Shown in pieces: positions 1 to 64,000 of a stretch of DNA of 64,000 nucleotides. A model generated the notes under the pieces. The model was not told the DNA's origin. It searched no databases and worked only from the letters and a program-made list of their open reading frames with translations. This stretch comes from Parapedobacter lycopersici. GTDB taxonomy: Bacteria; Bacteroidota; Bacteroidia; Sphingobacteriales; Sphingobacteriaceae. Numbering within the stretch: the stretch's first letter is position 1; each line of letters begins with the position of its first letter. The stretch spans positions 310,001 to 374,000 of the forward strand of contig NZ_JAMSLW010000004.1 in the NCBI RefSeq assembly GCF_024643285.1. The letters run 5' to 3'. The translations under genes and the position numbers were made by a program.

Positions 1-1
1 G

Positions 2-1102
2 CATAACGCCACTCCCGAGGTGGTTAATTTTATGGCTACGCACGGACGGGGGCTGGTATGTGTACCGCTGACCGAGGAACGCTGTAAAGAATTGGACCTG
101 GATTTAATGGTGGGTCGGAATACCGCAGTTTATGAAACCAATTTTACGGTATCTGTCGATCTACAGGGTTACGGATGTACTACCGGAATATCCGCTTCGG
201 ATCGCTCAAAGACGATCCGGGCATTAATTAATCCGGCAATCAAACCTGAAGAATTTGGTCGCCCGGGACATATTTTCCCTCTTATTGCGAAAGACGGTGG
301 TGTACTCCGCCGCTCAGGGCATACAGAAGCGGCAATCGACCTTGCCCGTCTTGCCGGTTTTGAACCAGCTGGTGTATTGGTGGAGATACTCAAAGATGAT
401 GGTGAAATGGCTAGGTTACCAGACCTCATGCAGGTTGCAAAGCATTTTAACCTGAAAATTATTTCGATTAAGGACCTCATTGAATACCGACTTACCAAAG
501 ATTCACTGATTACCCGAGAGGTCTCCGTTAATCTGCCAACGACTTGGGGACAATTTAATCTGATGGCCTATACCCAGAAAAATACGGGCGAACAGCACAT
601 TGCTATTTACAAGGGTGAATGGGAACCGGAAGAGCCTATTCTGGTTCGGGTGCATAGTTCCTGCCTTACCGGTGATATTTTCGGCTCCTGTCGGTGCGAC
701 TGCGGGCCGCAGCTCCACCGTGCCCTGCAAATGATCGAGGCTGAGGGTAAAGGTGTGGTGGTATACATGAACCAGGAAGGCCGGGGCATCGGGCTCATTA
801 ATAAACTCCACGCCTATAATCTACAGGAAAGTGGTCTGGACACTGTGGATGCCAATGTCCAGTTAGGTTTCAAACCCGACCATCGCGATTATGGTGTAGG
901 TGCCCAGATTCTACGTGACCTTGGTGTTACCAAAATGCGCTTGATGAGCAATAACCCAACGAAGAGGGCGGGCCTTATTGGCTACGGATTGGAAATTATT
1001 GAGAATGTGCCAATCGAGATCGAGTCAAATCCCTATAACGAAAAATACCTTCGCGCAAAGCGAGATCGCATGGGCCACACGATTATGAAGGAAAACCTTT
1101 AG
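2..1102 (+). CDS. ribBA: Bifunctional DHBP synthase / GTP cyclohydrolase II (RibBA), 5'-truncated by window edge
   Basis: Cytosolic riboflavin enzyme. The N-terminal half makes 3,4-dihydroxy-2-butanone 4-phosphate from ribulose 5-phosphate, and the C-terminal half opens GTP. The reading frame is open to the left edge, and the family needs about 40 more residues upstream, so the true start lies outside the window. The DHBP part shows HGRGLVC, the DRSKTIRAL substrate loop and RPGHIFPL. The cyclohydrolase part has the zinc cysteines SSC...CRCDC at visible residues of about 221, 232 and 234, followed by NQEGRGIGL. The gene runs towards the capsule cluster and stops 44 bases before the Wzz-like gene, with no clear terminator between them. 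The call is secure. Confidence 0.96.
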
Positions 1103-1146
1103 GTTGTGTGTATAGAACCGGCTGATCTATGAGACGTGGGTGGTGC

Positions 1147-2229
1147 TTACGCTTCCATAATCCGTCGATACAGGAATTTTCCCAATAATCCTAAGCCGAT
1201 AAAGACTCCACCAAGGAAACCGCCAAGAATAATACCCTTGGCTTTTCCTATCTTATCATTTTTCAGTGGCAGAATTGGTTGGTCCAGCGTTTGGATAATC
1301 GGCTTTTCATTACGTAATGTGATTTTCGCCAACTCCTGATTGGCTACTAACTCCTTCAATATTTCGGTGTTGGCCTGCACATCAACCGTCCGTAGCTGGG
1401 ACGCTACACGTAAGCTCTGGAATGCACGGTTGGGATTCGGGTTCGCATCAGTGGCTGCCGCAACGCCACGAATTGCCGAATTCAGTTCCTGTCGGACCGA
1501 ATCCACCTGAAAAGTCAGCACATCAAGATTTTCCTGTGCACGTTTAGTCCGCGTCCGGATATAAAAATCAGAAGCAGTGGCAATTAGTTTCTCCACAAAG
1601 ACCTTCGAGAACTGTTCGTCTGGGCTTTCCAAACTTACCTCAATAATGTTTAATCGTTTATCCGGCTTTCTAACATTAAGGTGATCCTCGGTAATCGTTT
1701 TGTAGAACATGGCCATCAGGCTATCCTGTAGGTAAATACCGGTTGTGTCCCGGAATTGGATGTCTGCAATCCGAATGTTGCGTTTCCATTTCTTTCTTAG
1801 CCCTTTAAAATCAACATAACGGTCGACCAATCGCTCTGATTCTCCATTGATGGTTGCCATCGATAACAAGGTCTCATCGATCATGGAACGCGATTTCAGA
1901 AACTCGATGATATTGTCTTCCTGGAAAAATCCGGCCGATTGACCCATTGCTCCCAAATTGATTCCAAATTGCGCAGCAATACTTGCTGCCGCGCCCATTG
2001 ATCCGCCACCCGATTGTTCTTCCAGTACAAAGCTCAATGACGCAGTATATTGAGTTCGTTTAAACAACGCTACTCCCAAACCCAGCAGGGCACCGATGAT
2101 CACAAAAAATAAAACCAGCCGCCATTTTTTCAATGAATAAAATAAAAAGGCATTAAAATTCAACAGCAATACCTTTAGGCTCACTTCCTGGTTATTTCCT
2201 TTTCCAGTATGCTTATCGTTGTCTGGCAT
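1147..2229 (-). CDS. Wzz-like polysaccharide co-polymerase (chain-length determinant)
   Basis: Inner-membrane protein expected to set polymer length and link the polymerase to the export pore. The 360 residues have a first membrane helix at about 36-56 and a second near 328-352 rich in Gly and Leu, with a periplasmic region between them. That region contains the predicted coiled coil and an EEQSGGG stretch, the usual Wzz topology. No cytoplasmic Walker-type BY-kinase domain follows the second helix, so this is the kinase-less form. It is the last gene of the minus-strand capsule cluster and starts 36 bases after the Wza-like gene, fitting an export pair. Family assignment rests on topology and neighbours more than on a signature motif. 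Confidence 0.85.
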   Translation of the reverse strand: MPDNDKHTGKGNNQEVSLKVLLLNFNAFLFYSLKKWRLVLFFVIIGALLGLGVALFKRTQYTASLSFVLEEQSGGGSMGAAASIAAQFGINLGAMGQSAGFFQEDNIIEFLKSRSMIDETLLSMATINGESERLVDRYVDFKGLRKKWKRNIRIADIQFRDTTGIYLQDSLMAMFYKTITEDHLNVRKPDKRLNIIEVSLESPDEQFSKVFVEKLIATASDFYIRTRTKRAQENLDVLTFQVDSVRQELNSAIRGVAAATDANPNPNRAFQSLRVASQLRTVDVQANTEILKELVANQELAKITLRNEKPIIQTLDQPILPLKNDKIGKAKGIILGGFLGGVFIGLGLLGKFLYRRIMEA

Positions 2230-2265
2230 GTTTAGGCACGTTATTTCCTTGTATCTGATCGGGGG

Positions 2266-4812
2266 TTACCTTACAATTGTCACGATAATCGCCACCAGCG
2301 ATGCCAAGCCGGTACTGAAACCCAGCCATTGCTGCGGTCCCATTCGTAAACGCTCCGGCGCTTGGGGTACAAATATCTCTGCTCCGGGTTTTACCGGCGG
2401 ATAATTGTTAAAAAACAAGAACCGGTTTGTGCTTTTTACCGAGCCATTGGCATAGATGATATATGCGTTTTTCCGCAGTGCGCGTTGCGAAAACCCTCCT
2501 GCTTGATTGATGTATTGTTTAAATCCTTTGTTCGGCGCATAAATTGCCGTAGAGGGAGCCAGTACTTCTCCCGAAACTTCCACTGTTTGAAGTTCTTTGG
2601 GTACACGAATGACGTCACCGTCTTCCAGGATGAGATCACCTCGCTTTCCGGGCTTCTGGATAATCCGTTCCAGATTGATTCCCACAAAATCATTGTTTAG
2701 GTTACGGCTGAGATGAAGTTCATTAATGCTGTTTGTATTTTGCTGGAGGTAACGCAATGCTACCATGCGTTCGTATTCATCCTGTTGTTTCAGTGTCTTT
2801 TCGCTACGCTCCCGTTCTGTCTCCGCCATTTTCTGTGTTATATTTCCCGCTCTTTTCAGCGAAGCCCCCTCAATATATGCAAACGGCGTAAAACCGCCAG
2901 CACGTTTGACAAGGTCCGAAATACGTTCATTCTTTTTTGTGATCGTGTAACGCCCAGGATACAACACTTCTCCCTCTATCTGTACAGTCTTTTGCGTTTC
3001 ATACCCTGCTTCTGTACGGACAACGACGATATCAAATGGCATGAGCTCAAAATTCGCTTCGTTATCCAGTGTTCTATTGATATTGACCTGGAATATCTCT
3101 GCCGTTTGCGCAGCAATAGACAGGGCATCTGCATTCTTCACACGCCGGGACACTTCTATCCGTTTCGTGGAAGCGCTTTCCCGGAATCCACCAGCCTGCA
3201 TAACAAGGTCTTGCAATGTCATTCCCGCTGCGTAATCAAAGATTCCCGGATTCCGGACCTCGCCGTCGATCCGTACCGAAAATTCTTCCTTCAGATCAAA
3301 GATCGATGAAATACGGATGACGTCTTCCCTTTTTAGTTCGACATCAGGTTCGGTGCCAGCTAAAATTGCTGCCACATTAAAAGCAATTTGTTCTGTCTGC
3401 AGGTCGTCCTGCAACCGGAGAATGTATCCTCGGTTTAGAAAAGCATCCTCCTTTACCCCTTCAGCTTTTTTAATCAACATTGACAATGTCAGACCGCTGC
3501 TCAACTCATACACGCCCGGACGAAAAACAGCACCATTTATTGTTACCCGGTTAGCATAACGATCGAGGATTCTTCCCACAATGTATTGGTCGCCTGATTG
3601 AGGCTCAAATTGTCCCATTTGGCTGGCAAGCAGGTCCTCGATACGTTTTTCAGTTGCTGTATTGCGGGTTACCTTCACCCGTTCACGATACGCTGCCTCG
3701 GTAAATCCGCCAGCGTATCGTAAAAGGTCTTCAAACGTTTCAGTTGGTTTTAGCTCAAAGATAGCTGGCCGTTTCACCTCTCCCCGCAACTCAACCCGGC
3801 GCTGATACGGCGGCACCATCAGAATATCCTGGTCACGCAACCCTACATTATCAGCGAACGCGCCGTTCATCAGCACATCATAGATATCAAGCGTGGCTAT
3901 TTCTTTTCCCCCACGTATCAAGCGGATATCCCGGAAGGAACCCCGTGCTGTGGGGCCACCGGAAAGATACAGCGCATTGAAGACTGTTGCGACGGAAGGT
4001 AACGAGTAGGTCCCGGGGGTTTTCACTTCACCCGTAATCACAATTTTAATAGTCCTGACGTTCCCTAGACTCACCAATATCCGAGTATCGCCTGTTTTAA
4101 TCGCCGGATACACCATGGCCATACGTTGTTCGATACGGGCTGCTGCTGCTTCCATGGTTAGGCCATTTACAGCAACTACTCCTACATAAGGAATAACAAT
4201 ATTGCCTTCGGGAGTCACCGTTAAGCTATGAAACGCTTCCGATTTTCCATAAATATCAATCAGGACCTGGTCATCCGGGCCGATAACATAGTTACTCGGT
4301 GTTGCCATGCGCAGGTTCGGCTCAAACCGTGCTGTCTGGCCCTCAAACAGACTGCTTCCGAATATCTCCAGTGAACCAGCGGAGATGGAGTCTTCCGGCA
4401 GCGAATCGGCAGCAACTTTATTTGCTAACGACGACGAGTCGCTCACTTCCCGGTTCACCACCGGGCGGTCAATGGGTGCAGGAGGTTGGTTAGAAGTAGA
4501 GCCTTGTCCGCCCTGGATACGCTCAATGCGTTTACGCAGTTTTTCTACTTCTTCAGTAGGCATACCCCGCTGTAACGCCATTTGTTCCATTTCAGCCTCC
4601 GACAGTCCAGAGGCCTGGGCCTGCTGTAAATACGACTGGATCTGCGCATCGGATAACTCATCGACACGCACAGTGGAAAGATCGTCAGGATTAATGGTCT
4701 GTGCCCACACGGACGGCAGACCCAGCCCCAGGATAAATACCACAATCAATCCAATAAAACGCAGCCCCATAGTTGAAAACATTAAATGATGTACTTGTTT
4801 TTCTAACATCAT
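2266..4812 (-). CDS. Wza-like polysaccharide export protein with six SLBB repeats
   Basis: Predicted periplasm/outer-membrane channel that passes polysaccharide to the surface. The 848 residues begin with a signal region ending near VWAQ, then a polysaccharide-export domain (IGPDDQVLIDIYG) and six SLBB-type units. Each unit begins with a GEV..P or GAV..P pattern (ITGEVKTPG, LRGEVKRPA, INGAVFRPG, IDGEVRNPG, IEGEVLYPG, VSGEVLAPS). A hydrophobic C-terminal helix ends the protein, after a WLGFSTG stretch. There is no obvious lipobox cysteine, unlike enterobacterial Wza. Methionines at residues 11 and 15 are possible later starts that would give a more normal signal peptide. The next gene downstream is the Wzz-like partner. 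Confidence 0.88.
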   Translation of the reverse strand: MMLEKQVHHLMFSTMGLRFIGLIVVFILGLGLPSVWAQTINPDDLSTVRVDELSDAQIQSYLQQAQASGLSEAEMEQMALQRGMPTEEVEKLRKRIERIQGGQGSTSNQPPAPIDRPVVNREVSDSSSLANKVAADSLPEDSISAGSLEIFGSSLFEGQTARFEPNLRMATPSNYVIGPDDQVLIDIYGKSEAFHSLTVTPEGNIVIPYVGVVAVNGLTMEAAAARIEQRMAMVYPAIKTGDTRILVSLGNVRTIKIVITGEVKTPGTYSLPSVATVFNALYLSGGPTARGSFRDIRLIRGGKEIATLDIYDVLMNGAFADNVGLRDQDILMVPPYQRRVELRGEVKRPAIFELKPTETFEDLLRYAGGFTEAAYRERVKVTRNTATEKRIEDLLASQMGQFEPQSGDQYIVGRILDRYANRVTINGAVFRPGVYELSSGLTLSMLIKKAEGVKEDAFLNRGYILRLQDDLQTEQIAFNVAAILAGTEPDVELKREDVIRISSIFDLKEEFSVRIDGEVRNPGIFDYAAGMTLQDLVMQAGGFRESASTKRIEVSRRVKNADALSIAAQTAEIFQVNINRTLDNEANFELMPFDIVVVRTEAGYETQKTVQIEGEVLYPGRYTITKKNERISDLVKRAGGFTPFAYIEGASLKRAGNITQKMAETERERSEKTLKQQDEYERMVALRYLQQNTNSINELHLSRNLNNDFVGINLERIIQKPGKRGDLILEDGDVIRVPKELQTVEVSGEVLAPSTAIYAPNKGFKQYINQAGGFSQRALRKNAYIIYANGSVKSTNRFLFFNNYPPVKPGAEIFVPQAPERLRMGPQQWLGFSTGLASLVAIIVTIVR

Positions 4813-4876
4813 TGATTTAGCAGGTGTAAAAGTAGTGTGTTTTTCCGTTTTATCCGGTTAAGATAGCAGAAAAACA

Positions 4877-6553
4877 TTAAAAACGATACATGACCCCCAA
4901 TTTCATTAAAAAGTTAGACTTATCCTGCGGCGTGAACCCCCAGTATCCAATGGTATTCTGGAAATCAAATCCGTATTGATAATTGTAGGCGTGGATATAT
5001 TGCACGGCCAGGCTACCGAGCCAGCGCTGATAATCCCAGACCGCATAACCTTCAAAACTGAGGTCTACCCAATTGCGTCGATAATCCGGCCGGTTGATCC
5101 ATAAATTTGCAAAATCCTCATCGTGCGTAAACCGCTCCACCCGCAGCCCGGCCTGTTTCATTCCTTTGACCCAGCCTAGGTCGAGCGATTGCAGGTTACT
5201 CCCCGGACCGATACCGGCACCCAGCACCTGTCCGCGATGCGTATAACCATGATGTCCATGCATATACCATGGGCCTGCGGACCGTATTCTATTCGTGTTC
5301 GTCACCCCCATCTGGGTAATTTCCGCGGCAATCTGCAGGTAGGTTTCCTGCGTCTCATTTAATGGCACCAATTTCCGAAGTCCAAAGATATAGGCTCGCG
5401 TATGGTCCAGTTGTACAACACCATCCCGGCCATCCCAGGCATGGTCATTACGGCCGTATTCACCATACAATTCAAAATGGGCAGCCGGCAACACCCACCG
5501 GAAGAACAGCGAAATCACCTGGTCGCTGGGAAGATTTTCGCTACCATCATTATTGGTGACACTGTTTTTGGACACCCCCCCAAAAATGGGGAAATAAGCG
5601 CCAAAAGAATCATTCATGTCATCGCGGTAAATAGTAAATGCCCTCGCAAAGCCCAAGCTGAAGCCAGGTATCCACTTCGGCTGGTAGCTAAGTACCATCC
5701 CTGAAAAATACCGCCAGTCACCTCTGCGTTCGCGCTGGTAAGCCGAATGGACGCTCGTATCACCCAGCAGGGATGCCGGATAACCCGATGCTTCCAGTCG
5801 CCCCCCTACGATTTGCCCCTCAAACGAGCCAATTATTGTGTTTATAGGTTTGGTTGTGTTCAACGTTACATGACGGAACCCCGGCGCGTTATTACTCATG
5901 ATAATGGCATTGCGCCGACCCGGTCCCCACCAGATATTCTCCGTGGAAAAGCCCAGCGATACTCCCTTATAGGTCAGTCGGACACTGCTTTGGCCCGGAT
6001 ATACTTTTGAATAACTACCGTTACCAAACAATTCCGGCGCATCAAATCGATTTCCTACCTTACTATACCAATTGCGATCCGGTCCTGCAGCCCCACCATA
6101 TCCTTCGTAACGGCGATTCTGTGCATAAACAAACTCCGGGTTCAATTGTACGCTGATGAATTTATACTGTGCAAAAATGCCGGCGCTGGCATACAGCTGA
6201 TAGCCTCTTGCAGGAATCATCGCACCATCGTTCCAACCATAGGGATACGCCGATACCAGCTGATGTCGCATCGTTACGGGCAACGGCTTTACGATAAAGC
6301 CGGCCGGAGACCGGTATCCTGCGGTAGACATCGCAGGACTATTACTATCATCTTCTCCATCGGCATATTCCACATCACCCAATGGCTGCACATTAAATGA
6401 AATGGCTGAGTCCAATGTCCCAAGTAACTGGCGACGCCGATAATAATCTGTTAATTCGGGGAGATTCAATGGAACGGTCTGTGCTACTCCCCCAAGAGCA
6501 AATAACATCATTCCAACGACCATACCTGCTGTTCCCGTGTATTTGGTTCCCAT
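4877..6553 (-). CDS. Capsule assembly Wzi-like outer-membrane protein (copy 2)
   Basis: Predicted outer-membrane beta-barrel of the Wzi family, which in Escherichia coli binds and organises capsule at the cell surface. The 558 residues start with a signal peptide ending near GGVAQ and carry the family patterns PYGWNDG, QSSVRL, STENIWWGPG, YQPKWIPG and GAGIGPGSN, ending in an aromatic C-terminus (VMYRF) typical of barrels. It is clearly a paralogue of the gene just upstream, sharing these motifs in the same order. The two lie 38 bases apart and are probably cotranscribed. What ligand it binds cannot be read from the sequence. Confidence 0.87.
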   Translation of the reverse strand: MGTKYTGTAGMVVGMMLFALGGVAQTVPLNLPELTDYYRRRQLLGTLDSAISFNVQPLGDVEYADGEDDSNSPAMSTAGYRSPAGFIVKPLPVTMRHQLVSAYPYGWNDGAMIPARGYQLYASAGIFAQYKFISVQLNPEFVYAQNRRYEGYGGAAGPDRNWYSKVGNRFDAPELFGNGSYSKVYPGQSSVRLTYKGVSLGFSTENIWWGPGRRNAIIMSNNAPGFRHVTLNTTKPINTIIGSFEGQIVGGRLEASGYPASLLGDTSVHSAYQRERRGDWRYFSGMVLSYQPKWIPGFSLGFARAFTIYRDDMNDSFGAYFPIFGGVSKNSVTNNDGSENLPSDQVISLFFRWVLPAAHFELYGEYGRNDHAWDGRDGVVQLDHTRAYIFGLRKLVPLNETQETYLQIAAEITQMGVTNTNRIRSAGPWYMHGHHGYTHRGQVLGAGIGPGSNLQSLDLGWVKGMKQAGLRVERFTHDEDFANLWINRPDYRRNWVDLSFEGYAVWDYQRWLGSLAVQYIHAYNYQYGFDFQNTIGYWGFTPQDKSNFLMKLGVMYRF

Positions 6554-6591
6554 AATTGTTGTTTACTGCCTGTCTATTTACGATGTGAAGT

Positions 6592-8286
6592 TTATTTAAA
6601 CCGATAGGATACACCTAGCTGCATCATGAAGTTTCCCCTATCTTCCCTTCCAAAATTCCAGAAATCATTCTGCGGAACAGGCTGGCTGAATTCATACCGG
6701 TAATTATGTGCATAAGCGTAGCCCATATTACCGTAAAACAACAGGTTGTTATAATTCCAGCTGGCGTATCCAGAAAACGTCAGATCTACCCATGAGCGCC
6801 GCAGATCATAAACATAGGTATAAAAAAAGTCTTCATTCCGTACCAGTCGTTCCACCTTTAGGCCGATCTGCTTCATATCCCTGATCCAGGAAAAATCAAA
6901 ACTTTGTACGTTACTACCTGGTCCGATACCCGCTCCCAATACCTGGCCGCGGTGCGTATATCCATCCCGGACAATTGGGTGAGTATACCATGTCTGGCTG
7001 TTTCGTAAAAAATGCGCAGGAGGCCTTGAGAGCTCTGTGGCCTCAAATGCCAGTTGGAAATAGTCACCCGGTGAAAACGACAAGGGAACCAGTTTCCGGA
7101 AACCCAGGACAAAAGCCCGCGACTGATTGGGTCTTACCATCAAGTCCCGGAAGTTTGCTGCGCTGTTGTTCCGCCCATATTCACCATATACTTCGATGTG
7201 AGCGGCCGGCATTACCCAGCGAAAAAAGGCAGAATGGTAACGGTCGCGGGTTGTCCGAGTCTTCCGCTCTTTTCCCAGGTCGTCCAGGTAGGTTATCGTT
7301 TTGGGAGTCGACTTTAAAAAGGGAAGGTAGTCATTGAGCCCCGATAAATGGTCCATATTGGCGATAAACGTACCGATGTATCCTAATGATAAGCCCGGAA
7401 TCCACTTCGGCTGATAACTTACGATCATACCTGAGAAATATCGGTCGTCCTTTGGTTTTTCTATATAATATTGTTCAAAATGCTGTAGCTCTTTATCGCG
7501 CGAAGGCGGAAAACCTGATTGTTTTAATTTCCCGCCAACCAGCTGGGCCTCAAACGAACCAACTGGAGTAGTTACCGGCTTGGTTGTGTTAATCGTAAAA
7601 TGCAGAAATCCGGGTGCCGTGTTACTCAACAGCAGGGCGTTTTCCCGACCCGGTCCCCACCACAGATTTTCTGTGGAGAACCCAATTGAAACCGGATCAA
7701 AATTAAGCCGCAGACTACTTTGTCCGAGGTATGCCCGTGCGTATCCATTCCTCCCAAAATATTCCGGCATGTCTATTTTATTGCCAACTGCACGATACCA
7801 TTCGAGGCCATAACCCCGCAGGTTTCCCATTCCATCATAAGATCCCGTGCCGGCTGCCATCAGCTCGGGTTGCAACTGTAACGTAATAAATTTATACTGT
7901 GCAAAAATGCCCCCGGTTAAAACCGCCTGTATTCCTTTTGAGGGAATTAACGGTCCGTCGTTCCAACCATAGGGATACGAACTATTCAATTGGGATTGAA
8001 ATCGGACAGGAAGCAACTGTACTGCAAGGCCCTGGTCCGGATGTCCATAAATATAAGGAGCCGACTGAGCGTCCCCCAAGGGATCAAACAAATTGGTCCG
8101 GCCAAGCGCTGTCGCCGTTAAGGGCCTGATCACAAAAGAAATCGAAGAGTCTACCAATCCCAGCAACTGATCCCTACGGTACTTATCTTCCAATCCCGGC
8201 GTGCCTACCGGCAACACTTGGGAAAATACAAATTGGCTTCCCAACAACAGTAAAAACAGTGAGAGTAAGTCCTTTTTCCAGCTCAT
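6592..8286 (-). CDS. Capsule assembly Wzi-like outer-membrane protein (copy 1)
   Basis: Tandem paralogue of the neighbouring Wzi-like gene, with the same order of motifs (PYGWNDG, QSSLRL, STENLWWGPG, GAGIGPGSN) and a barrel-like C-terminus ending in SYRFK. The signal peptide ends near FVFSQ. I place the start at the ATG at 8286 (MSWKKDL), because the open frame further upstream begins with a GTG only two codons earlier. It follows the GT4 gene by about 60 bases and precedes copy 2. Differences cluster in the loops between shared motifs, which fits divergence in ligand binding, but this is inference. Confidence 0.87.
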   Translation of the reverse strand: MSWKKDLLSLFLLLLGSQFVFSQVLPVGTPGLEDKYRRDQLLGLVDSSISFVIRPLTATALGRTNLFDPLGDAQSAPYIYGHPDQGLAVQLLPVRFQSQLNSSYPYGWNDGPLIPSKGIQAVLTGGIFAQYKFITLQLQPELMAAGTGSYDGMGNLRGYGLEWYRAVGNKIDMPEYFGRNGYARAYLGQSSLRLNFDPVSIGFSTENLWWGPGRENALLLSNTAPGFLHFTINTTKPVTTPVGSFEAQLVGGKLKQSGFPPSRDKELQHFEQYYIEKPKDDRYFSGMIVSYQPKWIPGLSLGYIGTFIANMDHLSGLNDYLPFLKSTPKTITYLDDLGKERKTRTTRDRYHSAFFRWVMPAAHIEVYGEYGRNNSAANFRDLMVRPNQSRAFVLGFRKLVPLSFSPGDYFQLAFEATELSRPPAHFLRNSQTWYTHPIVRDGYTHRGQVLGAGIGPGSNVQSFDFSWIRDMKQIGLKVERLVRNEDFFYTYVYDLRRSWVDLTFSGYASWNYNNLLFYGNMGYAYAHNYRYEFSQPVPQNDFWNFGREDRGNFMMQLGVSYRFK

Positions 8287-8345
8287 AAGCACAAATTAGT
8301 CAGTAAATTAAGCAATGTATTCACAAATATCATACCTCAACCCAT

Positions 8346-9470
8346 TTATTTTTCCAGCATTGCCCCAATGCTGCGCAGGTAAATTGAAATCACCTGATCC
8401 TCTCCAAAAGCTCCGCGGACCTTTTCCCGGCCCAATTGGCCCATTTTTATTTTTTCCTGCCTGGACAGGTTTAAAAACTGTTCCATTCGCTCCGCGAGGG
8501 AAGACTCACTTTTAGGTACCGCAATCAAACCTGTTTTTCCATGCTCAACAACGTCCCGGCAACCGACATTATCAGTCGTGATAATCGGCATTTCCATGCT
8601 CGCGGCTTCCAATAGGCTCTTTGGCACGCCTTCACTATAATAGGAAGGGAACACAAAACAATTTGCCTTTTCCAGATACGGCAATACATTATCTGTACTA
8701 CCGAGATAGGTAATGAGTCCTTCCTTTTCCCATTGCATTAATTTTTCACGGGGTATAGCTGACGGGTTTTCAATATCCAGAAATCCCAGTAGCAGACACG
8801 TAAAGGTATACCCCTCTCCCCGGAGCCGCCTTACCGATGAAACCAATACCTCTACCCCTTTCTCATAAAGCATTCTTCCGGTAAAAAGAAAAACCGTGTC
8901 CGTAAAATCCAGGGGTACCCGACGTTCAAATATCGAAGTATTTATCCCTTCCCCGGGTAGGAGTCGCATTTTTTCCTGAGACAGGCCGATATGTGTACGG
9001 AAGCTGGCCTGGTCTTCCCGATTCAGAAACCATACCGCATCCGCCTTTGGAAGTGCATACCGGTAAAGCCATCTGCCTGCCAATGAAACCAGGTTTCGAT
9101 TGTTAAATACATAACCCAACCCAGTGGTCACCGCAATGGTTGGTATACCCAGTTTTTTTGCAGCCAGCACGCCATAAATATTAGGTTTAATGGTATAATG
9201 AAAGATGAGATCAGGTTTGTAATGTTTGTATACCGACAGCAATTCACGATAAAACGCCCACTCATCAAATGGGTTTTTGCCACTTGCACGTAGTTTTTCC
9301 AGCCGGATCACGTCAATAGCTGCTTCCGTCATTTTATCCGAGTAAGCATCGTACGGTGCTGCTACGGAAACACGGCACCCCAGGTCGCGCAATGTTTTCA
9401 TCAACCCCAACCGGAAATTATACATGCTCCATGCCGTATTCGCTACGAATAAAATACGTTTACCTTTCAT
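8346..9470 (-). CDS. Glycosyltransferase family 4 protein
   Basis: Cytoplasmic GT-B fold sugar transferase expected to add one residue to the lipid-linked repeat unit. The N-terminus (ILFVANTAWSMYNFRLGL) and the segment HYTIKPNIYG resemble bacillosamine- or GalNAc-pathway GT4 enzymes such as PglA, but donor and acceptor cannot be deduced. The catalytic EX7E motif is present at Glu280 and Glu288 (SEGVPKSLLEAA), and the nucleotide-binding LFTGRMLYEKG is at about 195-205. Its start overlaps the stop of the preceding GT gene by 4 bases, so translation is probably coupled. Confidence 0.9.
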   Translation of the reverse strand: MKGKRILFVANTAWSMYNFRLGLMKTLRDLGCRVSVAAPYDAYSDKMTEAAIDVIRLEKLRASGKNPFDEWAFYRELLSVYKHYKPDLIFHYTIKPNIYGVLAAKKLGIPTIAVTTGLGYVFNNRNLVSLAGRWLYRYALPKADAVWFLNREDQASFRTHIGLSQEKMRLLPGEGINTSIFERRVPLDFTDTVFLFTGRMLYEKGVEVLVSSVRRLRGEGYTFTCLLLGFLDIENPSAIPREKLMQWEKEGLITYLGSTDNVLPYLEKANCFVFPSYYSEGVPKSLLEAASMEMPIITTDNVGCRDVVEHGKTGLIAVPKSESSLAERMEQFLNLSRQEKIKMGQLGREKVRGAFGEDQVISIYLRSIGAMLEK

Positions 9471-10579
9471 ACATTATCTCCTAATTTTGGGTCACTGAAT
9501 TCCTGCAATGCAGCTAACAGCGAGGCAGTAAAATCAGGTCTGTCTGCAAAATACAGTCGACTGTTTTCAGCGATTTTTTGGCATAGCGCGCCATTGGTTA
9601 CGACCTGTTTTATTCGCATCAGAGATGCTTCCCATTGCTTTTCTGTGCTGGTATCTATCAGTATACCCGTATGGCGGTCATGAACGTACGCCGGAATTTC
9701 TCCCACCGGTGTAACGAAACACACCAGTCCGTGCTGCATGGCCTCAATAACCGACATGGCCATTCCTTCATTACTGCTTAACTGCAGGTAAAAGTTATAC
9801 TGTGAAAAAATGGTGCTCCGTTCAGCCGGCACAAATTCACCTTTCCAGCACACGTATGCTTCAAGCTGGTTTGCTTGAATAGCGGCATCTACTGCCTGTT
9901 TGTCGCCATCATCCCGGCCATACAGGTCTAACCGTGCGTCAACCCCTTCGCTGCGCAACCAGCCGATGGCTTCTACAGCCTGTGGCACGTTTTTCATTTT
10001 ATGTAGCCGTCCCACAAAACAGAACCTCTTTTCCTTTTCGGAATAAGCGGGTGGTCTAATATTCTCAGACGCTTTCCGTGTGAGAAAAGAAAGCACTTTT
10101 GCGCGGTTGCCCCGGGGTAAGTGCAATTCCGCAAAATACCGGGTGGCCTCACTGTCAACATACAATGCATCAGCTATCCGGGCCGCCCGCTTGGTAAAAA
10201 TCCGATCGGCCGCATGAAAAAACTTGTTGATGTGTACCATAGCTACATACCGGACTTGGGGGTTTACCCGCTTGTACCACGTCGCCGGTACTGCCGCCCG
10301 CCAAAGGGAGCTGACCACGATATCCGGTGAAAACCGATGGATGGAGCGCAACACGGCCGGCAGCCGCAAACACAATCCCGGCAGCGAAATGTTATATAAT
10401 TCCATTCGGGATCTTATGGAATCAGGAATATTCTTCAACAGTTCCGGATCCGATTTCCCTAACAGTATTGCCTTAAAGTCATATGTAGCTGCCAATCCGT
10501 CCAATGCAGAAAGAAAAGCAACTTCTGCCCCACCTGTACGGATGCCGTGAATAATGTATAGTAGCTTTTGCTTTTTCAT
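9467..10579 (-). CDS. Glycosyltransferase family 4 protein
   Basis: GT-B fold transferase of 370 residues. N-terminal IHGIRTGGAEV is the classic GT4 donor-site loop, and the EX7E motif lies in NEGMAMSVIEA (Glu271 and Glu279). The frame is open to 10690, but I choose the ATG at 10579 (MKKQKLLYI). The longer form would overlap the polymerase gene by 73 bases and adds 37 residues that do not look like a GT start. A well-formed promoter (TTG, 19 bases, TATCTTTG) ends just before 10579, which supports this choice. Sugar specificity is unknown. Confidence 0.9.
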   Translation of the reverse strand: MKKQKLLYIIHGIRTGGAEVAFLSALDGLAATYDFKAILLGKSDPELLKNIPDSIRSRMELYNISLPGLCLRLPAVLRSIHRFSPDIVVSSLWRAAVPATWYKRVNPQVRYVAMVHINKFFHAADRIFTKRAARIADALYVDSEATRYFAELHLPRGNRAKVLSFLTRKASENIRPPAYSEKEKRFCFVGRLHKMKNVPQAVEAIGWLRSEGVDARLDLYGRDDGDKQAVDAAIQANQLEAYVCWKGEFVPAERSTIFSQYNFYLQLSSNEGMAMSVIEAMQHGLVCFVTPVGEIPAYVHDRHTGILIDTSTEKQWEASLMRIKQVVTNGALCQKIAENSRLYFADRPDFTASLLAALQEFSDPKLGDNV

Positions 10580-10593
10580 TGAGTTGGCGTGGG

Positions 10594-10623
10594 CAAAGAT
10601 AGCGGATCTCCCAAAATCTACAA
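10594..10623 (-). promoter_or_regulatory. Candidate Bacteroidota-type promoter inside the capsule cluster
   Basis: Read on the minus strand, TTG (10623-10621) is followed after exactly 19 bases by TATCTTTG (10601-10594), a perfect match to the TAnnTTTG -7 element. It overlaps the last codons of the EpsG-like gene and would give a leader of roughly 10 bases before the GT4 start at 10579. It suggests that the distal GT, Wzi, Wza and Wzz genes can be expressed separately from the upstream genes. Confidence 0.5.
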
Positions 10624-11697
10624 TATCCGGTACGGTTGCAGGATATCGGGATGAATCATCATGATGCCATAATATAGTGCAAGTAGGCAAAAGACCAGGC
10701 GGATAACAGTTGTTGTCAGCTGTTCTTCCAGCTTAATCCGCGACTCCACTGCCTTAAATAGGTACGGCAGTGCAAACAGTACCATACCAAACAACAGTGA
10801 GGAGAGCCGCTGCATGATCGAAAAGGAGATGAAGAGCAAATTAATAAATGATCCCAGGGAAAGCGCCATAAACAAGCCTTCAACCAGGCGTTTGGGATAA
10901 TAGGCTAACAACGGCTTCCAACACAGTAAAAACCCAAGCATTACCAATTGGGCAATGGCCGAAATAGCATATCCACCCCGCCCAAACTCATTGTCCAGCA
11001 CATAACGTGTTAACGTGTCAGGCAAGCCAATTAAATTAAAAATCAACACGATCGGATCAAAAAAACCACCGACTAATCCCACAATAGGAAGCAAAAAATA
11101 AACGAACCGATTGCGGAATACTGCAAATGCCAGCATAAAGGGCAATACGATCAGTACAGCACTATGAATAAAGGCAAATACAATGACCAATAAGAACGAA
11201 CGCCAGTAATGTTTTTCCAAAAACAGGAATATCGCCCACATCCCGATACCGGCCGCTAACGCATAGCGAATCTGTGTGAAGTCCCGATAAAAAAAAAAGA
11301 ACCCTACATAGATCAATAAGGAGGTAAACGGGAAAGGGCTTTTTTTGAAAATGAGTGTATAGTTGACAAGACCGGTCATAACCGCCATCGCCATAAAGAC
11401 CACATGGATACCCATGTCTGCCGAGCTAACCAACTTATTCAATAGCATATATCCGCGTTCAATAGAAGAGGTGTAATCACCCAGCCATAATTCCTCCCAC
11501 GACAATCCCCCAGCCTGCTGAAACGCATCCCAGTAATTCAGGCTGTCATTATCTACACCTACAGCCCGAAGTCCCGCGAATAGCGTCAGCGCCAAGCATT
11601 GCAGAACGAAGAAAACCAGCTGGATATGACGATCCTTCACGAAGTCGAACACGACCATGGCTGCAGAAAAGAAAACGAGGATATAATAATAGACCAT
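10618..11697 (-). CDS. EpsG-like / Wzy-type polysaccharide polymerase, multi-pass membrane protein
   Basis: Predicted inner-membrane polymerase that joins lipid-linked repeat units. The 359 residues are dominated by hydrophobic segments (about ten). The early loop GLRAVGVDNDSLNYW and the later YRDFTQIRYALAAGI resemble EpsG-family polymerases, whose hallmark is a short RxG..DxxxY-type loop followed by an R(Q)..A stretch. The polymerase role is supported by its position among glycosyltransferases, a flippase and Wzz. Wzy proteins vary greatly, so the assignment rests on these short motifs, topology and context. Confidence 0.8.
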   Translation of the reverse strand: MVYYYILVFFSAAMVVFDFVKDRHIQLVFFVLQCLALTLFAGLRAVGVDNDSLNYWDAFQQAGGLSWEELWLGDYTSSIERGYMLLNKLVSSADMGIHVVFMAMAVMTGLVNYTLIFKKSPFPFTSLLIYVGFFFFYRDFTQIRYALAAGIGMWAIFLFLEKHYWRSFLLVIVFAFIHSAVLIVLPFMLAFAVFRNRFVYFLLPIVGLVGGFFDPIVLIFNLIGLPDTLTRYVLDNEFGRGGYAISAIAQLVMLGFLLCWKPLLAYYPKRLVEGLFMALSLGSFINLLFISFSIMQRLSSLLFGMVLFALPYLFKAVESRIKLEEQLTTTVIRLVFCLLALYYGIMMIHPDILQPYRIL

Positions 11698-11703
11698 CTC
11701 GAA

Positions 11704-12621
11704 TTATCGTTCAGCTATCGTTTTTCTCAACAGTGTCTTCACCAACAGTATCGCCTGATTACCTCCCAGACTAAACCGGTTACGCCGGATGATCCGGAGT
11801 CGCTCGGGCAAACCTGCGCTCATTACAAATTTAAAATATTCTTTGAATACCCGCCGTTGGCTATCATCCAGTTGATCTTTATAATGTTGATAAAAAGCAT
11901 ATACAGCGTCGAAATGACGGCGATCTACCACACATTCATCGGTAAAAAACCACCTTTTTGCTTGCTTCCAACGATTTACATGGTGTGCAGTCACATTGTC
12001 TCCATGTTGCCGGTACAGCATCAATACCTTATCAATATACCGAAGCTGACCGAAACATAATGCACCCAAGGTAATCAGGTGATCGTGCATCGCCACAGTC
12101 GCCGGGGGCTTTCCGAGTATATTAATCAATTCTCGGTTCAGCATCATTGAGCAACCTTGGATACCGGCATTAAGAAACAAGAAATCGTCGAGCGCAGTCG
12201 GATGCAACCGCGTTACCTGCCGCCTGATAACCCGTTCGTTATTCAGGTAATAAGCATTCGCATAAACCAATGCAGGGCCATCCGTTGTTGTTAACGCGGA
12301 CAACATGGTCTCAATCTTTTCTGGCAACCAGCTGTCATCCTGATCGCACAGCATGACAATGTCAGCGTCTGTATGTGCCAAAAGGTGTAAAAAGTTACGT
12401 GCTGCTCCAACACCGTTTACATTATCCGATAACATTCGGATCCGATCGTCCTGTTTACAGAAACCGGCCACGATATCAGTTGTTGTATCAGTAGAGCCGT
12501 CATCGTGGATCAACAACCGCCAACGGGAAAATGTCTGGGCCTGTAAGGACCGGATCTGTTCCTCAATATAGGCTGCACCATTATAGGTGGCCATGAGTAT
12601 TTCCACTGCCGGTTGTGTCAT
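11704..12621 (-). CDS. Glycosyltransferase family 2 protein (rhamnosyltransferase-like)
   Basis: GT-A fold sugar transferase, 305 residues, cytosolic face of the membrane. N-terminal MATYNGAAYIEEQI and DDGSTD at about 41-46 are the nucleotide-sugar site, and LCDQDD at about 96-101 supplies the metal-binding acidic residues. This set, with the AMHDHLI segment further on, is common in proteins annotated as rhamnosyltransferases, but the donor is not proven. It stops 6 bases before the polymerase start and begins next to the stop of the upstream GT gene, in tight operon spacing. Confidence 0.9.
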   Translation of the reverse strand: MTQPAVEILMATYNGAAYIEEQIRSLQAQTFSRWRLLIHDDGSTDTTTDIVAGFCKQDDRIRMLSDNVNGVGAARNFLHLLAHTDADIVMLCDQDDSWLPEKIETMLSALTTTDGPALVYANAYYLNNERVIRRQVTRLHPTALDDFLFLNAGIQGCSMMLNRELINILGKPPATVAMHDHLITLGALCFGQLRYIDKVLMLYRQHGDNVTAHHVNRWKQAKRWFFTDECVVDRRHFDAVYAFYQHYKDQLDDSQRRVFKEYFKFVMSAGLPERLRIIRRNRFSLGGNQAILLVKTLLRKTIAER

Positions 12622-13683
12622 TTACTTGCTGGTTAAAATCGTTTTAAGGTCTATTTGCCGATGTTGTTCAATCATTTTCCGGGCCACGGCCTGGTTCACT
12701 TCACTTTTTCTTGCAACAACCTGTGAAGAAAATGATTCGTAGGTCAGGTATTCATAACCCATTGTGGCAAAGTCACCAATATGCACACTTTTCACAATGG
12801 GGATCATACCATAATACAGGTATTCCACCAGTTTGGTAGGACAGGCTACCCGGTTGACCGGAATATCGTCGCGCAGCACGATTCCATAATGGGCCGCCCG
12901 GTAATAGTCCCCCAGCTCCGATGGGGTTACCGTTTGTACATGCACATTAGGCAGAGCAACTCCTTCCGCTGCTAACCGTTTTTTCATCGCTATCGGTTCG
13001 CCGGTAAGGATATCATACCGGATACGGTCGTCCTGGTTTGCTTTAATCAATTGGATCATAAGATCAATATTTTGCCACGACTGCAAATTCCCACTGTAAA
13101 TAACCCTTACTAACCCATCATCGGCGATACCTTCACCTGGGGTCAGCGGCATCGCTGAGTCCAGGTGTGCTGGGAAAATCCCATAACGTACATACACCGG
13201 TGACGATTGCGGATATTTCTTCCGAAAATACGTTTCCATGGCTCCCGTGACGACCAACACTAGATTTACCCTCATAATGGCCATCCGTTCCACCAACGCG
13301 TACAGGCAACTTTTAAATCGACGCCCTGCAAGCTGTTGTTCTTCAGGCACTACACCATGGGCGTCTAATATGACAAATGTCTTTTTGCTTAGAAAAGGGA
13401 ATAGTGGTAAAATCGGAAGTAGATTAATAACGGAATGGATGTAAATGGCCTGTGCGCTTCGCAGCTGCTTGAGGATTAAAAAAAAATGGCGAAAAAGATT
13501 ATATCGATACTGGATAGCCCGCTCGGCAACAGGCTCAGCTACACTTCGAAAAAAACGCCGGTGCGATACAAACAGGTACTTGCGATCAACGGCCCGTATC
13601 TGCTGGTCTATTGCCAGTATACGCTGGGCCATTCCTTCATGTCGGTTTTTTTCATTCGGAAAATCAGCCAATATCAATATCAT
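12622..13683 (-). CDS. Glycosyltransferase (GT4-like)
   Basis: A 353-residue GT-B type protein. It has RVIYSGNLQSWQNIDLMI, typical of the start of the C-terminal Rossmann half, and CPTKLVEYLYYGMIP, where the conserved Glu follows a Lys as in other GT4 enzymes. The first Glu of the usual EX7E pair is not evident, so the catalytic arrangement is less standard than in its neighbours. A mid-protein region mentions no membrane helix. It sits directly between wecB (11 bases away) and the GT2 gene, so a role in the same repeat unit is likely. Confidence 0.8.
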   Translation of the reverse strand: MILILADFPNEKNRHEGMAQRILAIDQQIRAVDRKYLFVSHRRFFRSVAEPVAERAIQYRYNLFRHFFLILKQLRSAQAIYIHSVINLLPILPLFPFLSKKTFVILDAHGVVPEEQQLAGRRFKSCLYALVERMAIMRVNLVLVVTGAMETYFRKKYPQSSPVYVRYGIFPAHLDSAMPLTPGEGIADDGLVRVIYSGNLQSWQNIDLMIQLIKANQDDRIRYDILTGEPIAMKKRLAAEGVALPNVHVQTVTPSELGDYYRAAHYGIVLRDDIPVNRVACPTKLVEYLYYGMIPIVKSVHIGDFATMGYEYLTYESFSSQVVARKSEVNQAVARKMIEQHRQIDLKTILTSK

Positions 13684-13694
13684 ATCTTTTCCGT

Positions 13695-14816
13695 TTATTG
13701 TCCACTGTTCAGCAGTGTTTCGGCAATGCGCAGCGCACTCTTACCATCGCCATACGGATTTGCTGCCTGAGACATGATGGCGTAAACGGCAGGATCCTGG
13801 ATTAATCTTTCTGTTTCCTGAATAATGCGTGCCTTATCAGTGCCTACTAATTTAACTACGCCTGCATCTACTGCCTCCGGTCGCTCCGTTACATTACGCA
13901 TCACCAATACTGGTTTTCCAAGCCCTGGAGCTTCTTCCTGTATCCCTCCACTATCTGTAATGATAATGTATGATTGGATCATCAGCCACGTAAACGCTGG
14001 ATACCCCAGCGGTGGAAGCAATTTGATATTCGGAACACCGCTCAAACGATCGTACACCGGTCCGCGTACACTGGGATTCAAATGTACTGGGAAAGCTACT
14101 TCTACCTCATTTCGGCTAGCGATCTCACGGAGTGCATTGCAGATATTCGCCATGCCTTCACCCTGATTTTCCCGACGATGGGCAGTTACCAGAATCAGCT
14201 TCTTTTGTAGATTGACCGTAGATTGTAGGGCACGAATCTCCTCATCTGAATAGCGATTCAGGCGTTCCCTGGCCCAATATAATGCATCGATCACCGTGTT
14301 ACCTGTCACATGGATAGCTGATTCAGGAACGTGTTCATTCAATAAGTTATGCTTCGCAAAATCTGTAGGGGCAAAATGTAGATTTGCTATTCGTCCGGTC
14401 AATTGTCGGTTTACTTCTTCCGGAAACGGCGCATACAGATCGTATGTGCGTAATCCGGCTTCTACGTGGGCGACCGGAATCTTCGCATAGTACGCCGCCA
14501 GCGCAGTAACGGAGGAAGTGGTGGTATCACCGTGTACCAGCACCATATCGGGGGCAAACTGCTGCAATACTCCCTTTAACCCCAGCAGGATATCCGAAGT
14601 CAATTCATACAAGTCCTGATTATGGCGCATCAAGTCAAGGTCAAAATCAGGAACAAGCTCAAAAAAACGGAGCACTTGATCCAACATTTCCCGATGCTGT
14701 GCTGTTACGCACACCTTTAGGTCAATCCGGTCCGGATAGCGCTGGAGCGCTTTAACTACCGGGGCCATTTTTACTGCTTCGGGTCTGGTGCCAAATACTA
14801 TTAAAATTTTTTTCAT
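13695..14816 (-). CDS. wecB: UDP-N-acetylglucosamine 2-epimerase (non-hydrolysing)
   Basis: Cytosolic enzyme converting UDP-GlcNAc to UDP-ManNAc, a precursor for surface polysaccharide. The 373 residues have the full family pattern: GTRPEAVKMAPVVKAL at the N-terminus, VHGDTTTSS, HVEAGLRT, FPEEVNRQL, TAHRRENQGEG and TDSGGIQEEAPGLGKPVLV. Length is normal. No UDP-ManNAc dehydrogenase gene is in the window, so the product is likely used as ManNAc itself or oxidised by an enzyme encoded elsewhere. A 160-base gap with a strong inverted repeat precedes it, which may mark a separate transcription unit. Confidence 0.96.
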   Translation of the reverse strand: MKKILIVFGTRPEAVKMAPVVKALQRYPDRIDLKVCVTAQHREMLDQVLRFFELVPDFDLDLMRHNQDLYELTSDILLGLKGVLQQFAPDMVLVHGDTTTSSVTALAAYYAKIPVAHVEAGLRTYDLYAPFPEEVNRQLTGRIANLHFAPTDFAKHNLLNEHVPESAIHVTGNTVIDALYWARERLNRYSDEEIRALQSTVNLQKKLILVTAHRRENQGEGMANICNALREIASRNEVEVAFPVHLNPSVRGPVYDRLSGVPNIKLLPPLGYPAFTWLMIQSYIIITDSGGIQEEAPGLGKPVLVMRNVTERPEAVDAGVVKLVGTDKARIIQETERLIQDPAVYAIMSQAANPYGDGKSALRIAETLLNSGQ

Positions 14817-14835
14817 CCGAAAATCACTTGTCTTT

Positions 14836-14858
14836 TATGGGTATTTATTATACCCATA
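14836..14858. promoter_or_regulatory. Perfect 9-bp inverted repeat upstream of wecB
   Basis: TATGGGTAT and ATACCCATA face each other across the 5-base spacer TTATT, about 20 bases before the wecB start. It is AT-rich and has no T-run after it on either strand, so it is more likely an operator or a leader stem-loop than a terminator. Nothing else in the 160-base gap (14817-14976) is recognisable. Confidence 0.45.
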
Positions 14859-14976
14859 TTTCCATCATTTTTACACGAAGTGCAAACAGAACAGATTCGC
14901 TGCAATATGTCTTTTGGTAATTTCGCTTATCCATTATCATTTCCTGTGAGATGTGCCGTCCATGCGAAATTGCCCC

Positions 14977-15900
14977 TCAGGCTTTGGCTATGCGACACAT
15001 TAATCTAAAATATTGCTTATCCCAGCGACGCAAGCCCGCCAAAAATAGACGTAATAGCAGCAATATCCGCACAAAAAAAATAGTAATCTGGCTTTTATGC
15101 TTCTTAAAAAACAAAAATTTCCCTTTGGTGAAACGCGCCAGTTTGATAAAGTAATTTGCCGCCGATTGGGATCCTCCTTCCAGATGCACCACCTGCACCT
15201 CAGGAAGCAACATGGTTCTCCATCCAAGCCGCTGTGCCCGGAAGGCAAAATCTGTTTCTTCAAAATAAAGAAAATAATCTTCATCCAGTCCATTTAGCTG
15301 ACGATATATCTCCGCCCGGACAAACATGGAAGCACCGGAAACAAAGTCGACCGCTTGCGATATATTGAAACGGCATACAACCCCCTGCGACAGGTGTGTA
15401 GCATAATATCCCCTAAATACACGACCCATTCCAAACTGAAAAAGCAACTCAGAAACAGAGGGAAAGTTTCCATACGACGCCTGTTTATTGCCATCCGCGT
15501 CGAGTAAATCCGTACCGCAGATCGCAACGTCTGCATGCTTTTCATCCTCCATGTAATCAACAAGCACTGAGGCCGCATCATCTAATAGGTAGGTATCCGA
15601 ATTCAATAGGTAAAAATATTTACCTATTGCCACGGCTGCACCTCGGTTATTTGCTCCGGCAAAACCAATATTGGCATCATTTTGCAACAATTGGATACCC
15701 GTGCATGACGATAGTGCCGCAATAGAATGATCCTGTGAATGATTATCAACAACGATTATTTCATGCGGTAGTGTATGGCAATATTGTCGGATAGATTGGA
15801 TACACTGGAGTACCAATTCGGGTGTCCGATAGTTAACGATAATAAAAGAAACCGTTAAATCTTCAGAAAATCGCTTATTTTCGTCCATATTGCAGCACAT
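14977..15900 (-). CDS. Glycosyltransferase family 2 protein (WbbL-like)
   Basis: GT-A fold transferase of 307 residues. It has FIIVNYRTPELVLQCI, VVDNHSQD, LLNSDT for the metal site, then EETDFAFRAQRLGW and VVHLEGGS. This combination is typical of WbbL-type rhamnosyl- or related hexosyltransferases. A hydrophobic stretch near 258-280 may tether it to the membrane. The gene overlaps the flippase stop by 26 bases. A second ATG (15888, MDENKR) would reduce this to 14 bases and is equally possible, since neither start has a well-spaced Shine-Dalgarno sequence. Confidence 0.9.
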   Translation of the reverse strand: MCCNMDENKRFSEDLTVSFIIVNYRTPELVLQCIQSIRQYCHTLPHEIIVVDNHSQDHSIAALSSCTGIQLLQNDANIGFAGANNRGAAVAIGKYFYLLNSDTYLLDDAASVLVDYMEDEKHADVAICGTDLLDADGNKQASYGNFPSVSELLFQFGMGRVFRGYYATHLSQGVVCRFNISQAVDFVSGASMFVRAEIYRQLNGLDEDYFLYFEETDFAFRAQRLGWRTMLLPEVQVVHLEGGSQSAANYFIKLARFTKGKFLFFKKHKSQITIFFVRILLLLRLFLAGLRRWDKQYFRLMCRIAKA

Positions 15901-17395
15901 TTCTCCAGCCTTTTTTCAAGTATGCCAGTTCTTCCGCACGGAAAATTAACATGAGGAGCAAAAAAACCAGCCCGATAACGGCTAAGTGACAAATGATCGC
16001 AAAAATAGGATGTTGCGACTGCATTCCCAATTGGGTTATTGCCAATTTAGACAATAACACCAATAAAACGAGTATTCCCATGTATCGGATAGCAGGCATA
16101 ATCAACCTACGATTGTCACCCGGAAACTTCAGGAACATAATAACGGCCGACAGAATATGGCTCAGCAGTAAAGAAATAGGAAATACGTACACGCCCCACT
16201 CCCGATAAAAAAGGAAATTCAGCGCAATCATCAGAAGCTGTGGAATCACGCCCAGTACCGCATATATCCAGCCCTGGTTAGCGGATAGCAGTGCCAATCC
16301 AAAAATAAGGTACGTAAAAATCACGAGCGAAGACCATGCATAATATACGGACAGTTCGCTGATCAGGGTTACCGCATCCGGCGTGATCAGGTCCCCGTGA
16401 TATAAGATCAGCGTAATCAGTTCACGTGCCGACGTAGAAAAAAAAGCAATAATAAATGCTACAACCAATAATCCGAGCTGGAATACCTGTCTAAACTCCT
16501 GCAAAAAACCTGTCCGGTCCTTCTTTGCAAACCGGGAAGACAGAATGGGAACCAACAATGTCAGCATGACGCTCGACATTACCTGCATGGGGATATCGAT
16601 AAATTTGCGCGAATAATCCATTACTGACACCGTACCTTCCCCCAGTAAATTACCTAGCGATTTTTCAATCACCAGGTTCAGCTGAACAAAAAAGTAAGGC
16701 ACGAAAAAGGGTAGGGCATATAAAAAAAAGGGCATAAAGTCGCTCATCCGGGTCTGGTTGAATCCACTGAAAATCGCGATCTTTTTTCGTCTCAACTGGC
16801 GGATAACCAGGATAAGCATCAGGATAAGCCCGAAATAATATGCAACCAGCAACGAAAAAACACCTATATAGGGCGCCAAAAACAGCAGGGACGCGATATT
16901 GACGAGTGCGGCGACCGAACTCGTAATTTCCGGCAGGAAATAAGACTCATAGGCATTAAGTACACTAATCCCAATATGACTGAATTGGTTGAACAGTAAT
17001 GACGGTGTAAGCACCAGCAGCATGAGCGAAAGAAATTGGAGTTGTTCTCCCTCAAATCCGGGAGCCAGCAACTTCGCGATTGGAACGCGTAGCAGCATCA
17101 CCATACCAACCAACACCGCCGATAACATGGCGGTCAGTAGCAGCAGCGATTTCGTTTTGTTAAGCACTGCCTGTTCACCAAGTTCCTCCTTAAGTATTAC
17201 AAACTTGGCGCGGAAAGTTTCATTGACGGGGCCCCACACCATGGCTTCAGCCACCACAATAAAATTTAACGCCAGCAGCCAAACATCCCGTTCCAGTGAA
17301 ATCCCAAAATAGCGGGCTGCCAGCGAAAGGCCAAACACCGACAACCCCATCCGGACAAACCGCAACAAGAATAATATCGTTGTATTTCTGATCAA
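15875..17395 (-). CDS. MurJ/MVF-superfamily flippase (Wzx role)
   Basis: Polytopic inner-membrane protein, 506 residues with about 13-14 hydrophobic segments, expected to flip the lipid-linked repeat unit to the periplasm. The N-terminus (RFVRMGLSVFGLSLAARYFG) and the loop ISLERDVWLLA are like the MVF/MurJ branch of the MOP superfamily. Position as the first gene of a capsule cluster argues that it acts as Wzx rather than on lipid II. A housekeeping MurJ cannot be excluded but would normally lie elsewhere. A possible -7 element lies about 60 bases upstream. Confidence 0.85.
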   Translation of the reverse strand: MIRNTTILFLLRFVRMGLSVFGLSLAARYFGISLERDVWLLALNFIVVAEAMVWGPVNETFRAKFVILKEELGEQAVLNKTKSLLLLTAMLSAVLVGMVMLLRVPIAKLLAPGFEGEQLQFLSLMLLVLTPSLLFNQFSHIGISVLNAYESYFLPEITSSVAALVNIASLLFLAPYIGVFSLLVAYYFGLILMLILVIRQLRRKKIAIFSGFNQTRMSDFMPFFLYALPFFVPYFFVQLNLVIEKSLGNLLGEGTVSVMDYSRKFIDIPMQVMSSVMLTLLVPILSSRFAKKDRTGFLQEFRQVFQLGLLVVAFIIAFFSTSARELITLILYHGDLITPDAVTLISELSVYYAWSSLVIFTYLIFGLALLSANQGWIYAVLGVIPQLLMIALNFLFYREWGVYVFPISLLLSHILSAVIMFLKFPGDNRRLIMPAIRYMGILVLLVLLSKLAITQLGMQSQHPIFAIICHLAVIGLVFLLLMLIFRAEELAYLKKGWRNVLQYGRK

Positions 17396-17454
17396 CTTTC
17401 CTAAATTTATGGAATGAAAAGCACCAATATAGCCGGCATTAATCTGCTACGCAT

Positions 17455-17462
17455 CAAAAATA
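17455..17462 (-). promoter_or_regulatory. Possible -7 promoter element for the capsule cluster
   Basis: On the minus strand this reads TATTTTTG, matching TAnnTTTG, about 60 bases before the flippase start. I find no TTG at the expected distance upstream, so support is weak. Confidence 0.25.
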
Positions 17463-17540
17463 GTAAAATAAACGAGCTGTGGATAGCCCCCCTGGAAATG
17501 ACCGCCACAGGCAAAACAAAACCGTTGGGTATATCAGTTG

Positions 17541-17570
17541 TTTGTGTATTATCAACAGACATTATATTTT
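17541..17570 (+). promoter_or_regulatory. Possible promoter of the aldehyde dehydrogenase gene
   Basis: TTTG (17541-17544), 18 bases, then TATATTTT (17563-17570), one mismatch from TAnnTTTG. The ATG at 17577 follows almost at once, implying a very short leader. Confidence 0.35.
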
Positions 17571-17576
17571 TTTAAC

Positions 17577-19004
17577 ATGCAAAACCAGCTCATTACCGAC
17601 AAAGCCTATATTAACGGAAAATTCCTCCGCGGTAAAAAACAGTTTGACGTCATTAATCCGGCCGACGGGTCGACCATCGGGTCGGTACCTGACCTGGATG
17701 CCACTGCCTGTAAAAAGGCCATCGATCAGGCATACGACGCCTGGCCGGCATGGCGTGATACTCCCGTTGCCGCACGCAGTGCGGTTGTATATCAGTGGTA
17801 TGTTTTAATTACCCAGCATAAAGAGGCACTCGCCCGGATTATGACCCTGGAAAGTGGGAAACCCCTTGCTGAAAGCCTTACTGAGGTGGACTATGGTGCC
17901 TCCTTTGTAGAATGGTTTGCTGAAGAGGCCAAGCGGGCATATGGCGAAACCATCCCCGCGCCCAAAGCCGGCCAGCGACTCGTCACGATCCGCCAGCCCG
18001 TGGGTGTAGTTTCCGCCATTACACCCTGGAACTTCCCGCTGGCCATGATTACCCGGAAAGTTGCACCTGCATTGGCCAGCGGCTGTACCGCCGTGTTGCG
18101 GCCGGCATCTGAAACACCGCTGACCGCACTGGCGCTGGCGGTACTTGCCGACAAAGCCGGTTTCCCCCCCGGAGTATTCAATGTGATCACCGGCAAAGAC
18201 AGCAATGGCATGGGAAAGGAATTAACCACTAACGAAAAAGTCCGGAAAATCTCATTCACCGGCTCTACAGCCGTAGGCCGCCAGTTGATGGAGCAGGCCG
18301 CCGGCACCATCAAAAAAGTATCGCTGGAACTCGGCGGCAACGCACCATTTCTCGTATTTGATGATGCCGATATCGACGCCGCGATCAACGGTGCCATTGC
18401 CGGTAAATTCCGCAATTCCGGCCAGACCTGCGTATCCGTAAATCGATTTCTGGTACAAGACGGTATATTTGATGCCTTCGCCAAAAAATTGACCGCGGCA
18501 GTTAAAAAGCTCCGGGTGGGGAACGGCTTGGAAGAAGGCGTTCAGGTAGGTCCGCTTATCAATCAAAAGGGCCTGGAAAAGGTAAAGGCACATGTAGCGG
18601 ATGCGCTCACAAAGGGTGCCATGCTGCTGACGGGTGGAAAAGCGAAAAAGGACCTCTTTTTCCAACCGACGGTGCTTGCCGATGTGCCAAAGGATGCATA
18701 CATCGCCCGTGAAGAGACATTTGGACCCGTATGTGCATTATTCCGATTTAAAACGGAAGAACAGGGGATTGCATTGGCCAATAACACCGAATTTGGATTA
18801 GCAGCTTATTTTTACAGTCGCGATGTAAACCGTTGCTGGCGGGTATCCGAGGCGCTGGAAGCAGGCATGGTGGGTGTGAATACCGGGTTACTTTCCAATG
18901 CAGTAGCTCCCTTTGGCGGCATTAAACAATCCGGAATCGGCCGCGAAGGATCCAAACATGGACTCGACGAGTATACGGAATTGAAGTATCTTTGTTTCGG
19001 ATAA
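17577..19004 (+). CDS. gabD: NAD(P)-dependent succinate-semialdehyde dehydrogenase-like aldehyde dehydrogenase
   Basis: Cytosolic ALDH-superfamily enzyme, probably oxidising succinate semialdehyde to succinate (GABA breakdown). Start chosen at 17577 (MQNQLITDK), because the 13 extra residues of the longer frame do not resemble the family; this gives 475 residues, the usual size. The catalytic Glu251 lies in LELGGNAPF, the nucleophile Cys285 in NSGQTCVSVNRF, and PWNFPLAMITRK is the cofactor entrance. The residue usually Lys in the coenzyme-binding KPA segment is Arg175 here (LRPASETP). Substrate is assigned by overall similarity to GabD, and other short semialdehydes are possible. No GABA transaminase is adjacent. 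Confidence 0.82.
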   Translation: MQNQLITDKAYINGKFLRGKKQFDVINPADGSTIGSVPDLDATACKKAIDQAYDAWPAWRDTPVAARSAVVYQWYVLITQHKEALARIMTLESGKPLAESLTEVDYGASFVEWFAEEAKRAYGETIPAPKAGQRLVTIRQPVGVVSAITPWNFPLAMITRKVAPALASGCTAVLRPASETPLTALALAVLADKAGFPPGVFNVITGKDSNGMGKELTTNEKVRKISFTGSTAVGRQLMEQAAGTIKKVSLELGGNAPFLVFDDADIDAAINGAIAGKFRNSGQTCVSVNRFLVQDGIFDAFAKKLTAAVKKLRVGNGLEEGVQVGPLINQKGLEKVKAHVADALTKGAMLLTGGKAKKDLFFQPTVLADVPKDAYIAREETFGPVCALFRFKTEEQGIALANNTEFGLAAYFYSRDVNRCWRVSEALEAGMVGVNTGLLSNAVAPFGGIKQSGIGREGSKHGLDEYTELKYLCFG

Positions 19005-19091
19005 CAGAGAGCTGACCACCCTTTACCACCTTTGGCAGAAACCAAATGGATTCGTATTTTTACGGCAGATCGGCTGAAGCCACCAACACGT

Positions 19092-19121
19092 TTTGGCCTA
19101 TTTATTTAGAAGGTAACATTG
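19092..19121 (+). promoter_or_regulatory. Candidate promoter of the topoisomerase IV A gene
   Basis: TTTG (19092-19095) and TAACATTG (19114-19121; one mismatch to TAnnTTTG) are 18 bases apart. A GGAG ribosome-binding sequence sits 5 bases before the ATG at 19141, leaving a leader of about 15 bases. Confidence 0.45.
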
Positions 19122-19140
19122 CTTTTATTGCGGAGATTTC

Positions 19141-22056
19141 ATGAGCGACGAAACGAATTCCATACCCGAAGAAAACCAACATCCCGAAGACACACAACTG
19201 GGCAGTAGCCAAACCGTCCCGCTGTCGGGTCTATACGAAAACTGGTTTCTGGACTATGCCTCCTACGTGATTCTTGACCGTGCTGTGCCGCATATCAATG
19301 ACGGATTTAAGCCCGTGCAGCGCCGCATTATGCATTCCTTAAAAGAAATGGATGACGGGCGGTATAACAAGGCCGCCAACGTCATCGGCAATACCATGAA
19401 ATACCATCCGCATGGCGATGCGTCCATCGGCGACGCCATGGTACAGATTGGTCAGAAAAACCTGCTGATAGATTGTCAGGGTAACTGGGGTGATCCGGTG
19501 ACCGGCGATTCGGCTGCGGCATCGCGGTACATCGAGGGGCGTCTGTCCAAATTTGCCAATGACGTGGTTTTCAATCCGGATACTACCGATTGGCAGCTCA
19601 GTTATGATGGACGCAACAAGGAACCGGTAACGCTTCCGGTCAAATTCCCGCTGCTGCTCGCGCAGGGCGCCGAAGGTATCGCCGTAGGCCTGGCCACCAA
19701 GATCATGCCGCACAATTTCATTGAGCTGATCAACGCTTCCATTGAGGTATTGCAGGGCGGAAGACCCAACTTATTACCCGATTTTCCGACCGGCGGTATG
19801 GCCGATTGCTCAACATATAACGAAGGGCAGCGCGGCGGGAAAATACGGATCCGCGCAAAAATAGAAGAGCGTGACAAAAAGATACTGGCCATTACCGAAA
19901 TCCCGTTTGGGACTACCACTGGCGGACTGATCGACAGCATTGTAACGGCCAACGAAAAGGGCAAGATCAAAATCAAAAAGATTGAGGATAATACGGCCAA
20001 AGACGTGGAAATCATTATCCACCTTGCCCCAGGCATCTCTCCCGACGTAACCATTGACGCGCTGTACGCATTTACTTCCTGCGAGGTTTCCATTTCACCG
20101 AATACCTGCGTAATCCGCAAGGAGAAGCCGCAGTTCATGAGCGTAAACGATATACTGATTGAGAACACCAAGCAAACCAAGAGCCTGTTAAAACAGGAAC
20201 TGGAAATCCGGCTCAATGAATTGCAGGAAAGGATCTTTTTCAGCAGCCTCCTCAAATTATTTATCCAGGAAGGAATGTACAAGCATCCGGACTATGAAAA
20301 TTCCGGCGATTTTGAAACAGTAGTGCAGGTACTCACCCGCTTATTTACGCCCTTCTTTCCTCAGTTCTACCGCGAAATTCTACCCGAAGATTATAAGAAG
20401 CTGATCGAAAAGCCAATGAGCAGTATTACGCGTTTCGATGTGAAGAAAGCCGATGAGCAAATGGCCGCACTGGAAGAGGAAATCAAAAAGGTACGCCATC
20501 ATTTACGGCACCTGACAGAATACGCTATTGCCTGGTTCGAAAAGCTCCGCGAAAAATACGGTAAGGGCCGGGAGCGGAAAACTGAACTGCGGGCTTTTGA
20601 CCGCGTGGAAGCTGCACAGGTGGCCCTCGCCAATGTCAAGCTTTATGTTAACCGGGAAGATGGATTCATCGGCACCGGTATGCGCAAAGATGAGTATGTT
20701 GGCGATTGCTCCGATCTGGATGACATCATCGTGTTCCGGGGCGACGGTCAGTGCCTGGTAACTAAAATACAGGATAAGGTTTTCGTGGGCAAAGACATCA
20801 TCCACGTAGCGGTATTCAAAAAAGGAGATGACCGGACCGTCTATAATTTGATCTATCGCGACGCCAAATCGGGCGTATCCTATATCAAGCGTTTTTCTAT
20901 TATGGGGGTTACGCGCGACAAGGAATACGATCTTACCAAAGGAAATAAAGGTTCCCGAGTGCTGTATTTTACCGCCAACCCGAATGGGGAAGCCGAAGTG
21001 GTAAACATACAGTTAAAGCCGCACTCAAAGCTCCGCAAGCTACAATTCGACGTTGATTTTTCGGAAATCGCCATTAAAGGGCGGAGTTCCCAGGGAAATA
21101 TCATTACGAAGTATCCGGTAAAAAAGGTGATTTTGAAAAGCAGGGGTATTTCTACGCTGTCTGGACGGAAAATATGGTTCGATGACGTACTAAAACGACT
21201 CAACGTCGATGGCCGCGGCCAATACCTTGGTGAATTCGACGGCGAAGATAAACTGCTGACCGTCATGGCCGACGGCACCTATGCATTGAGCAGCTTCGAT
21301 CTGAGTAATCACTTTGATGACCATATGATCCGCATTGAGCAATATAACGGACAACAGGTTTACAGTGCCGTTCACCGCGATGGAAAGTCAGGTCTATACT
21401 ATGTAAAACGGTTCGTGTTTGACGAAGCACCCATCGGGAAACGGATATCCATTATCAACGAAGAGCCCGGATCGCGACTTGTCCTCATTACTGCTGCCGC
21501 AATGCCGCTGGTACGCGTAGACATCCTGAAAGGAAAATCACAGACACCGGAGACCATCGAACAGAACCTGGCAGAGATTGTGGATGTAAAAGGAATGCGG
21601 GCCCAGGGCAACCGACTGACTCCCCATGAAGTGAAGCAGGTTTCGTTACGGAGTGCGGAAGAAAAAGTGACGTCCCCCGAAAATCAGGGAACGAATGCGA
21701 CGGATGGAACGACCGAAACAGCAGCTGATGCTGCTGAAGCCGAAAACAAAGACAATAGTGTACCCGCCATACGTAATGGAAGTTCCGCAACAGAAACTCC
21801 TTCCGATCCAGCGGAACCCTCCACCGGACAAAAAGCAGTAGCGGTACCTGAAACCGGAGCTATCGAAACCAAAACGGGAGAAATCGAAGCCTCCGCAAAA
21901 ATTGAGGCACCGGATGCCGGGCCAGCTGCAGATGAAAAGTCGTCAGAAACCGAAAACAAGACCGCGAAAGACAAAAAGCCTTCCGATATCGATTTTGAAA
22001 TTACCAACCCGGACGACATCCAAATCGACGGTAATGGTCAGATCGGATTGTTTTAG
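19141..22056 (+). CDS. parC: DNA topoisomerase IV subunit A with long disordered tail
   Basis: Breaks and rejoins DNA to unlink daughter chromosomes, working with ParE. The 971 residues open with the breakage-reunion domain (LDYASYVILDRAVPHINDG; KYHPHGDASIGDAM). The catalytic Tyr130 is in SAAASRYIEGRLS, a ParC-like rather than GyrA-like context. C-terminal beta-propeller-like repeats follow to about 836. Residues 837-948 are low-complexity (Ala, Glu, Thr, Asp), and the last 23 look conserved again, ending QIGLF at 967-971, which resembles a sliding-clamp-binding motif. The parE gene is not adjacent; the upstream neighbour is gabD. The stop overlaps the convergent GH20 stop by 4 bases. Confidence 0.93.
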   Translation: MSDETNSIPEENQHPEDTQLGSSQTVPLSGLYENWFLDYASYVILDRAVPHINDGFKPVQRRIMHSLKEMDDGRYNKAANVIGNTMKYHPHGDASIGDAMVQIGQKNLLIDCQGNWGDPVTGDSAAASRYIEGRLSKFANDVVFNPDTTDWQLSYDGRNKEPVTLPVKFPLLLAQGAEGIAVGLATKIMPHNFIELINASIEVLQGGRPNLLPDFPTGGMADCSTYNEGQRGGKIRIRAKIEERDKKILAITEIPFGTTTGGLIDSIVTANEKGKIKIKKIEDNTAKDVEIIIHLAPGISPDVTIDALYAFTSCEVSISPNTCVIRKEKPQFMSVNDILIENTKQTKSLLKQELEIRLNELQERIFFSSLLKLFIQEGMYKHPDYENSGDFETVVQVLTRLFTPFFPQFYREILPEDYKKLIEKPMSSITRFDVKKADEQMAALEEEIKKVRHHLRHLTEYAIAWFEKLREKYGKGRERKTELRAFDRVEAAQVALANVKLYVNREDGFIGTGMRKDEYVGDCSDLDDIIVFRGDGQCLVTKIQDKVFVGKDIIHVAVFKKGDDRTVYNLIYRDAKSGVSYIKRFSIMGVTRDKEYDLTKGNKGSRVLYFTANPNGEAEVVNIQLKPHSKLRKLQFDVDFSEIAIKGRSSQGNIITKYPVKKVILKSRGISTLSGRKIWFDDVLKRLNVDGRGQYLGEFDGEDKLLTVMADGTYALSSFDLSNHFDDHMIRIEQYNGQQVYSAVHRDGKSGLYYVKRFVFDEAPIGKRISIINEEPGSRLVLITAAAMPLVRVDILKGKSQTPETIEQNLAEIVDVKGMRAQGNRLTPHEVKQVSLRSAEEKVTSPENQGTNATDGTTETAADAAEAENKDNSVPAIRNGSSATETPSDPAEPSTGQKAVAVPETGAIETKTGEIEASAKIEAPDAGPAADEKSSETENKTAKDKKPSDIDFEITNPDDIQIDGNGQIGLF

Positions 22057-24596
22057 CGTGTTAGGCCGGTGTGCCAATACACAGTGCGGCCACCCCTGCC
22101 CTCCGCATCAAATATCCGGAAGGCCACTGTTTCGGATGCCGTAACCGGTTGCTCATATACAGGGCTTTGTGCGTTAGGCTCGCTGCCATCAGTGGTATAC
22201 CGGATGGTAAATCCGGGAAACTGCACGTTGGCATGAAGTTTCCCGTCGCGTTCCACAACACCTGCTGTCGGAACCCGGTACTGGAACCCCCCTGCATAAT
22301 TCGCAATCCTTGGCAACTCGCGCTTTCCCAGTGTATTCAGGAATACCGACCAAGCATGTTGGTAGGTCGCATCAGTCTTCGACCCATCGCCCGTATTGGC
22401 CCACTGCGGATCCGCCGCCCAGGCCCGTTCGGCTAGTCCGAAAAACTTCGGCAGTAGCAGGTATTCCATCCGCTCGACCGTCGTGATCTTCTCACTCCAG
22501 AGAGGCGCCTGAATACCGACAATATTGGCTCTGCCTGCCGGTGTCAGCCGTTCCATGCTTGTGAAACGCGACGGGTCAACCAATTCTCCCGTGCTGTCAT
22601 CAAACTGACTGCGGTAATAGTTGAAAGGAATGAAACGGAAAGGTTTTTCCAGATTAACATAACCACCCCAGTATTGTCCCGGTTCATAGAAACTGGTGTT
22701 ATAAGCCAAGTCAAAATAAAAATTGGTTACGTTAGTGAGCACAACCTTGTAGCCTGTATTCGCCAGCCGATAAGCCAGGTCCATATTACCGCCTAGGTTA
22801 TTCCAGACGTCTACATGAAAATGCTCACCGGCAAACCTCGGTTCCACGACCATTCGCGACCGGCCGTTGACCATCGCCTTTTTCATGCCGATTTCCTCCC
22901 AGCCGGATAGATAAAGGCCACGCGACTTAAGCATGCGATTGATATGTCCGAAATAGTAATGCCAAAGTTCGTCTATGTTTTTTACGTCCGACCCCGCAAT
23001 CAGCTGGCGGGCAGCCGGTGATTTTTCCCATACGCCTGCCGGCACCTCATCTCCGCCGAAATGTATGGTCTGAAGCGGCGCACCTGCTTCGGTGTACATG
23101 GCCATCAGTTCGTCGGTTACCTTTTCCAGGAAGGCGTACGTAGATGGCAATGCCACATTAATGACGTTATCGTTCCAGTGCTGCACCGACCGGTATTCGG
23201 AGCGGTCATCCAAGTCGCGCAGCAGGTATTGTTTTGCCGCAGCAGTATCACCTTTTGCCATGTACCGGGCGTACCGGGCATCCATAGACTTGATTGCCGC
23301 ACGGGCATGGCCCGGCGTTTCGATTTCCGGGATGACGCGAATATGCCGTGCTGTGGCGTAGCGCAAAATATCAATAAATTCCGATCGGCTATAAAAACCG
23401 CTTCCTGCAGCATTGGTGGTGCCCGGACCAGACCCATAAGATGGCATCAGGTGCTGTGCGTCATCCAGTGTATGCCCGCGTTGGCTGCCTACTTCTGTCA
23501 GTTCGGGCAACCCTGGAATTTCCAGCCGCCACGCTTCATCTTCATTGAGGTGGAAGTGCATCACATTTACCTTATAAGCCGACAGTAGGTCCAGTATTTT
23601 CAATACTTGCTCTTTCGACTGAAAGTTACGCGCCACATCGAGCATTACAGCACGGTGTCCAAAACGCGGAGCGTCAGTAATACGTACTCCAGGGAGTGAT
23701 ATGGCAGATTGCTTTGCTTTCCATAATTGTGGCGGAATCAGCTGTTTTAATGACTGGATGCCATAAAATGCTCCCACAGGCGTTGCTGCCTCGATCCGGA
23801 CCCCGGAAGCATCAATGGTTAATTCATATCCCTCCTCTTCGGGCATCTCTTTTTGGCGAATATGTATAGCGCCCCCTCCCCCGGCCTTCTCACCCAGGCC
23901 AGGGGCGGTAGTCAGTACCTTGGCCAATTCCGCCTGCAGGTATCCCGCTTCCTGCCCGAAACCTGCGTCCGGAATGATGATCGCGGAGGCATTCAGTTTA
24001 AACGTGTCCGAAGTGAGCGTATAATCCAGCGGCGTAGGGAGTACAGGCGGCAGCTCTTCCTGCGGTAAATCAATGATACGTTCGTTCTGTATAAATGTCC
24101 GTTTCGCCAGTTCCATTTCCAGGCTGTCCGCCTGTGGATATGGCTTCACTGAAAAAGGCAAATCAATTCCTTCGGGATGACGTTCCGAAACCAGATAAAA
24201 ACCGGTCGGAACATCGGTCATATTCCGCAATATACGGGTCAGGATATGGAGCTGTATCGCAGAGTCGGGTGGCAAAGACCGCCAGCCGGCCAGCGGCTGC
24301 AACGTAAAGAAATCACCGTTAACCCGCTCAATTTTAGCAACCGCACTATCCGCACCGGAAACCTGTCCACCAAAGCCATTGAAGTAAATCGCCCAACCGG
24401 CACCATGCAGCGTATCGGCTGAGGTATTCTTAATTGTCAGCAGCGATAGTGTTTCATTACCGCCCGCATGGCGGACCTCAGCAACTTCCCATTCAATTGC
24501 CAGGATATTACGGTTTTCTGTCTCGCTTTGGGAAGCGCAGCTGCTTAATAAAAGTACAGTACTTAATAGGCTAAAGAACAAACGGTGTACCATCAT
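22053..24596 (-). CDS. Beta-N-acetylhexosaminidase, glycoside hydrolase family 20, lipoprotein
   Basis: Predicted outer-membrane or periplasmic lipoprotein (lipobox LLSSC, Cys20) that removes terminal GlcNAc or GalNAc. The 847 residues run as: a chitobiase-type N-terminal Ig-like domain (about 30-170), a GH20 N-terminal domain (about 185-305), and the TIM-barrel catalytic domain from about 310 with RAVMLDVARNF and the catalytic pair Asp516-Glu517 in HFGGDEVPAG. The C-terminal Ig-like domain (FTIRYTTDGSEPN) is typical of chitobiase-like enzymes. The start may be the second ATG, one codon later. The RND pump gene lies 48 bases upstream on the same strand, but a -7 element suggests a separate promoter. 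Confidence 0.93.
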   Translation of the reverse strand: MMVHRLFFSLLSTVLLLSSCASQSETENRNILAIEWEVAEVRHAGGNETLSLLTIKNTSADTLHGAGWAIYFNGFGGQVSGADSAVAKIERVNGDFFTLQPLAGWRSLPPDSAIQLHILTRILRNMTDVPTGFYLVSERHPEGIDLPFSVKPYPQADSLEMELAKRTFIQNERIIDLPQEELPPVLPTPLDYTLTSDTFKLNASAIIIPDAGFGQEAGYLQAELAKVLTTAPGLGEKAGGGGAIHIRQKEMPEEEGYELTIDASGVRIEAATPVGAFYGIQSLKQLIPPQLWKAKQSAISLPGVRITDAPRFGHRAVMLDVARNFQSKEQVLKILDLLSAYKVNVMHFHLNEDEAWRLEIPGLPELTEVGSQRGHTLDDAQHLMPSYGSGPGTTNAAGSGFYSRSEFIDILRYATARHIRVIPEIETPGHARAAIKSMDARYARYMAKGDTAAAKQYLLRDLDDRSEYRSVQHWNDNVINVALPSTYAFLEKVTDELMAMYTEAGAPLQTIHFGGDEVPAGVWEKSPAARQLIAGSDVKNIDELWHYYFGHINRMLKSRGLYLSGWEEIGMKKAMVNGRSRMVVEPRFAGEHFHVDVWNNLGGNMDLAYRLANTGYKVVLTNVTNFYFDLAYNTSFYEPGQYWGGYVNLEKPFRFIPFNYYRSQFDDSTGELVDPSRFTSMERLTPAGRANIVGIQAPLWSEKITTVERMEYLLLPKFFGLAERAWAADPQWANTGDGSKTDATYQHAWSVFLNTLGKRELPRIANYAGGFQYRVPTAGVVERDGKLHANVQFPGFTIRYTTDGSEPNAQSPVYEQPVTASETVAFRIFDAEGRGGRTVYWHTGLTR

Positions 24597-24615
24597 TTTG
24601 ATTCAGTTAGGTACA

Positions 24616-24623
24616 CAAAGTTA
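24616..24623 (-). promoter_or_regulatory. Possible -7 element before the GH20 gene
   Basis: On the minus strand this is TAACTTTG, a perfect TAnnTTTG match, about 20 bases before the GH20 start. No TTG occurs at 17-23 bases upstream, so it may need an activator or be fortuitous. Confidence 0.3.
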
Positions 24624-24644
24624 ATCGAATATCCGAGATTACCT

Positions 24645-27600
24645 TTATTTGCGGGCAATTTCTTTTTCCTTTCTGTATGCCCAGTAAAACAGTTGGGGAA
24701 GCACAGTGAACGAAAGTACCATGCATACCTGAAGTCCGCCTACGATCATGATGGCCAATGGTTTCTGGATTTCCGACCCCATTCCCGTCGACATCGCCGC
24801 AGGCAGTAAACCCATGGATCCCATCAGGGCAATCATGACAATAGGCCGTATACGGCTGTTTACCCCCTTACTGATTGCCTGGGCTAAAGGCATCTTCTTT
24901 CTAAGATTTTCCTTCATTACAGCAATGAGGATAATGGCATTAATGGTATTGACACCAAAAAGAATGATAAACCCGATGCCGGCAGAAATGCCGAACGCCG
25001 TACCCGTAGCCCAAAGCGAAATAAATCCGCCTATGAAGGCAAAGGGAATTGTACAGACAGCCACTAAAGTATCACGGTAGTTGCCAAAATTAAAATACAA
25101 CAGGAAGAGAATAAGGACCAGCACTACGGGCACGACGAATGCCAGCTGCCGCGTCGCGCGTTCCTTACTTTCAAATTCGCCGGACCATTCCATCCGATTT
25201 GCCTTCGGTAGGTTTATCGCCTGGCTCACTTTAGCCTGTGCTTCCGCGATGGTACTGCCCATGTCCCGTCCGGCAATGCTGAATCCTACCCCGATGTAGC
25301 GGCTGTTTCCTTCACGGTAAATAAACGCTGGACCTGTGTGGAATCCGATAGTAGCTATTTCACGCAGTGGCACGTTCTTGCCTTCCATAGTGGGTATCAA
25401 GATGTTCCCAATCTTCTCTTCATCGTTACGATAGGCCTGCTGAAAGCGTAGCCGAACGTCGAATATACGTTCATCTTCATAAAACTGCGTGGCAGACTGA
25501 CCACCGATCGCCATTGCCACTACTGCCTGTACATCTGCAGTATTTACGGCATATCGCGCCATTTTATGGTCATGCAATTGGATACGCAGTTCGGGCAGAC
25601 CAATGTTCTTATACACATTAAGGTCCTCGATGCCGTTAACCCCCTCCAAAACATTCCTGACCTGTCCTGCGTAGTTTTCCAGCTCATAAAGATCGTCCCC
25701 GAAAATCTTGACTACCAATGAACTCTTCACCCCGGCCACGTATTCCTCCACATTATCCTGGATCGGCTGGCTGAACCCAAAGTTAATGCCGGGATAAGTC
25801 TCCAGTGCGGCCCGCATCCGGCTCAGCAGCTCGGCTTTACTGATGTTTTCCGGCCATTCGGATTCCGGGTATAGCTGGATATGAAATTCAATATTAAAGA
25901 AGCCTGTGGGATCGGTACCATCGTTCGGCCTTCCTGCCTGACTCATCACAAACTTAACTTCTTTAAAATCGCGCAGTTGCTGACGCATTTCCTGTGCCAG
26001 ACGAACCGATTCCTCCAGGTGCACGCTATTCGGCAGGGTTGCACGCACGTAAATTGCACCTTCATTGAGGCTGGGGATAAATTCCGAACCATAAAACAGG
26101 AATCGGGCAATGCAAAGCACAAACAGGGCGCAAAATCCATAGCTTACTGTGCGCTTATGCCGGTGTCCCCAATTGAACAGGCCCGTTGCCATCCGGATAA
26201 ACAGTCCGGCTACCCAGTTCTCCTTTTCCCGGATATTGCGCCGCAACAAGACCTTACACATAGCCGGCACATAGGTCAGACTCAGGATAAGTGACCCCAG
26301 CAGTGCATATCCCAGGGTAAAAGCAAGCGGGGCAAACATTTTACCTTCTACCTTCTGGAAAGAAAAAATGGGCAGTAGGGCAACGATCAGGATTAATTGG
26401 GCGAAAAACACATAGGTCGCTACACTGGTTACGCTTTGCTTAATAACCCCCAGTTTCAATGATTGATTAAAACGTTCCATTCCCATCCATGCTGCACGTT
26501 TTCGCATGCCCACAAACACTGCTTCCACAATCACAAGCGTGCCTTCCAGCAACAGCCCGAAATCCAGCGCACCCATCGAAATCAGATTCGCCGGAAGCCC
26601 CTGGATACGCAGCATAGTTACGGCAAAGAGAAATGACAATGGGATCACCGAAGCCACAATTACCGTCGTGCGCCAGTTAAAAAGAAAGACAAACACGATT
26701 GCCGAAACAAGCACAATACCTTCCACGAGGTTTCGGCTTACGGTACTCACCGTGGCATTTACCAGCTCCGTACGGTCGATAAAAGGCTCGATCCGAACAT
26801 TTACCGGTAGCACGCGTTCATTCAGCTCGGTAATTTTTTCTTTCAGTCTGGTAATAACTTCTCCCGGGTTTTCGCCACGCAGCATAATTACGACACCTTC
26901 TACCAGATCATTATCCTCCTGTAACCCTACCTGCCCCAGCCGGGGTTTAGCACCAATCACCACCTCAGCTACGTGCTTCACCAAAATCGGTGTGCTGCCC
27001 TTCACTGTAATCAGGATATTCTGGATGTCTTCTACCTTATCAAGCAGGCCAATACCACGAACGACATACGCCTGATCTCCGCGTTGGATGACGTCTCCAC
27101 CTACATTGATATTACTCCGGCTTACCGCTTCGTATACATCCAACGGCGACAGGTCATAATTGACCAGCTCCGTCGGATTAATTTTAATTTCATAAATCTT
27201 CTCCTCACCTCCAAAACTCACCACATCTGCAACGCCCGGGACAGACAGTAGTTCACGCTCGATCACCCAATCCTGTATTGCGGTTATTTCCCGAATGGGC
27301 AGCTCACCCTTTACTACATACCGGAAAATTTCACCTGTAGCACCCGATGGAGGTTCAATGGAAGCGGCGGCGCCTTCGGGAAGGTCAATGCCCTGCAGCC
27401 GGTTAGCCGTGTATTGCTGTGCAAAAAAATCATCCACGCCATCTTCAAAAATCACCGTAACTACGGAAAGGCCAAATAGCGAGATGGAACGTACCTCGGC
27501 CTTGCGCGGTATCGTGTTTACTTCTTTGGAGATAGGCAGCGTGATGAATTTCTCCACCTCCTCAGCACTCCGACCCGGCCATTGTGTAATAATCCGCGCA

Positions 27601-27746
27601 CGCGTATTGGTAACGTCAGGAAAAGCCTCTATAGGCGTGCGTATTAGCGAATAAATACCCACACCTAATAAAAGCGCGGTAAAGAAAAATACAATAAATG
27701 TATTTTGCAGCGAAAAGGAAACCAGCTGCTGAACAAGTTTTTTCAT
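24645..27746 (-). CDS. CusA/CzcA-family heavy-metal efflux RND pump
   Basis: Inner-membrane proton-driven pump, 1033 residues, twelve expected helices with two large periplasmic loops. The first helix starts FIVFFFTALLLGVGIYSLIRTPIEAFPDVTN in spirit with HME-RND members. The intramembrane triad of this family appears in helix 4 as Asp395-Glu401-Glu408 (LDFGLLLEGTLVIVE), with the same 6- and 7-residue spacing as Asp-Asp-Glu in CzcA, so the middle Asp is Glu here. Metal specificity (Cu/Ag versus Zn/Co/Cd) cannot be settled by eye. It is the last gene of a TolC-adaptor-pump series, starting 2 bases after the adaptor gene, downstream of its own two-component system. Confidence 0.92.
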   Translation of the reverse strand: MKKLVQQLVSFSLQNTFIVFFFTALLLGVGIYSLIRTPIEAFPDVTNTRARIITQWPGRSAEEVEKFITLPISKEVNTIPRKAEVRSISLFGLSVVTVIFEDGVDDFFAQQYTANRLQGIDLPEGAAASIEPPSGATGEIFRYVVKGELPIREITAIQDWVIERELLSVPGVADVVSFGGEEKIYEIKINPTELVNYDLSPLDVYEAVSRSNINVGGDVIQRGDQAYVVRGIGLLDKVEDIQNILITVKGSTPILVKHVAEVVIGAKPRLGQVGLQEDNDLVEGVVIMLRGENPGEVITRLKEKITELNERVLPVNVRIEPFIDRTELVNATVSTVSRNLVEGIVLVSAIVFVFLFNWRTTVIVASVIPLSFLFAVTMLRIQGLPANLISMGALDFGLLLEGTLVIVEAVFVGMRKRAAWMGMERFNQSLKLGVIKQSVTSVATYVFFAQLILIVALLPIFSFQKVEGKMFAPLAFTLGYALLGSLILSLTYVPAMCKVLLRRNIREKENWVAGLFIRMATGLFNWGHRHKRTVSYGFCALFVLCIARFLFYGSEFIPSLNEGAIYVRATLPNSVHLEESVRLAQEMRQQLRDFKEVKFVMSQAGRPNDGTDPTGFFNIEFHIQLYPESEWPENISKAELLSRMRAALETYPGINFGFSQPIQDNVEEYVAGVKSSLVVKIFGDDLYELENYAGQVRNVLEGVNGIEDLNVYKNIGLPELRIQLHDHKMARYAVNTADVQAVVAMAIGGQSATQFYEDERIFDVRLRFQQAYRNDEEKIGNILIPTMEGKNVPLREIATIGFHTGPAFIYREGNSRYIGVGFSIAGRDMGSTIAEAQAKVSQAINLPKANRMEWSGEFESKERATRQLAFVVPVVLVLILFLLYFNFGNYRDTLVAVCTIPFAFIGGFISLWATGTAFGISAGIGFIILFGVNTINAIILIAVMKENLRKKMPLAQAISKGVNSRIRPIVMIALMGSMGLLPAAMSTGMGSEIQKPLAIMIVGGLQVCMVLSFTVLPQLFYWAYRKEKEIARK

Positions 27747-27748
27747 CG

Positions 27749-28840
27749 TTATGGCAATGCTTTAATTTTCTCGTATACAAGCAGGTGATTCTGGGTCACC
27801 ACCTGGTCTCCCGCGTTAATTCCCCCGTCAACAAAATACATGTTCCCGTCTTTGGCCAGAATGGAAATAAGTTTGGCCTGCAGTTTACAATCGCCCGCAT
27901 AGACAACCGCGAAATACTGATTATCATCGAAAACAACCGCCCCTACGGGGATGGCCACCGCCTGCTGTCCGGTGCGGCGTTCAACCGCAATATCGGCGGA
28001 CATCCCGGGTTTAAGGCGCAATCCGGGATTCTCCAGCACCACCCGGGCTTTTAGTACCCGTTCATCGCTGTCAAAAACCGGCGATAAAGTCGAGATCCGA
28101 CCGTGAAAGGTTTCCCCGGGATATGCCAATGTTTGGATGCCAACTTCCATTCCCGGCTTTACAAACTGCATATCTGTTGCATACACGTTTACCATTACCC
28201 AGATTTCGTTCAGGTCAGATAGGGTAAATAGGTTATCGCCGCTATTAAACGGCGCCCCTGAATTCAACTGTTTATCAACAATATAACCGCTTTTAGGCGC
28301 TAAAATTTCAAAGGTTCCTTTCGCTTCATTGGGATGGAATAATGCCAGGGTTGACTCGATATTAGCTAGTTGGATGGTTAAACGCTCCTTTTCCGACCGG
28401 GCTTCCAGCAAGTCGCGTGCAGCAACGAGTTTATCCTCATACATACGTGCGGCAGCCAGCAATTCATGGTCCACCAGCTGGGCGCGGGCCCTGAGGCCCT
28501 GCCGCTCCGCCAGCAACGCACTTAATTCCGGACTTTTTATGGCAGCCAGCACCGCTCCTTTCTTCACGAAATCACCAAGTGAAAAATGTGCTTCCGCAGT
28601 GACCCCTTCCACCAGTGAAACAAACCGGACCACCCCATCAGGGCTATAGGTAATTTCTCCGGTCAGGTTAACGTGCTGGGTAACCGGCTGCTCGTATACC
28701 GAGTCTACCCGGATACGTTCCCGCAATTCATCGTTAAGGCAAAAATCTCTTAACGATTCCTGGATCATCACCTCCCGCGGACTGCAGGAAGCGGCTATTA
28801 TTCCGACACAGCCGAAATAAAGTATGATGTGATGCTTCAT
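27749..28840 (-). CDS. Efflux RND periplasmic adaptor subunit (CusB/CzcB-like), lipoprotein
   Basis: Membrane-fusion protein joining the RND pump to the outer-membrane channel. The 363 residues start with a lipobox (IIAASC, Cys19). They contain barrel-sandwich and hairpin segments (FVKKGAVLAAIKSPELSAL; APKSGYIVDKQLNSG) and a beta-barrel section (VNVYATDMQFVKPGMEV), then a membrane-proximal domain. Length matches short Bacteroidota adaptors without a separate metal-binding N-terminal domain. Genes on both sides confirm the role. Confidence 0.92.
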   Translation of the reverse strand: MKHHIILYFGCVGIIAASCSPREVMIQESLRDFCLNDELRERIRVDSVYEQPVTQHVNLTGEITYSPDGVVRFVSLVEGVTAEAHFSLGDFVKKGAVLAAIKSPELSALLAERQGLRARAQLVDHELLAAARMYEDKLVAARDLLEARSEKERLTIQLANIESTLALFHPNEAKGTFEILAPKSGYIVDKQLNSGAPFNSGDNLFTLSDLNEIWVMVNVYATDMQFVKPGMEVGIQTLAYPGETFHGRISTLSPVFDSDERVLKARVVLENPGLRLKPGMSADIAVERRTGQQAVAIPVGAVVFDDNQYFAVVYAGDCKLQAKLISILAKDGNMYFVDGGINAGDQVVTQNHLLVYEKIKALP

Positions 28841-28874
28841 ATCGCTTAATTGTTGGTAATACGAAAGATATAGG

Positions 28875-30185
28875 CTATTTCGCCGGTATAGCGGCTACCT
28901 GACGGCCGATCGCATAGTTCAATGCTTCATACCGCTGTTGCACCTGCTTTCTGGTTTCCATTGTGGCTGTTTTATTGGAAAGGTATGTTTCCAGAAAGTC
29001 CAGGTATTCAAGCAGGCTAATATCGTCATTTGCGAAACTGCGGTGGTACGCCGCCAGCATCGCGTCAATCCGTTCCTCAAATCCACTAGCTAGTTTTTCA
29101 TAGTAGTCCAGTGTAATCAGTAGCTCTTGCCATGCCTGTACAATGCTGTTGGTCGTTTCATTTCGTTTCTGTTGCAGGTTTATCTCGCCCTGCTCCTGTG
29201 CTATCCGGGCGACTTTAATATGCCCTTGGTTTCGATTAAACAACGGAAGTTCCATGGATACATTCAATCCCACAAAATCACGCATAATGTTTCCCCCGCG
29301 GTCGTAATTTATTGCTACGGCCACATCCGGCACACGCTGAGCCCGTTCAGCAGCCAGCCACTTATCGGCGTAAACCATTTCCAATTCAGCTGCCTTCAAT
29401 TCCGGATGACTCTCCTGGGCCAAGCTGATAAGTGTACCTATGTCAAGGTTCCGCAACGAATCTACCGGAAACGGAAGCGGCGACGGCTCGTCAATAAGCT
29501 TCACCTCGTAGGGTGCCGCGATACCCATGAGCGCTTTCACCGCGCGCTGAGCATGCAGGTTCTCTTCCTTAACCGCGTTGATGGATTGCAACAGCGCGAT
29601 TTCAAAAGCCTGCAATCGTAGATAGGAACCCGGGCTTGCGTGCCCCGCTTCTACTCCGCGCCCATAGGCATGCAGCAGTTGCTGGAAATGATGGAGCTCG
29701 CGTTGGTAAACCTGTGATTGTTGCTGGGTGAATTCAAGCTCACTGAGCCGGTTCCGGAATTCCAGCTTTAAATTCCGCAATACATTTTCAAAATTTGTTT
29801 GGGCCTGCGCCACACCTACCTGCTCCTTCTCCAGCTCTTTACGGCGTTTGGCTGCCGTGCGAATCAGCTGCTCCACTTCCACAGCCACCTGGGCAGTGTT
29901 ACCCCAATGCCCGGTAAGCGACCCCAGCTCTTCGGCGCCCGCGTTCGTCCAAAGATTAATTTCACCGACTGATAATGTAGGGTTAGGCCATAGCCTGGCC
30001 TGGATAACCTGTGCTTCTGCGCGGCCTATATCCAGCCTCGCAGCAAGTAACTGCAGGTTCTGCTGCAAAAACAGGGTCTCCGCATGTTGCCTTGAAAAGT
30101 GTAAGGTATCCAGGGCCGGCTGGCCTCGCAAACCAACAGTCGACAGACTGCATAACAGTAAAAAAAGTCCCTTGCGTATGTGCAT
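28875..30185 (-). CDS. TolC-family outer-membrane efflux protein (CzcC-like)
   Basis: Outer-membrane and periplasmic channel component, 436 residues, signal peptide ending near LRGQ. Two similar helical halves are seen, each starting with the LxxAxxxNxxL-type pattern (HAETLFLQQNLQLLAARLDIG near the N-terminus; ISLAQESHPELKAAELE in the second half), and the long heptad-rich helices suit an alpha-helical tunnel. Its ATG overlaps the last base of the tatA-like stop, indicating translational coupling, and the adaptor gene follows after 34 bases. Confidence 0.9.
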   Translation of the reverse strand: MHIRKGLFLLLCSLSTVGLRGQPALDTLHFSRQHAETLFLQQNLQLLAARLDIGRAEAQVIQARLWPNPTLSVGEINLWTNAGAEELGSLTGHWGNTAQVAVEVEQLIRTAAKRRKELEKEQVGVAQAQTNFENVLRNLKLEFRNRLSELEFTQQQSQVYQRELHHFQQLLHAYGRGVEAGHASPGSYLRLQAFEIALLQSINAVKEENLHAQRAVKALMGIAAPYEVKLIDEPSPLPFPVDSLRNLDIGTLISLAQESHPELKAAELEMVYADKWLAAERAQRVPDVAVAINYDRGGNIMRDFVGLNVSMELPLFNRNQGHIKVARIAQEQGEINLQQKRNETTNSIVQAWQELLITLDYYEKLASGFEERIDAMLAAYHRSFANDDISLLEYLDFLETYLSNKTATMETRKQVQQRYEALNYAIGRQVAAIPAK

Positions 30186-30400
30186 TACTTATTCGCTGCA
30201 TCCTTCTCCTGGGGAACTTCTTCTTGCTGCGGTGTATTTTCCCGCTGGGGCTCCTCTTGCTGACCGCGCTTAAATTCCCGTATCCCGTTGCCCAGTCCAC
30301 GCATCATTTCCGGAATTTTCTTTCCGCCAAACAACAATAATGCAGCAAATACAATAAGGATTAACTCTTGACTGCCTATACCCATAATACCTAATGTCAT
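30185..30400 (-). CDS. tatA: TatA/TatE-like twin-arginine translocase subunit
   Basis: A 71-residue protein with one N-terminal hydrophobic segment, then the hallmark amphipathic helix starting FGGKKIPEMMRGLGNGIREFK, and a charged Gln/Glu-rich tail. TatA proteins oligomerise in the inner membrane to let folded Tat substrates through. Its location is unusual: it lies between the sensor kinase and the efflux genes and is the first gene downstream of the candidate regulator-binding repeats, so it appears to be co-induced with metal efflux. No tatC is in the window. Confidence 0.9.
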   Translation of the reverse strand: MTLGIMGIGSQELILIVFAALLLFGGKKIPEMMRGLGNGIREFKRGQQEEPQRENTPQQEEVPQEKDAANK

Positions 30401-30429
30401 AGTGGTTTACCTAATCTGTTTTCAGTTGG

Positions 30430-30477
30430 CAAAGTTATCCGCCCAAGATTAGAAAGGGATTAAAAACCGATTAGAGT
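30430..30477 (-). promoter_or_regulatory. Candidate response-regulator operator (three 11-bp repeats) and promoter before tatA
   Basis: The plus strand carries GATTA at 30447, 30458 and 30469, each exactly 11 bases apart with similar flanks (GATTAGA, GATTAAA, GATTAGA). Helical-turn-spaced direct repeats are the usual binding form of OmpR/PhoB-family regulators. Read on the minus strand, the proximal repeat is followed after 9 bases by TAACTTTG (30437-30430), a perfect -7 element. The repeats thus occupy the -20 to -50 region, as for an activated promoter. The ATG of tatA is about 25-30 bases further on. The gene for the likely regulator is just upstream. Confidence 0.6.
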
Positions 30478-30480
30478 TCA

Positions 30481-31839
30481 CTAATGGGCCCAGGTTAGGG
30501 TAACACAGGTTCCACGACCTTCGTCTGAATGAATGGAAAAAGCGATCGCCAGCTGCTTACAAATAAGGATCGCCAATGACAGTCCGATTCCGCTCCCTGC
30601 CGTGTTTCCTACATTACGACCGCGATAAAATGGCTGGTGGATTAATGGGACTTCTTCAGCCGGGATTCCTTTCCCCCTATCCTGTATCGTCAAACGAACA
30701 CGGCCATCCGGCAGCTCCGCCAGCAAGACAGTTATGGGATTCCCGTCTGAATACTTAACCGCATTATCGATTAAATTAAACAGGGCAATTTCCAATTGTC
30801 CGCTATTGCCATGCGCCAGCAGCTTGTCAGCGGCTTGTACATCCAGGGTGGTATAAATGAGCGACTTTTCCATTGGCCAGCGCAGGTAAATGCGATCCAG
30901 AACCGACCAAAGTATTTCATCGATACGGTAGGCCGTCTGCTGGGGTGGTGTGGGGTGCAGTCCGGCAAGCAGCCTCAGGTTATCCATGAGCTGTTCAATA
31001 TAGGCCACATGGCCAAGTAACGTTCCGGCCAAATCACGGTATTCTGCCGGGGTGCGGTTTTTCTGTACAAAAACCTCTAAGTTCCCTGTAATAGCCGCAA
31101 GTGGCGTATTAAATTCATGCGAAACGTAATTGATAAAATTTTTCTGGATGACAAACGTTTCCGACAACCGATGCAGCAGTCCATTAAATGTATGCAGCAA
31201 TTCATATAGTTCATCCTTCGTATCCGGAAGCGGTAATGGTTGATGCAAGGTATCCGCATTCAGCAAATTGACACTTTTAATAATACGGGCAATGGGTTTA
31301 TAGGCCCGTCTGGACAACCAGAAGCTCATTAAAAAAATAATTAATAAGCCTGCCACCAACGCGACGGCCATCACGAGCAGCAATTGGTTGCTTTGTGATA
31401 TAAAAAATACGTTATTGGTAGCCACGACCACAACAAACTTCCCCTGATTATCAGCGTAGAGGATCCCGTAGTAATAATAACCCGCCGCCTTAAAGTGCAA
31501 TTGTTCCAATCTACGGATCTGATCCAGCACTTCCGGTGTTACCTGCGCATCCAGCTGCCCATTACCATATGTAAGCTGGTTATCCGCATCATACACTTTA
31601 ACATCCGTGTTTGAGATGCTTTCCACAAACTGACGGCGTATCCGTGCGTGATCGCCCGCCGGAAGCTCATCCTCCTCCAGATAAAACATGGCGGAAAGCG
31701 CACTGGTCTTTTGCAGTTCACTAAAAATGATGCGTTCGGACATGCGGTAAAACACCACGTACACCAAAATAGCAGCCAGGATAAAAATCACACCAAACGT
31801 GAGCGACAACACCAAAGTAAGTCGATTCCGGATGGTCAT
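30481..31839 (-). CDS. Sensor histidine kinase of the metal-efflux locus (CusS-like)
   Basis: Inner-membrane sensor, 452 residues: helix 1 at about 7-31, a periplasmic domain of roughly 120 residues, helix 2 at about 152-174, and HAMP. The dimerisation domain has the phospho-accepting His241 (NYVSHEFNTPLAAITG), and the ATPase has the N box NLIDNAVKYSDG, DRGKGIP and GSGIGLSLA. The periplasmic domain has several Tyr and Gln residues but no clear metal-binding cluster. It follows the response-regulator gene by 6 bases. By context it senses the exported metal or an envelope signal; the ligand is not readable. Confidence 0.93.
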   Translation of the reverse strand: MTIRNRLTLVLSLTFGVIFILAAILVYVVFYRMSERIIFSELQKTSALSAMFYLEEDELPAGDHARIRRQFVESISNTDVKVYDADNQLTYGNGQLDAQVTPEVLDQIRRLEQLHFKAAGYYYYGILYADNQGKFVVVVATNNVFFISQSNQLLLVMAVALVAGLLIIFLMSFWLSRRAYKPIARIIKSVNLLNADTLHQPLPLPDTKDELYELLHTFNGLLHRLSETFVIQKNFINYVSHEFNTPLAAITGNLEVFVQKNRTPAEYRDLAGTLLGHVAYIEQLMDNLRLLAGLHPTPPQQTAYRIDEILWSVLDRIYLRWPMEKSLIYTTLDVQAADKLLAHGNSGQLEIALFNLIDNAVKYSDGNPITVLLAELPDGRVRLTIQDRGKGIPAEEVPLIHQPFYRGRNVGNTAGSGIGLSLAILICKQLAIAFSIHSDEGRGTCVTLTWAH

Positions 31840-31845
31840 GTTTAT

Positions 31846-32526
31846 TTATTGGGGTTGTTTTAGCATGTATCCTATCCCTTTTATGGTATGGATAAATTTC
31901 TGACCCGTATGCTCAATTTTCGCGCGGAGGTAGGAAATATACACATCTACAATATTTGTATTATGGTCATAGTCGATGCCCCAGACCGCATTGACAAGCT
32001 GCACACGCGAGCGTACTTTATTCTGATGTTCAAGCAGGTATACCAATAGTTTATATTCCTTGGGAGAGAGCTCCAGTCGTTTTTCCTCAAGCTGAACCGT
32101 GTGTTCCTCCACATGGACAACAAGTGCCCCGCACTGGTAGACCTGCGTTGGGCTGAGATGGCCAAATTTCGTGCGGCGGACCAGCGCATTCATCCGGGAA
32201 AGCAATTCCTTGAAATGAAACGGTTTCACAAGATAGTCATCGGCCCCGGCATCAAGTGCCAGCACTTTATCGTCCGTCTCCCCCAATGCGCTCAGCATCA
32301 AAATCGGTGTCGTATTATGCTTATATCGAACCAGTTTGGTTAATTGAACACCGTCTATCCCGGGCAACATGATATCCATTAGGATAATATCCCATTCAGC
32401 AGCCATAATCAGTTCCCTGGCAATTTCGCCTGAACACGCCAGCGTCACGGTATGGCCCTGCTCTTCCAATCCCTTGATCACGAATTCGCTGATCCGGCTA
32501 TCGTCTTCAACAACTAAGATGTTCAT
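31846..32526 (-). CDS. OmpR-family response regulator (CusR-like)
   Basis: DNA-binding regulator, 226 residues. The receiver domain has NILVVEDD, phospho-acceptor Asp51 (ILMDIMLPGIDG) and KPFHFKEL. The C-terminal winged helix has LELSPKEYKLLVYL and DVYISYLRAKI. I use the ATG at 32526 because the three extra codons upstream begin with TTG and the receiver fold starts at MNILVV. The gene is the first of a run through the kinase, tatA and the RND genes. The three GATTA repeats in front of tatA are its most likely target. Confidence 0.94.
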   Translation of the reverse strand: MNILVVEDDSRISEFVIKGLEEQGHTVTLACSGEIARELIMAAEWDIILMDIMLPGIDGVQLTKLVRYKHNTTPILMLSALGETDDKVLALDAGADDYLVKPFHFKELLSRMNALVRRTKFGHLSPTQVYQCGALVVHVEEHTVQLEEKRLELSPKEYKLLVYLLEHQNKVRSRVQLVNAVWGIDYDHNTNIVDVYISYLRAKIEHTGQKFIHTIKGIGYMLKQPQ

Positions 32527-32742
32527 TACTGCCAATAAACATACTATTTTTTCCCCAAGTTCCTGATAAGATTCGACTTATTACCTTCCTGAGCCCGGGG
32601 GGAATCATGAATTTAGCTGAGCAGGCCCGGCATTTATTGTCTATTGGCCGCATCCAAGAAATTCCGCACAATCAACTGTTCAGTTGAAAATGACGAAAGT
32701 TGTATGGGTATATATACGCCGGTTTTCTCGACTTTTGCATTC

Positions 32743-33648
32743 ATGAACAGACCACTAACCTTGGCATATGCAGCGCTTGCCACTGTGTGTATTGTATGGG
32801 GAACGACTTATTTTGCGATGCGTGTTGGGGTAACTACTTTCCCTGCATTTTTATTTTCGGGTGTTCGGCAAACGATTGCCGGCGGGTTACTATTGCTCAT
32901 CCTGCGGCTCGTGCGCAAAAACAGGGCTTTCCCCATGCGGGAGATGCTTCGCCAGGCCGTTCCGGGTTTCCTGATGATCACCCTGGGGAATGGGGTAGTC
33001 GGGTGGAGTGAAAAATACATTCCAAGCGGACTGGCAGCACTGATTGTCTCCATCATGCCGGTATATGTAGTGATCGTGACGTTTATCAGCGGGGCCGACC
33101 GCAACGTACTAAATATCAAAGTAGCTGTCGGATTGCTGCTGGGATGCCTGGGTATTTTATTAATGTTCAGTGATAACATCGGTGATTTGGCCAATCCCGA
33201 TTATTTTGCGGGGATGGTAGTCGCATTCCTCGCCGCCCTGGCTTTTGCTGCGGGCAGCGTGTACACCAAATACCGGCCGTCGAAGACAGATGCCCTTACC
33301 AATGCCGCCCTGCAAATGTTTTTCGGCGGTGTCGTACTTTTGATATTTTCAGTCTTTCTGGATGATTTCAGCACCATACAGGCCATCTCGGCAAACAGCC
33401 TCTGGGCATTGCTTTACCTGATCATCATCGGGTCGCTGCTATCCTACCCTTGTTTTGTATACGCATTGGAGAAATTACCAATTGGCCTGGCGTCCATATA
33501 TGCTTATATTAACCCGTTTATTGCACTTTTTCTTGGCTATTTCTTTCTTGATGAAAAACTTACCTGGATTACAGGATTGGCATTACTGGCGGCTATGGGA
33601 GGTATTTATTTTATCAAAAAAGGACAACGGGTAATGGTAAAAACTTGA
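32743..33648 (+). CDS. EamA/DMT-superfamily transporter
   Basis: Inner-membrane carrier of 301 residues with ten hydrophobic segments in two repeated EamA halves (IVWGTTYFAMRVGVTTFPAFL in the first; ALAFAAGSVYTKYRP and PCFVYALEKLPIGLASIYAYINP in the second). Members export amino acids, metabolites or drugs; the substrate is unknown. I start at the ATG at 32743 (MNRPLTLAY), since the 33 earlier residues of the open frame are polar and unlike the family. The 216-base gap before it (32527-32742) holds a small inverted repeat, CAACTG-TT-CAGTTG, and no clear promoter. Confidence 0.87.
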   Translation: MNRPLTLAYAALATVCIVWGTTYFAMRVGVTTFPAFLFSGVRQTIAGGLLLLILRLVRKNRAFPMREMLRQAVPGFLMITLGNGVVGWSEKYIPSGLAALIVSIMPVYVVIVTFISGADRNVLNIKVAVGLLLGCLGILLMFSDNIGDLANPDYFAGMVVAFLAALAFAAGSVYTKYRPSKTDALTNAALQMFFGGVVLLIFSVFLDDFSTIQAISANSLWALLYLIIIGSLLSYPCFVYALEKLPIGLASIYAYINPFIALFLGYFFLDEKLTWITGLALLAAMGGIYFIKKGQRVMVKT

Positions 33649-33679
33649 TTATGATTAATTTGATTTTTAATTTCATAGC

Positions 33680-34312
33680 ATGAACATGGATATCACCATA
33701 GACTGGCAACATGTGGCACTGCTGATTATCGACATGCAGCATGATTTTGCGGCACCGGATGGAAATGCCTACATTGATGGAACTGCTGACATTGTCCCCG
33801 CGGTATCCCGTATTGCCCATGCATTCCGAAACGCTCAGCGTCCCGTTATCCACATCGTCCGGCTATATCTTCCCGATGGCACAAATGCCGATATCTGCCG
33901 CCGTGAATATATTGCTTCCGGTGCATCTGTGGTTGCACCTTATACATCCGGAGCAGCCATTTTACCTGCACTGTTGCCCGATGTTACAAAGCAACCCAAC
34001 CACAGGAACCTACTTGCCGGACAAGTGGAACAGCTTGGCGAGCTGGACTATGCCATTTACAAACCCCGGTGGGGAGCCTTTTATCGGACGCCGCTTATGG
34101 ATTTTTTGACGGAACAGGGCATTCGTTCTCTCGTGGTCGCTGGCTGTAATTTTCCAAACTGTCCCCGCACCACGGTTTACGAAGCAAGCGAGCGCGACTT
34201 CAGTCTGGGTATCGTGCCGGAGGCACTTTCGGGGATTTATCCTAAGGGACTGGAGGAATTAGCCAATATTGGCGTTAACGTAATTGCCGGGGACACTTTA
34301 TTTGCTGTTTGA
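33680..34312 (+). CDS. Isochorismatase-like cysteine hydrolase
   Basis: Small cytosolic hydrolase of 210 residues. The catalytic triad of the family is visible: Asp18 in LLIIDMQHDF, Lys128 in YKPRWGAF, and Cys161 in GCNFPNCPRTTVYEA. The family includes nicotinamidases, isochorismatases and other amidohydrolases. It lacks the nicotinamidase metal-binding DxHxxxH stretch, so the substrate remains open. It lies 31 bases after the EamA gene and may be cotranscribed. Its stop is 18 bases from the convergent msrA stop, with no recognisable terminator. Confidence 0.87.
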   Translation: MNMDITIDWQHVALLIIDMQHDFAAPDGNAYIDGTADIVPAVSRIAHAFRNAQRPVIHIVRLYLPDGTNADICRREYIASGASVVAPYTSGAAILPALLPDVTKQPNHRNLLAGQVEQLGELDYAIYKPRWGAFYRTPLMDFLTEQGIRSLVVAGCNFPNCPRTTVYEASERDFSLGIVPEALSGIYPKGLEELANIGVNVIAGDTLFAV

Positions 34313-34330
34313 CGCTCATGCGCGGGTAGC

Positions 34331-34849
34331 TCAGCCGTCAGTCCTTCCCGCTAAAAATTTACGCAGCTTGGGCGCGATCACCACCGAACAATAGGGGTTT
34401 TCCGGATGGTGGTTAAAATAGTTATGATGGTAAAGTTCCGCGGCATAAAACGGCATTGCTGGTGAAATTTCCGTTACGATGGGGTCATCATATACCTCAT
34501 TTTCCTCCAGTTGCCGTACAAAAGCCGTTGCCGCTGCGCGCTGCACATCGTCGTGATAAAAAATAACCGATCGGTATTGGGTCCCGATATCATGACCCTG
34601 CTGGTTAAGCGTTGTGGGGTCGTGGGTTTTAAAAAATACCGCCAGCAATTCTTCATAAGGCAGCACCTCTTCATCATATTCCAGTTGAATTACTTCGGCG
34701 TGTCCGGTTGCCCCTGAACATACCTGTTCGTAAGTTGGATTCTCCCGTTGGCCGCCCATATAACCGGGTACTACCTCCCTGACGCCATCCAGTTGCTGGA
34801 ATATGGCTTCCGTGCACCAAAAACATCCTCCACCAAAAGTTGCTGTCAT
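34331..34849 (-). CDS. msrA: Peptide-methionine (S)-S-oxide reductase
   Basis: Repairs oxidised methionine. The 172 residues begin directly with FGGGCFWCTEAIF, where Cys9 is the nucleophile and Cys12 may act in recycling. GYMGGQRENPTYEQVCSGATGHAEVIQLEYD and EDGHTLNQQGHD-type segments (here DPTTLNQQGHDIGTQYRS) complete the signature. There is no signal peptide, so it is cytosolic. Upstream (34850-34946) is AT-rich without a clear promoter. Confidence 0.96.
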   Translation of the reverse strand: MTATFGGGCFWCTEAIFQQLDGVREVVPGYMGGQRENPTYEQVCSGATGHAEVIQLEYDEEVLPYEELLAVFFKTHDPTTLNQQGHDIGTQYRSVIFYHDDVQRAAATAFVRQLEENEVYDDPIVTEISPAMPFYAAELYHHNYFNHHPENPYCSVVIAPKLRKFLAGRTDG

Positions 34850-34946
34850 TTTTTTATTTTTTATTACAATTCGGTATGCCCACAGTGATCATACGGGTAC
34901 ATGCGTTGTCTGCGCCTCCCCGCCTGAACCTGCCCTTTACCGGCAC

Positions 34947-35960
34947 CTAAAATACGCTCTTCCCTCTTACTAACAAATCTTGCCGGTTTTGGTTGCAGAC
35001 CGCGTAAGAAAAACCGGACTGCAGGGCATAGGCACCGTATTCGCCCCGTTTATTCAGGGCCAGAAAACCAACCTGTATGGCCTTTGCTGTTTCCGGCTTT
35101 TTACGGATAATCCGGTTTACGGCTTCGCGGCATGCATCTTCCGGCGAATAGCCCTGCCGCATGAGTTCCACTACCAGAAAGCTGCCCACAGTACGGATAA
35201 CCTCTTCCCCCACACCGGTGGCTGTAGCCGCGCCGATTTCATCATCCACATATAACCCGGCGCCGATAATCGGGCTGTCGCCCACCCGGCCGTGCATTTT
35301 AAAGGCCAGACCGCTGGTCGTACAGGCACCCGAAAGCCGGCCAGCTGCATCGCGCGCCAGCATCCCGATTGTATCGTGATTATACTGGTTTCCCGGTAAT
35401 TTCTCTGTAGTAAACGACCGGTTCTCGATGTTGATAACGGGTTGATATTTTTTTTGCTGTAGCCATTTCTTCCACGCCGCCGCTGCTTCCGGCGTCAGCA
35501 GGTCTTCTTTTTCAAATCCGCGTTCCAGCGCAAATTGCAACGCACCCCCGCCCACGAGCATCACATGCGGGGTTTCCTCCATCACCTTGCGGGCTACCGA
35601 AACCGGATGCGCAATATGTTCCAGGGCCGCCACAGCACCACAATTACCGCGATCATCCATGATACATGCATCCAGGGTGACATGTCCATCCCGGTCGGGG
35701 TACCCTCCTTTGCCCACGGTATGATTGTTCAGGTCGCTTTCGGCAATTCGCACCCCTGCCTCCACGGCATCCAGTGCATGTCCTCCCTTTTCAAGTACCG
35801 CCCAAGCCGCCCGGTTGGCCGCTACGCCAAAATCCCATGTGGAGATGACGATGGGCCCGTCAACTGAATTGCGCCTGCCGCCACTTCCTAACAGCTCGTT
35901 AACAGACAGCATGGCGCTAGCCGCCGTGCCGGCTTTAATAAATGTCCTGCGATCAATCAT
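34947..35960 (-). CDS. N4-(beta-N-acetylglucosaminyl)-L-asparaginase, Tat-exported
   Basis: Ntn-hydrolase that cleaves GlcNAc-asparagine linkages of glycopeptides. The 337 residues begin with a twin-arginine signal (DRRTFIKAG). The self-cleavage site and nucleophile Thr197 lie in NHDTIGM, the same context as the Elizabethkingia glycosylasparaginase. The alpha part contains STWDFGVAANRAAW and GNCGAVAALE, and the beta part contains GRVGDSPIIGAGLYVDD. Precursor cleavage between Asp196 and Thr197 is expected. Export by Tat suggests it folds in the cytoplasm and works in the periplasm. A related isoaspartyl peptidase role is less likely given the motif. Confidence 0.93.
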   Translation of the reverse strand: MIDRRTFIKAGTAASAMLSVNELLGSGGRRNSVDGPIVISTWDFGVAANRAAWAVLEKGGHALDAVEAGVRIAESDLNNHTVGKGGYPDRDGHVTLDACIMDDRGNCGAVAALEHIAHPVSVARKVMEETPHVMLVGGGALQFALERGFEKEDLLTPEAAAAWKKWLQQKKYQPVINIENRSFTTEKLPGNQYNHDTIGMLARDAAGRLSGACTTSGLAFKMHGRVGDSPIIGAGLYVDDEIGAATATGVGEEVIRTVGSFLVVELMRQGYSPEDACREAVNRIIRKKPETAKAIQVGFLALNKRGEYGAYALQSGFSYAVCNQNRQDLLVRGKSVF

Positions 35961-36088
35961 GGTAGGATTGAATTAAGTAAACTTATAAGTACGTTTTGTT
36001 GCCGGATGTTTACGGTTCTAATAAGGTTAATTGTAAAAAATTAGCTAAAAATACAATTATTTCATAACTTAGTGGAAACTATCCCAAT

Positions 36089-37348
36089 ATGAAAATTCGG
36101 CTAAGCATCTTCCTTTTCGTGTTTTCTGCGTTTTTACCTTGCACAGGCTATAGCCAGGCAAACCTGCATGATTCTGCACAATATAAAAAAATCATGCAAA
36201 TTGCGGAACAGGTCCGGAAGCAATACACACCCGATCAGCGTACTGCATTATTCGAAATCCAACTGGATACCACCCTGCGCATCCCACAGTACCACGTAAC
36301 CACCACGGATGAAAATGCGAAAGCCACTTTTACGGACTTATTGAAAAAAAGCGACATTCCTGCAACAGGTGCGGTCACGCTTCTCCCCGACAGCTCAGTT
36401 GCGGGAACCACCAGGGGCGTTATCAACCTTTCCGTTGCCAATCTTCGTACCGCTCCGCGCAACCAGGCCGAGCTGGCCACACAGGCACTATTGGGAACCG
36501 TGGTAGATCTGCTTCAGGAAAGGGATGGTTATTTCCGCGTACGGACCCCCGATGGTTATATCGCCTGGACCAGTACCTCATCGGTTGCGCCGAAAACGGA
36601 CGCAGCGCTTGCTTCATGGAATATACACGAAAAAGTCATCTTCATATCGGACTTTGGGCACTCCTACGAAGCAACGGATGAGTCGTCGATGCGGGTTTCC
36701 GATCTGGTAATGGGTGATCTGCTGCAGACCACAGGTACCTCCGGCGATTACGTACAGGTGATTTATCCCGATGGACGTAACGCCTTTGTAAAAAGCAGCC
36801 AGGTACAGGCATTCAGCAGCTGGCAGCAGGCGCTGAACCCTACAGCACAACATATATTGGATATTGCCAAAACCATGATGGGCGTACCCTATCTCTGGGG
36901 GGGTACTTCGGTAAAAGGCGTGGATTGCAGCGGCTTTACCAAGACAGCCTATTACATGAACGGCCTGGTTGTTCCGCGCGACGCTTCACAGCAGGTGCTG
37001 GCAGGGCTCGCATTGGACGTACTTACGAATGATGACCTGGACACAGCAAAGCTGCTGCGCAACCTGCAGCCCGCCGATTTACTGTTTTTTGCCGCAGCAA
37101 AAGGGAAAACACCCCATCCGCGCGTTACCCATGTGGCGTTGTACATGGGCAATGGCCTATTCATCCACGCGTCGGGGACGGTCCGCATTAACAGCTTGCT
37201 GAGCAGCGCGCCGAATTACGATGCCGACCGGGCGAATACCCTCGTTGCCGCCCGCCGCTACCTTGGCCAGCAGGACCCTGCGCTGCAGTTCCTTACGGCA
37301 CATCCGGCATATAATACCCAAGCAGCCAACCTGCCAAAAACCAACTAA
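36089..37348 (+). CDS. Exported NlpC/P60 peptidase with two SH3b domains (YkfC-like)
   Basis: Probable gamma-D-glutamyl-diamino acid endopeptidase acting on cell-wall peptides in the periplasm or outside. The 419 residues have a signal peptide ending near GYSQ, a first SH3b domain at about 110-165 (VANLRTAPRNQAELA), a second at about 180-240, and an NlpC/P60 domain at about 255-395. Catalytic residues are Cys280 (GVDCSGFT), His348 (VTHVALYMG) and His360 (FIHASG). Architecture and order match YkfC-type enzymes. The epimerase gene starts 3 bases after its stop, and SusC/SusD follow, so these form one transcription unit. Confidence 0.92.
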   Translation: MKIRLSIFLFVFSAFLPCTGYSQANLHDSAQYKKIMQIAEQVRKQYTPDQRTALFEIQLDTTLRIPQYHVTTTDENAKATFTDLLKKSDIPATGAVTLLPDSSVAGTTRGVINLSVANLRTAPRNQAELATQALLGTVVDLLQERDGYFRVRTPDGYIAWTSTSSVAPKTDAALASWNIHEKVIFISDFGHSYEATDESSMRVSDLVMGDLLQTTGTSGDYVQVIYPDGRNAFVKSSQVQAFSSWQQALNPTAQHILDIAKTMMGVPYLWGGTSVKGVDCSGFTKTAYYMNGLVVPRDASQQVLAGLALDVLTNDDLDTAKLLRNLQPADLLFFAAAKGKTPHPRVTHVALYMGNGLFIHASGTVRINSLLSSAPNYDADRANTLVAARRYLGQQDPALQFLTAHPAYNTQAANLPKTN

Positions 37349-37351
37349 TCA

Positions 37352-38437
37352 ATGAATACCACCAGCCATACAGCCACTCCCTTATTTACAACTCCCGACA
37401 CGGTAACCCGTAAGATGGGCAAATTCACCCTTCGATACCGCCCTTACACACTTACACTTAAGCATGTATTTACCATTGCAGCCGGATCGCGCAGCACAAC
37501 GCCCGTTGTACTCGTGGAATTGGAATATGATGGGGTTGCGGGATATGGTGAAGCATCCATGCCTCCTTACCTCGGGGAAAGCCATGAATCGGTGCTTGCC
37601 TTTTTGAACCGGGTAGACCTCACCGCTTTTTCCGACCCATTTCTTACGGAAGACATCCTAACGTATATCGACAGCCTCGCAATGAAGAATACGGCAGCGA
37701 AGGCATCGATTGACATTGCATTGCATGACTTGCTCGGAAAATTAATGGGGCAGTCCCTGCACCGGATATGGGGGTATAACCCGAAAACCACACCAGACAC
37801 CACCCTTACCATCGGCATTGATACACCTGAAATCGTACGGCAAAAGGTCCGGGAAGCCGACTCTTTTAAGATCCTGAAGGTAAAACTAGGCCTGGACACG
37901 GACAAACTGATGATTGAAACAATCCGCGAAGTAACGGATAAGCCGCTCTGTGTAGATGCGAACCAAGGCTGGAAAAAAAGAGAGGAAGCGCTGGAAATGG
38001 CACATTGGCTGGCTGAGCGGGGCGTTATTTTCCTGGAACAGCCGATGCCTAAGGAACAGGTGGATGATAACGCATGGCTTACGGCACACAGCCCAATCCC
38101 AACCGTAGGCGATGAAGCTGTCCAGCGGTTAAGCGATATCCGCAGCGCCCATGGCGTATATAGCGGCATCAACATCAAACTAATGAAATGCACGGGGTTA
38201 CGGGAAGCACATAAGATGGCCGAACTGGCCCGGGCGCTGGACATGAAAGTGATGCTGGGCTGCATGACGGAAACATCATGTGCGATATCCGCCGCAGCGC
38301 AATTGTCCCCTGTGGTCGACTGGGCTGACCTGGACGGCGCATTGCTGATCAGCAACGACGTGTATCAGGGCATGACAGTTGAACGGGGGAAAGTGGTTTT
38401 ACCCGACAGGCCGGGCATCGGTATAGCATTTTGCTAA
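37352..38437 (+). CDS. Dipeptide epimerase (L-Ala-D/L-Glu epimerase type), enolase superfamily
   Basis: Cytosolic enzyme that interconverts L-Ala-D-Glu and L-Ala-L-Glu so that murein peptides can be degraded. The 361 residues have the two catalytic lysines in LKVKLG (Lys176, Lys178) and Lys276 (INIKLM). Metal ligands are Asp202 (VDANQGW), Glu229 (FLEQPMP) and Asp254 (VGDEAV). The DxD pair Asp326/Asp328 (WADLDGALL) is the residue pair that binds the dipeptide amino group in characterised Ala-Glu epimerases. No signal peptide is seen. Other dipeptide specificities are known in this subgroup, so the exact substrate is inferred from the NlpC/P60 neighbour. Confidence 0.92.
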   Translation: MNTTSHTATPLFTTPDTVTRKMGKFTLRYRPYTLTLKHVFTIAAGSRSTTPVVLVELEYDGVAGYGEASMPPYLGESHESVLAFLNRVDLTAFSDPFLTEDILTYIDSLAMKNTAAKASIDIALHDLLGKLMGQSLHRIWGYNPKTTPDTTLTIGIDTPEIVRQKVREADSFKILKVKLGLDTDKLMIETIREVTDKPLCVDANQGWKKREEALEMAHWLAERGVIFLEQPMPKEQVDDNAWLTAHSPIPTVGDEAVQRLSDIRSAHGVYSGINIKLMKCTGLREAHKMAELARALDMKVMLGCMTETSCAISAAAQLSPVVDWADLDGALLISNDVYQGMTVERGKVVLPDRPGIGIAFC

Positions 38438-38471
38438 CGACGAGATATAACTAACCAAAATTAAAACCATT

Positions 38472-41400
38472 ATGAACAAGCGATTATTTTTCTTCGCTTG
38501 GGCGCTGCTGTGTACATGGGTGTATGTGGCGGAAGCCCGGCAAATGGCTGTAACCGGAAGGGTTACAGACGCGATGGACGGATCGCCGTTATCGGGGGTT
38601 ACGGTTGTGATCAAAGGCTCCACCGTGGCTACGGCCACAGGCAACGACGGCCGTTACCGCATCGATATTCCGGATGGCAATGCCGTATTATCCTTTTCGG
38701 CAGTTGGCTACGCACCACAAGAAATACGCGTAGGCAATAATACGGTAGTGGACGCGCAGCTTACGGTTTCGAACCGTGCGCTTGACGAGGTCATGGTCGT
38801 CGCCTACGGGACAGCAACAAGGGATACTTATACCGGTTCCGCCGCAGTAATCCGGCAGGAAGACATCCAGGACGTCCCCACCGTTTCTTTTGAAGGTGCG
38901 CTCTCGGGCCGGGTACCGGGAATACAGGTCACCGCTTCTTCAGGGCAGGCCGGATCGGCTCCCAGTATACGGATCCGCGGGATCGGCTCCATGAATGCCT
39001 CCAACGAGCCGTTATACGTCATTGATGGCGTTCCCGTGGTATCGGGCAGTGGCGGACAATTCGGCGATTACCTTTATACGTCCAACAACATCCTGAATTC
39101 CCTGAACCCGTCCGACATCGAGTCGATTACCGTACTGAAAGATGCAGCCGCATCTTCCCTGTACGGTTCACGGGCAGCAAATGGGGTGGTCGTGATTACA
39201 ACCAAAAAGGGCCAGCTTGGAAAGCCGGTCATCAACATCCGTTCCTCCGTAGGCTTTACGCCAAGCTGGGCTACAGATAACTATGAGCCGGCAGGTGTAC
39301 AGCAACAGGTAAATATGCTATACCAGGTTTTCCACGACCTCGGCACGTCCAATGGTTCTACGGAGGCTGAAGCCAGCGAAACAGCACTCGATATGCTGAA
39401 CAGCCGGTTTAACCGGCATGGCTATTATTTTGAAACGGCCGGCCCCGGTGTACTGGAAAATGTAGCCATCAGGGGACTTGCCGATGGCCTCATAAACCGC
39501 GAGGGCACCTACTTTGACTGGGAAGATCGCCTGTTCCGGACCGGGATATACCAAACCAACGACCTATCGGTCAGCGGAGGTACAGAAAGCACCCGGTATT
39601 ATTCTTCCCTTTCCTATACGAAAGACCAGAACCGGATTGTAATTAATGATTATGACCGGATAGCAGGTCGGGTCAACCTATCACAGAAAATCGGCAAACA
39701 CGTCGAGTTTATATCAAACATCAGCATTTCAAACAATAAACAGCAGGGATTTAATGACACCCGTAACCTGGGAGGAAATTATTATTTGCAGACGCGTAAC
39801 CTGTTATGGCCGCTATACTGGCCAACCGATTACAAAACCGGCGAGCCCTGGGTAAACCGGTACGGCAGCTATGCCTATAACGCGGAGTATTATGAAAACG
39901 AGTGGGAAAATAGCGCGAACACATTGCGGATTGCCGCTAACGAAACACTGAACATCCAGCTGCTTCCCGAACTGAACGTAAAGTCGGTATTCTCTTATGA
40001 AAATAACGCCGTAAAGGAGCACCTTTACTACAGTGCAAACCATTACGACGGCGCAACTTCAAACGGCGAGGTAAATGAGATTAGCACAGCTTATATGAAG
40101 TTGGTATCCTCCACTACGGCCAATTACAATAAGCAGTTCGGCATGCATGGATTGGACCTGCTCGCAGGTTTTGAAGCAGAGAAGAACAATACGGATTTTC
40201 AGCGCGCCACCGGAACGGATCTCCCCTCCAGTGCATTGCATTCCGTGGCCACCGCAGGGGAGCTGGACGCCAGTGCTTACTCCTGGGGCTATAACATGCT
40301 TTCGGTATTGTCCCGCGTGGCGTACAACTACGGCAGTAAATACAACCTGTCAGCATCGTATCGCCGCGACGGTTCGTCCCGGCTGAGTCCGGAAAACCGC
40401 TGGGGTAATTTCTGGTCGGTCGGCGGCGCATGGACGATCAGTGAAGAATCCTTTATGGATCGTGCAACCTTTTTCAGTAACCTGCGCTTACGCGCTTCTT
40501 ATGGAACAAACGGCACGCAGCCCACGGATAATTTCGGCTGGCGGACGTTGACAGGCTATACCAGCCGCTACATGGGAAATGCCGGCGGGGCGATCAATAC
40601 AATCGGCAACGAAGCGCTGACCTGGGAAACCAGTTATTCCACAAACGTAGCGCTGGAAATCGGCCTGTTTGAAGACCGGCTTTACGGCGTAGTGGAATAC
40701 TTCAACCGTGATTCCAGGAACCTACTACAGGATGTGCCCATTTCAACGGTAACGGGATTCGGCTCCATTCTCCGGAATATCGGCGAGGTGAATAACCGTG
40801 GCCTGGAAATCGAATTGGGGTACGACATCCTCCGGGAGGGTGATTGGAAATGGAGCGCAAACGTCAATGGATCCTTTATCGATTCCAAGGTAACCAAACT
40901 ATATAAAAATGAAGGCGACCTTAAAGGGCAGGATATCATTTGGGACGACCCGACGGGTGGCGATGACAGGGCCGAGTTTATTTATCGTGAAGGGGAATCC
41001 ATGTTGAGTTTCTATGGATTTGAATGGGCTGGCGTGGACCCGGAAAATGGCCGGAACATGTGGTATGTCAATCATCCTGATGGCAGCGATGTCGGTGATT
41101 TTGTGCACAACGGCAGGGGAGCTACCTACAATTGGTCGGACGCGAATCGCGTGATTCTCGGGTCGGCAATCCCCACAGTTTACGGTGGCCTGAACACCAA
41201 CGTAAGTTACAAGGGATTTAGTCTTGGCCTTAACTTCAGTTACAAAATAGGCGGTTATCTTTATGACGGGGCCTTCAAGGATGTGGCAGACGACGGGTAT
41301 TACTGGGAACGGATCCGTGCGCAGTATTACGATGAGCACAGGTGGACGGTGGAACGTCCAGGCGGTTCGCTGCCCAAACTCGACGGCAATGACCTGACCG

Positions 41401-41660
41401 ATGCCATGCAATACAGCAGCCGCCAGATGCACAACGCCAGTTTCCTCCGCCTGAAGAACATTAACCTGACGTATACGATACCTACACAGGTGGTTAGCAA
41501 GATCGGCGTTTCCAGCGCCCGGGTATATTTCAATGGAACGAACCTGTTAACCTTCTCCCGGTATAAAATCGCCGATCCGGAGGTTAACCAGTATGGCACG
41601 CGCGGCTGGGAAACCCCTTATGGCAAAACCTATACATTCGGTGTTGAATTCAGTTTTTAA
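38472..41660 (+). CDS. SusC/RagA-family TonB-dependent outer-membrane transporter
   Basis: Outer-membrane active importer of 1062 residues. A signal peptide (about 1-22) is followed by a carboxypeptidase-regulatory-like domain at about 25-100 (GRVTDAMDGSPLSGVTVVIK), a TonB box-like segment (DEVMVVAYG), and a plug with RIRGIGSMNASNEPLYVIDGVP and SITVLKDAAASSLYGSRAANGVV. The rest is barrel, ending in FGVEFSF. Such proteins work with a SusD lipoprotein encoded next to them, as here. Neighbouring genes are peptide-processing rather than glycosidases, so the cargo is probably a muropeptide. No anti-sigma/ECF pair is adjacent. Confidence 0.95.
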   Translation: MNKRLFFFAWALLCTWVYVAEARQMAVTGRVTDAMDGSPLSGVTVVIKGSTVATATGNDGRYRIDIPDGNAVLSFSAVGYAPQEIRVGNNTVVDAQLTVSNRALDEVMVVAYGTATRDTYTGSAAVIRQEDIQDVPTVSFEGALSGRVPGIQVTASSGQAGSAPSIRIRGIGSMNASNEPLYVIDGVPVVSGSGGQFGDYLYTSNNILNSLNPSDIESITVLKDAAASSLYGSRAANGVVVITTKKGQLGKPVINIRSSVGFTPSWATDNYEPAGVQQQVNMLYQVFHDLGTSNGSTEAEASETALDMLNSRFNRHGYYFETAGPGVLENVAIRGLADGLINREGTYFDWEDRLFRTGIYQTNDLSVSGGTESTRYYSSLSYTKDQNRIVINDYDRIAGRVNLSQKIGKHVEFISNISISNNKQQGFNDTRNLGGNYYLQTRNLLWPLYWPTDYKTGEPWVNRYGSYAYNAEYYENEWENSANTLRIAANETLNIQLLPELNVKSVFSYENNAVKEHLYYSANHYDGATSNGEVNEISTAYMKLVSSTTANYNKQFGMHGLDLLAGFEAEKNNTDFQRATGTDLPSSALHSVATAGELDASAYSWGYNMLSVLSRVAYNYGSKYNLSASYRRDGSSRLSPENRWGNFWSVGGAWTISEESFMDRATFFSNLRLRASYGTNGTQPTDNFGWRTLTGYTSRYMGNAGGAINTIGNEALTWETSYSTNVALEIGLFEDRLYGVVEYFNRDSRNLLQDVPISTVTGFGSILRNIGEVNNRGLEIELGYDILREGDWKWSANVNGSFIDSKVTKLYKNEGDLKGQDIIWDDPTGGDDRAEFIYREGESMLSFYGFEWAGVDPENGRNMWYVNHPDGSDVGDFVHNGRGATYNWSDANRVILGSAIPTVYGGLNTNVSYKGFSLGLNFSYKIGGYLYDGAFKDVADDGYYWERIRAQYYDEHRWTVERPGGSLPKLDGNDLTDAMQYSSRQMHNASFLRLKNINLTYTIPTQVVSKIGVSSARVYFNGTNLLTFSRYKIADPEVNQYGTRGWETPYGKTYTFGVEFSF

Positions 41661-41679
41661 CGATTAAAAGATTTGTACA

Positions 41680-43143
41680 ATGAAAACGATAATTATACTG
41701 TGGGTAGGGGCATCAATGGCAGCATGCCTTTCATGTTCCGACTTCCTGGATGTGAAACCGACCAACTCGGGCGATTCCCAAAGCTCCATACAAACGGCCG
41801 CCGATGCCCAGGTAATAATCAATGGGCTGATGCGGTCTATGACCAGCTCGGATTATTATGGCCGGAATTTTATCATGTATGGCGATGCAAAGGGTGGAGA
41901 CCTGACCATTGCGTCCCAGGGCCGCGGACTGGATCCGCTGTACACCTTCAATCATACGGTAACTGCCAATAGTTATTCCGGTTTCTGGACCCAGCTGTAT
42001 GAAAGCATTTTACAGGTAAATAACCTGCTGGAAAACATAGACAGGCTGGAGCAGGAAGGGACAACGGACGACTTCAGTACATACAAAGGGCTGGCGCTCA
42101 CCGCCCGGGCCCTGATTTACTTTGATTTGGTTCGCCTATATGGTAAGGCATATACCGATGACCCGGCGTCATACGGCGTTCCCAACATAACGGCCACACT
42201 GGAAGCCGCTGCCCAGCCACTCCGGGCAACGGTTGCGGAAAACTATACGCAGATACTGGCTGACTTGATTGCTGCGGCACCCTTGCTTCCTAAAACCCCA
42301 ACCAATGGCTATTTAAACTATTACGCCAATAAAGCGTTACAGGCGCGGGTAAATCTGTATATGGGCGATCACGCAGCGGCATTAAGTGCTGCGGAGGAAA
42401 TCATCAACGACAAGGTGTATACACTATATGAAAACGAGGCGTGGACAGGCTCATGGAAAACGCCATTCGGCACTGAATCCATATTTGAATTGGGTATCTT
42501 CCCGAACGAGGGCGATTTAGGCAGTGCATCGCTGGGCTTTTACCTGCGGCGCCTGGCACACGGCGCGCCCACGGCTGCCGGCTGGTTCATGGCCAGCGAT
42601 TACTTTCTTGAGCGCCTGGGGGAAGATCAGGACGATGTGCGCTGGGGGGTAATGGACCAGGATGAATCGGAAACCCCGCGTCTAGGTTCATGTTATAAAT
42701 ATAGTGGCAGTGTTGCACTGGAAGGCGACGGGAAGTCAACCAACACCGCAGTGAATATCAAGGTCATCCGGCTCTCTGAAGTATATCTCATCGCGGCTGA
42801 GGCCGCCCTGCCCACCGATCCGGGGCTTGCGGCCAGCTACCTCAACGCCATCCGGAAACGGTCGCCAAACCTGTCACCGGCTACCGCGGCAACGATCACC
42901 CTGGACATGATTCTCGATGAGCGGAGCAAGGAACTGTTTGCCGAAGGCCACCGGTTTTTTGACATGATCCGGTTAAACCGGTCGATCACATTCAACGATG
43001 ACTTTGGTGGAATAACGGTTCCTCACAGGGAAAAAACGATTGACAGAAGTTTTTACAAGACGGTTTTACCTATTTCACAGGACGAAATCAACGCCAACCC
43101 GGGGATTGAAGCGCAGCAGAATCCGGGATATTCGGGCCAGTAA
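41680..43143 (+). CDS. SusD/RagB-family nutrient-binding lipoprotein
   Basis: Surface lipoprotein partner of the SusC-like transporter, 487 residues. The signal peptide has cysteines at 16 and 19, either of which can be lipidated (LSC-SDFLDV). A RagB/SusD core with TPR-like helices (LTARALIYFDLVRLYGKAY) is followed by the typical ending (DEINANPGIEAQQNPGYSGQ). It starts 19 bases after susC and ends at a strong stem-loop. Ligand-binding residues cannot be assigned by eye. It is the last gene of the unit. Confidence 0.94.
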   Translation: MKTIIILWVGASMAACLSCSDFLDVKPTNSGDSQSSIQTAADAQVIINGLMRSMTSSDYYGRNFIMYGDAKGGDLTIASQGRGLDPLYTFNHTVTANSYSGFWTQLYESILQVNNLLENIDRLEQEGTTDDFSTYKGLALTARALIYFDLVRLYGKAYTDDPASYGVPNITATLEAAAQPLRATVAENYTQILADLIAAAPLLPKTPTNGYLNYYANKALQARVNLYMGDHAAALSAAEEIINDKVYTLYENEAWTGSWKTPFGTESIFELGIFPNEGDLGSASLGFYLRRLAHGAPTAAGWFMASDYFLERLGEDQDDVRWGVMDQDESETPRLGSCYKYSGSVALEGDGKSTNTAVNIKVIRLSEVYLIAAEAALPTDPGLAASYLNAIRKRSPNLSPATAATITLDMILDERSKELFAEGHRFFDMIRLNRSITFNDDFGGITVPHREKTIDRSFYKTVLPISQDEINANPGIEAQQNPGYSGQ

Positions 43144-43145
43144 GC

Positions 43146-43210
43146 ATACAGGAATCGCGCCATACAGTCGTTGAATAGCAGCAATCAATTGCTTGGCGCG
43201 ATTCCTGTAT
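43146..43210 (+). terminator. Strong intrinsic terminator after the susD-like gene
   Basis: Arms 43146-43162 and 43194-43210 form a perfect 17-bp stem across a 31-base loop, which itself contains the small hairpin GCAAT-CA-ATTGC. A T-rich stretch (TTTCTTTT) follows on the plus strand. On the minus strand no T-run follows, so termination towards the oxidoreductase side is unlikely. Confidence 0.8.
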
Positions 43211-43258
43211 TTTCTTTTCCGAACGCCTCATGTAACGACTGCTACGGAATCCGGGTCG

Positions 43259-44650
43259 TTATTCGGGCGCCTGCGTTTCCGCCACTTCAAGTGCCTTGGT
43301 AGTCACGTAGTACTTGGCCAGCATGTTGGGCACTTCCCAATCAGGCAGGGTACCTGACTTCAGAAAGGACAGGTATTTTTCGGTGACCTGTGCAAAATGC
43401 GCCTCATGGGAGGTCACCAGCGCGGAGTCAATTCCAATGCGATACAGGCCATCAGGCAAACGTTCGAACGTCAGTCCCGGATAGGTAGCACCGAGTCGGT
43501 TCATCGCGTCACCGAGTGCCGACTCGAAAGAAGCTACATCCCGTTCTTCGGTAGGCTGGACGTAGAGCACTGGCTTATACGATTCTGCTTTCCCCTGCTT
43601 GATGATCAGGTTGGCATACCGGCCGCGCATAATGGAATAATGGGTATCACCGGCACCTTCCGGGGCCTCAAAATTCCAGACAACTGATACCCGGGCATGG
43701 ATACCCCGGATCCTGTAATTAATTTCACCATTGGCAAAAACAGCCAGGTTGCCATTGCTGTCCAAGGCATCATGCAGGTATTCCGGGAAATCGGAGATTT
43801 GTGTTGACCGGGTAAACTGTGCCGGCGTAACAATAGCCGGCCACCGTTTGGCATTAATTACCTCGATATCCCGATCATAATGGATTACTTCCTCCGGAAA
43901 ACTCTCCCATTGCACCAGGTCGACCAAATGCGTGGTAATATCCACGAGCCCCTCCCCTTGTTGCCGGGTATCGTAAAACCACGCCGGCCGGATCAGCGGT
44001 TTGCCCGACACTTCCTTGAAAAAATGATGTACACTTTCCTTGGTTATCGCAGGGTGCCCGGCATCTCCGGCGACAAGCCCCCCAAAGAATTCAGGCAACT
44101 GCGAAAGCTCTTTTTGCAGTATGGTATTAATTTCATACCGTTCTGTCATGATGTCGTATAACACCACGTGGTTTTCCCGGGCTTGTGCAAATGCAGCCTC
44201 CAGCCGGGGGAAATCGGCATGGCGGATAATCATCGGCTTATCTGCCAGCACATTTAAGCCCGCTGCCACAGCCTGGCCGATGTAATCCATCTTGTGCTGG
44301 TTATTCCCTGACAGAACGACTACGTTCCCCTTTCGTTCGCTCAGCATCTTCTCCATGAAATCTGGTCCGGAATACACGACTTCTTTCCAGTGTGTAGGGT
44401 GGTCGGGCCGGGAGTTGTATTGTGTTATCAGTGCCAGGTGAGCCTCCAGTTCAGGTCCATCCGGAGCGTACACATACGCGGTGTCACTCACACCGGGGTA
44501 CGCCGACTTTTGCACCAGCGATGCGTGGAAATGCCCCGGAGCAACCGTCACCAGTTTAATCGTTCCCTGTGTTTGACCTGCATGCTGGTTGTTGCCGCAG
44601 GCGGCGAGACCCATAATCAGGATCAGGCATATTGGCGTATTTGTTTTCAT
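43259..44650 (-). CDS. Exported Gfo/Idh/MocA-type oxidoreductase lipoprotein
   Basis: Protein of 463 residues resembling Gfo/Idh/MocA dehydrogenases with a distinct C-terminal domain (Bacteroidota type). I start at 44650 (MKTNTPICL), which yields a clean signal and lipobox (LAACGNN); the longer frame adds 13 unrelated residues. VTVAPGHFHASLVQ and GNVVVLSGNNQHKMDYIGQAVAAGLNVLADKPM suggest the NAD-binding half, where Lys is the conserved EKP lysine (here DKP). The glycine-rich GxGxxG loop is not obvious (VTVAPGHFHAS). An exported NAD(P)-dependent enzyme is odd, and the substrate is unknown. It is the last gene of the minus-strand unit facing susD. Confidence 0.8.
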   Translation of the reverse strand: MKTNTPICLILIMGLAACGNNQHAGQTQGTIKLVTVAPGHFHASLVQKSAYPGVSDTAYVYAPDGPELEAHLALITQYNSRPDHPTHWKEVVYSGPDFMEKMLSERKGNVVVLSGNNQHKMDYIGQAVAAGLNVLADKPMIIRHADFPRLEAAFAQARENHVVLYDIMTERYEINTILQKELSQLPEFFGGLVAGDAGHPAITKESVHHFFKEVSGKPLIRPAWFYDTRQQGEGLVDITTHLVDLVQWESFPEEVIHYDRDIEVINAKRWPAIVTPAQFTRSTQISDFPEYLHDALDSNGNLAVFANGEINYRIRGIHARVSVVWNFEAPEGAGDTHYSIMRGRYANLIIKQGKAESYKPVLYVQPTEERDVASFESALGDAMNRLGATYPGLTFERLPDGLYRIGIDSALVTSHEAHFAQVTEKYLSFLKSGTLPDWEVPNMLAKYYVTTKALEVAETQAPE

Positions 44651-44720
44651 AAAAAAGGTATCAGTGGTTAATTTCAATAACGAAATCAATCACGTCCGGT
44701 AAACAGTGACCAGCGGCAGG

Positions 44721-46208
44721 TTACCAGACGTAATTCTTAAATTGTTCCCCCGGCGTAGCGGACAGGTCGATTAAATAACCGTTGATTACCGCGTAGGCAG
44801 GGACATTGTCCCTGGCGAGGAAGAAATTGGCTGCCGTTCCCAGGTTCGGGCCTGATGGAACAGGTGTCCGCGTGTTGAAAACGATCAGCGGTAGGCTGTG
44901 ATGGCGGTCTTCCGGCAAATTCGTCACCCGGACCGCATAATACCCCTGCCGCAGCAGGTTCATCGCCTGCTCCGTTGACACTTGTTCAATGCTGTTAAAT
45001 GCCGTTGGATAAACCCTACCCGGCATAAAGTGGTAGCCTTCGGCATCCAGTTCAGTATAGCCGAATTGTTCTTTCAGGTCGCCCACATCCGTTATCCGGG
45101 ATTGCACATGGTACGTGCGGTAGTCGCCGGGATCCGTTACCTCATTCCGTACGACGGACAGGTCCACCCGGTAATTCAGGGAATCGTGGGCGGCACCCAC
45201 ATTCCGGATCAGCAGATCGGAAAGTTGCGAGGCACTGAAAGGTAGGGCCTCATATTCGGCTCTGTCGTATTGCATATAACTTTCCTGGGCAATCTCCATC
45301 AACGCATTCAGGATAACAATAAAATTAAGCTTCCGGATAACTTGCTTTTCGGGATCACCCGGATAACCGCCTGATTCGATCAGGACGGTACTTGCACCCC
45401 AGGTCTGGAAATTATCACCAAAAGCACGGGGCGAATAGGTATCGTCATATTTGGCCACGCCGTTCGGAATATAGCCCTGCAGGATCCGGTTAATGCTGGC
45501 CGCAATTTTCATGGCATTACCGCGTACCTCATTTACCTCCCGTTCCTCATTATACGCGGGCGCCAGCAGGGCAACAGTTACCGGATTGGATGTTCCCGGC
45601 ACGTTATAGTAAATATTCATGTCGTGCAGGTTGAAGGCGAAATCCGGTTTGACGGTCTCGGCAGCTTCTATCAGGATCTTCCCTTCTACCGTCTCACCGG
45701 CCCTGGCGTCACGGTTAATATCCACGTCCATTGCATTTCGCCGGGTATACACGTCCGCACCATCTGGGTTGAGCATGGGAATGAAATAAATGCTGGTCTG
45801 TTCACGCAACAGCGTACGGATACTATCCAGACCATCATTTTCTGCCTCCAAAAAATTAAACAAGTCCATCAGCGCCATGGTTGCCGTAGGTTCATTGCCG
45901 TGCATCTGCGACCAAAGCATGATCTTTTTCGGACCACTTCCGTATGTTAGCTGGTAAATTGGCTTTTTCAGTACGGAAACCCCCAGCTGGGTCACTTCAA
46001 ATGCGTCCCCGCCCTTTCGTTTCAGAATTAACGGTTCGATATCGGCGTGCTTAAACCGGCGATTGGTGATGGTGGGTTCGCGATACGTTTCAAAGGCATT
46101 GGCCAGCATTGCCGTATCAGGCACATAAACGTCTTTTCCGGAGAACCAGTTGCCCTGACAAGCGGAGGACAACAATACCATAGCGAATAAATAAATGAAT
46201 GGTTTCAT
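44721..46208 (-). CDS. M14-family zinc carboxypeptidase, lipoprotein
   Basis: Exported metallopeptidase of 495 residues with a lipobox (LLSSACQGN). Zinc ligands are visible at His103 and Glu106 (SQMHGNEPTAT) and His195 (FNLHDM), the catalytic Glu is at 278 (TVLIESGGYPGDPEK), and the arginine/asparagine loop is NPDGADVYTRRNAMDVDINRD. The M14 family includes true carboxypeptidases and murein tripeptide amidases such as MpaA, so a role on cell-wall peptides is possible but not proven. It lies between the LD-carboxypeptidase gene (101 bases upstream) and the oxidoreductase gene. Confidence 0.9.
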   Translation of the reverse strand: MKPFIYLFAMVLLSSACQGNWFSGKDVYVPDTAMLANAFETYREPTITNRRFKHADIEPLILKRKGGDAFEVTQLGVSVLKKPIYQLTYGSGPKKIMLWSQMHGNEPTATMALMDLFNFLEAENDGLDSIRTLLREQTSIYFIPMLNPDGADVYTRRNAMDVDINRDARAGETVEGKILIEAAETVKPDFAFNLHDMNIYYNVPGTSNPVTVALLAPAYNEEREVNEVRGNAMKIAASINRILQGYIPNGVAKYDDTYSPRAFGDNFQTWGASTVLIESGGYPGDPEKQVIRKLNFIVILNALMEIAQESYMQYDRAEYEALPFSASQLSDLLIRNVGAAHDSLNYRVDLSVVRNEVTDPGDYRTYHVQSRITDVGDLKEQFGYTELDAEGYHFMPGRVYPTAFNSIEQVSTEQAMNLLRQGYYAVRVTNLPEDRHHSLPLIVFNTRTPVPSGPNLGTAANFFLARDNVPAYAVINGYLIDLSATPGEQFKNYVW

Positions 46209-46309
46209 ATCTTAGGTATTTAACGATCAGCGTTCACACGGCCAATTGGTACAACTGACGATTCATCCGTTTAGCCTGCTCGGAATTCCTGCAAGCTGCT
46301 TTCCTGTAT

Positions 46310-47338
46310 TCAACGAAGAATATTTTCCAGTACCTGCAATGTTCCCTGGCCGGCATCCATGCGAACCCGCGCCCCGATTGGCAGGATAAACTGCTCATCA
46401 ATATGCCCAATCCGTGCTCCCTGATATGCCGGTATTCCCAACGGCTTAACGTAATCGTTTAGTACCTGATCCAGGGTAAGGGAATTTCTTGGGTTTTTCG
46501 CTTGGCAGTCCGAACACTTACCAAAAATCAGCCCTTTAATCTTGGATAACGCGCCCGTTAGCGCCAGCTGGCTGAACATCCGGTCGATCCGGTACGGTTC
46601 TTCACCGATATCCTCCAGAAAGAGCAGGCTATTCTCGAAATCAGGGAAATACCGGGAACCGGCAATACCGGCCAGTACCGTAAGATTTCCCCCCAGGAGC
46701 CGGCCCTCAGCCGAGCCGGAAGAAATCGGACGGAATTCCTTTTTGTCTGTAGCATACACCGGCGGCTTCCCTTCAAAAAACAGCTGCGTAAACTGGTTGT
46801 TGACCATGGATGTCCAAACGCTATTAGCCACCGCCCCATGGAACGTAATCAGTCCCGTCTGCGTATAAATAGCCTGATGAAAAGCTGTAATATCGCTGTA
46901 GCCCATAAAAATTTTAGGATTCCGTGCGATCAAGCCATAATCCAGCCGGCTGAGCAGTCGGGCCGCACCCGACCCGCCGCGGAGGCAAACGATGGCTTTG
47001 ACTTCCGGGTCGCTGAACATGCGGTGTATGTCGGCTATCCGTTCTTCATCCGTACCGGCCAGATACCCGTATTTTTTACCTACATGCTGCCCCCATTTGA
47101 CGCGAAGTCCGAGTGCAGCAAAATTAGCTTCGGCAATCGCATAGCCTTTGTCGTCGACCAATGGCGATGACGGAGTAATGATCCCGACGGTATCCCCCTT
47201 TTTTATTCGCCTGGGATAAATGGCAGCCCGTTGTCCGGCGAGTGAATCACTTACCGCTCCAAAAGCCGGCAATGTATTTCCCAGGGCCATTGAGGCAATT
47301 CCTGTGCTACCTATTTTCAAGAATGTACGTTTGTCCAT
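46310..47338 (-). CDS. LD-carboxypeptidase, S66 family, with export signal (LdcA/YkfA-like)
   Basis: Serine peptidase that removes the terminal D-Ala from murein tetrapeptides. I take the ATG at 47338 (MDKRTFLKIG), 342 residues, since the longer frame would overlap dihydroorotase and its extra residues look random. The triad is Ser148 (GYSDITAFH), Glu242 (FLEDIGEEPYRID) and His312 (RIGHIDEQ), and RGGSGAARLL is the adjacent conserved loop. The N-terminus looks like a signal (Lys-Arg before a hydrophobic stretch ending near PAFGA), unlike the cytosolic enzyme of Escherichia coli, so it probably acts in the periplasm. It follows dihydroorotase by 13 bases. Confidence 0.92.
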   Translation of the reverse strand: MDKRTFLKIGSTGIASMALGNTLPAFGAVSDSLAGQRAAIYPRRIKKGDTVGIITPSSPLVDDKGYAIAEANFAALGLRVKWGQHVGKKYGYLAGTDEERIADIHRMFSDPEVKAIVCLRGGSGAARLLSRLDYGLIARNPKIFMGYSDITAFHQAIYTQTGLITFHGAVANSVWTSMVNNQFTQLFFEGKPPVYATDKKEFRPISSGSAEGRLLGGNLTVLAGIAGSRYFPDFENSLLFLEDIGEEPYRIDRMFSQLALTGALSKIKGLIFGKCSDCQAKNPRNSLTLDQVLNDYVKPLGIPAYQGARIGHIDEQFILPIGARVRMDAGQGTLQVLENILR

Positions 47339-47351
47339 TACAGTCAGTATA

Positions 47352-48689
47352 TCATGATCGGTTAAATACCAGCCGTTTTCCGGAGCTTCCCTCAAGAAGC
47401 TCGCCGTCACGGTAAACCAGGTTCCCCGATACCAGCGTGTGGGTGATGGTTGATTTAAAGGTATGTCCCTCAAATGGCGACCATCCGCATTTAGCAAGCA
47501 TGTTGGCTTTCGTGACCGTATATGGTTTGTTTAAATCCACCAAAACCAAGTCAGCCCAATACCCCTCTCTTACAAACCCGCGGTTATTGACCTGAAAACA
47601 GATCGCCGTATTGTGTGCGGTTTTCTGCACCAGCTCTTCCAGTGTCAGCTCTCCATTGTGATGAAGGTCGAGCAATGCCTGCAGCGCATGTTGCACGAGC
47701 GGTCCGCCGGATGGCGCCTGTAGATAAGGCTGCGACTTTTCGTCAAGCGTATGTGGCGCATGATCCGTGGCGATAACATCAATATGGCCATCCCGTACCG
47801 CTGCAAGGATTCCACGGCGGTCTTCTGCGGTTTTCACGGCCGGATTCCATTTAATGAAGTTGCCCTTCCCGGCGTAGTCCGCATCGCTGAACCAAAGGTG
47901 ATGTATACAGGCTTCTGCTGTAATGCGTTTCGCTTCCAATGGGATGGAAGCATCAAACAATAGGGCTTCCCGTGCCGTTGAAATATGCAGGATATGCAGG
48001 CGGGAGCCGTGTTTCTTAGCCAGTTCAACCGCACGCGACGACGAGATAAAACACGCTTCCGATGAGCGGATTAATGGATGCATATCCGGTGTCAGTGCAT
48101 CGCCGTAAATTGCCTTGAATTTTGCGAGGTTCTGCCGAATTGTCGCTTCATCTTCGCAGTGGGTGGCAATCAGCATAGGTGCCTGCGCAAATATCCGCTC
48201 CAGGGTATATTCGTCATCCACCAGCATATTACCGGTAGATGATCCCATGAACACCTTAATCCCGCATACCGTGCGTGGATCGGTGCGGAGCACTTCGTCC
48301 AGGTTATCGTTAGCGGCGCCCATGTAAAACGAGTAGTTCGCGAGCGAGCGCTGGGCTGCAATATCAAATTTCTCCTGCAACAGGGCCTGTGTAAGCGTAT
48401 TGGGAACAGTGTTGGGCATTTCCATGAACGAGGTAGTCCCCCCCGCTACTGCCGCCCGACTCTCGTGCCAGATATCAGCCTTGTGCGTAAGACCGGGTTC
48501 ACGGAAATGCACCTGGTCATCGATCAGACCGGGTAACAGGTATTGTCCCTCCGCATCGATCTCGATTTCCGCCCGCTCGGTAAGCTGCGGTGCAATCTTT
48601 TGGATGATCCCGTCCCGGATGTATAGGTCGGCAACGAAAATCTGTCCTTCATTGACAATGGTGGCGACTTTAATAAGTATAGCAGGCAT
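47352..48689 (-). CDS. pyrC: Dihydroorotase with Gln at the first metal-ligand position
   Basis: Pyrimidine biosynthesis enzyme closing carbamoyl aspartate to dihydroorotate, 445 residues, cytosolic. The amidohydrolase signature is LLPGLIDDQVHFREPG, where the usual His-x-His is Gln59-Val-His61. The other key sites are present: Lys145 (GIKVFMGSS), His177 (ATHCED), His235 (LHILHIS) and catalytic Asp309 (IATDHAPHT). MPNT and FNRS-type ends are normal. The same variant motif may be general in Bacteroidota. It is the first gene of a unit that continues into LD-carboxypeptidase. Confidence 0.92.
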   Translation of the reverse strand: MPAILIKVATIVNEGQIFVADLYIRDGIIQKIAPQLTERAEIEIDAEGQYLLPGLIDDQVHFREPGLTHKADIWHESRAAVAGGTTSFMEMPNTVPNTLTQALLQEKFDIAAQRSLANYSFYMGAANDNLDEVLRTDPRTVCGIKVFMGSSTGNMLVDDEYTLERIFAQAPMLIATHCEDEATIRQNLAKFKAIYGDALTPDMHPLIRSSEACFISSSRAVELAKKHGSRLHILHISTAREALLFDASIPLEAKRITAEACIHHLWFSDADYAGKGNFIKWNPAVKTAEDRRGILAAVRDGHIDVIATDHAPHTLDEKSQPYLQAPSGGPLVQHALQALLDLHHNGELTLEELVQKTAHNTAICFQVNNRGFVREGYWADLVLVDLNKPYTVTKANMLAKCGWSPFEGHTFKSTITHTLVSGNLVYRDGELLEGSSGKRLVFNRS

Positions 48690-48763
48690 ACCTTTTTACT
48701 TTTATCGTGGTGCCGTATGTAGCATTTAGGATTATTTCAGGAAGGCAACAGCCCACCCGTAGG

Positions 48764-48795
48764 CAAAGATACATAAATCGAATGCCATCTGTCAA
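48764..48795 (-). promoter_or_regulatory. Candidate promoter of the pyrC / LD-carboxypeptidase unit
   Basis: On the minus strand TTG (48795-48793) is followed after 21 bases by TATCTTTG (48771-48764), a perfect TAnnTTTG match. A leader of about 70 bases to the ATG at 48689 would result. The remaining gap (48690-48845) shows nothing else. Confidence 0.5.
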
Positions 48796-48845
48796 CACGG
48801 GGCAGCTAAACTTTAACTTGGCCACGGCAGCCCAAAACCTCCCGG

Positions 48846-49397
48846 TTATCCGTTTGACGTACTGTCTACGGGCAGGTTATTGGACGTGCTGTCCACAGGT
48901 AGCTCATTGTCCGTACTATCCACGGGTAACTCATGGTCCGTGCTGTCTACAGGCAGCTCATGATCCGTTGAGTCTGAAGGCAACTCATTGCCCGGGTCCT
49001 CACCTTCTTTATAAATCAGCCGCGCCACACCGTCAACACATTTCACCCCAATCGGTTCCGGCGCCATGGCACAGTCTGAGTTGTTACCCCCCCACTTATT
49101 GTTAAACTTGGTCTCCAGTTCCGTATACAGTGCTACCCTGCTTAAGAAGTGTTCCGTATCGATCTTATTGGAATATGCAACATAACCACTCGGTCCCCCG
49201 CAGGGTTTACGCCCGATTGCCGTATAGGCCCACTGGGTGGAATCCGTACAGGATTCCTTTTTGGAAAGCCCGTCGATTTCCGCATACAATTGCTTAAGTA
49301 TCTTTGCATCAGCGCCTTTCTCATCATATTCAGGTGATTCACAGGAAAAGCACACGAATAGCAGGGCCATTCCTGCCATATAATGTAACGTACTCAT
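48846..49397 (-). CDS. Small Cys-rich lipoprotein with C-terminal nine-residue repeats
   Basis: Function not recognised. The 183 residues have a lipoprotein signal (FVCFSCE, Cys19) and a globular part of about 115 residues with four further cysteines (50, 66, 109, 120) likely to form two disulphides, containing QWAYTAIGRKPCGGPSGYVA. A tail follows with five tandem copies of a nine-residue unit (NELPVDSTD-like) at 137-181. Only the tail is repetitive. It probably lies at the cell surface or in the periplasm. No operon partner is evident, and it points towards pyrC with a 156-base gap. Confidence 0.78.
   Translation of the reverse strand: MSTLHYMAGMALLFVCFSCESPEYDEKGADAKILKQLYAEIDGLSKKESCTDSTQWAYTAIGRKPCGGPSGYVAYSNKIDTEHFLSRVALYTELETKFNNKWGGNNSDCAMAPEPIGVKCVDGVARLIYKEGEDPGNELPSDSTDHELPVDSTDHELPVDSTDNELPVDSTSNNLPVDSTSNG
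48855..48989 (-). repeat. Five tandem 27-bp in-frame repeats
   Basis: The units encode NELPSDSTD, HELPVDSTD (twice), NELPVDSTS and NNLPVDSTS. The bases differ at several positions between units, mostly silent or Asp/Ser and His/Asn changes. The length is a multiple of three, so copy-number change would keep the frame. Confidence 0.9.
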
Positions 49398-49511
49398 AAG
49401 TATAATTTTAACTGTAATCTGTTTGTATCTGTTAAGCCTATATGCAAAATTCAGACCACAGGGGCTAAAATGGCAGTAAAAAATACAATTCCACGGTACA
49501 GGCCAAAAAAA

Positions 49512-49541
49512 GGCGCGCGGAAATCGAAATTTCCGCGCGCC
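49512..49541 (-). terminator. Intrinsic terminator after the Arg/Tyr-rich protein gene
   Basis: A perfect 13-bp stem (GGCGCGCGGAAAT with its complement) closes a CGAA loop. On the minus strand it is followed by a run of seven T (plus-strand A at 49505-49511). It lies 22 bases after the stop of the gene at 49564. Confidence 0.88.
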
Positions 49542-49563
49542 TCGCTATGCGATTAAAATGGGA

Positions 49564-50049
49564 TTACATTGGTAAATTAGCCATAAACTGCACATTCACC
49601 GACCCCAGGTTAAGCCCAACCATAAACGAGGGCATGGCCTGTGCAAAAACCCACGCATTATGCTGCCGGTAAACGTATCCCCTACGGTAGGGGTCATAGT
49701 ACGTGCGATAGGCTGGGAAATACACGTATTCTGACCGATGGTAAAACCGGGAGCCGTAGTACCAGGCGTCGTGGTCACGGTAGCGTTTGCCCCGTTGTTT
49801 GACATATTTCCGGTAAGCCTTATCGCGTTCCCGATAATACTCACGGTATGAATTACCCCGGTGGCCTTCGTATTCGCGAACCCGGTAATGTCCACCGTTT
49901 GCATAATGGTGCCCACCCCGTTCATGCCGGTATTTCGGATGTTCTTTTCCATTACCCCGGCCATGGCCGCGCCCACGCTGCGCGTAAGCATCGCTGAAAC
50001 TCATTATTCCGAATACAATCGCAACAACATAAATGACTAACTTTTTCAT
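49564..50049 (-). CDS. Exported basic Arg/Tyr/His/Gly-rich protein of unknown function
   Basis: Not recognised. The 161 residues have a signal peptide ending near DAYAQ. The mature part is very rich in Arg, His, Tyr and Gly (GRGHGRGNG; REYYRERDKAYRKYVKQRG) and ends in a hydrophobic, Met-rich stretch (AQAMPSFMVGLNLGSVN). The composition fits a cell-envelope protein that binds acidic polymers, and the HGRG and YRRGY parts may bind metal or RNA, but neither can be shown. An AGGAG sequence lies about 20 bases before the ATG. It has its own terminator, so it is monocistronic. Confidence 0.75.
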   Translation of the reverse strand: MKKLVIYVVAIVFGIMSFSDAYAQRGRGHGRGNGKEHPKYRHERGGHHYANGGHYRVREYEGHRGNSYREYYRERDKAYRKYVKQRGKRYRDHDAWYYGSRFYHRSEYVYFPAYRTYYDPYRRGYVYRQHNAWVFAQAMPSFMVGLNLGSVNVQFMANLPM

Positions 50050-50167
50050 GGCTCTGCGTTTTACGTTACTCCTAATTTATTCCTTGACTCCTTTTGTGGA
50101 TTGGACTACTAAAAGTGTGCCGAGGTTTAATGGAATAAATGTCCTATGGAATAATGGAGGTATCGCA

Positions 50168-50181
50168 GGGCGATATCGCCC
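50168..50181. repeat. Perfect 14-bp palindrome next to mutS
   Basis: GGGCGATATCGCCC lies 3 bases after the mutS stop. It has no T-run on either side, so it is not a standard terminator. It could be a short hairpin or a protein-binding site. Confidence 0.4.
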
Positions 50182-50184
50182 GGG

Positions 50185-52797
50185 TTAATTCTTCAGCAAT
50201 CGCTGTATCTCATCCAGTTTCATCAACGCCTCAACGGGGGTTAATGTATTGACGTCAAGATTATTGAGCATATCCCGTATTTTAACGAGAATAGGGTCGT
50301 CAATGGAGAACATCTGCAACTGATAGGCCTGCTTCTGGATTTTTTTCATGCTGTCCTTAATCTGCTCCCCTCCGGTACGCTCCTGTTCCAGACGCTTGAG
50401 GATATCTGTGGCACGCTGCAACAATTTGGGGGGCATTCCTGCCAGTTTAGCCACATGGATACCGAAGCTATGCTCACTTCCCCCCGGAACCAGCTTGCGG
50501 AGAAAAATCACCTTATTATTTACTTCCTTGACTGATACATTGAAATTTTTGATCCGGGAAAATGAATTGGTTAATTCATTCAGTTCGTGATAATGTGTGG
50601 CAAAGAGTGTCTTCGCCCGGGCTACAGGGTGACTATGCAGGAACTCCGCAATGGCCCATGCGATGGAAATACCGTCATACGTGCTGGTACCGCGTCCAAT
50701 CTCATCGAGCAGGATCAGGCTCCGCGGCGAAAGGTTATTCATGATGCTTGCCGTCTCGTTCATTTCCACCATAAACGTGGACTCACCCGACGAGAGATTA
50801 TCGGATGCCCCCACCCGCGTGAATATCTTATCAACCAGTCCAATCCGTGCCGCAGTTGCGGGAACAAAGCTTCCCATCTGGGCCATTAGTACGATAAGCG
50901 CGGTCTGCCGGAGCAGTGCCGATTTACCTGCCATGTTCGGACCGGTAATAATGATAATCTGCTGCGTCTCGGTGTCAAGAAACACGTCATTGGTAATATA
51001 ATCTTCCCCGGCCGGAAGCTGTTGTTCAATTACCGGATGGCGGCCGCCTTTGATATCAATGGCATCACTTTCACTTATTTCGGGTTTGATGTAGTAATTT
51101 TTTTCGGCGATTACCGCAAAATTGAGCAGTACATCGAGGCGGGCAACCAGCTGCGCGTCGCATTGCACGGGTTTTATATAGGCCGCAACAGCAGCCAGCA
51201 ACTCGGCATATAAACGGGTTTCAATCGCCTGGATTTTTTCTTCGGCCCCGAGAATCTGTTCCTCGTATTCCTTCAGCTCTTCGGTAATGTACCGCTCGGC
51301 ATTGACCAGTGTCTGTTTCCGGATCCAACTGGCAGGTACTTTATCTTTGTGCGCATTGGTTACCTCAAGGTAGTAACCAAACACGTTGTTGAAGGCAATT
51401 TTCAGCGAGGGAATACCCGTCACCTCCGCTTCCCTTTTCTGGATTTCGAGCAGGTAATCTTTACCTCCGTAGGCAACTTTACGCAGCTTATCAAGGGTTT
51501 CATCAACGCCATCGGCAATCACATTCCCCTTATTTACCTGTACCGGTGGTTCGGACTGGAGCTGTGCCTCCATCCGGTCGCGGATAGGCTGGCACGGATC
51601 CAGCTGCGCGGCAATGGCCTGCAGGGCCGGGGTGCCGGCCGTGGCGGTCAGTGCTTTCAGCTTTTCAACAGCATGCAGCGCACGCTTAAGCTGAATGACT
51701 TCCCTTGGATTGGCCTTCAGCAGGCCGATCTTACTGATCAGCCGCTCCAGGTCACCGATCTGCCTGATTTCACTTACCAGTGCCTCCCGGAGGTCTTTGT
51801 TGGCGTATAAATAATCCACGACCTCCAGCCGTTCGCTAATGGCCTTCTTTTCTTTTAATGGCATTACCATCCAGCGCTTGAGTAACCGGGCGCCCATCGG
51901 CGAAGCAGTTTGGTCAAGCACATCGGCTAACGTAACGGCATTTTCGTTGGCCGAGCCCACCAATTCCAGGTTCCGGATGGTAAAACGGTCGAGCCACATG
52001 TAATGATCTTCCTCAATCCGGGAGATACTGGAAATATGCTGCAGATCCCGGTGTTCGGTTTCATTGAGGTAATGCAGGGCAACACCCGCAGCCACGATAC
52101 CAAGAGACAACCGGTCGATGCCGAATCCTTTCAGCGACTGCACTTCGAAATGCTTGTGCAGTGCCTCTTCGGCATAGCTACCTGTATAAGGCCACTCGTC
52201 CAGGGTATAGGTATAAAACTGATTACCGAAATGCTCGACAAAAAGCCTGTGTTGCCGCTTGCCCATAATAACCTCGGTCGGCTTTAGCCCCTGCAGCAGC
52301 TTGTCGATATAAGCTGCATTTCCCTGTGCCACCAGAAACTCACCGGTAGAAATATCAAGAAAAGAAATACCGATCAGGTTTTTATCGAAAAAAATGGAGG
52401 CCAGGTAGTTATTGGCCTTTTGCTGCACAATATTATCACTGTAGGAAACCCCGGGTGTAACCAATTCCGTTACGCCACGCTTCACAATAGTTTTAGTGGT
52501 CTTGGGGTCCTCCAGCTGATCGCAGATGGCAACACGCTGCCCGGCCCGGACAAGCTTGGGCAGGTATGTTTCCAGGGAATGGTGCGGGAAACCGGCAAGT
52601 GCCGTTTCGGACTCGCTGCCATTACCCCGTTTGGTCAGCACAATACCGAGTATCCGGGCTGCTTTTATTGCGTCTTCACCAAAAGTCTCGTAAAAATCGC
52701 CTACGCGGAACAACAGCAGGGCACCGGGATATTTCACCTTAATGCTGTTGTACTGCTGCATCAAAGGGGTTTCTTTTTTCTTTGCTGATTTTGCCAA
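50185..52797 (-). CDS. mutS: DNA mismatch repair protein MutS, probable TTG start
   Basis: Recognises mismatches and starts repair. I choose the TTG at 52797 (giving [10 protein letters not shown]), 870 residues, because the frame upstream to 53145 encodes 116 residues unlike MutS and covers the divergent mtgA gene. The mismatch-reading Phe35-Tyr36-Glu37 ([12 protein letters not shown]), Walker [23 protein letters not shown] and ATHYHEL are all present. Near the C-terminus QLQMF (826-830) looks like a sliding-clamp-binding motif. An AGGAG lies 16 bases before the TTG, which is long spacing. Confidence 0.94.
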
Positions 52798-52827
52798 AAT
52801 AGACGTCGTTTTACTCCTGCGTGGCCG

Positions 52828-52858
52828 TAAAAATAGAACAATTGGCGGGATTTGGCAA
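52828..52858 (-). promoter_or_regulatory. Possible mutS promoter
   Basis: On the minus strand TTG (52858-52856), 20 bases, then TATTTTTA (52835-52828; one mismatch from TAnnTTTG). It sits about 30 bases before the proposed TTG start. Confidence 0.35.
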
Positions 52859-52880
52859 TGGATAATTGTGAATCGGTCGG

Positions 52881-52910
52881 TTGCCTGCTGCCAACTATTC
52901 CGTATATTCG
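52881..52910 (+). promoter_or_regulatory. Possible mtgA promoter
   Basis: TTG (52881-52883), 19 bases, then TATATTCG (52903-52910; one mismatch). The ATG at 52919 follows closely, so the leader would be very short. It shares a 121-base divergent region with mutS. Confidence 0.4.
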
Positions 52911-52918
52911 TTTTAATT

Positions 52919-53653
52919 ATGGCAGCCAAACTAAGCCGAAAAAAGCGCGTTAAACGTCGGAGACTTCCATTTTCCACCGTCCGGAACAGGTACCTGCGGT
53001 GGGGCCTGCGTATCGTGGTGGGGTTTTTCATGCTTACCGTGGTCTGGGTGCTGGCCCTCCGTTTTGTTAACCCGCCCGTTACCTGGCTGATGGTGCAACG
53101 GGGTTTTGAACGCCAGGGCGAGGGCAAAACATGGAAAATCACCAAGGACTGGCTGGCTTACGATGCCCTTTCGGACAACCTCAAACGGGCGGCGATGGCG
53201 GGCGAAGATGCCCGGTTTACGGAACATTGGGGATTCGATCGCGAGGCTATCGTAGATGCCTACCAGCGCAATAAGACAGGCGGTAAGCTTCGGGGAGGCA
53301 GTACCATTAGCCAACAGACGGCAAAAAACGTCTTTCTCTGGCCAGGGCGTTCCTGGGTTCGAAAGGGATTCGAAACGTACTTCACCCTTCTTATCGAGCT
53401 GCTGTGGAGTAAAAAACGGATCCTCGAGGTCTACCTCAATGTGGTGGAAACCGGCGACGGCCTGTACGGCGCGGAGGCTGCTGCACAATATTATTATGGA
53501 AAGTCGGCGAAAAGCCTGACGAAGCGCCAGGCAGCTTTATTGATTGCGGTTTTACCCAACCCCCGGCGCTGGTCGCCTGTAAAACCCACGGCGTTCATCA
53601 ACCGGAAAGCGAATACCATTGTCCGGTACATGGGACACAGCCGAATACCGTAG
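52919..53653 (+). CDS. mtgA: Monofunctional biosynthetic peptidoglycan transglycosylase
   Basis: Inner-membrane enzyme extending glycan strands from lipid II. I start at 52919 ([10 protein letters not shown]), 244 residues, giving a basic cytosolic tip, one membrane helix at about 32-52 and a GT51 domain. [13 protein letters not shown] carries the catalytic Glu, and [27 protein letters not shown] and [20 protein letters not shown] are the next conserved motifs. No transpeptidase domain follows. The 59 residues of the longer frame overlap mutS antisense and are rejected. Confidence 0.95.
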
Positions 53654-53673
53654 GGCCGGATAGCGGCAGTCGG

Positions 53674-54129
53674 TTACAAAAACACGTTAGCGTGCCAGCT
53701 CTCGCGAAGCGGTACCTCCCAATGCGTTTCCAGTTCGGGGTAGGTTCCGACCAGGTTGTTGAATACGATGGTTTCATCCGTTACATGCCCCTCGGCGATA
53801 AGCTGTTCAAATGCAGTCCGGGGTACGGCCTGTATCCCCTCGGCATCGCGGTACGCTACCTGCATACGGTCGAATAACTGAAGTCCGGTCTCCGACTCAA
53901 TCGCCTTGAGCAGATGCACCGATTTATCAATAGAACATCCCGTGGGGGGTGCTACTTCATCATCAACCATGACAATGATAAAACGGTCGTAGCGGATTTC
54001 CGTTTTTGCGGCCAGCGACTTGCCGTGGGCCTTCCATTGTGCGGTAAACTCATCCAGCCGGCTTTGAATCAATCCTTTTTCATTTTCCTGCAGCGGCCTG
54101 TTTGCCTGATATATCCATATTCGTTGCAT
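53674..54129 (-). CDS. Conserved protein of unknown function, 151 residues
   Basis: I recognise no domain with confidence. It is a soluble protein with no signal peptide. Visible points are YDRFIIVMVDDEVAPPTGCSIDKSVHLLKAIESE and an ending rich in aromatic residues (HANVFL). Homologues in Bacteroidota are sometimes labelled ABC-transporter ATPase, but there is no Walker motif here, so that label would be wrong. It faces mtgA with 20 bases between stops and follows the DUF420-like gene by 33 bases. Confidence 0.7.
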   Translation of the reverse strand: MQRIWIYQANRPLQENEKGLIQSRLDEFTAQWKAHGKSLAAKTEIRYDRFIIVMVDDEVAPPTGCSIDKSVHLLKAIESETGLQLFDRMQVAYRDAEGIQAVPRTAFEQLIAEGHVTDETIVFNNLVGTYPELETHWEVPLRESWHANVFL

Positions 54130-54161
54130 ACCCTGTAAGCTAAGCTAGTGATTTTTATCGG

Positions 54162-54704
54162 TTAAGTCCCGTAATAGGGTGATATCATGAGGTAAACAAT
54201 GACCCCTGTTGCCGCCACATACAGCCACAGCGGAAAGGTGATCCTGGCCAGCTTCCGGTGCCGTTCAAAATTACCGCTCAGTGCCCGTACAAAAGTCACC
54301 AGCACGAATGGTATGATGACGATGGATAGCAGGATGTGGGTAATGAGAATGAAGAAATACACATACCGGATCGTACCCTCACCACCGTAAGTCGTAGATT
54401 CGGCGGTCATATGATACGCCACATACATCATTAGAAAAGCGACTGAACAGCCGATACAGATCTTTACCAATCGCTCGTGCAGCTTCCTTTTCCCATTGCG
54501 GATCGCCACCACGGCGCATACCAGCAAAACGGCAGTAATGCCGTTAATGGTTGCGTAAATGGGCGGTAAAAACGTTAAAGGCTGGACATCATATCCCAGT
54601 TTCCGCAGGTTGACACCGAATAAGAGTGCCACTACCAACGGGATAACAATGGAAAGAATGACAATCCATTTATTGTATTTCTTTTCTACGGTCTGCTGTG
54701 TCAT
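54162..54704 (-). CDS. DUF420-like membrane protein (oxidase-associated)
   Basis: Polytopic inner-membrane protein of 180 residues, five hydrophobic segments, with conserved His residues in NGKRKLHERLVKICIG and YHMTAES. DUF420 proteins are often encoded beside haem-copper oxidase and SCO genes and are thought to help oxidase assembly. Start at 54704 (MTQQTVEKK) avoids a 12-residue extension that would cover the promoter-like element at 54729. The gap to the SCO gene (54705-54818) holds that element and nothing else. Confidence 0.82.
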   Translation of the reverse strand: MTQQTVEKKYNKWIVILSIVIPLVVALLFGVNLRKLGYDVQPLTFLPPIYATINGITAVLLVCAVVAIRNGKRKLHERLVKICIGCSVAFLMMYVAYHMTAESTTYGGEGTIRYVYFFILITHILLSIVIIPFVLVTFVRALSGNFERHRKLARITFPLWLYVAATGVIVYLMISPYYGT

Positions 54705-54728
54705 GAGGTGAAGTCGCTTCGCTAAGCA

Positions 54729-54736
54729 CAAAGATA
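54729..54736 (-). promoter_or_regulatory. Possible -7 element before the DUF420 gene
   Basis: On the minus strand this is TATCTTTG, a perfect TAnnTTTG match, about 25 bases before the ATG at 54704. The expected upstream TTG is not at standard distance. Confidence 0.35.
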
Positions 54737-54818
54737 ACAAGAACAGGGACTAAAGGGAAAAGAACGGAGTTTAATGACAAGAAGATGAGAGTCGCGCATG
54801 AGCGGACCTTCCGATGGT

Positions 54819-55532
54819 TTAAAGCGGGCTCCGCTCCCGAATTTCCTGTACCAGCAGCAGTTTAATTTCATCGACGAGCCGGTCGACTTCCTTCCGCTCA
54901 TTGGCATCATAGTAGCCCCGGATACGCCGGTGGGTATCTACCAGAATCAGGGATGGACTATGGAGAAACAGGGCCTCCCCCCGGGTGGTGTCCTGAACGG
55001 CATCCACCAGAAATCCTTCGCGGGCTATGCGATATACATCATCCTGACCTGCGGTAAGAAAATCCCATTTTTTGGTTTGCGGTGTGTATTTCGCCGCGTA
55101 AGCCTGTAACACATCGGGCGAGTCAAAGGCCGTGTCAACCGAAAGTGTGTAGAAACGGACCAGGCCGTTTGCCGAAAAACGCTCGGCCACACGGTTCAGC
55201 TCGTCATTCATGTGGTTACAATCCGCAGGGCACCGCGTGTAGAAGAAATTAACCACCGACAGGCATGTATCTGAAGCAAGTACCTGCACCGGCTCGCCAA
55301 GCTGGTTGGTGAGGGTGAACGGCGAAACCTGATGGAACAGGGTATCGGGTATTTGTTCGCCCATACGGTTAGTAAACGTACCCGTTAATGTCTTCTCCCC
55401 ATATATCGGCAGCTTCGTATACCGGTTTTCACCTTTCTGCTTCAGCAGATAATATAAAAATCCTGGCAGTAATAAGATACCTGCCAGGATTGCTATTTTT
55501 TTCAAACCAAAGGTTTTTCTGGTTCCCTCCAT
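54819..55532 (-). CDS. SCO1/SenC-family copper chaperone for oxidase
   Basis: Membrane-anchored thioredoxin-fold protein that helps build the CuA site of cytochrome oxidase. The CxxxC copper motif is Cys101-PAD-Cys105, with the later ligand His191 (ALFLHSPSLILVD). A membrane anchor is at about 12-30. I use the ATG at 55532 (MEGTRKTFG), which forms a TAATG overlap with the subunit IV stop. An ATG 15 bases upstream is possible but would overlap more. Length is 237 residues. Confidence 0.93.
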   Translation of the reverse strand: MEGTRKTFGLKKIAILAGILLLPGFLYYLLKQKGENRYTKLPIYGEKTLTGTFTNRMGEQIPDTLFHQVSPFTLTNQLGEPVQVLASDTCLSVVNFFYTRCPADCNHMNDELNRVAERFSANGLVRFYTLSVDTAFDSPDVLQAYAAKYTPQTKKWDFLTAGQDDVYRIAREGFLVDAVQDTTRGEALFLHSPSLILVDTHRRIRGYYDANERKEVDRLVDEIKLLLVQEIRERSPL

Positions 55533-55912
55533 TACGTGCTCGGCCAAAAGGAGAACGGGTTGAAATGGGATTTCATATATGCCCCTTCCGTCAACATTAA
55601 TACGATCAGGTAAACGACAAAGATAAGTACCACGGTCGTTGACATGATGAATCCAAATGTTTCAAATTTCAGGTGCATAAAATAAGCTACAATGTAATAC
55701 GCCTTAAGCAGCGTTAATAAGATATAGACAACATTAACTGCCAGTCCTTTGGCGATAATGCCGCCGTGTACCAATACCAGCGCGATAAAGAATTCCAGTG
55801 CAGTGATTGCAAGCAAGTAGAAGAATACACGCCATATCTTTCCTTTGGTCATCCCTTCGTGATGCGCCACATCTTCGTGTCCTGCCGTATTATCCTGGTG
55901 ATTAGAAGCCAT
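55532..55912 (-). CDS. Cytochrome c oxidase subunit IV (caa3 type)
   Basis: Small oxidase subunit of 126 residues with three hydrophobic helices (WRVFFYLLAITALEFFIALVL; NVVYILLTLLKAYYIVAYF; STTVVLIFVVYLIVLM), as in the COX4-pro family, and a His-rich soluble N-terminus. Its stop overlaps the SCO start. Function beyond oxidase stability is unknown. Confidence 0.88.
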   Translation of the reverse strand: MASNHQDNTAGHEDVAHHEGMTKGKIWRVFFYLLAITALEFFIALVLVHGGIIAKGLAVNVVYILLTLLKAYYIVAYFMHLKFETFGFIMSTTVVLIFVVYLIVLMLTEGAYMKSHFNPFSFWPST

Positions 55913-55933
55913 AATTGCTAATTTTTAATGCGA

Positions 55934-56662
55934 TTAAACCAAATAAAAGAATGTAAATACAAATACCCATACCAGGTCGACAAAGTGCCAGTAGAGGCCT
56001 ACTTTTTCAATCATCAGATAAGTACCACGACGCTCAAACGTGTTCGCCAGCGTCATGCCCAGCACAATGATGTTCAGGAGAATACCCACGGAAACGTGAA
56101 ACCCGTGAAATCCGGTGATCGTAAAAAACAGGTTAGCAAACTGCTGTGCGGAAACTTCCGAGATGCCGTTTGTGAAATACGGTGCCAGTGTCTCTGCCGG
56201 TGAAACACCTTCCTGATAAGGGATACTTCCCCACCAGAAACCCTGATGATGCAAGTGTGTCCATTCCAACGCCTGGCAGCCAACGAACATTAACCCACCG
56301 ATAATGGTGGCAATCATCCAGCCAACCACTTCCTTTTTGGCATTGCGGTGTCCTGCTTCCACAGCCAGTACCATCGTCACCGAGCTCATAATCAGGATAA
56401 AGGTCATGATCCCCACAAACACCAGCGGGTAACCACTGTCCGCAATAAACGGAACCGATTGAAACACTTTATCCGGGTCAGGCCAGGTCAGGTGGGCGAA
56501 CCGCTGTGTGCCATAATAAACCAGGAACGAGGAGAAAGTGAAGGCGTCTGAGACCAGGAAAAACCACATCATGATTTTACCATACTCCACGTCGAAAGGC
56601 GACCTTCCTCCGCTCCACCTTCCGGTTTTCACTTTATCCAATTGCGATACAGTAGTGCTCAT
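55934..56662 (-). CDS. Haem-copper oxidase subunit III (second copy)
   Basis: Membrane subunit of the aa3/caa3 oxidase, 242 residues, several helices. FFLVSDAFTFSSFLVYYG corresponds to the start of a subunit III fold, and FTITGFHGFHVSVGILLN carries the conserved histidines. HFVDLVWVFVFTFFYLV is the usual ending. It follows the shorter subunit III gene by 3 bases. Confidence 0.93.
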   Translation of the reverse strand: MSTTVSQLDKVKTGRWSGGRSPFDVEYGKIMMWFFLVSDAFTFSSFLVYYGTQRFAHLTWPDPDKVFQSVPFIADSGYPLVFVGIMTFILIMSSVTMVLAVEAGHRNAKKEVVGWMIATIIGGLMFVGCQALEWTHLHHQGFWWGSIPYQEGVSPAETLAPYFTNGISEVSAQQFANLFFTITGFHGFHVSVGILLNIIVLGMTLANTFERRGTYLMIEKVGLYWHFVDLVWVFVFTFFYLV

Positions 56663-56665
56663 TGC

Positions 56666-57259
56666 TTAATTTTGATTCAAAAGTAAAAAAACATAAATAT
56701 AAATCCACAAAATACCCAAAAAGTGCCAGAATAAGGAAGCAAGCCCCATCCGGAAGACATTGCTAACCTGGGGAATATTCCGGATCCGTCCGATCAATGC
56801 CCGAACCAGAACCACAATACCGGCAACAATGTGTGCCAGGTGCATCCCCGTGAAAATATAAATGAAAGACTGTGAAGCATTGCTGTTTACGAAAACAACG
56901 CCACGGTCTGCCAATATCCCCCATGCATGCACCTGCATCATAAAAAAGCCGATCCCCAATGCGATGGTGACTGCCAACAGGCCTTTTTGCCGGCCGAATG
57001 CCATTTCCTTTGCTGCCTTCTGGGCCAGGTACATCGTTATACTGCTCACTACGATCAATGCCGTGCTGTATATAAATGCATCCGGGAGTATGGTTTTTAT
57101 CCCCTTGTCTATCCCCCCTTGGGTATACACAATAAACCCACTTGATAACGCAGCAAACACCATGAACATTCCGATCATGCCCAGCCACAGGTTAAACCGT
57201 TTTGCCTTTTGCTGGGTAAGCTGTTCTTTATCTTGCGTATATTGCGCCATAGCGATCAT
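56666..57259 (-). CDS. Haem-copper oxidase subunit III (first copy, short)
   Basis: Subunit III-family protein of 197 residues with about five helices, including YIFTGMHLAHIVAGIVVL and WHFLGILWIYIYVFLLL. It is a paralogue of the next gene; tandem subunit III genes are common in Bacteroidota oxidase loci. The start at 57259 overlaps the ctaB stop by 4 bases (ATGA), suggesting coupled translation. A second ATG nine bases later is less attractive. Confidence 0.92.
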   Translation of the reverse strand: MIAMAQYTQDKEQLTQQKAKRFNLWLGMIGMFMVFAALSSGFIVYTQGGIDKGIKTILPDAFIYSTALIVVSSITMYLAQKAAKEMAFGRQKGLLAVTIALGIGFFMMQVHAWGILADRGVVFVNSNASQSFIYIFTGMHLAHIVAGIVVLVRALIGRIRNIPQVSNVFRMGLASLFWHFLGILWIYIYVFLLLNQN

Positions 57260-58239
57260 AAGGCTGTAAAATCAAAAAGTAATATCAACTGAATCAATGG
57301 CAAATACAGGAACGAGGTAAACATCACCTTCCGTGCGGAAGCCACATCACGATGCAGGAACAATTTTAAACCGTACCAGCTGAACACCAATGCGCCGATC
57401 AATGAAACAGCCAATACGAAGTAACCGCCAAATCCCAGAAAATAGGGCAGCAGACTGACCGGCACCATCAGTAGGGTTGAAAACAACACCATAAATGCCG
57501 ATACCCGGTCTTTCTTCATTGTAGGCAATAGCCGGAACCCGGCCCGTTTGTAATCCTCATCAAGCACCCAGGCAATCGCCCAGAAATGCGGGAATTGCCA
57601 TACAAACTGAATAACAAATAACACCAGCGGGATAATCACAATTGCCGAAGCATTATACTGACTGTATGCGGCCAGGTCATTTTGACTGAACGCAGCATAG
57701 TAGCCAATCAGCGGTGGCAAAGCGCCGGGGAAAGCACCGACAAAAACGGCAATCGGCGATTTACGCTTCAATGGCGTATAGAAAAAGGCATACAGTAAAA
57801 TCGAAAATACGGATAACAGGCCAGCCACAAAATTCAGGGTGACCAGTGTATACGTTCCTGCGATTCCCATCAGTAAACTTAACACCAATGCCTGTCCGGT
57901 GGTCATCCGGCCGGCCGGAATAGGTCGGTCAGCCGTACGTTTCATCAACCGGTCAAGATCACGCTCGATAATTTCGTTGAAGCCATTGGCCGATCCGGTT
58001 ACCAGAAAACCACCGGCTGTCAAGATCAGCCAGTTGATCCAATTGATGTCGCCCTGTTGTTTACTGCCGATCAAAAAAGCAATCGACGCAGAAAACACCA
58101 CGGTCATGGTCAGCCGCATCTTAACCAACTGCTTAAGGTCGGCTACAAACTGCTTCACCTCGGCAAAAGCCGCTCCCCCACCGTGCCGTCCAACGACGGC
58201 CTCCCCACCAAGCTTTTTGTCTATTTTATGATCCGACAT
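57256..58239 (-). CDS. ctaB: Haem O synthase (protoheme IX farnesyltransferase)
   Basis: Inner-membrane prenyltransferase adding farnesyl to haem B. The substrate site NEIIERDLDRLMKRTADRPIPAG has Glu in place of the first Asp of the NxxxDxxxD pattern, while the second Asp and the RT..RP segment are normal. I use the ATG at 58239 (MSDHKID), 327 residues, because GGAAG-like AGGAAG sits about 7 bases ahead of it. The frame also has a GTG at 58263 that overlaps the ctaA stop by 4 bases. It has about nine helices and works with CtaA. Confidence 0.93.
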   Translation of the reverse strand: MSDHKIDKKLGGEAVVGRHGGGAAFAEVKQFVADLKQLVKMRLTMTVVFSASIAFLIGSKQQGDINWINWLILTAGGFLVTGSANGFNEIIERDLDRLMKRTADRPIPAGRMTTGQALVLSLLMGIAGTYTLVTLNFVAGLLSVFSILLYAFFYTPLKRKSPIAVFVGAFPGALPPLIGYYAAFSQNDLAAYSQYNASAIVIIPLVLFVIQFVWQFPHFWAIAWVLDEDYKRAGFRLLPTMKKDRVSAFMVLFSTLLMVPVSLLPYFLGFGGYFVLAVSLIGALVFSWYGLKLFLHRDVASARKVMFTSFLYLPLIQLILLFDFTAL

Positions 58240-58259
58240 GTTACAACTTCCTTTTCCTC

Positions 58260-59303
58260 TCACCGGGCTGTTTTTCCCAGCAAAAGCATTAAATAATACT
58301 GTGCACCGAATAGCAGACTGGCAAGCACCAGGTGTGCCGTCTGTGCAAACGGCGGTATATTGAACCGATCCAATATCACCGCACTGATGATCTGTAACAC
58401 CAGCAGGGCCAATAAAATATTGGTAAACCTGCTCTGGGGTGTATTCGGTGCAAACCTGGAGCGGACGACAAAGAACAGGAACACGATTACCATCGCTGTC
58501 ACAATGGCCAATGTTCGATGGATATCAAATTCACTCCCCAGCAACCCCAGCCATTCGCCCCGGGCGGTACTGGATGACGATATCAGGTCAATCTGTTCAC
58601 GCACACCCGTTCCGATAGCTACCTGCACCACAATCAACACCAGCGAAACTCCCGCCAGCCATTTTATTCCGGCTGATGTGTGATTCATCAGGAGGTCCTT
58701 GTCGCGCAACGATCGCGCCTTGAAATACGTATAGATATTGATTCCAAGGATCACCAGCGCCAGCAGCATATGAACGGTAATAATCCAGGGCATCAGGTTG
58801 GTGGAAACCACAATGGAACCCAGCCAAGCCTGGTAGCCCACGGCGAACACGTTCACCACGCTCCAGATAAAAATTCGTTTCTTCGTTTTAAAGAACGTAA
58901 AAGAAAAAAAAGCACACAACAACAACAGAAACCCCGTAATTGCACCTGACAGCCGATTGATATACTCTGTCCAGGTTTTCGCTGCGTTGAACTCCTCGTG
59001 CACGAGAATGCTTTCATCGTGCCTGATCCGATTTGCCAGTGTACTGTTCCCGAACCGGTCGAGCATGTTGGCAAAACGTTCGTTCTTTTCCTTTCTCCCG
59101 GCGATATATTTTTCTTCATATCCCTCGGGTAACTGTGATACATCCGTAGGCGGCACCAGCCTGTCGAAACATTTCGGCCAGTCGGGGCATCCCATGCCCG
59201 AGCCTGTGCTACGTACCACCCCTCCTGCCAGAATCAGCACAAACAACGAGATGATCGTCAATTTGTTGATGCGCAAAAAGCGCTTCTCGGCAGGTGGCAG
59301 CAT
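58260..59303 (-). CDS. ctaA: Haem A synthase (COX15/CtaA family)
   Basis: Inner-membrane enzyme converting haem O to haem A, 347 residues with eight expected helices. GGVVRSTGSGMGCPDWPKCF is the hallmark N-terminal segment with its cysteine pair. A long soluble loop at about 55-110 (GRKEKNERFANMLDRFG) is larger than in Bacillus CtaA and is typical of Bacteroidota forms. The start at 59303 (MLPPAEKRF) has AAGGA about 6 bases before it. The alternative at 59348 would give 15 extra residues. Confidence 0.93.
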   Translation of the reverse strand: MLPPAEKRFLRINKLTIISLFVLILAGGVVRSTGSGMGCPDWPKCFDRLVPPTDVSQLPEGYEEKYIAGRKEKNERFANMLDRFGNSTLANRIRHDESILVHEEFNAAKTWTEYINRLSGAITGFLLLLCAFFSFTFFKTKKRIFIWSVVNVFAVGYQAWLGSIVVSTNLMPWIITVHMLLALVILGINIYTYFKARSLRDKDLLMNHTSAGIKWLAGVSLVLIVVQVAIGTGVREQIDLISSSSTARGEWLGLLGSEFDIHRTLAIVTAMVIVFLFFVVRSRFAPNTPQSRFTNILLALLVLQIISAVILDRFNIPPFAQTAHLVLASLLFGAQYYLMLLLGKTAR

Positions 59304-59376
59304 AATTTCCTTGCTAACAACCCTCGCGCAGTCCCATGGGCCCAACACCCATTGGACTTCGTTGGGCGGTTTCTAT

Positions 59377-61266
59377 TTATTCCGTTTCTTTCTCCGTCTG
59401 TGGCTTATTCGCCAATTCCCATTCCCGTTGGATGCGCTCGGCTTCCTGGTCTCCCTCAAAATCATGTGGCAGGTTGGAACTCATCGTTTCCGAGAAAGGC
59501 ACCGTCTGCGGAATGAAATCCTCGTGGTGGCCGGGCTTGCTGTAATCATATGGCCAGCGGTGAACGGTCGGAATCTCGCCAGGCCAGTTGCCATGGATGT
59601 GTTCCACCGGTGTTGTCCATTCCAGGGTATTTGCACCCCATGGATTCTGCGTAGCCCGCTTACCAAACCGGATCGATCCGAAGAAGTTCCACAGGAAAGC
59701 GACCTGGCCGAGTCCGGCAATAATAGCCGACCAGGTAATAAAGACGTTCACGGAAATCCATTTCTCCATAAACGGAAACTCTGTAAATGCATAGTACCTC
59801 CGGGGTACACCGTCTATCCCCATAAAGTGCATGGGGAAGAACACCATATACGCCCCGATGAAAGTCAACCAGAAGTGCAGATAGCCCAACTTTTCATCCA
59901 TCATCCGGCCGAATAGTTTAGGGTACCAATGGTAAACCCCACACAGCATTCCGAAAATGGATGCCGATCCCATAACCAGGTGGAAGTGGGCAACAATGAA
60001 GTAGGTATCATGCAGGTTGATGTCCAATGCGGAGTTACCTACATAAAGTCCGGTCAATCCACCGGAGATAAAGAAAGACACCATGCCAATGGCAAACAAC
60101 ATAGCCGGGGTAAAGCGAATATTGCCCCGCCATAACGTAGCCAGGTAGTTAAATACCTTTACGGCAGACGGCACCGCAATAATCAGCGTCGTAATCATGA
60201 ACACCCCGCCAAGGAACGGGTTCATCCCGGTCACGAACATGTGGTGCCCCCAAACAATAAACGATAACGTAGAAATACCGATCAGGGAGTACACCATCGC
60301 GTGGTAACCGAAAATTGGCTTCCTCGAGTTGGTGGAAATCACCTCGGAGGTCAGGCCGAGTGCCGGCATTAATACGATATATACCTCAGGGTGCCCCAGG
60401 AACCAGAACAAGTGCTGGAAGAGAACGGGGCTACCGCCTTCATAAGGTAAAATCTGTCCCTGGACCACAAGGTCCGAAAGGTAAAAGCTGGTTCCCACAC
60501 TCCGGTCAAATATCAGCAGCACAACGGCAGCAACCAGTACCGGGAACGAGAACAACCCCACAATTGCAGTCAGGAAAAGTGCCCAGATCGTCAAAGGCAT
60601 CTTCCAGAAACTCATCCCTTTCGTACGCATATTCAATATCGTACTGATGTAGTTCGTTCCACCCAGAATCTGGGAAATGATAAACAGCACCATACTGGTC
60701 AGCCACAACGACATACCCAGTCCGGAACCGCTGATGGCCTTGGGAATTGCCGATAGCGGCGGATAAACCGTCCATCCCGCACTTGCTGGGCCACTTTCAA
60801 CAAAAAACGAAGAAATCATGACCACACATGCCGTGAAGAAAAACCAATAAGAAAGCATATTCATAAACGGCGATGCCATATCCCGCGCACCCAGCTGATA
60901 CGGGATGAGGAGGTTGGCAAATGTACCGCTTAACCCGGCCGTCAACACGAAGAACACCATGATGGTACCGTGTATCGTGACCAACGCCAGGAAGAACTCC
61001 GGATTAATCCGGCCGCCTTCTGCCCATTTTCCAAGGAAAACCTCCAAAATAGGGAACTCTTTATCCGGCCAAGCCAATTGGAGCCTGAATAATATGGATA
61101 ATATCATTGCAAAAACAGCCATGATAATACCCGTAATCAGGAATTGCTTCGCAATCATTTTGTGATCTTGGCTAAATACATATTTAGTCCAAAAGGATTC
61201 ATGGTGATGTCCATGGTCACCGTGGTGGTCCACACTATGAGCGCCTGCGCTTGTTATATTTGACAT
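59377..61266 (-). CDS. ctaD: Cytochrome c oxidase subunit I
   Basis: Catalytic subunit of the terminal oxidase, 629 residues. The Cu-binding HPEVY motif with the cross-linked Tyr is at 292-296, His341/His342 (WGHHMF) complete the CuB site, and the low-spin haem ligands are His99 and His429, with His427 for haem a3 (IVAHFHLVMG). Glu294 in GHPEVY and Asp129 (GARDMASP) fit an A1-type oxidase. The N-terminus is His-rich (about 10-22). It is longer than bovine COX1 because of extra N- and C-terminal segments. Confidence 0.96.
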   Translation of the reverse strand: MSNITSAGAHSVDHHGDHGHHHESFWTKYVFSQDHKMIAKQFLITGIIMAVFAMILSILFRLQLAWPDKEFPILEVFLGKWAEGGRINPEFFLALVTIHGTIMVFFVLTAGLSGTFANLLIPYQLGARDMASPFMNMLSYWFFFTACVVMISSFFVESGPASAGWTVYPPLSAIPKAISGSGLGMSLWLTSMVLFIISQILGGTNYISTILNMRTKGMSFWKMPLTIWALFLTAIVGLFSFPVLVAAVVLLIFDRSVGTSFYLSDLVVQGQILPYEGGSPVLFQHLFWFLGHPEVYIVLMPALGLTSEVISTNSRKPIFGYHAMVYSLIGISTLSFIVWGHHMFVTGMNPFLGGVFMITTLIIAVPSAVKVFNYLATLWRGNIRFTPAMLFAIGMVSFFISGGLTGLYVGNSALDINLHDTYFIVAHFHLVMGSASIFGMLCGVYHWYPKLFGRMMDEKLGYLHFWLTFIGAYMVFFPMHFMGIDGVPRRYYAFTEFPFMEKWISVNVFITWSAIIAGLGQVAFLWNFFGSIRFGKRATQNPWGANTLEWTTPVEHIHGNWPGEIPTVHRWPYDYSKPGHHEDFIPQTVPFSETMSSNLPHDFEGDQEAERIQREWELANKPQTEKETE

Positions 61267-61299
61267 ATCTAACTATTAAATACTTTAATCCTCAATCCA

Positions 61300-62634
61300 T
61301 TAGTTTGCGGTAGCCAGCAGCTTGGCGTCCTGTTCGTTTTCTGATTCCGCTTGCTGCGATACCTGAAATTCTTTTCTCAATTCTTCGGTAAAAAAGTAAG
61401 GTTGCTCATTGAGCCATGCCTGGTATTCTTCTTCTGTTACCACCCGTACCCGCTTCTGCATGTTATAGTGTCCGCCGCCACAGATCTTGGCGCACAGCAT
61501 TACGAAATCATAGTTATAATCGCCCAATTTATCACGCATCTCTTCCGTGGTAATGGTGGGAGTAAACTGGAAGTAAGTCTTCATCCCCGGTACTGCATTC
61601 ATCTGTACTCTGAAGTCAGGAATAAAGAAACTATGCAGAATATCCTTTGAGGTAATCTGTACGCGCACAGGTTTATTAACCGGCAACACGATTTCCGAAC
61701 CCAGTTGGTCATCCCAGCTGTTCTTGTCGTTAAAATCAATTCCAAGGCCGTTCAGCGGGCTGGTCAATTTGTAGTTACGTTCGCCGATTTTTCCATCCCG
61801 GCCCGGGTAACGGACGGTCCAGGCAAACTGCTCGCCCGTCACTTCAATAAGCAATGCATTCTGTTGGTCTTCTTCGGAAACGTTTGTAATGCTCCGCCAG
61901 GTAAAGAACCCGAACAATACCAGGATCGTCAACACCACCGCAGGAACAATGGTCCAGATTTTCTCGATAGTGTTGTTATGCGGATAAAAATAAGCTTTGC
62001 GTGTCGGCGTAGCCCGGTATTTAAAGGCAAAGCCGAACAGGGCAATATGCGTAAGCACCAATACAATGGTAATGATTACGGTGGTCACCAGGAACATGAT
62101 ATCGATCTGCGCACCATGTTCCGTGGCCGCAGCCCGCCAGGCCTGCGTGCCGTGATGGGCGTAAGACCAATACACGCCGTACAGTCCGGCGATCAGGGAA
62201 ACCAGGAAAAAGTAGGCATGGAAACTATACATGTAGTATTCGGCATCCAGGCCGTTCATTTTCCGCGTAAGTTCATATACCTTCAGTATCCGGCCGATTA
62301 CCGCGACCACCACACAGATCAAAAAGAAGAGCAGGGTATAGTAAAAGAAATTAGTATATACCTGCGGATCGATGTTCAGTTTACTTTCGGGTTCCACTGC
62401 CGCCGCAGGTGCTGCAGCAGCCTTGCTTACCGCCGGTGCTACCGCTGCCGTGTCGGCAGATGCCGCTGTATCCGCGGGCGCCGCATCTCCGGCGCTGCTT
62501 ACGGCAGCAGTCGTATCGGTAACGCGTGCAGCTGTATCAGCCTCCTGAGAAAATGCCCTGCCTGACAGCCCCATACTGATGCTCAATGCCAGTATAAAAA
62601 CCGTCTTCAAATTGATATATTTTATAAAGCCCAT
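61300..62634 (-). CDS. ctaC: Cytochrome c oxidase subunit II with Ala-rich linker
   Basis: CuA subunit of the terminal oxidase, 444 residues. A signal sequence to about residue 29 is followed by a low-complexity Ala/Thr/Asp linker (about 31-85), membrane helices at about 96-118 and later, and the CuA domain. Copper ligands are Cys381, Cys385, His389 and Met392 (CAKICGGGHYNM), plus His334. There is no fused cytochrome c domain, so an external electron donor is needed, most likely alternative complex III encoded just upstream. The linker is much longer than in most COX2 proteins. Confidence 0.95.
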   Translation of the reverse strand: MGFIKYINLKTVFILALSISMGLSGRAFSQEADTAARVTDTTAAVSSAGDAAPADTAASADTAAVAPAVSKAAAAPAAAVEPESKLNIDPQVYTNFFYYTLLFFLICVVVAVIGRILKVYELTRKMNGLDAEYYMYSFHAYFFLVSLIAGLYGVYWSYAHHGTQAWRAAATEHGAQIDIMFLVTTVIITIVLVLTHIALFGFAFKYRATPTRKAYFYPHNNTIEKIWTIVPAVVLTILVLFGFFTWRSITNVSEEDQQNALLIEVTGEQFAWTVRYPGRDGKIGERNYKLTSPLNGLGIDFNDKNSWDDQLGSEIVLPVNKPVRVQITSKDILHSFFIPDFRVQMNAVPGMKTYFQFTPTITTEEMRDKLGDYNYDFVMLCAKICGGGHYNMQKRVRVVTEEEYQAWLNEQPYFFTEELRKEFQVSQQAESENEQDAKLLATAN

Positions 62635-62677
62635 TTCTAATAATAACGATAATACTAATGTCTCTTATTCTACCAAC

Positions 62678-63913
62678 TTATATTTGATGATGTAAACTTT
62701 CCTCCAAGAAGGGGTGTTTTGCCGGTGCCAGGGCGTGTTTACTCAGTTTATTGAGTACCAGGAAGCTAAACAGTCCCACAAAACCCAACGCAGCGCCGAT
62801 CTCGATCCATCCGAATCCGCGGTGTGATTCCACCGTGCCGGGCATCACCATGATGTAATAATCAAGCCAGTGTCCGGCTAACAGCAGGATACATACAAAA
62901 GCGAGCATGTTCCGGTTGCGGACAAAGTCGCGATTGACCAGTATCAATACAGGTGCCACGAAGTTAATCAATATATTAATCCAAAACCAGGGTTTGTATT
63001 CCGGTTCCCAGCGTTTGTAGAAATATACCGTTTCCTCAGGGATGTTGGCATACCAAATCAGCATAAACTGGGCAAACCATACATATGTCCAGAAAATGGA
63101 AAATCCAAAAATCAGTTTTCCAAGATCGTGCAGGTGATTTTCATTTACCCATGACAGGTAGCCCCTTTTATTCAACTGGATAATAATAAGCGTAATCACA
63201 CACAGCCCGCTTACCCACATGGCCGCAAAATTGTACCAGCCAAACATGGTCGAAAACCAGTGCGCTTCCAATGACATAATGGTATCAAACGACCAGATCG
63301 GCGTGGTGAAACCAAAGATCACCAGGAATAACGCGGACAGCTTAAAGCTCTTCTTATAAGAGTTCAGGCTTCCGTCCATGTCTTCATTATAGGAGTACTT
63401 GGCCAATAACCAGGAGCATATGCTGTAAGAACCCATGAAAACAACCTGACGGATCAGAAAGCCGGGCGCGTTCAAAAATGAAGCCTTTCCGGCTACCAGC
63501 GCATCGTAATTCGGGCTTTGCGGATCCGTAAGCCCTTCTGCATACCAATGATGATACAAATTGTGCGAAAATAATCCGCCGATGATGATAACCAACAGCA
63601 ACAGTGCGGCGATCGGCAAAACGCTTGCCATTGCCTGGGGAATGCGGATAAGGCCCGATGACCAGCCGGATTGGGTGACATACTGCACCGCTAAAAAGAA
63701 GCCGCCTGCCGCGCATACGCAGGTAAAATAATACCCCATCAGCAACAAGTTGGCGTACGTACGCTCCACCATAATGTGGTCACTGGAAAGCAGACCAAAA
63801 GCAATGGCCACTACGCCCACAACGATGGCGACCAAACTCAGGGTCTTTGCCCTTCCGGTGAACACAAACTGTTCGGAAAAATTATAATCGTGATGATGAC
63901 TGTGAGTTCCCAT
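62678..63913 (-). CDS. actF: Alternative complex III subunit ActF (quinone-binding subunit)
   Basis: Polytopic membrane protein of 411 residues, about ten helices, of the ActC/ActF (NrfD-like) type, which passes electrons from quinol towards cytochrome c. Segments such as WYANIPEETVYFYKRW, GTVESHRGFGWIEIGAALGFVG and VNRDFVRNRNMLAF are characteristic. It is followed after 43 bases by the subunit II gene. Together they form the usual ACIII-oxidase arrangement. Confidence 0.92.
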   Translation of the reverse strand: MGTHSHHHDYNFSEQFVFTGRAKTLSLVAIVVGVVAIAFGLLSSDHIMVERTYANLLLMGYYFTCVCAAGGFFLAVQYVTQSGWSSGLIRIPQAMASVLPIAALLLLVIIIGGLFSHNLYHHWYAEGLTDPQSPNYDALVAGKASFLNAPGFLIRQVVFMGSYSICSWLLAKYSYNEDMDGSLNSYKKSFKLSALFLVIFGFTTPIWSFDTIMSLEAHWFSTMFGWYNFAAMWVSGLCVITLIIIQLNKRGYLSWVNENHLHDLGKLIFGFSIFWTYVWFAQFMLIWYANIPEETVYFYKRWEPEYKPWFWINILINFVAPVLILVNRDFVRNRNMLAFVCILLLAGHWLDYYIMVMPGTVESHRGFGWIEIGAALGFVGLFSFLVLNKLSKHALAPAKHPFLEESLHHQI

Positions 63914-63933
63914 TTAATATAGCTGATATAATA

Positions 63934-64000
63934 TTAATTCTTTTGTAATTCCCTAACGTACATAACTACTTTCCAACGCTCTTCGGGCGACAGCTGGGAA
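63934..64000 (-). CDS. C-terminus of a cytochrome c subunit of alternative complex III (ActE), truncated by window edge
   Basis: Only the last 22 codons are in the window (SQLSPEERWKVVMYVRELQKN, stop at 63934-63936). This matches the end of a monohaem cytochrome c domain (LSPEERW..V.YVR). The remainder lies beyond the right edge. It precedes actF by 20 bases, as expected for actE. Confidence 0.7.
   Translation of the reverse strand, partial: SQLSPEERWKVVMYVRELQKN

Follow-up and report, generated by a model that had tools for sequence, protein, structure and literature searches.

Described systems for the use of murein peptides

The genes ykfB and ykfC of Bacillus, encoding a dipeptide epimerase and an NlpC/P60 enzyme, are described counterparts of the locus reported here. 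According to PMC2954226, YkfC of Bacillus subtilis carries no signal peptide, and in the ykfB-ykfC pair of Bacillus cereus YkfC is exported, YkfB is without a signal peptide and oppA lies downstream; the same paper names a ykfB-ykfC association for Bacteroides thetaiotaomicron. According to another report (PMC10199937), a murein-related locus of a Urechidicola symbiont contains two SusCD pairs, an L-Ala-D/L-Glu epimerase, murQ, ampG, an amidase, GH3 and GH171. A murein locus with SusCD and an epimerase has already been described, then, from a symbiont genome, and the SusCD-based version, for which the initial annotation had allowed possible novelty, is not new in that respect.

Organization of the locus

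The window analysed is a stretch of 64,000 nucleotides from Parapedobacter lycopersici (contig NZ_JAMSLW010000004.1, positions 310,001 to 374,000). It contains what is probably a murein-peptide scavenging system, with the substrates, the cellular locations and the use of a POT symporter all predicted from sequence. The features concerned, with gene calls made as longest ORFs, are:

34947..35960, minus strand: asparaginase / isoaspartyl-peptidase-type enzyme, RR Tat-type leader (PF01112; leader read from the sequence)
36089..37348, plus strand: NlpC/P60 gamma-D-Glu-diamino acid endopeptidase of the YkfC / dipeptidyl-peptidase VI type, probably exported (Pfam, SH3b and NlpC/P60)
37352..38437, plus strand: dipeptide epimerase (enolase superfamily), without signal peptide in the window genome (catalytic residues; 3iji)
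38472..41660, plus strand: SusC-type TonB-dependent transporter, group I (TIGR04056 and TIGR04057 over cut-off)
41680..43143, plus strand: SusD-type surface lipoprotein (PF07980, PF14322; SusD fold)
43146..43210, no strand assigned: terminator-like hairpin, 17-bp stem and U-run, between the converging gene sets
43259..44689, minus strand: Gfo/Idh-type oxidoreductase lipoprotein (PF16490), between SusD and M14
44721..46208, minus strand: M14 metallopeptidase lipoprotein (PF00246; lipobox-like start)
46310..47338, minus strand: S66 LD-carboxypeptidase, KR-type Tat-like leader (PF02016, PF17676; coordinates from the ATG)
47352..48689, minus strand: dihydroorotase (pyrC), housekeeping synteny landmark (NF006688 over cut-off)

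All six genes named in the initial annotation lie where it had placed them, and the co-conservation counts put the set beyond chance. On the plus strand, nlpC, the epimerase gene, susC and susD follow one another at operon-like distances, with intergenic gaps of 3, 34 and 19 bp, the epimerase start codon lying 3 nt past the nlpC stop; the genes for the Gfo/Idh lipoprotein, M14 and S66 face them on the minus strand. The hairpin (-35.8 kcal/mol, z -5.3) was equalled in stability by 0 of 200 shuffles, and since both gene sets converge on it they are probably transcribed separately. A promoter and terminator consensus scan stayed at shuffle level (8 versus 8.0 and 9 versus 8.3).

Plus-strand enzymes

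The NlpC/P60 enzyme, probably exported, had been read as carrying two SH3b domains, of which the first passes the Pfam cut-offs and the second, SH3_YKFC_2nd, stays below (22.6 of 27.4 bits). Its closest solved structures are 3npf and 3pvq. By alignment, Cys280, His348, Tyr157 and Asp298 fit the YkfC signature for free L-Ala; Tyr157 and Asp298, each common to 61 of 63 aligned neighbours, fall in the GYxxW and PRD stretches that contain Tyr118 and Asp256 in B. cereus YkfC. These residues would place the NlpC partner of the epimerase among the enzymes releasing L-Ala-D-Glu from murein peptides. A hydrophobic N-terminus was scored for 54 of 63 nlpC genes against 307 of 744 other genes, a background so high that this weak test lends little weight to NlpC export.

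In the epimerase, the catalytic lysines and the DxD pair noted earlier were confirmed (K176/K178, K276/K279 and D326-L-D328) together with D202, E229 and D254. The catalytic lysines K176, K178 and K276 and the three acidic metal ligands D202, E229 and D254 are invariant across 162 aligned epimerase sequences. The cut-offs of the NCBIfam equivalogs for L-Ala-D/L-Glu epimerase were missed (NF011708, 170 of 343 bits; NF041118, 120 of 500), and the highest-scoring NCBIfam model was that of DgcA, an N-acetyl-D-Glu racemase (NF042940, 222 bits, below its cut-off of 400). This score, and a genome (G027) in which a second epimerase-family gene and a DUF1611 gene stand beside a like locus, would suit an enzyme for another N-acyl-D-Glu or dipeptide and a locus for non-murein D-glutamyl peptides. 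We regard this as highly improbable: the closest solved structure, 3iji, aligns over nearly the full length at 484 bits, the second enzyme of G027 is only 31% identical to the window epimerase, and the partner NlpC appears to be of the L-Ala-D-Glu-releasing type.

The SusC/SusD pair

SusC reached 788 bits against TIGR04056 (cut-off 368), and the adjacent genes belong to SusC/RagA and SusD/RagB, with models over cut-off; Cys19 of SusD is invariant in a 14-row alignment. The genome is rich in SusC-like genes (61 match segments), the best-scoring paralogue being 31% identical over nearly the full length. The closest solved SusDs (3mcx, 3myv and 3kez) are titled without ligand, and the SusD fold, with BT_2365 and BVU_0732 nearest, was rejected as evidence for a ligand. 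That this SusCD imports murein peptides is what we infer. Among solved structures, RagA ranks second for SusC, and RagB is one of those matched by SusD. This would agree with a general, RagAB-like oligopeptide importer that has peptidase neighbours by chance, with nlpC-epimerase confined to turnover of the cell's own wall and independent of any importer in the outer membrane; we consider this rather unlikely in view of the gene neighbourhoods of relatives.

Minus-strand genes

The minus-strand set of the initial annotation, S66 and an M14 lipoprotein, was recovered, with the intervening Gfo/Idh lipoprotein as an unmentioned addition. The S66 protein is a family member with N and C domains and catalytic Ser148; its closest solved structure is 6uuk, and it scored 172 of 378 bits against the LdcA equivalog NF008424, below cut-off. 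The export leader claimed for it is indeed Tat-like, but of KR rather than RR type, and 14 of the 17 S66 rows compared start with KRxF. In M14, H103, E106, H195 and E278 are invariant in a 14-row alignment. Its assignment as the murein tripeptide amidase MpaA was rejected, with 24 of 157 bits for NF007897 and generic carboxypeptidases from the fold search. The Gfo/Idh lipoprotein probably stands outside the system: its homologue in locus L113 sits in a Gfo/ThuA/DUF6807 insert, and like-sized genes occur in L114-L116.

Co-conservation across relatives

Co-conservation of SusCD with the epimerase, on which the initial annotation had staked its reading, was found. In 62 of the 65 family genomes with both genes (399 surveyed, scoring at most 3 and 5 candidates per genome under E-value limits, so that absences are not firm), group I SusCD lies directly behind the epimerase, with SusD 3.2-3.6 kb behind it on the same strand; 59 of these 62 genomes belong to one genus (g16) and are not independent. 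In L175 and L176 this survey failed to pick up the epimerase, which came to light when the loci were read.

Epimerases were assigned to clades A and B by a threshold of 60% identity in the best tblastn piece; the 80 named loci represent the closest of the matches listed rather than a random sample. The epimerase is preceded by nlpC in 69 of 87 clade-A loci (L082 and L091, without an epimerase call, were left out of the gene-order counts). Of the clade-A loci spanning at least 9 kb, 66 of 74 contain nlpC, as against 0 of 30 clade-B loci. The asparaginase-type gene is a conserved divergent neighbour (15/74 versus 0/30). Among the 40 loci L182-L221, 11 have a gene other than nlpC ahead of the epimerase; some genomes are shared by this set and the clade-A gene-order set, so the counts are not additive. 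In 15 of 85 clade-A loci, versus 0 of 31 in clade B, the gene that follows in the same orientation encodes a TonB-dependent transporter. All 15 transporters starting within 1 kb behind the epimerase share its direction, and the other 1-kb bins of the clade-A loci contain 0 to 3 transporters each. Other SusC groups fill the same slot in relatives, also between the epimerase and M14-S66-pyrC; in the SusC group tree four own-genome SusC sequences were entered twice, and FastTree joins long branches.

It could be argued that iaaA, nlpC-epimerase, SusCD, M14-S66 and pyrC are separate units held together by slow rearrangement, that is, inherited synteny with no shared function. The dominance of one genus among the linked genomes, the two converging gene sets, the plain housekeeping neighbours pyrC and msrA and the abundance of SusC-like genes in the genome would agree with this, but the entry of other SusC groups into the slot and the co-direction of all 15 transporters make it improbable.

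The filling of the slot by other SusC groups also speaks against general oligopeptide import, as does the 62/65 linkage. So does NamZ, presumably the family designated GH171, which in 11 of 120 loci accompanies a transporter, nlpC and the epimerase. GH3, MurQ or beta-lactamase-fold genes were seen in three loci of this or a related kind (L160/L161, L212). General import gains from the genus itself, where 7 of 9 genomes keep nlpC-epimerase and have no SusCD here, and from 14 loci, in genomes without a clade-A match, where group I SusCD occurs without nlpC-epimerase in the stretch read, 6 of them near M14 (G183 was left out of this unlinked set, and L179 stops at a contig end). In L177 and L178, group I SusCD lies apart from nlpC-epimerase in genomes that have both. 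Of the 58 clade-A genomes lacking a group I SusD, 53 were read (all but G110, G243, G298, G324 and G385).

Proposed pathway and inner-membrane step

In the scavenging pathway that we favour, SusCD would admit cell-wall peptides, or muropeptides later cut by an amidase, through the outer membrane with TonB power. In the periplasm, S66 would remove the terminal D-Ala and the YkfC-type NlpC/P60 would split free L-Ala-gamma-D-Glu-diaminopimelate into L-Ala-D-Glu and diaminopimelate, perhaps with some contribution from M14. L-Ala-D-Glu would then cross the inner membrane, most likely via a POT symporter, and be converted to L-Ala-L-Glu by the cytosolic epimerase. For the inner-membrane permease that had been noted as missing from the window, this symporter, over cut-off and encoded elsewhere in the genome, is the candidate. 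AmpG was rejected on a single match below cut-off (18 of 350 bits). Some Sphingobacterium loci have an SSF symporter next to the epimerase; these symporters were rejected as carriers because the one locus read, L189, is a sugar cluster in which the SSF gene is followed by xylose-isomerase-like and FGGY kinase genes. A separate NamZ/MurQ/amidase island (C18) away from the locus forms the sugar part. The earlier interpretation as a murein uptake and breakdown locus is partly supported overall: the YkfC residues, the co-conservation and the symporter candidate speak for it, and muropeptide import by SusCD stays predicted.

Location of the epimerase

The final step had been placed in the cytosol, which agrees with the window genome, where the epimerase has no RRxFLK-type Tat leader with a hydrophobic stretch, but not with many relatives. 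A strict Tat-type leader was scored in 56 of 89 clade-A epimerase rows (the window, L056 and L075 cut by contig ends and the DgcA-like paralogue L119, 2042-3175, among the 89) versus 0 of 31 in clade B, and in 13 of 42 epimerases of a second, Sphingobacterium-rich set. The test is home-made, combining a motif and a hydrophobic stretch within up to 90 leader residues for epimerases versus the first 60 for background genes. The lipobox count for clade-A epimerases takes in L101 and L109, whose starts are doubtful. The first epimerase tree included the paralogue but not the leaderless rows L053, L056, L075, L096 and L106; the repeat tree took in these rows and dropped the paralogue.

A Tat-type leader seems usual on clade-A, mostly nlpC-linked, epimerases, and the window lineage appears to have lost it. 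The leader is apparently new; the open-licence literature searched yielded no previous description of a dipeptide epimerase that is exported, which is not proof of absence. We give an even chance to a broader reading for those Bacteroidota and Ignavibacteriota that have the nlpC-epimerase pair, with one Sphingobacteriaceae lineage excepted: the pathway for murein peptides, epimerase included, would run outside the inner membrane, the Tat-exported epimerase making the L,L-dipeptide from L-Ala-D-Glu in the periplasm, with SusCD recruited several times and the last step returned to the cytosol in the leaderless window lineage. If so, periplasmic conversion would make a transporter for D-residues unnecessary.

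Comparison with known systems

Like the window, ykfA-D and dppB-E of B. subtilis combine an S66 peptidase (YkfA), an epimerase (YkfB), a YkfC-type NlpC/P60 enzyme and a peptide transporter. The window differs in having SusCD in place of the dipeptide ABC transporter, S66 on the opposite strand and export-type N-termini on NlpC and S66, and its genome gave no match to the dipeptide-binding protein SBP_bac_5. The closest solved relatives of the two plus-strand enzymes are the Bacteroides epimerase and NlpC/P60 pair (PDB 3iji and 3pvq), which we take to be BT1313 and BT1314; no SusC/SusD stood beside that pair in the one locus examined (L097). RagAB of Porphyromonas gingivalis is also a SusCD-type peptide transporter, but its neighbours are different, and RagB scored far lower against the window SusD than three uncharacterised Bacteroides SusDs. 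The Urechidicola locus has the full sugar machinery, whereas the window locus holds the peptide part only, with the sugar part elsewhere.

For Bacteroidota, the locus suggests a way, open to testing, by which cell-wall peptides could cross the outer membrane. Such peptides also signal to plant and animal hosts, so it matters which bacteria import them. The division proposed for the window, with cleavage outside, import of the dipeptide and epimerization inside, is that of B. cereus (PMC2954226), although B. cereus is Gram-positive and has oppA downstream where the window has SusCD. Many relatives point to export of the dipeptide epimerase, whose reaction the Bacillus scheme puts in the cytosol (PMC2954226).

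Organization of the locus

The window lies on contig C17 of a 3.62 Mb genome, whose nearest named relatives judged by the epimerase are, among the matches listed, Parapedobacter species. The locus is organized as follows:

36089-37348, plus strand, nlpC
37352-38437, plus strand, epimerase, 3 bp after nlpC
38472-41660, plus strand, susC, 34 bp after the epimerase gene
41680-43143, plus strand, susD, 19 bp after susC
43146-43210, hairpin with a 17-bp stem and a U-run, directly behind susD
43259-44689, minus strand, Gfo/Idh-type lipoprotein
44721-46208, minus strand, M14 lipoprotein
46310-47338, minus strand, S66 enzyme, with dihydroorotase next

The minus-strand genes converge with the plus-strand set on the hairpin (-35.8 kcal/mol, z -5.3), whose stability was equalled by 0 of 200 shuffles. 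All genes named in the initial annotation, which proposed SusCD-linked uptake and breakdown of murein peptides, were confirmed, while the Gfo/Idh gene had been omitted there.

Enzymes of the locus

The closest solved structures of the NlpC/P60 enzyme are the 'dipeptidyl-peptidase VI' proteins 3npf and 3pvq, followed by 3h41 (B. cereus YkfC). It possesses both free-L-Ala signature residues given for YkfC (Xu et al. 2010, PMC2954226), Tyr157 and Asp298, each present in 61 of 63 aligned neighbours. Cys280 and His348 are found in all 63, and His360, taken as the third catalytic residue, falls outside the columns conserved at 90% in the same alignment. Given these signature residues, the enzyme is predicted to act on murein peptides whose L-Ala is free, an amidase having already taken off the sugar.

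The epimerase, with catalytic residues invariant across 162 aligned sequences, is closest to the solved structure 3iji (484 bits), which we take to be the dipeptide epimerase BT1313 of B. thetaiotaomicron. It reached no cut-off of the NCBIfam equivalog models, the top score below cut-off being that of DgcA, the N-acetyl-D-Glu racemase. The M14 protein retains its zinc and catalytic residues (14-row alignment) and did not reach the cut-off of the MpaA model; its predicted structure (mean pLDDT 80) matches generic carboxypeptidases.

Proposed coupling of SusCD to the nlpC-epimerase pair

In total, 120 loci were compared, comprising the 80 nearest named loci among the matches listed and 40 stretches from further genomes. 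In 89 of them (clade A) the epimerase shares 60% identity or more with that of the window, and in 31 (clade B) it is more distant. Among the 87 clade-A loci with a call, 69 have nlpC upstream of the epimerase and in the same orientation, and among loci of at least 9 kb nlpC occurs in 66/74 of clade A versus 0/30 of clade B. A TonB-dependent transporter is immediately next on the same strand in 15/85 clade-A loci, the remaining 1-kb bins holding 0 to 3 each, and in 0/31 clade-B loci, one of which has a transporter next on the opposite strand. An asparaginase/isoaspartyl-peptidase-type enzyme with a Tat-type leader, encoded divergently from nlpC in the window (34947-35960), is found in 15/74 clade-A loci and might act on isoaspartyl bonds in wall peptides.

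Among 399 genomes of the family, the SusD type of the window (group I) occurs in 82, the clade-A epimerase in 123 and both in 65. The co-conservation of SusCD with the epimerase and NlpC, a check proposed by the initial annotation, was recovered for susD and the epimerase as linkage in 62 of these 65, with susD starting 3.2-3.6 kb downstream of the epimerase in the same orientation; two loci beyond the 62 (L175, L176) also showed it when read. As 59 of the linked genomes belong to a single genus (g16), with two from the window's genus and one from g15, shared descent accounts for much of this figure.

Occupancy of the slot behind the epimerase is a better test of coupling than linkage counts, and was compared in Sphingobacteriaceae loci otherwise alike (nlpC, epimerase, ..., M14, S66, pyrC). 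The slot holds the window's SusCD type in L043 and L176. In L036/L188, L202, L207 and L210 its SusC belongs to a different group and is paired with a SusD-like_2 protein (identified by Pfam in L036 and by a profile built from L036 in the last three). The slot is without SusCD in the seven other Parapedobacter genomes, where gfo is next, and in L044, where S66 is absent too. Across L182-L221, which represent 40 genomes with a clade-A epimerase but no group I SusD, SusC is directly behind the epimerase in 11 and nlpC directly before it in 29. For the label 'adjacent', a SusC tree of 30 rows (IQ-TREE) requires no fewer than 5 changes and one of 69 rows including 21 from the window's own genome (FastTree) no fewer than 6, either gains or losses, and by these trees the SusCs adjoining the epimerase are of more than one lineage. 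In group III and IV loci SusC is often a few genes off from the epimerase. The best-scoring own-genome paralogue of the window SusC is 31% identical.

Some occurrences of the window's SusCD type would fit a general peptide importer as well. This type occurs without nlpC-epimerase in the stretch read at 14 loci, from genomes without a clade-A match, with an M14 gene close by in 6 of them. Two further genomes (L177, L178) carry the pair, with this SusCD type encoded apart from it. Among solved structures, RagA is one of the best matches to the window SusC. The SusDs nearest to the SusD model (mean pLDDT 73) have no ligand stated. Group I SusCD near M14, with nlpC-epimerase absent, was observed in L162, L165, L166, L167, L173 and L174, L173 having a Gate-domain membrane protein gene between the two.

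Tat-type leaders of related epimerases

A home-made test for a twin-arginine motif plus a hydrophobic stretch detected an N-terminal leader in 56/89 clade-A epimerases under strict and 63/89 under loose settings (for instance L058, L038, L072, L094 and L100) and in 0/31 of clade B, against a background of 28/1162 and 114/1162, respectively, for other genes of these loci. None of the 20 rows from the Parapedobacter/Albibacterium/Sphingobacterium lineage, to which the window belongs, has the leader, and 56/69 (strict) or 63/69 (loose) clade-A rows outside it do; the six leaderless rows there include two truncated by a contig end and a paralogue resembling DgcA. A second, Sphingobacterium-rich set (L180-L221) has it in 13/42 rows. 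A lipobox-like sequence was flagged in 11 leader-bearing rows, two of doubtful start, and TatC was found in 18/18 genomes checked.

On an epimerase tree of 70 rows with the leader excluded, the 27 window-lineage rows form a single leaderless clade (97/92) within leader-bearing rows, and the neighbouring L210, of the same synteny as the window, and L211 carry the leader. A second tree (61 rows, quick method), adding leaderless rows omitted from the first, kept the clade at the lower support of 87; it needs 5 changes, as the leader is also missing from two Sunxiuqinia-type rows (L096, L106) and others. The simplest account of this nesting and of the other leaderless rows would be one loss in the window's lineage with a few scattered losses elsewhere. 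Where the gene directly after the epimerase is a transporter (15 loci), the leader is present in 7 (loose test) and absent in 8.

The M14 leader is lipoprotein-like in Parapedobacter and missing from some Sphingobacterium and Pedobacter-type homologues (L043, L176, L207), so the location of M14, too, may have changed between lineages.

Inner-membrane step and proposed route

The initial annotation had noted that the inner-membrane step is missing from the window. The window's genome gave no match to SBP_bac_5 and no AmpG over cut-off, and has one POT peptide symporter over cut-off (contig C19), a candidate for this step by inference. In the murein-peptide scheme, all of whose substrates and cellular locations we infer, SusCD would bring in murein peptides or muropeptides, which S66 and NlpC would cleave in the periplasm. 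L-Ala-D-Glu would then, in the window's lineage, enter via POT and be epimerised inside the cell. In relatives with the leader, epimerisation would take place in the periplasm, leaving the ordinary L,L-dipeptide rather than L-Ala-D-Glu to cross. POT symporters prefer ordinary L,L-dipeptides.

Wider wall-recycling context

The same nlpC-epimerase pair lies within larger loci in a number of Bacteroidota. Of the 120 loci, 11, mostly of Bacteroidales types, combine NamZ (exo-muramidase), a transporter, nlpC and the epimerase (NamZ, GHL10 and transglutaminase-like genes were each identified by Pfam in a single representative). Within the window's family, GH3 and beta-lactamase-fold enzymes are found in L160 (G027) and L212 (G060), and MurQ was read in L212, in whose murein-type locus a GH3 domain is fused to a beta-lactamase domain (9417-12371). 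Beside a murein-type locus of G027 (L161, 6841-10358), a DUF1611 protein, presumably DgcN, the partner of DgcA, is encoded together with an amino acid permease and an epimerase paralogue resembling DgcA; D-Glu use is probable there.

In the window's genome the sugar part is away from the locus, on a C18 island with NamZ, MurQ and NagA (the latter two over equivalog cut-offs), an SSF symporter and an Amidase_2 protein below the AmpD cut-off. This second wall-recycling island (C18, 222500-242000) also encodes an S9 peptidase, a double beta-lactamase-fold protein and a protein in which glucosamine-isomerase and PIG-L domains are fused.

Comparison with known systems

The ykfB-ykfC association has been published for Bacteroides thetaiotaomicron and Gramella (PMC2954226), and a symbiont locus described from genome and transcriptome contains two SusCD pairs, the epimerase, murQ, ampG and GH171; its authors assign the majority of the genes to murein metabolism (PMC10199937). 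Among the titles and abstract openings listed from open-licence literature, no experimental test of such a murein-locus SusCD was found. As both arrangements are in print, the window's locus is a peptide-only version of a known kind of locus, in contrast to the symbiont locus with its murQ, ampG and GH171 as described there. The part that looks new seems to be the exported epimerase: word searches of two related open-licence papers gave no hit for a signal peptide or the periplasm, and Bacillus YkfB is described as having no signal peptide, its step being placed in the cytosol (Xu et al., PMC2954226), whereas many clade-A epimerases bear a Tat-type leader.
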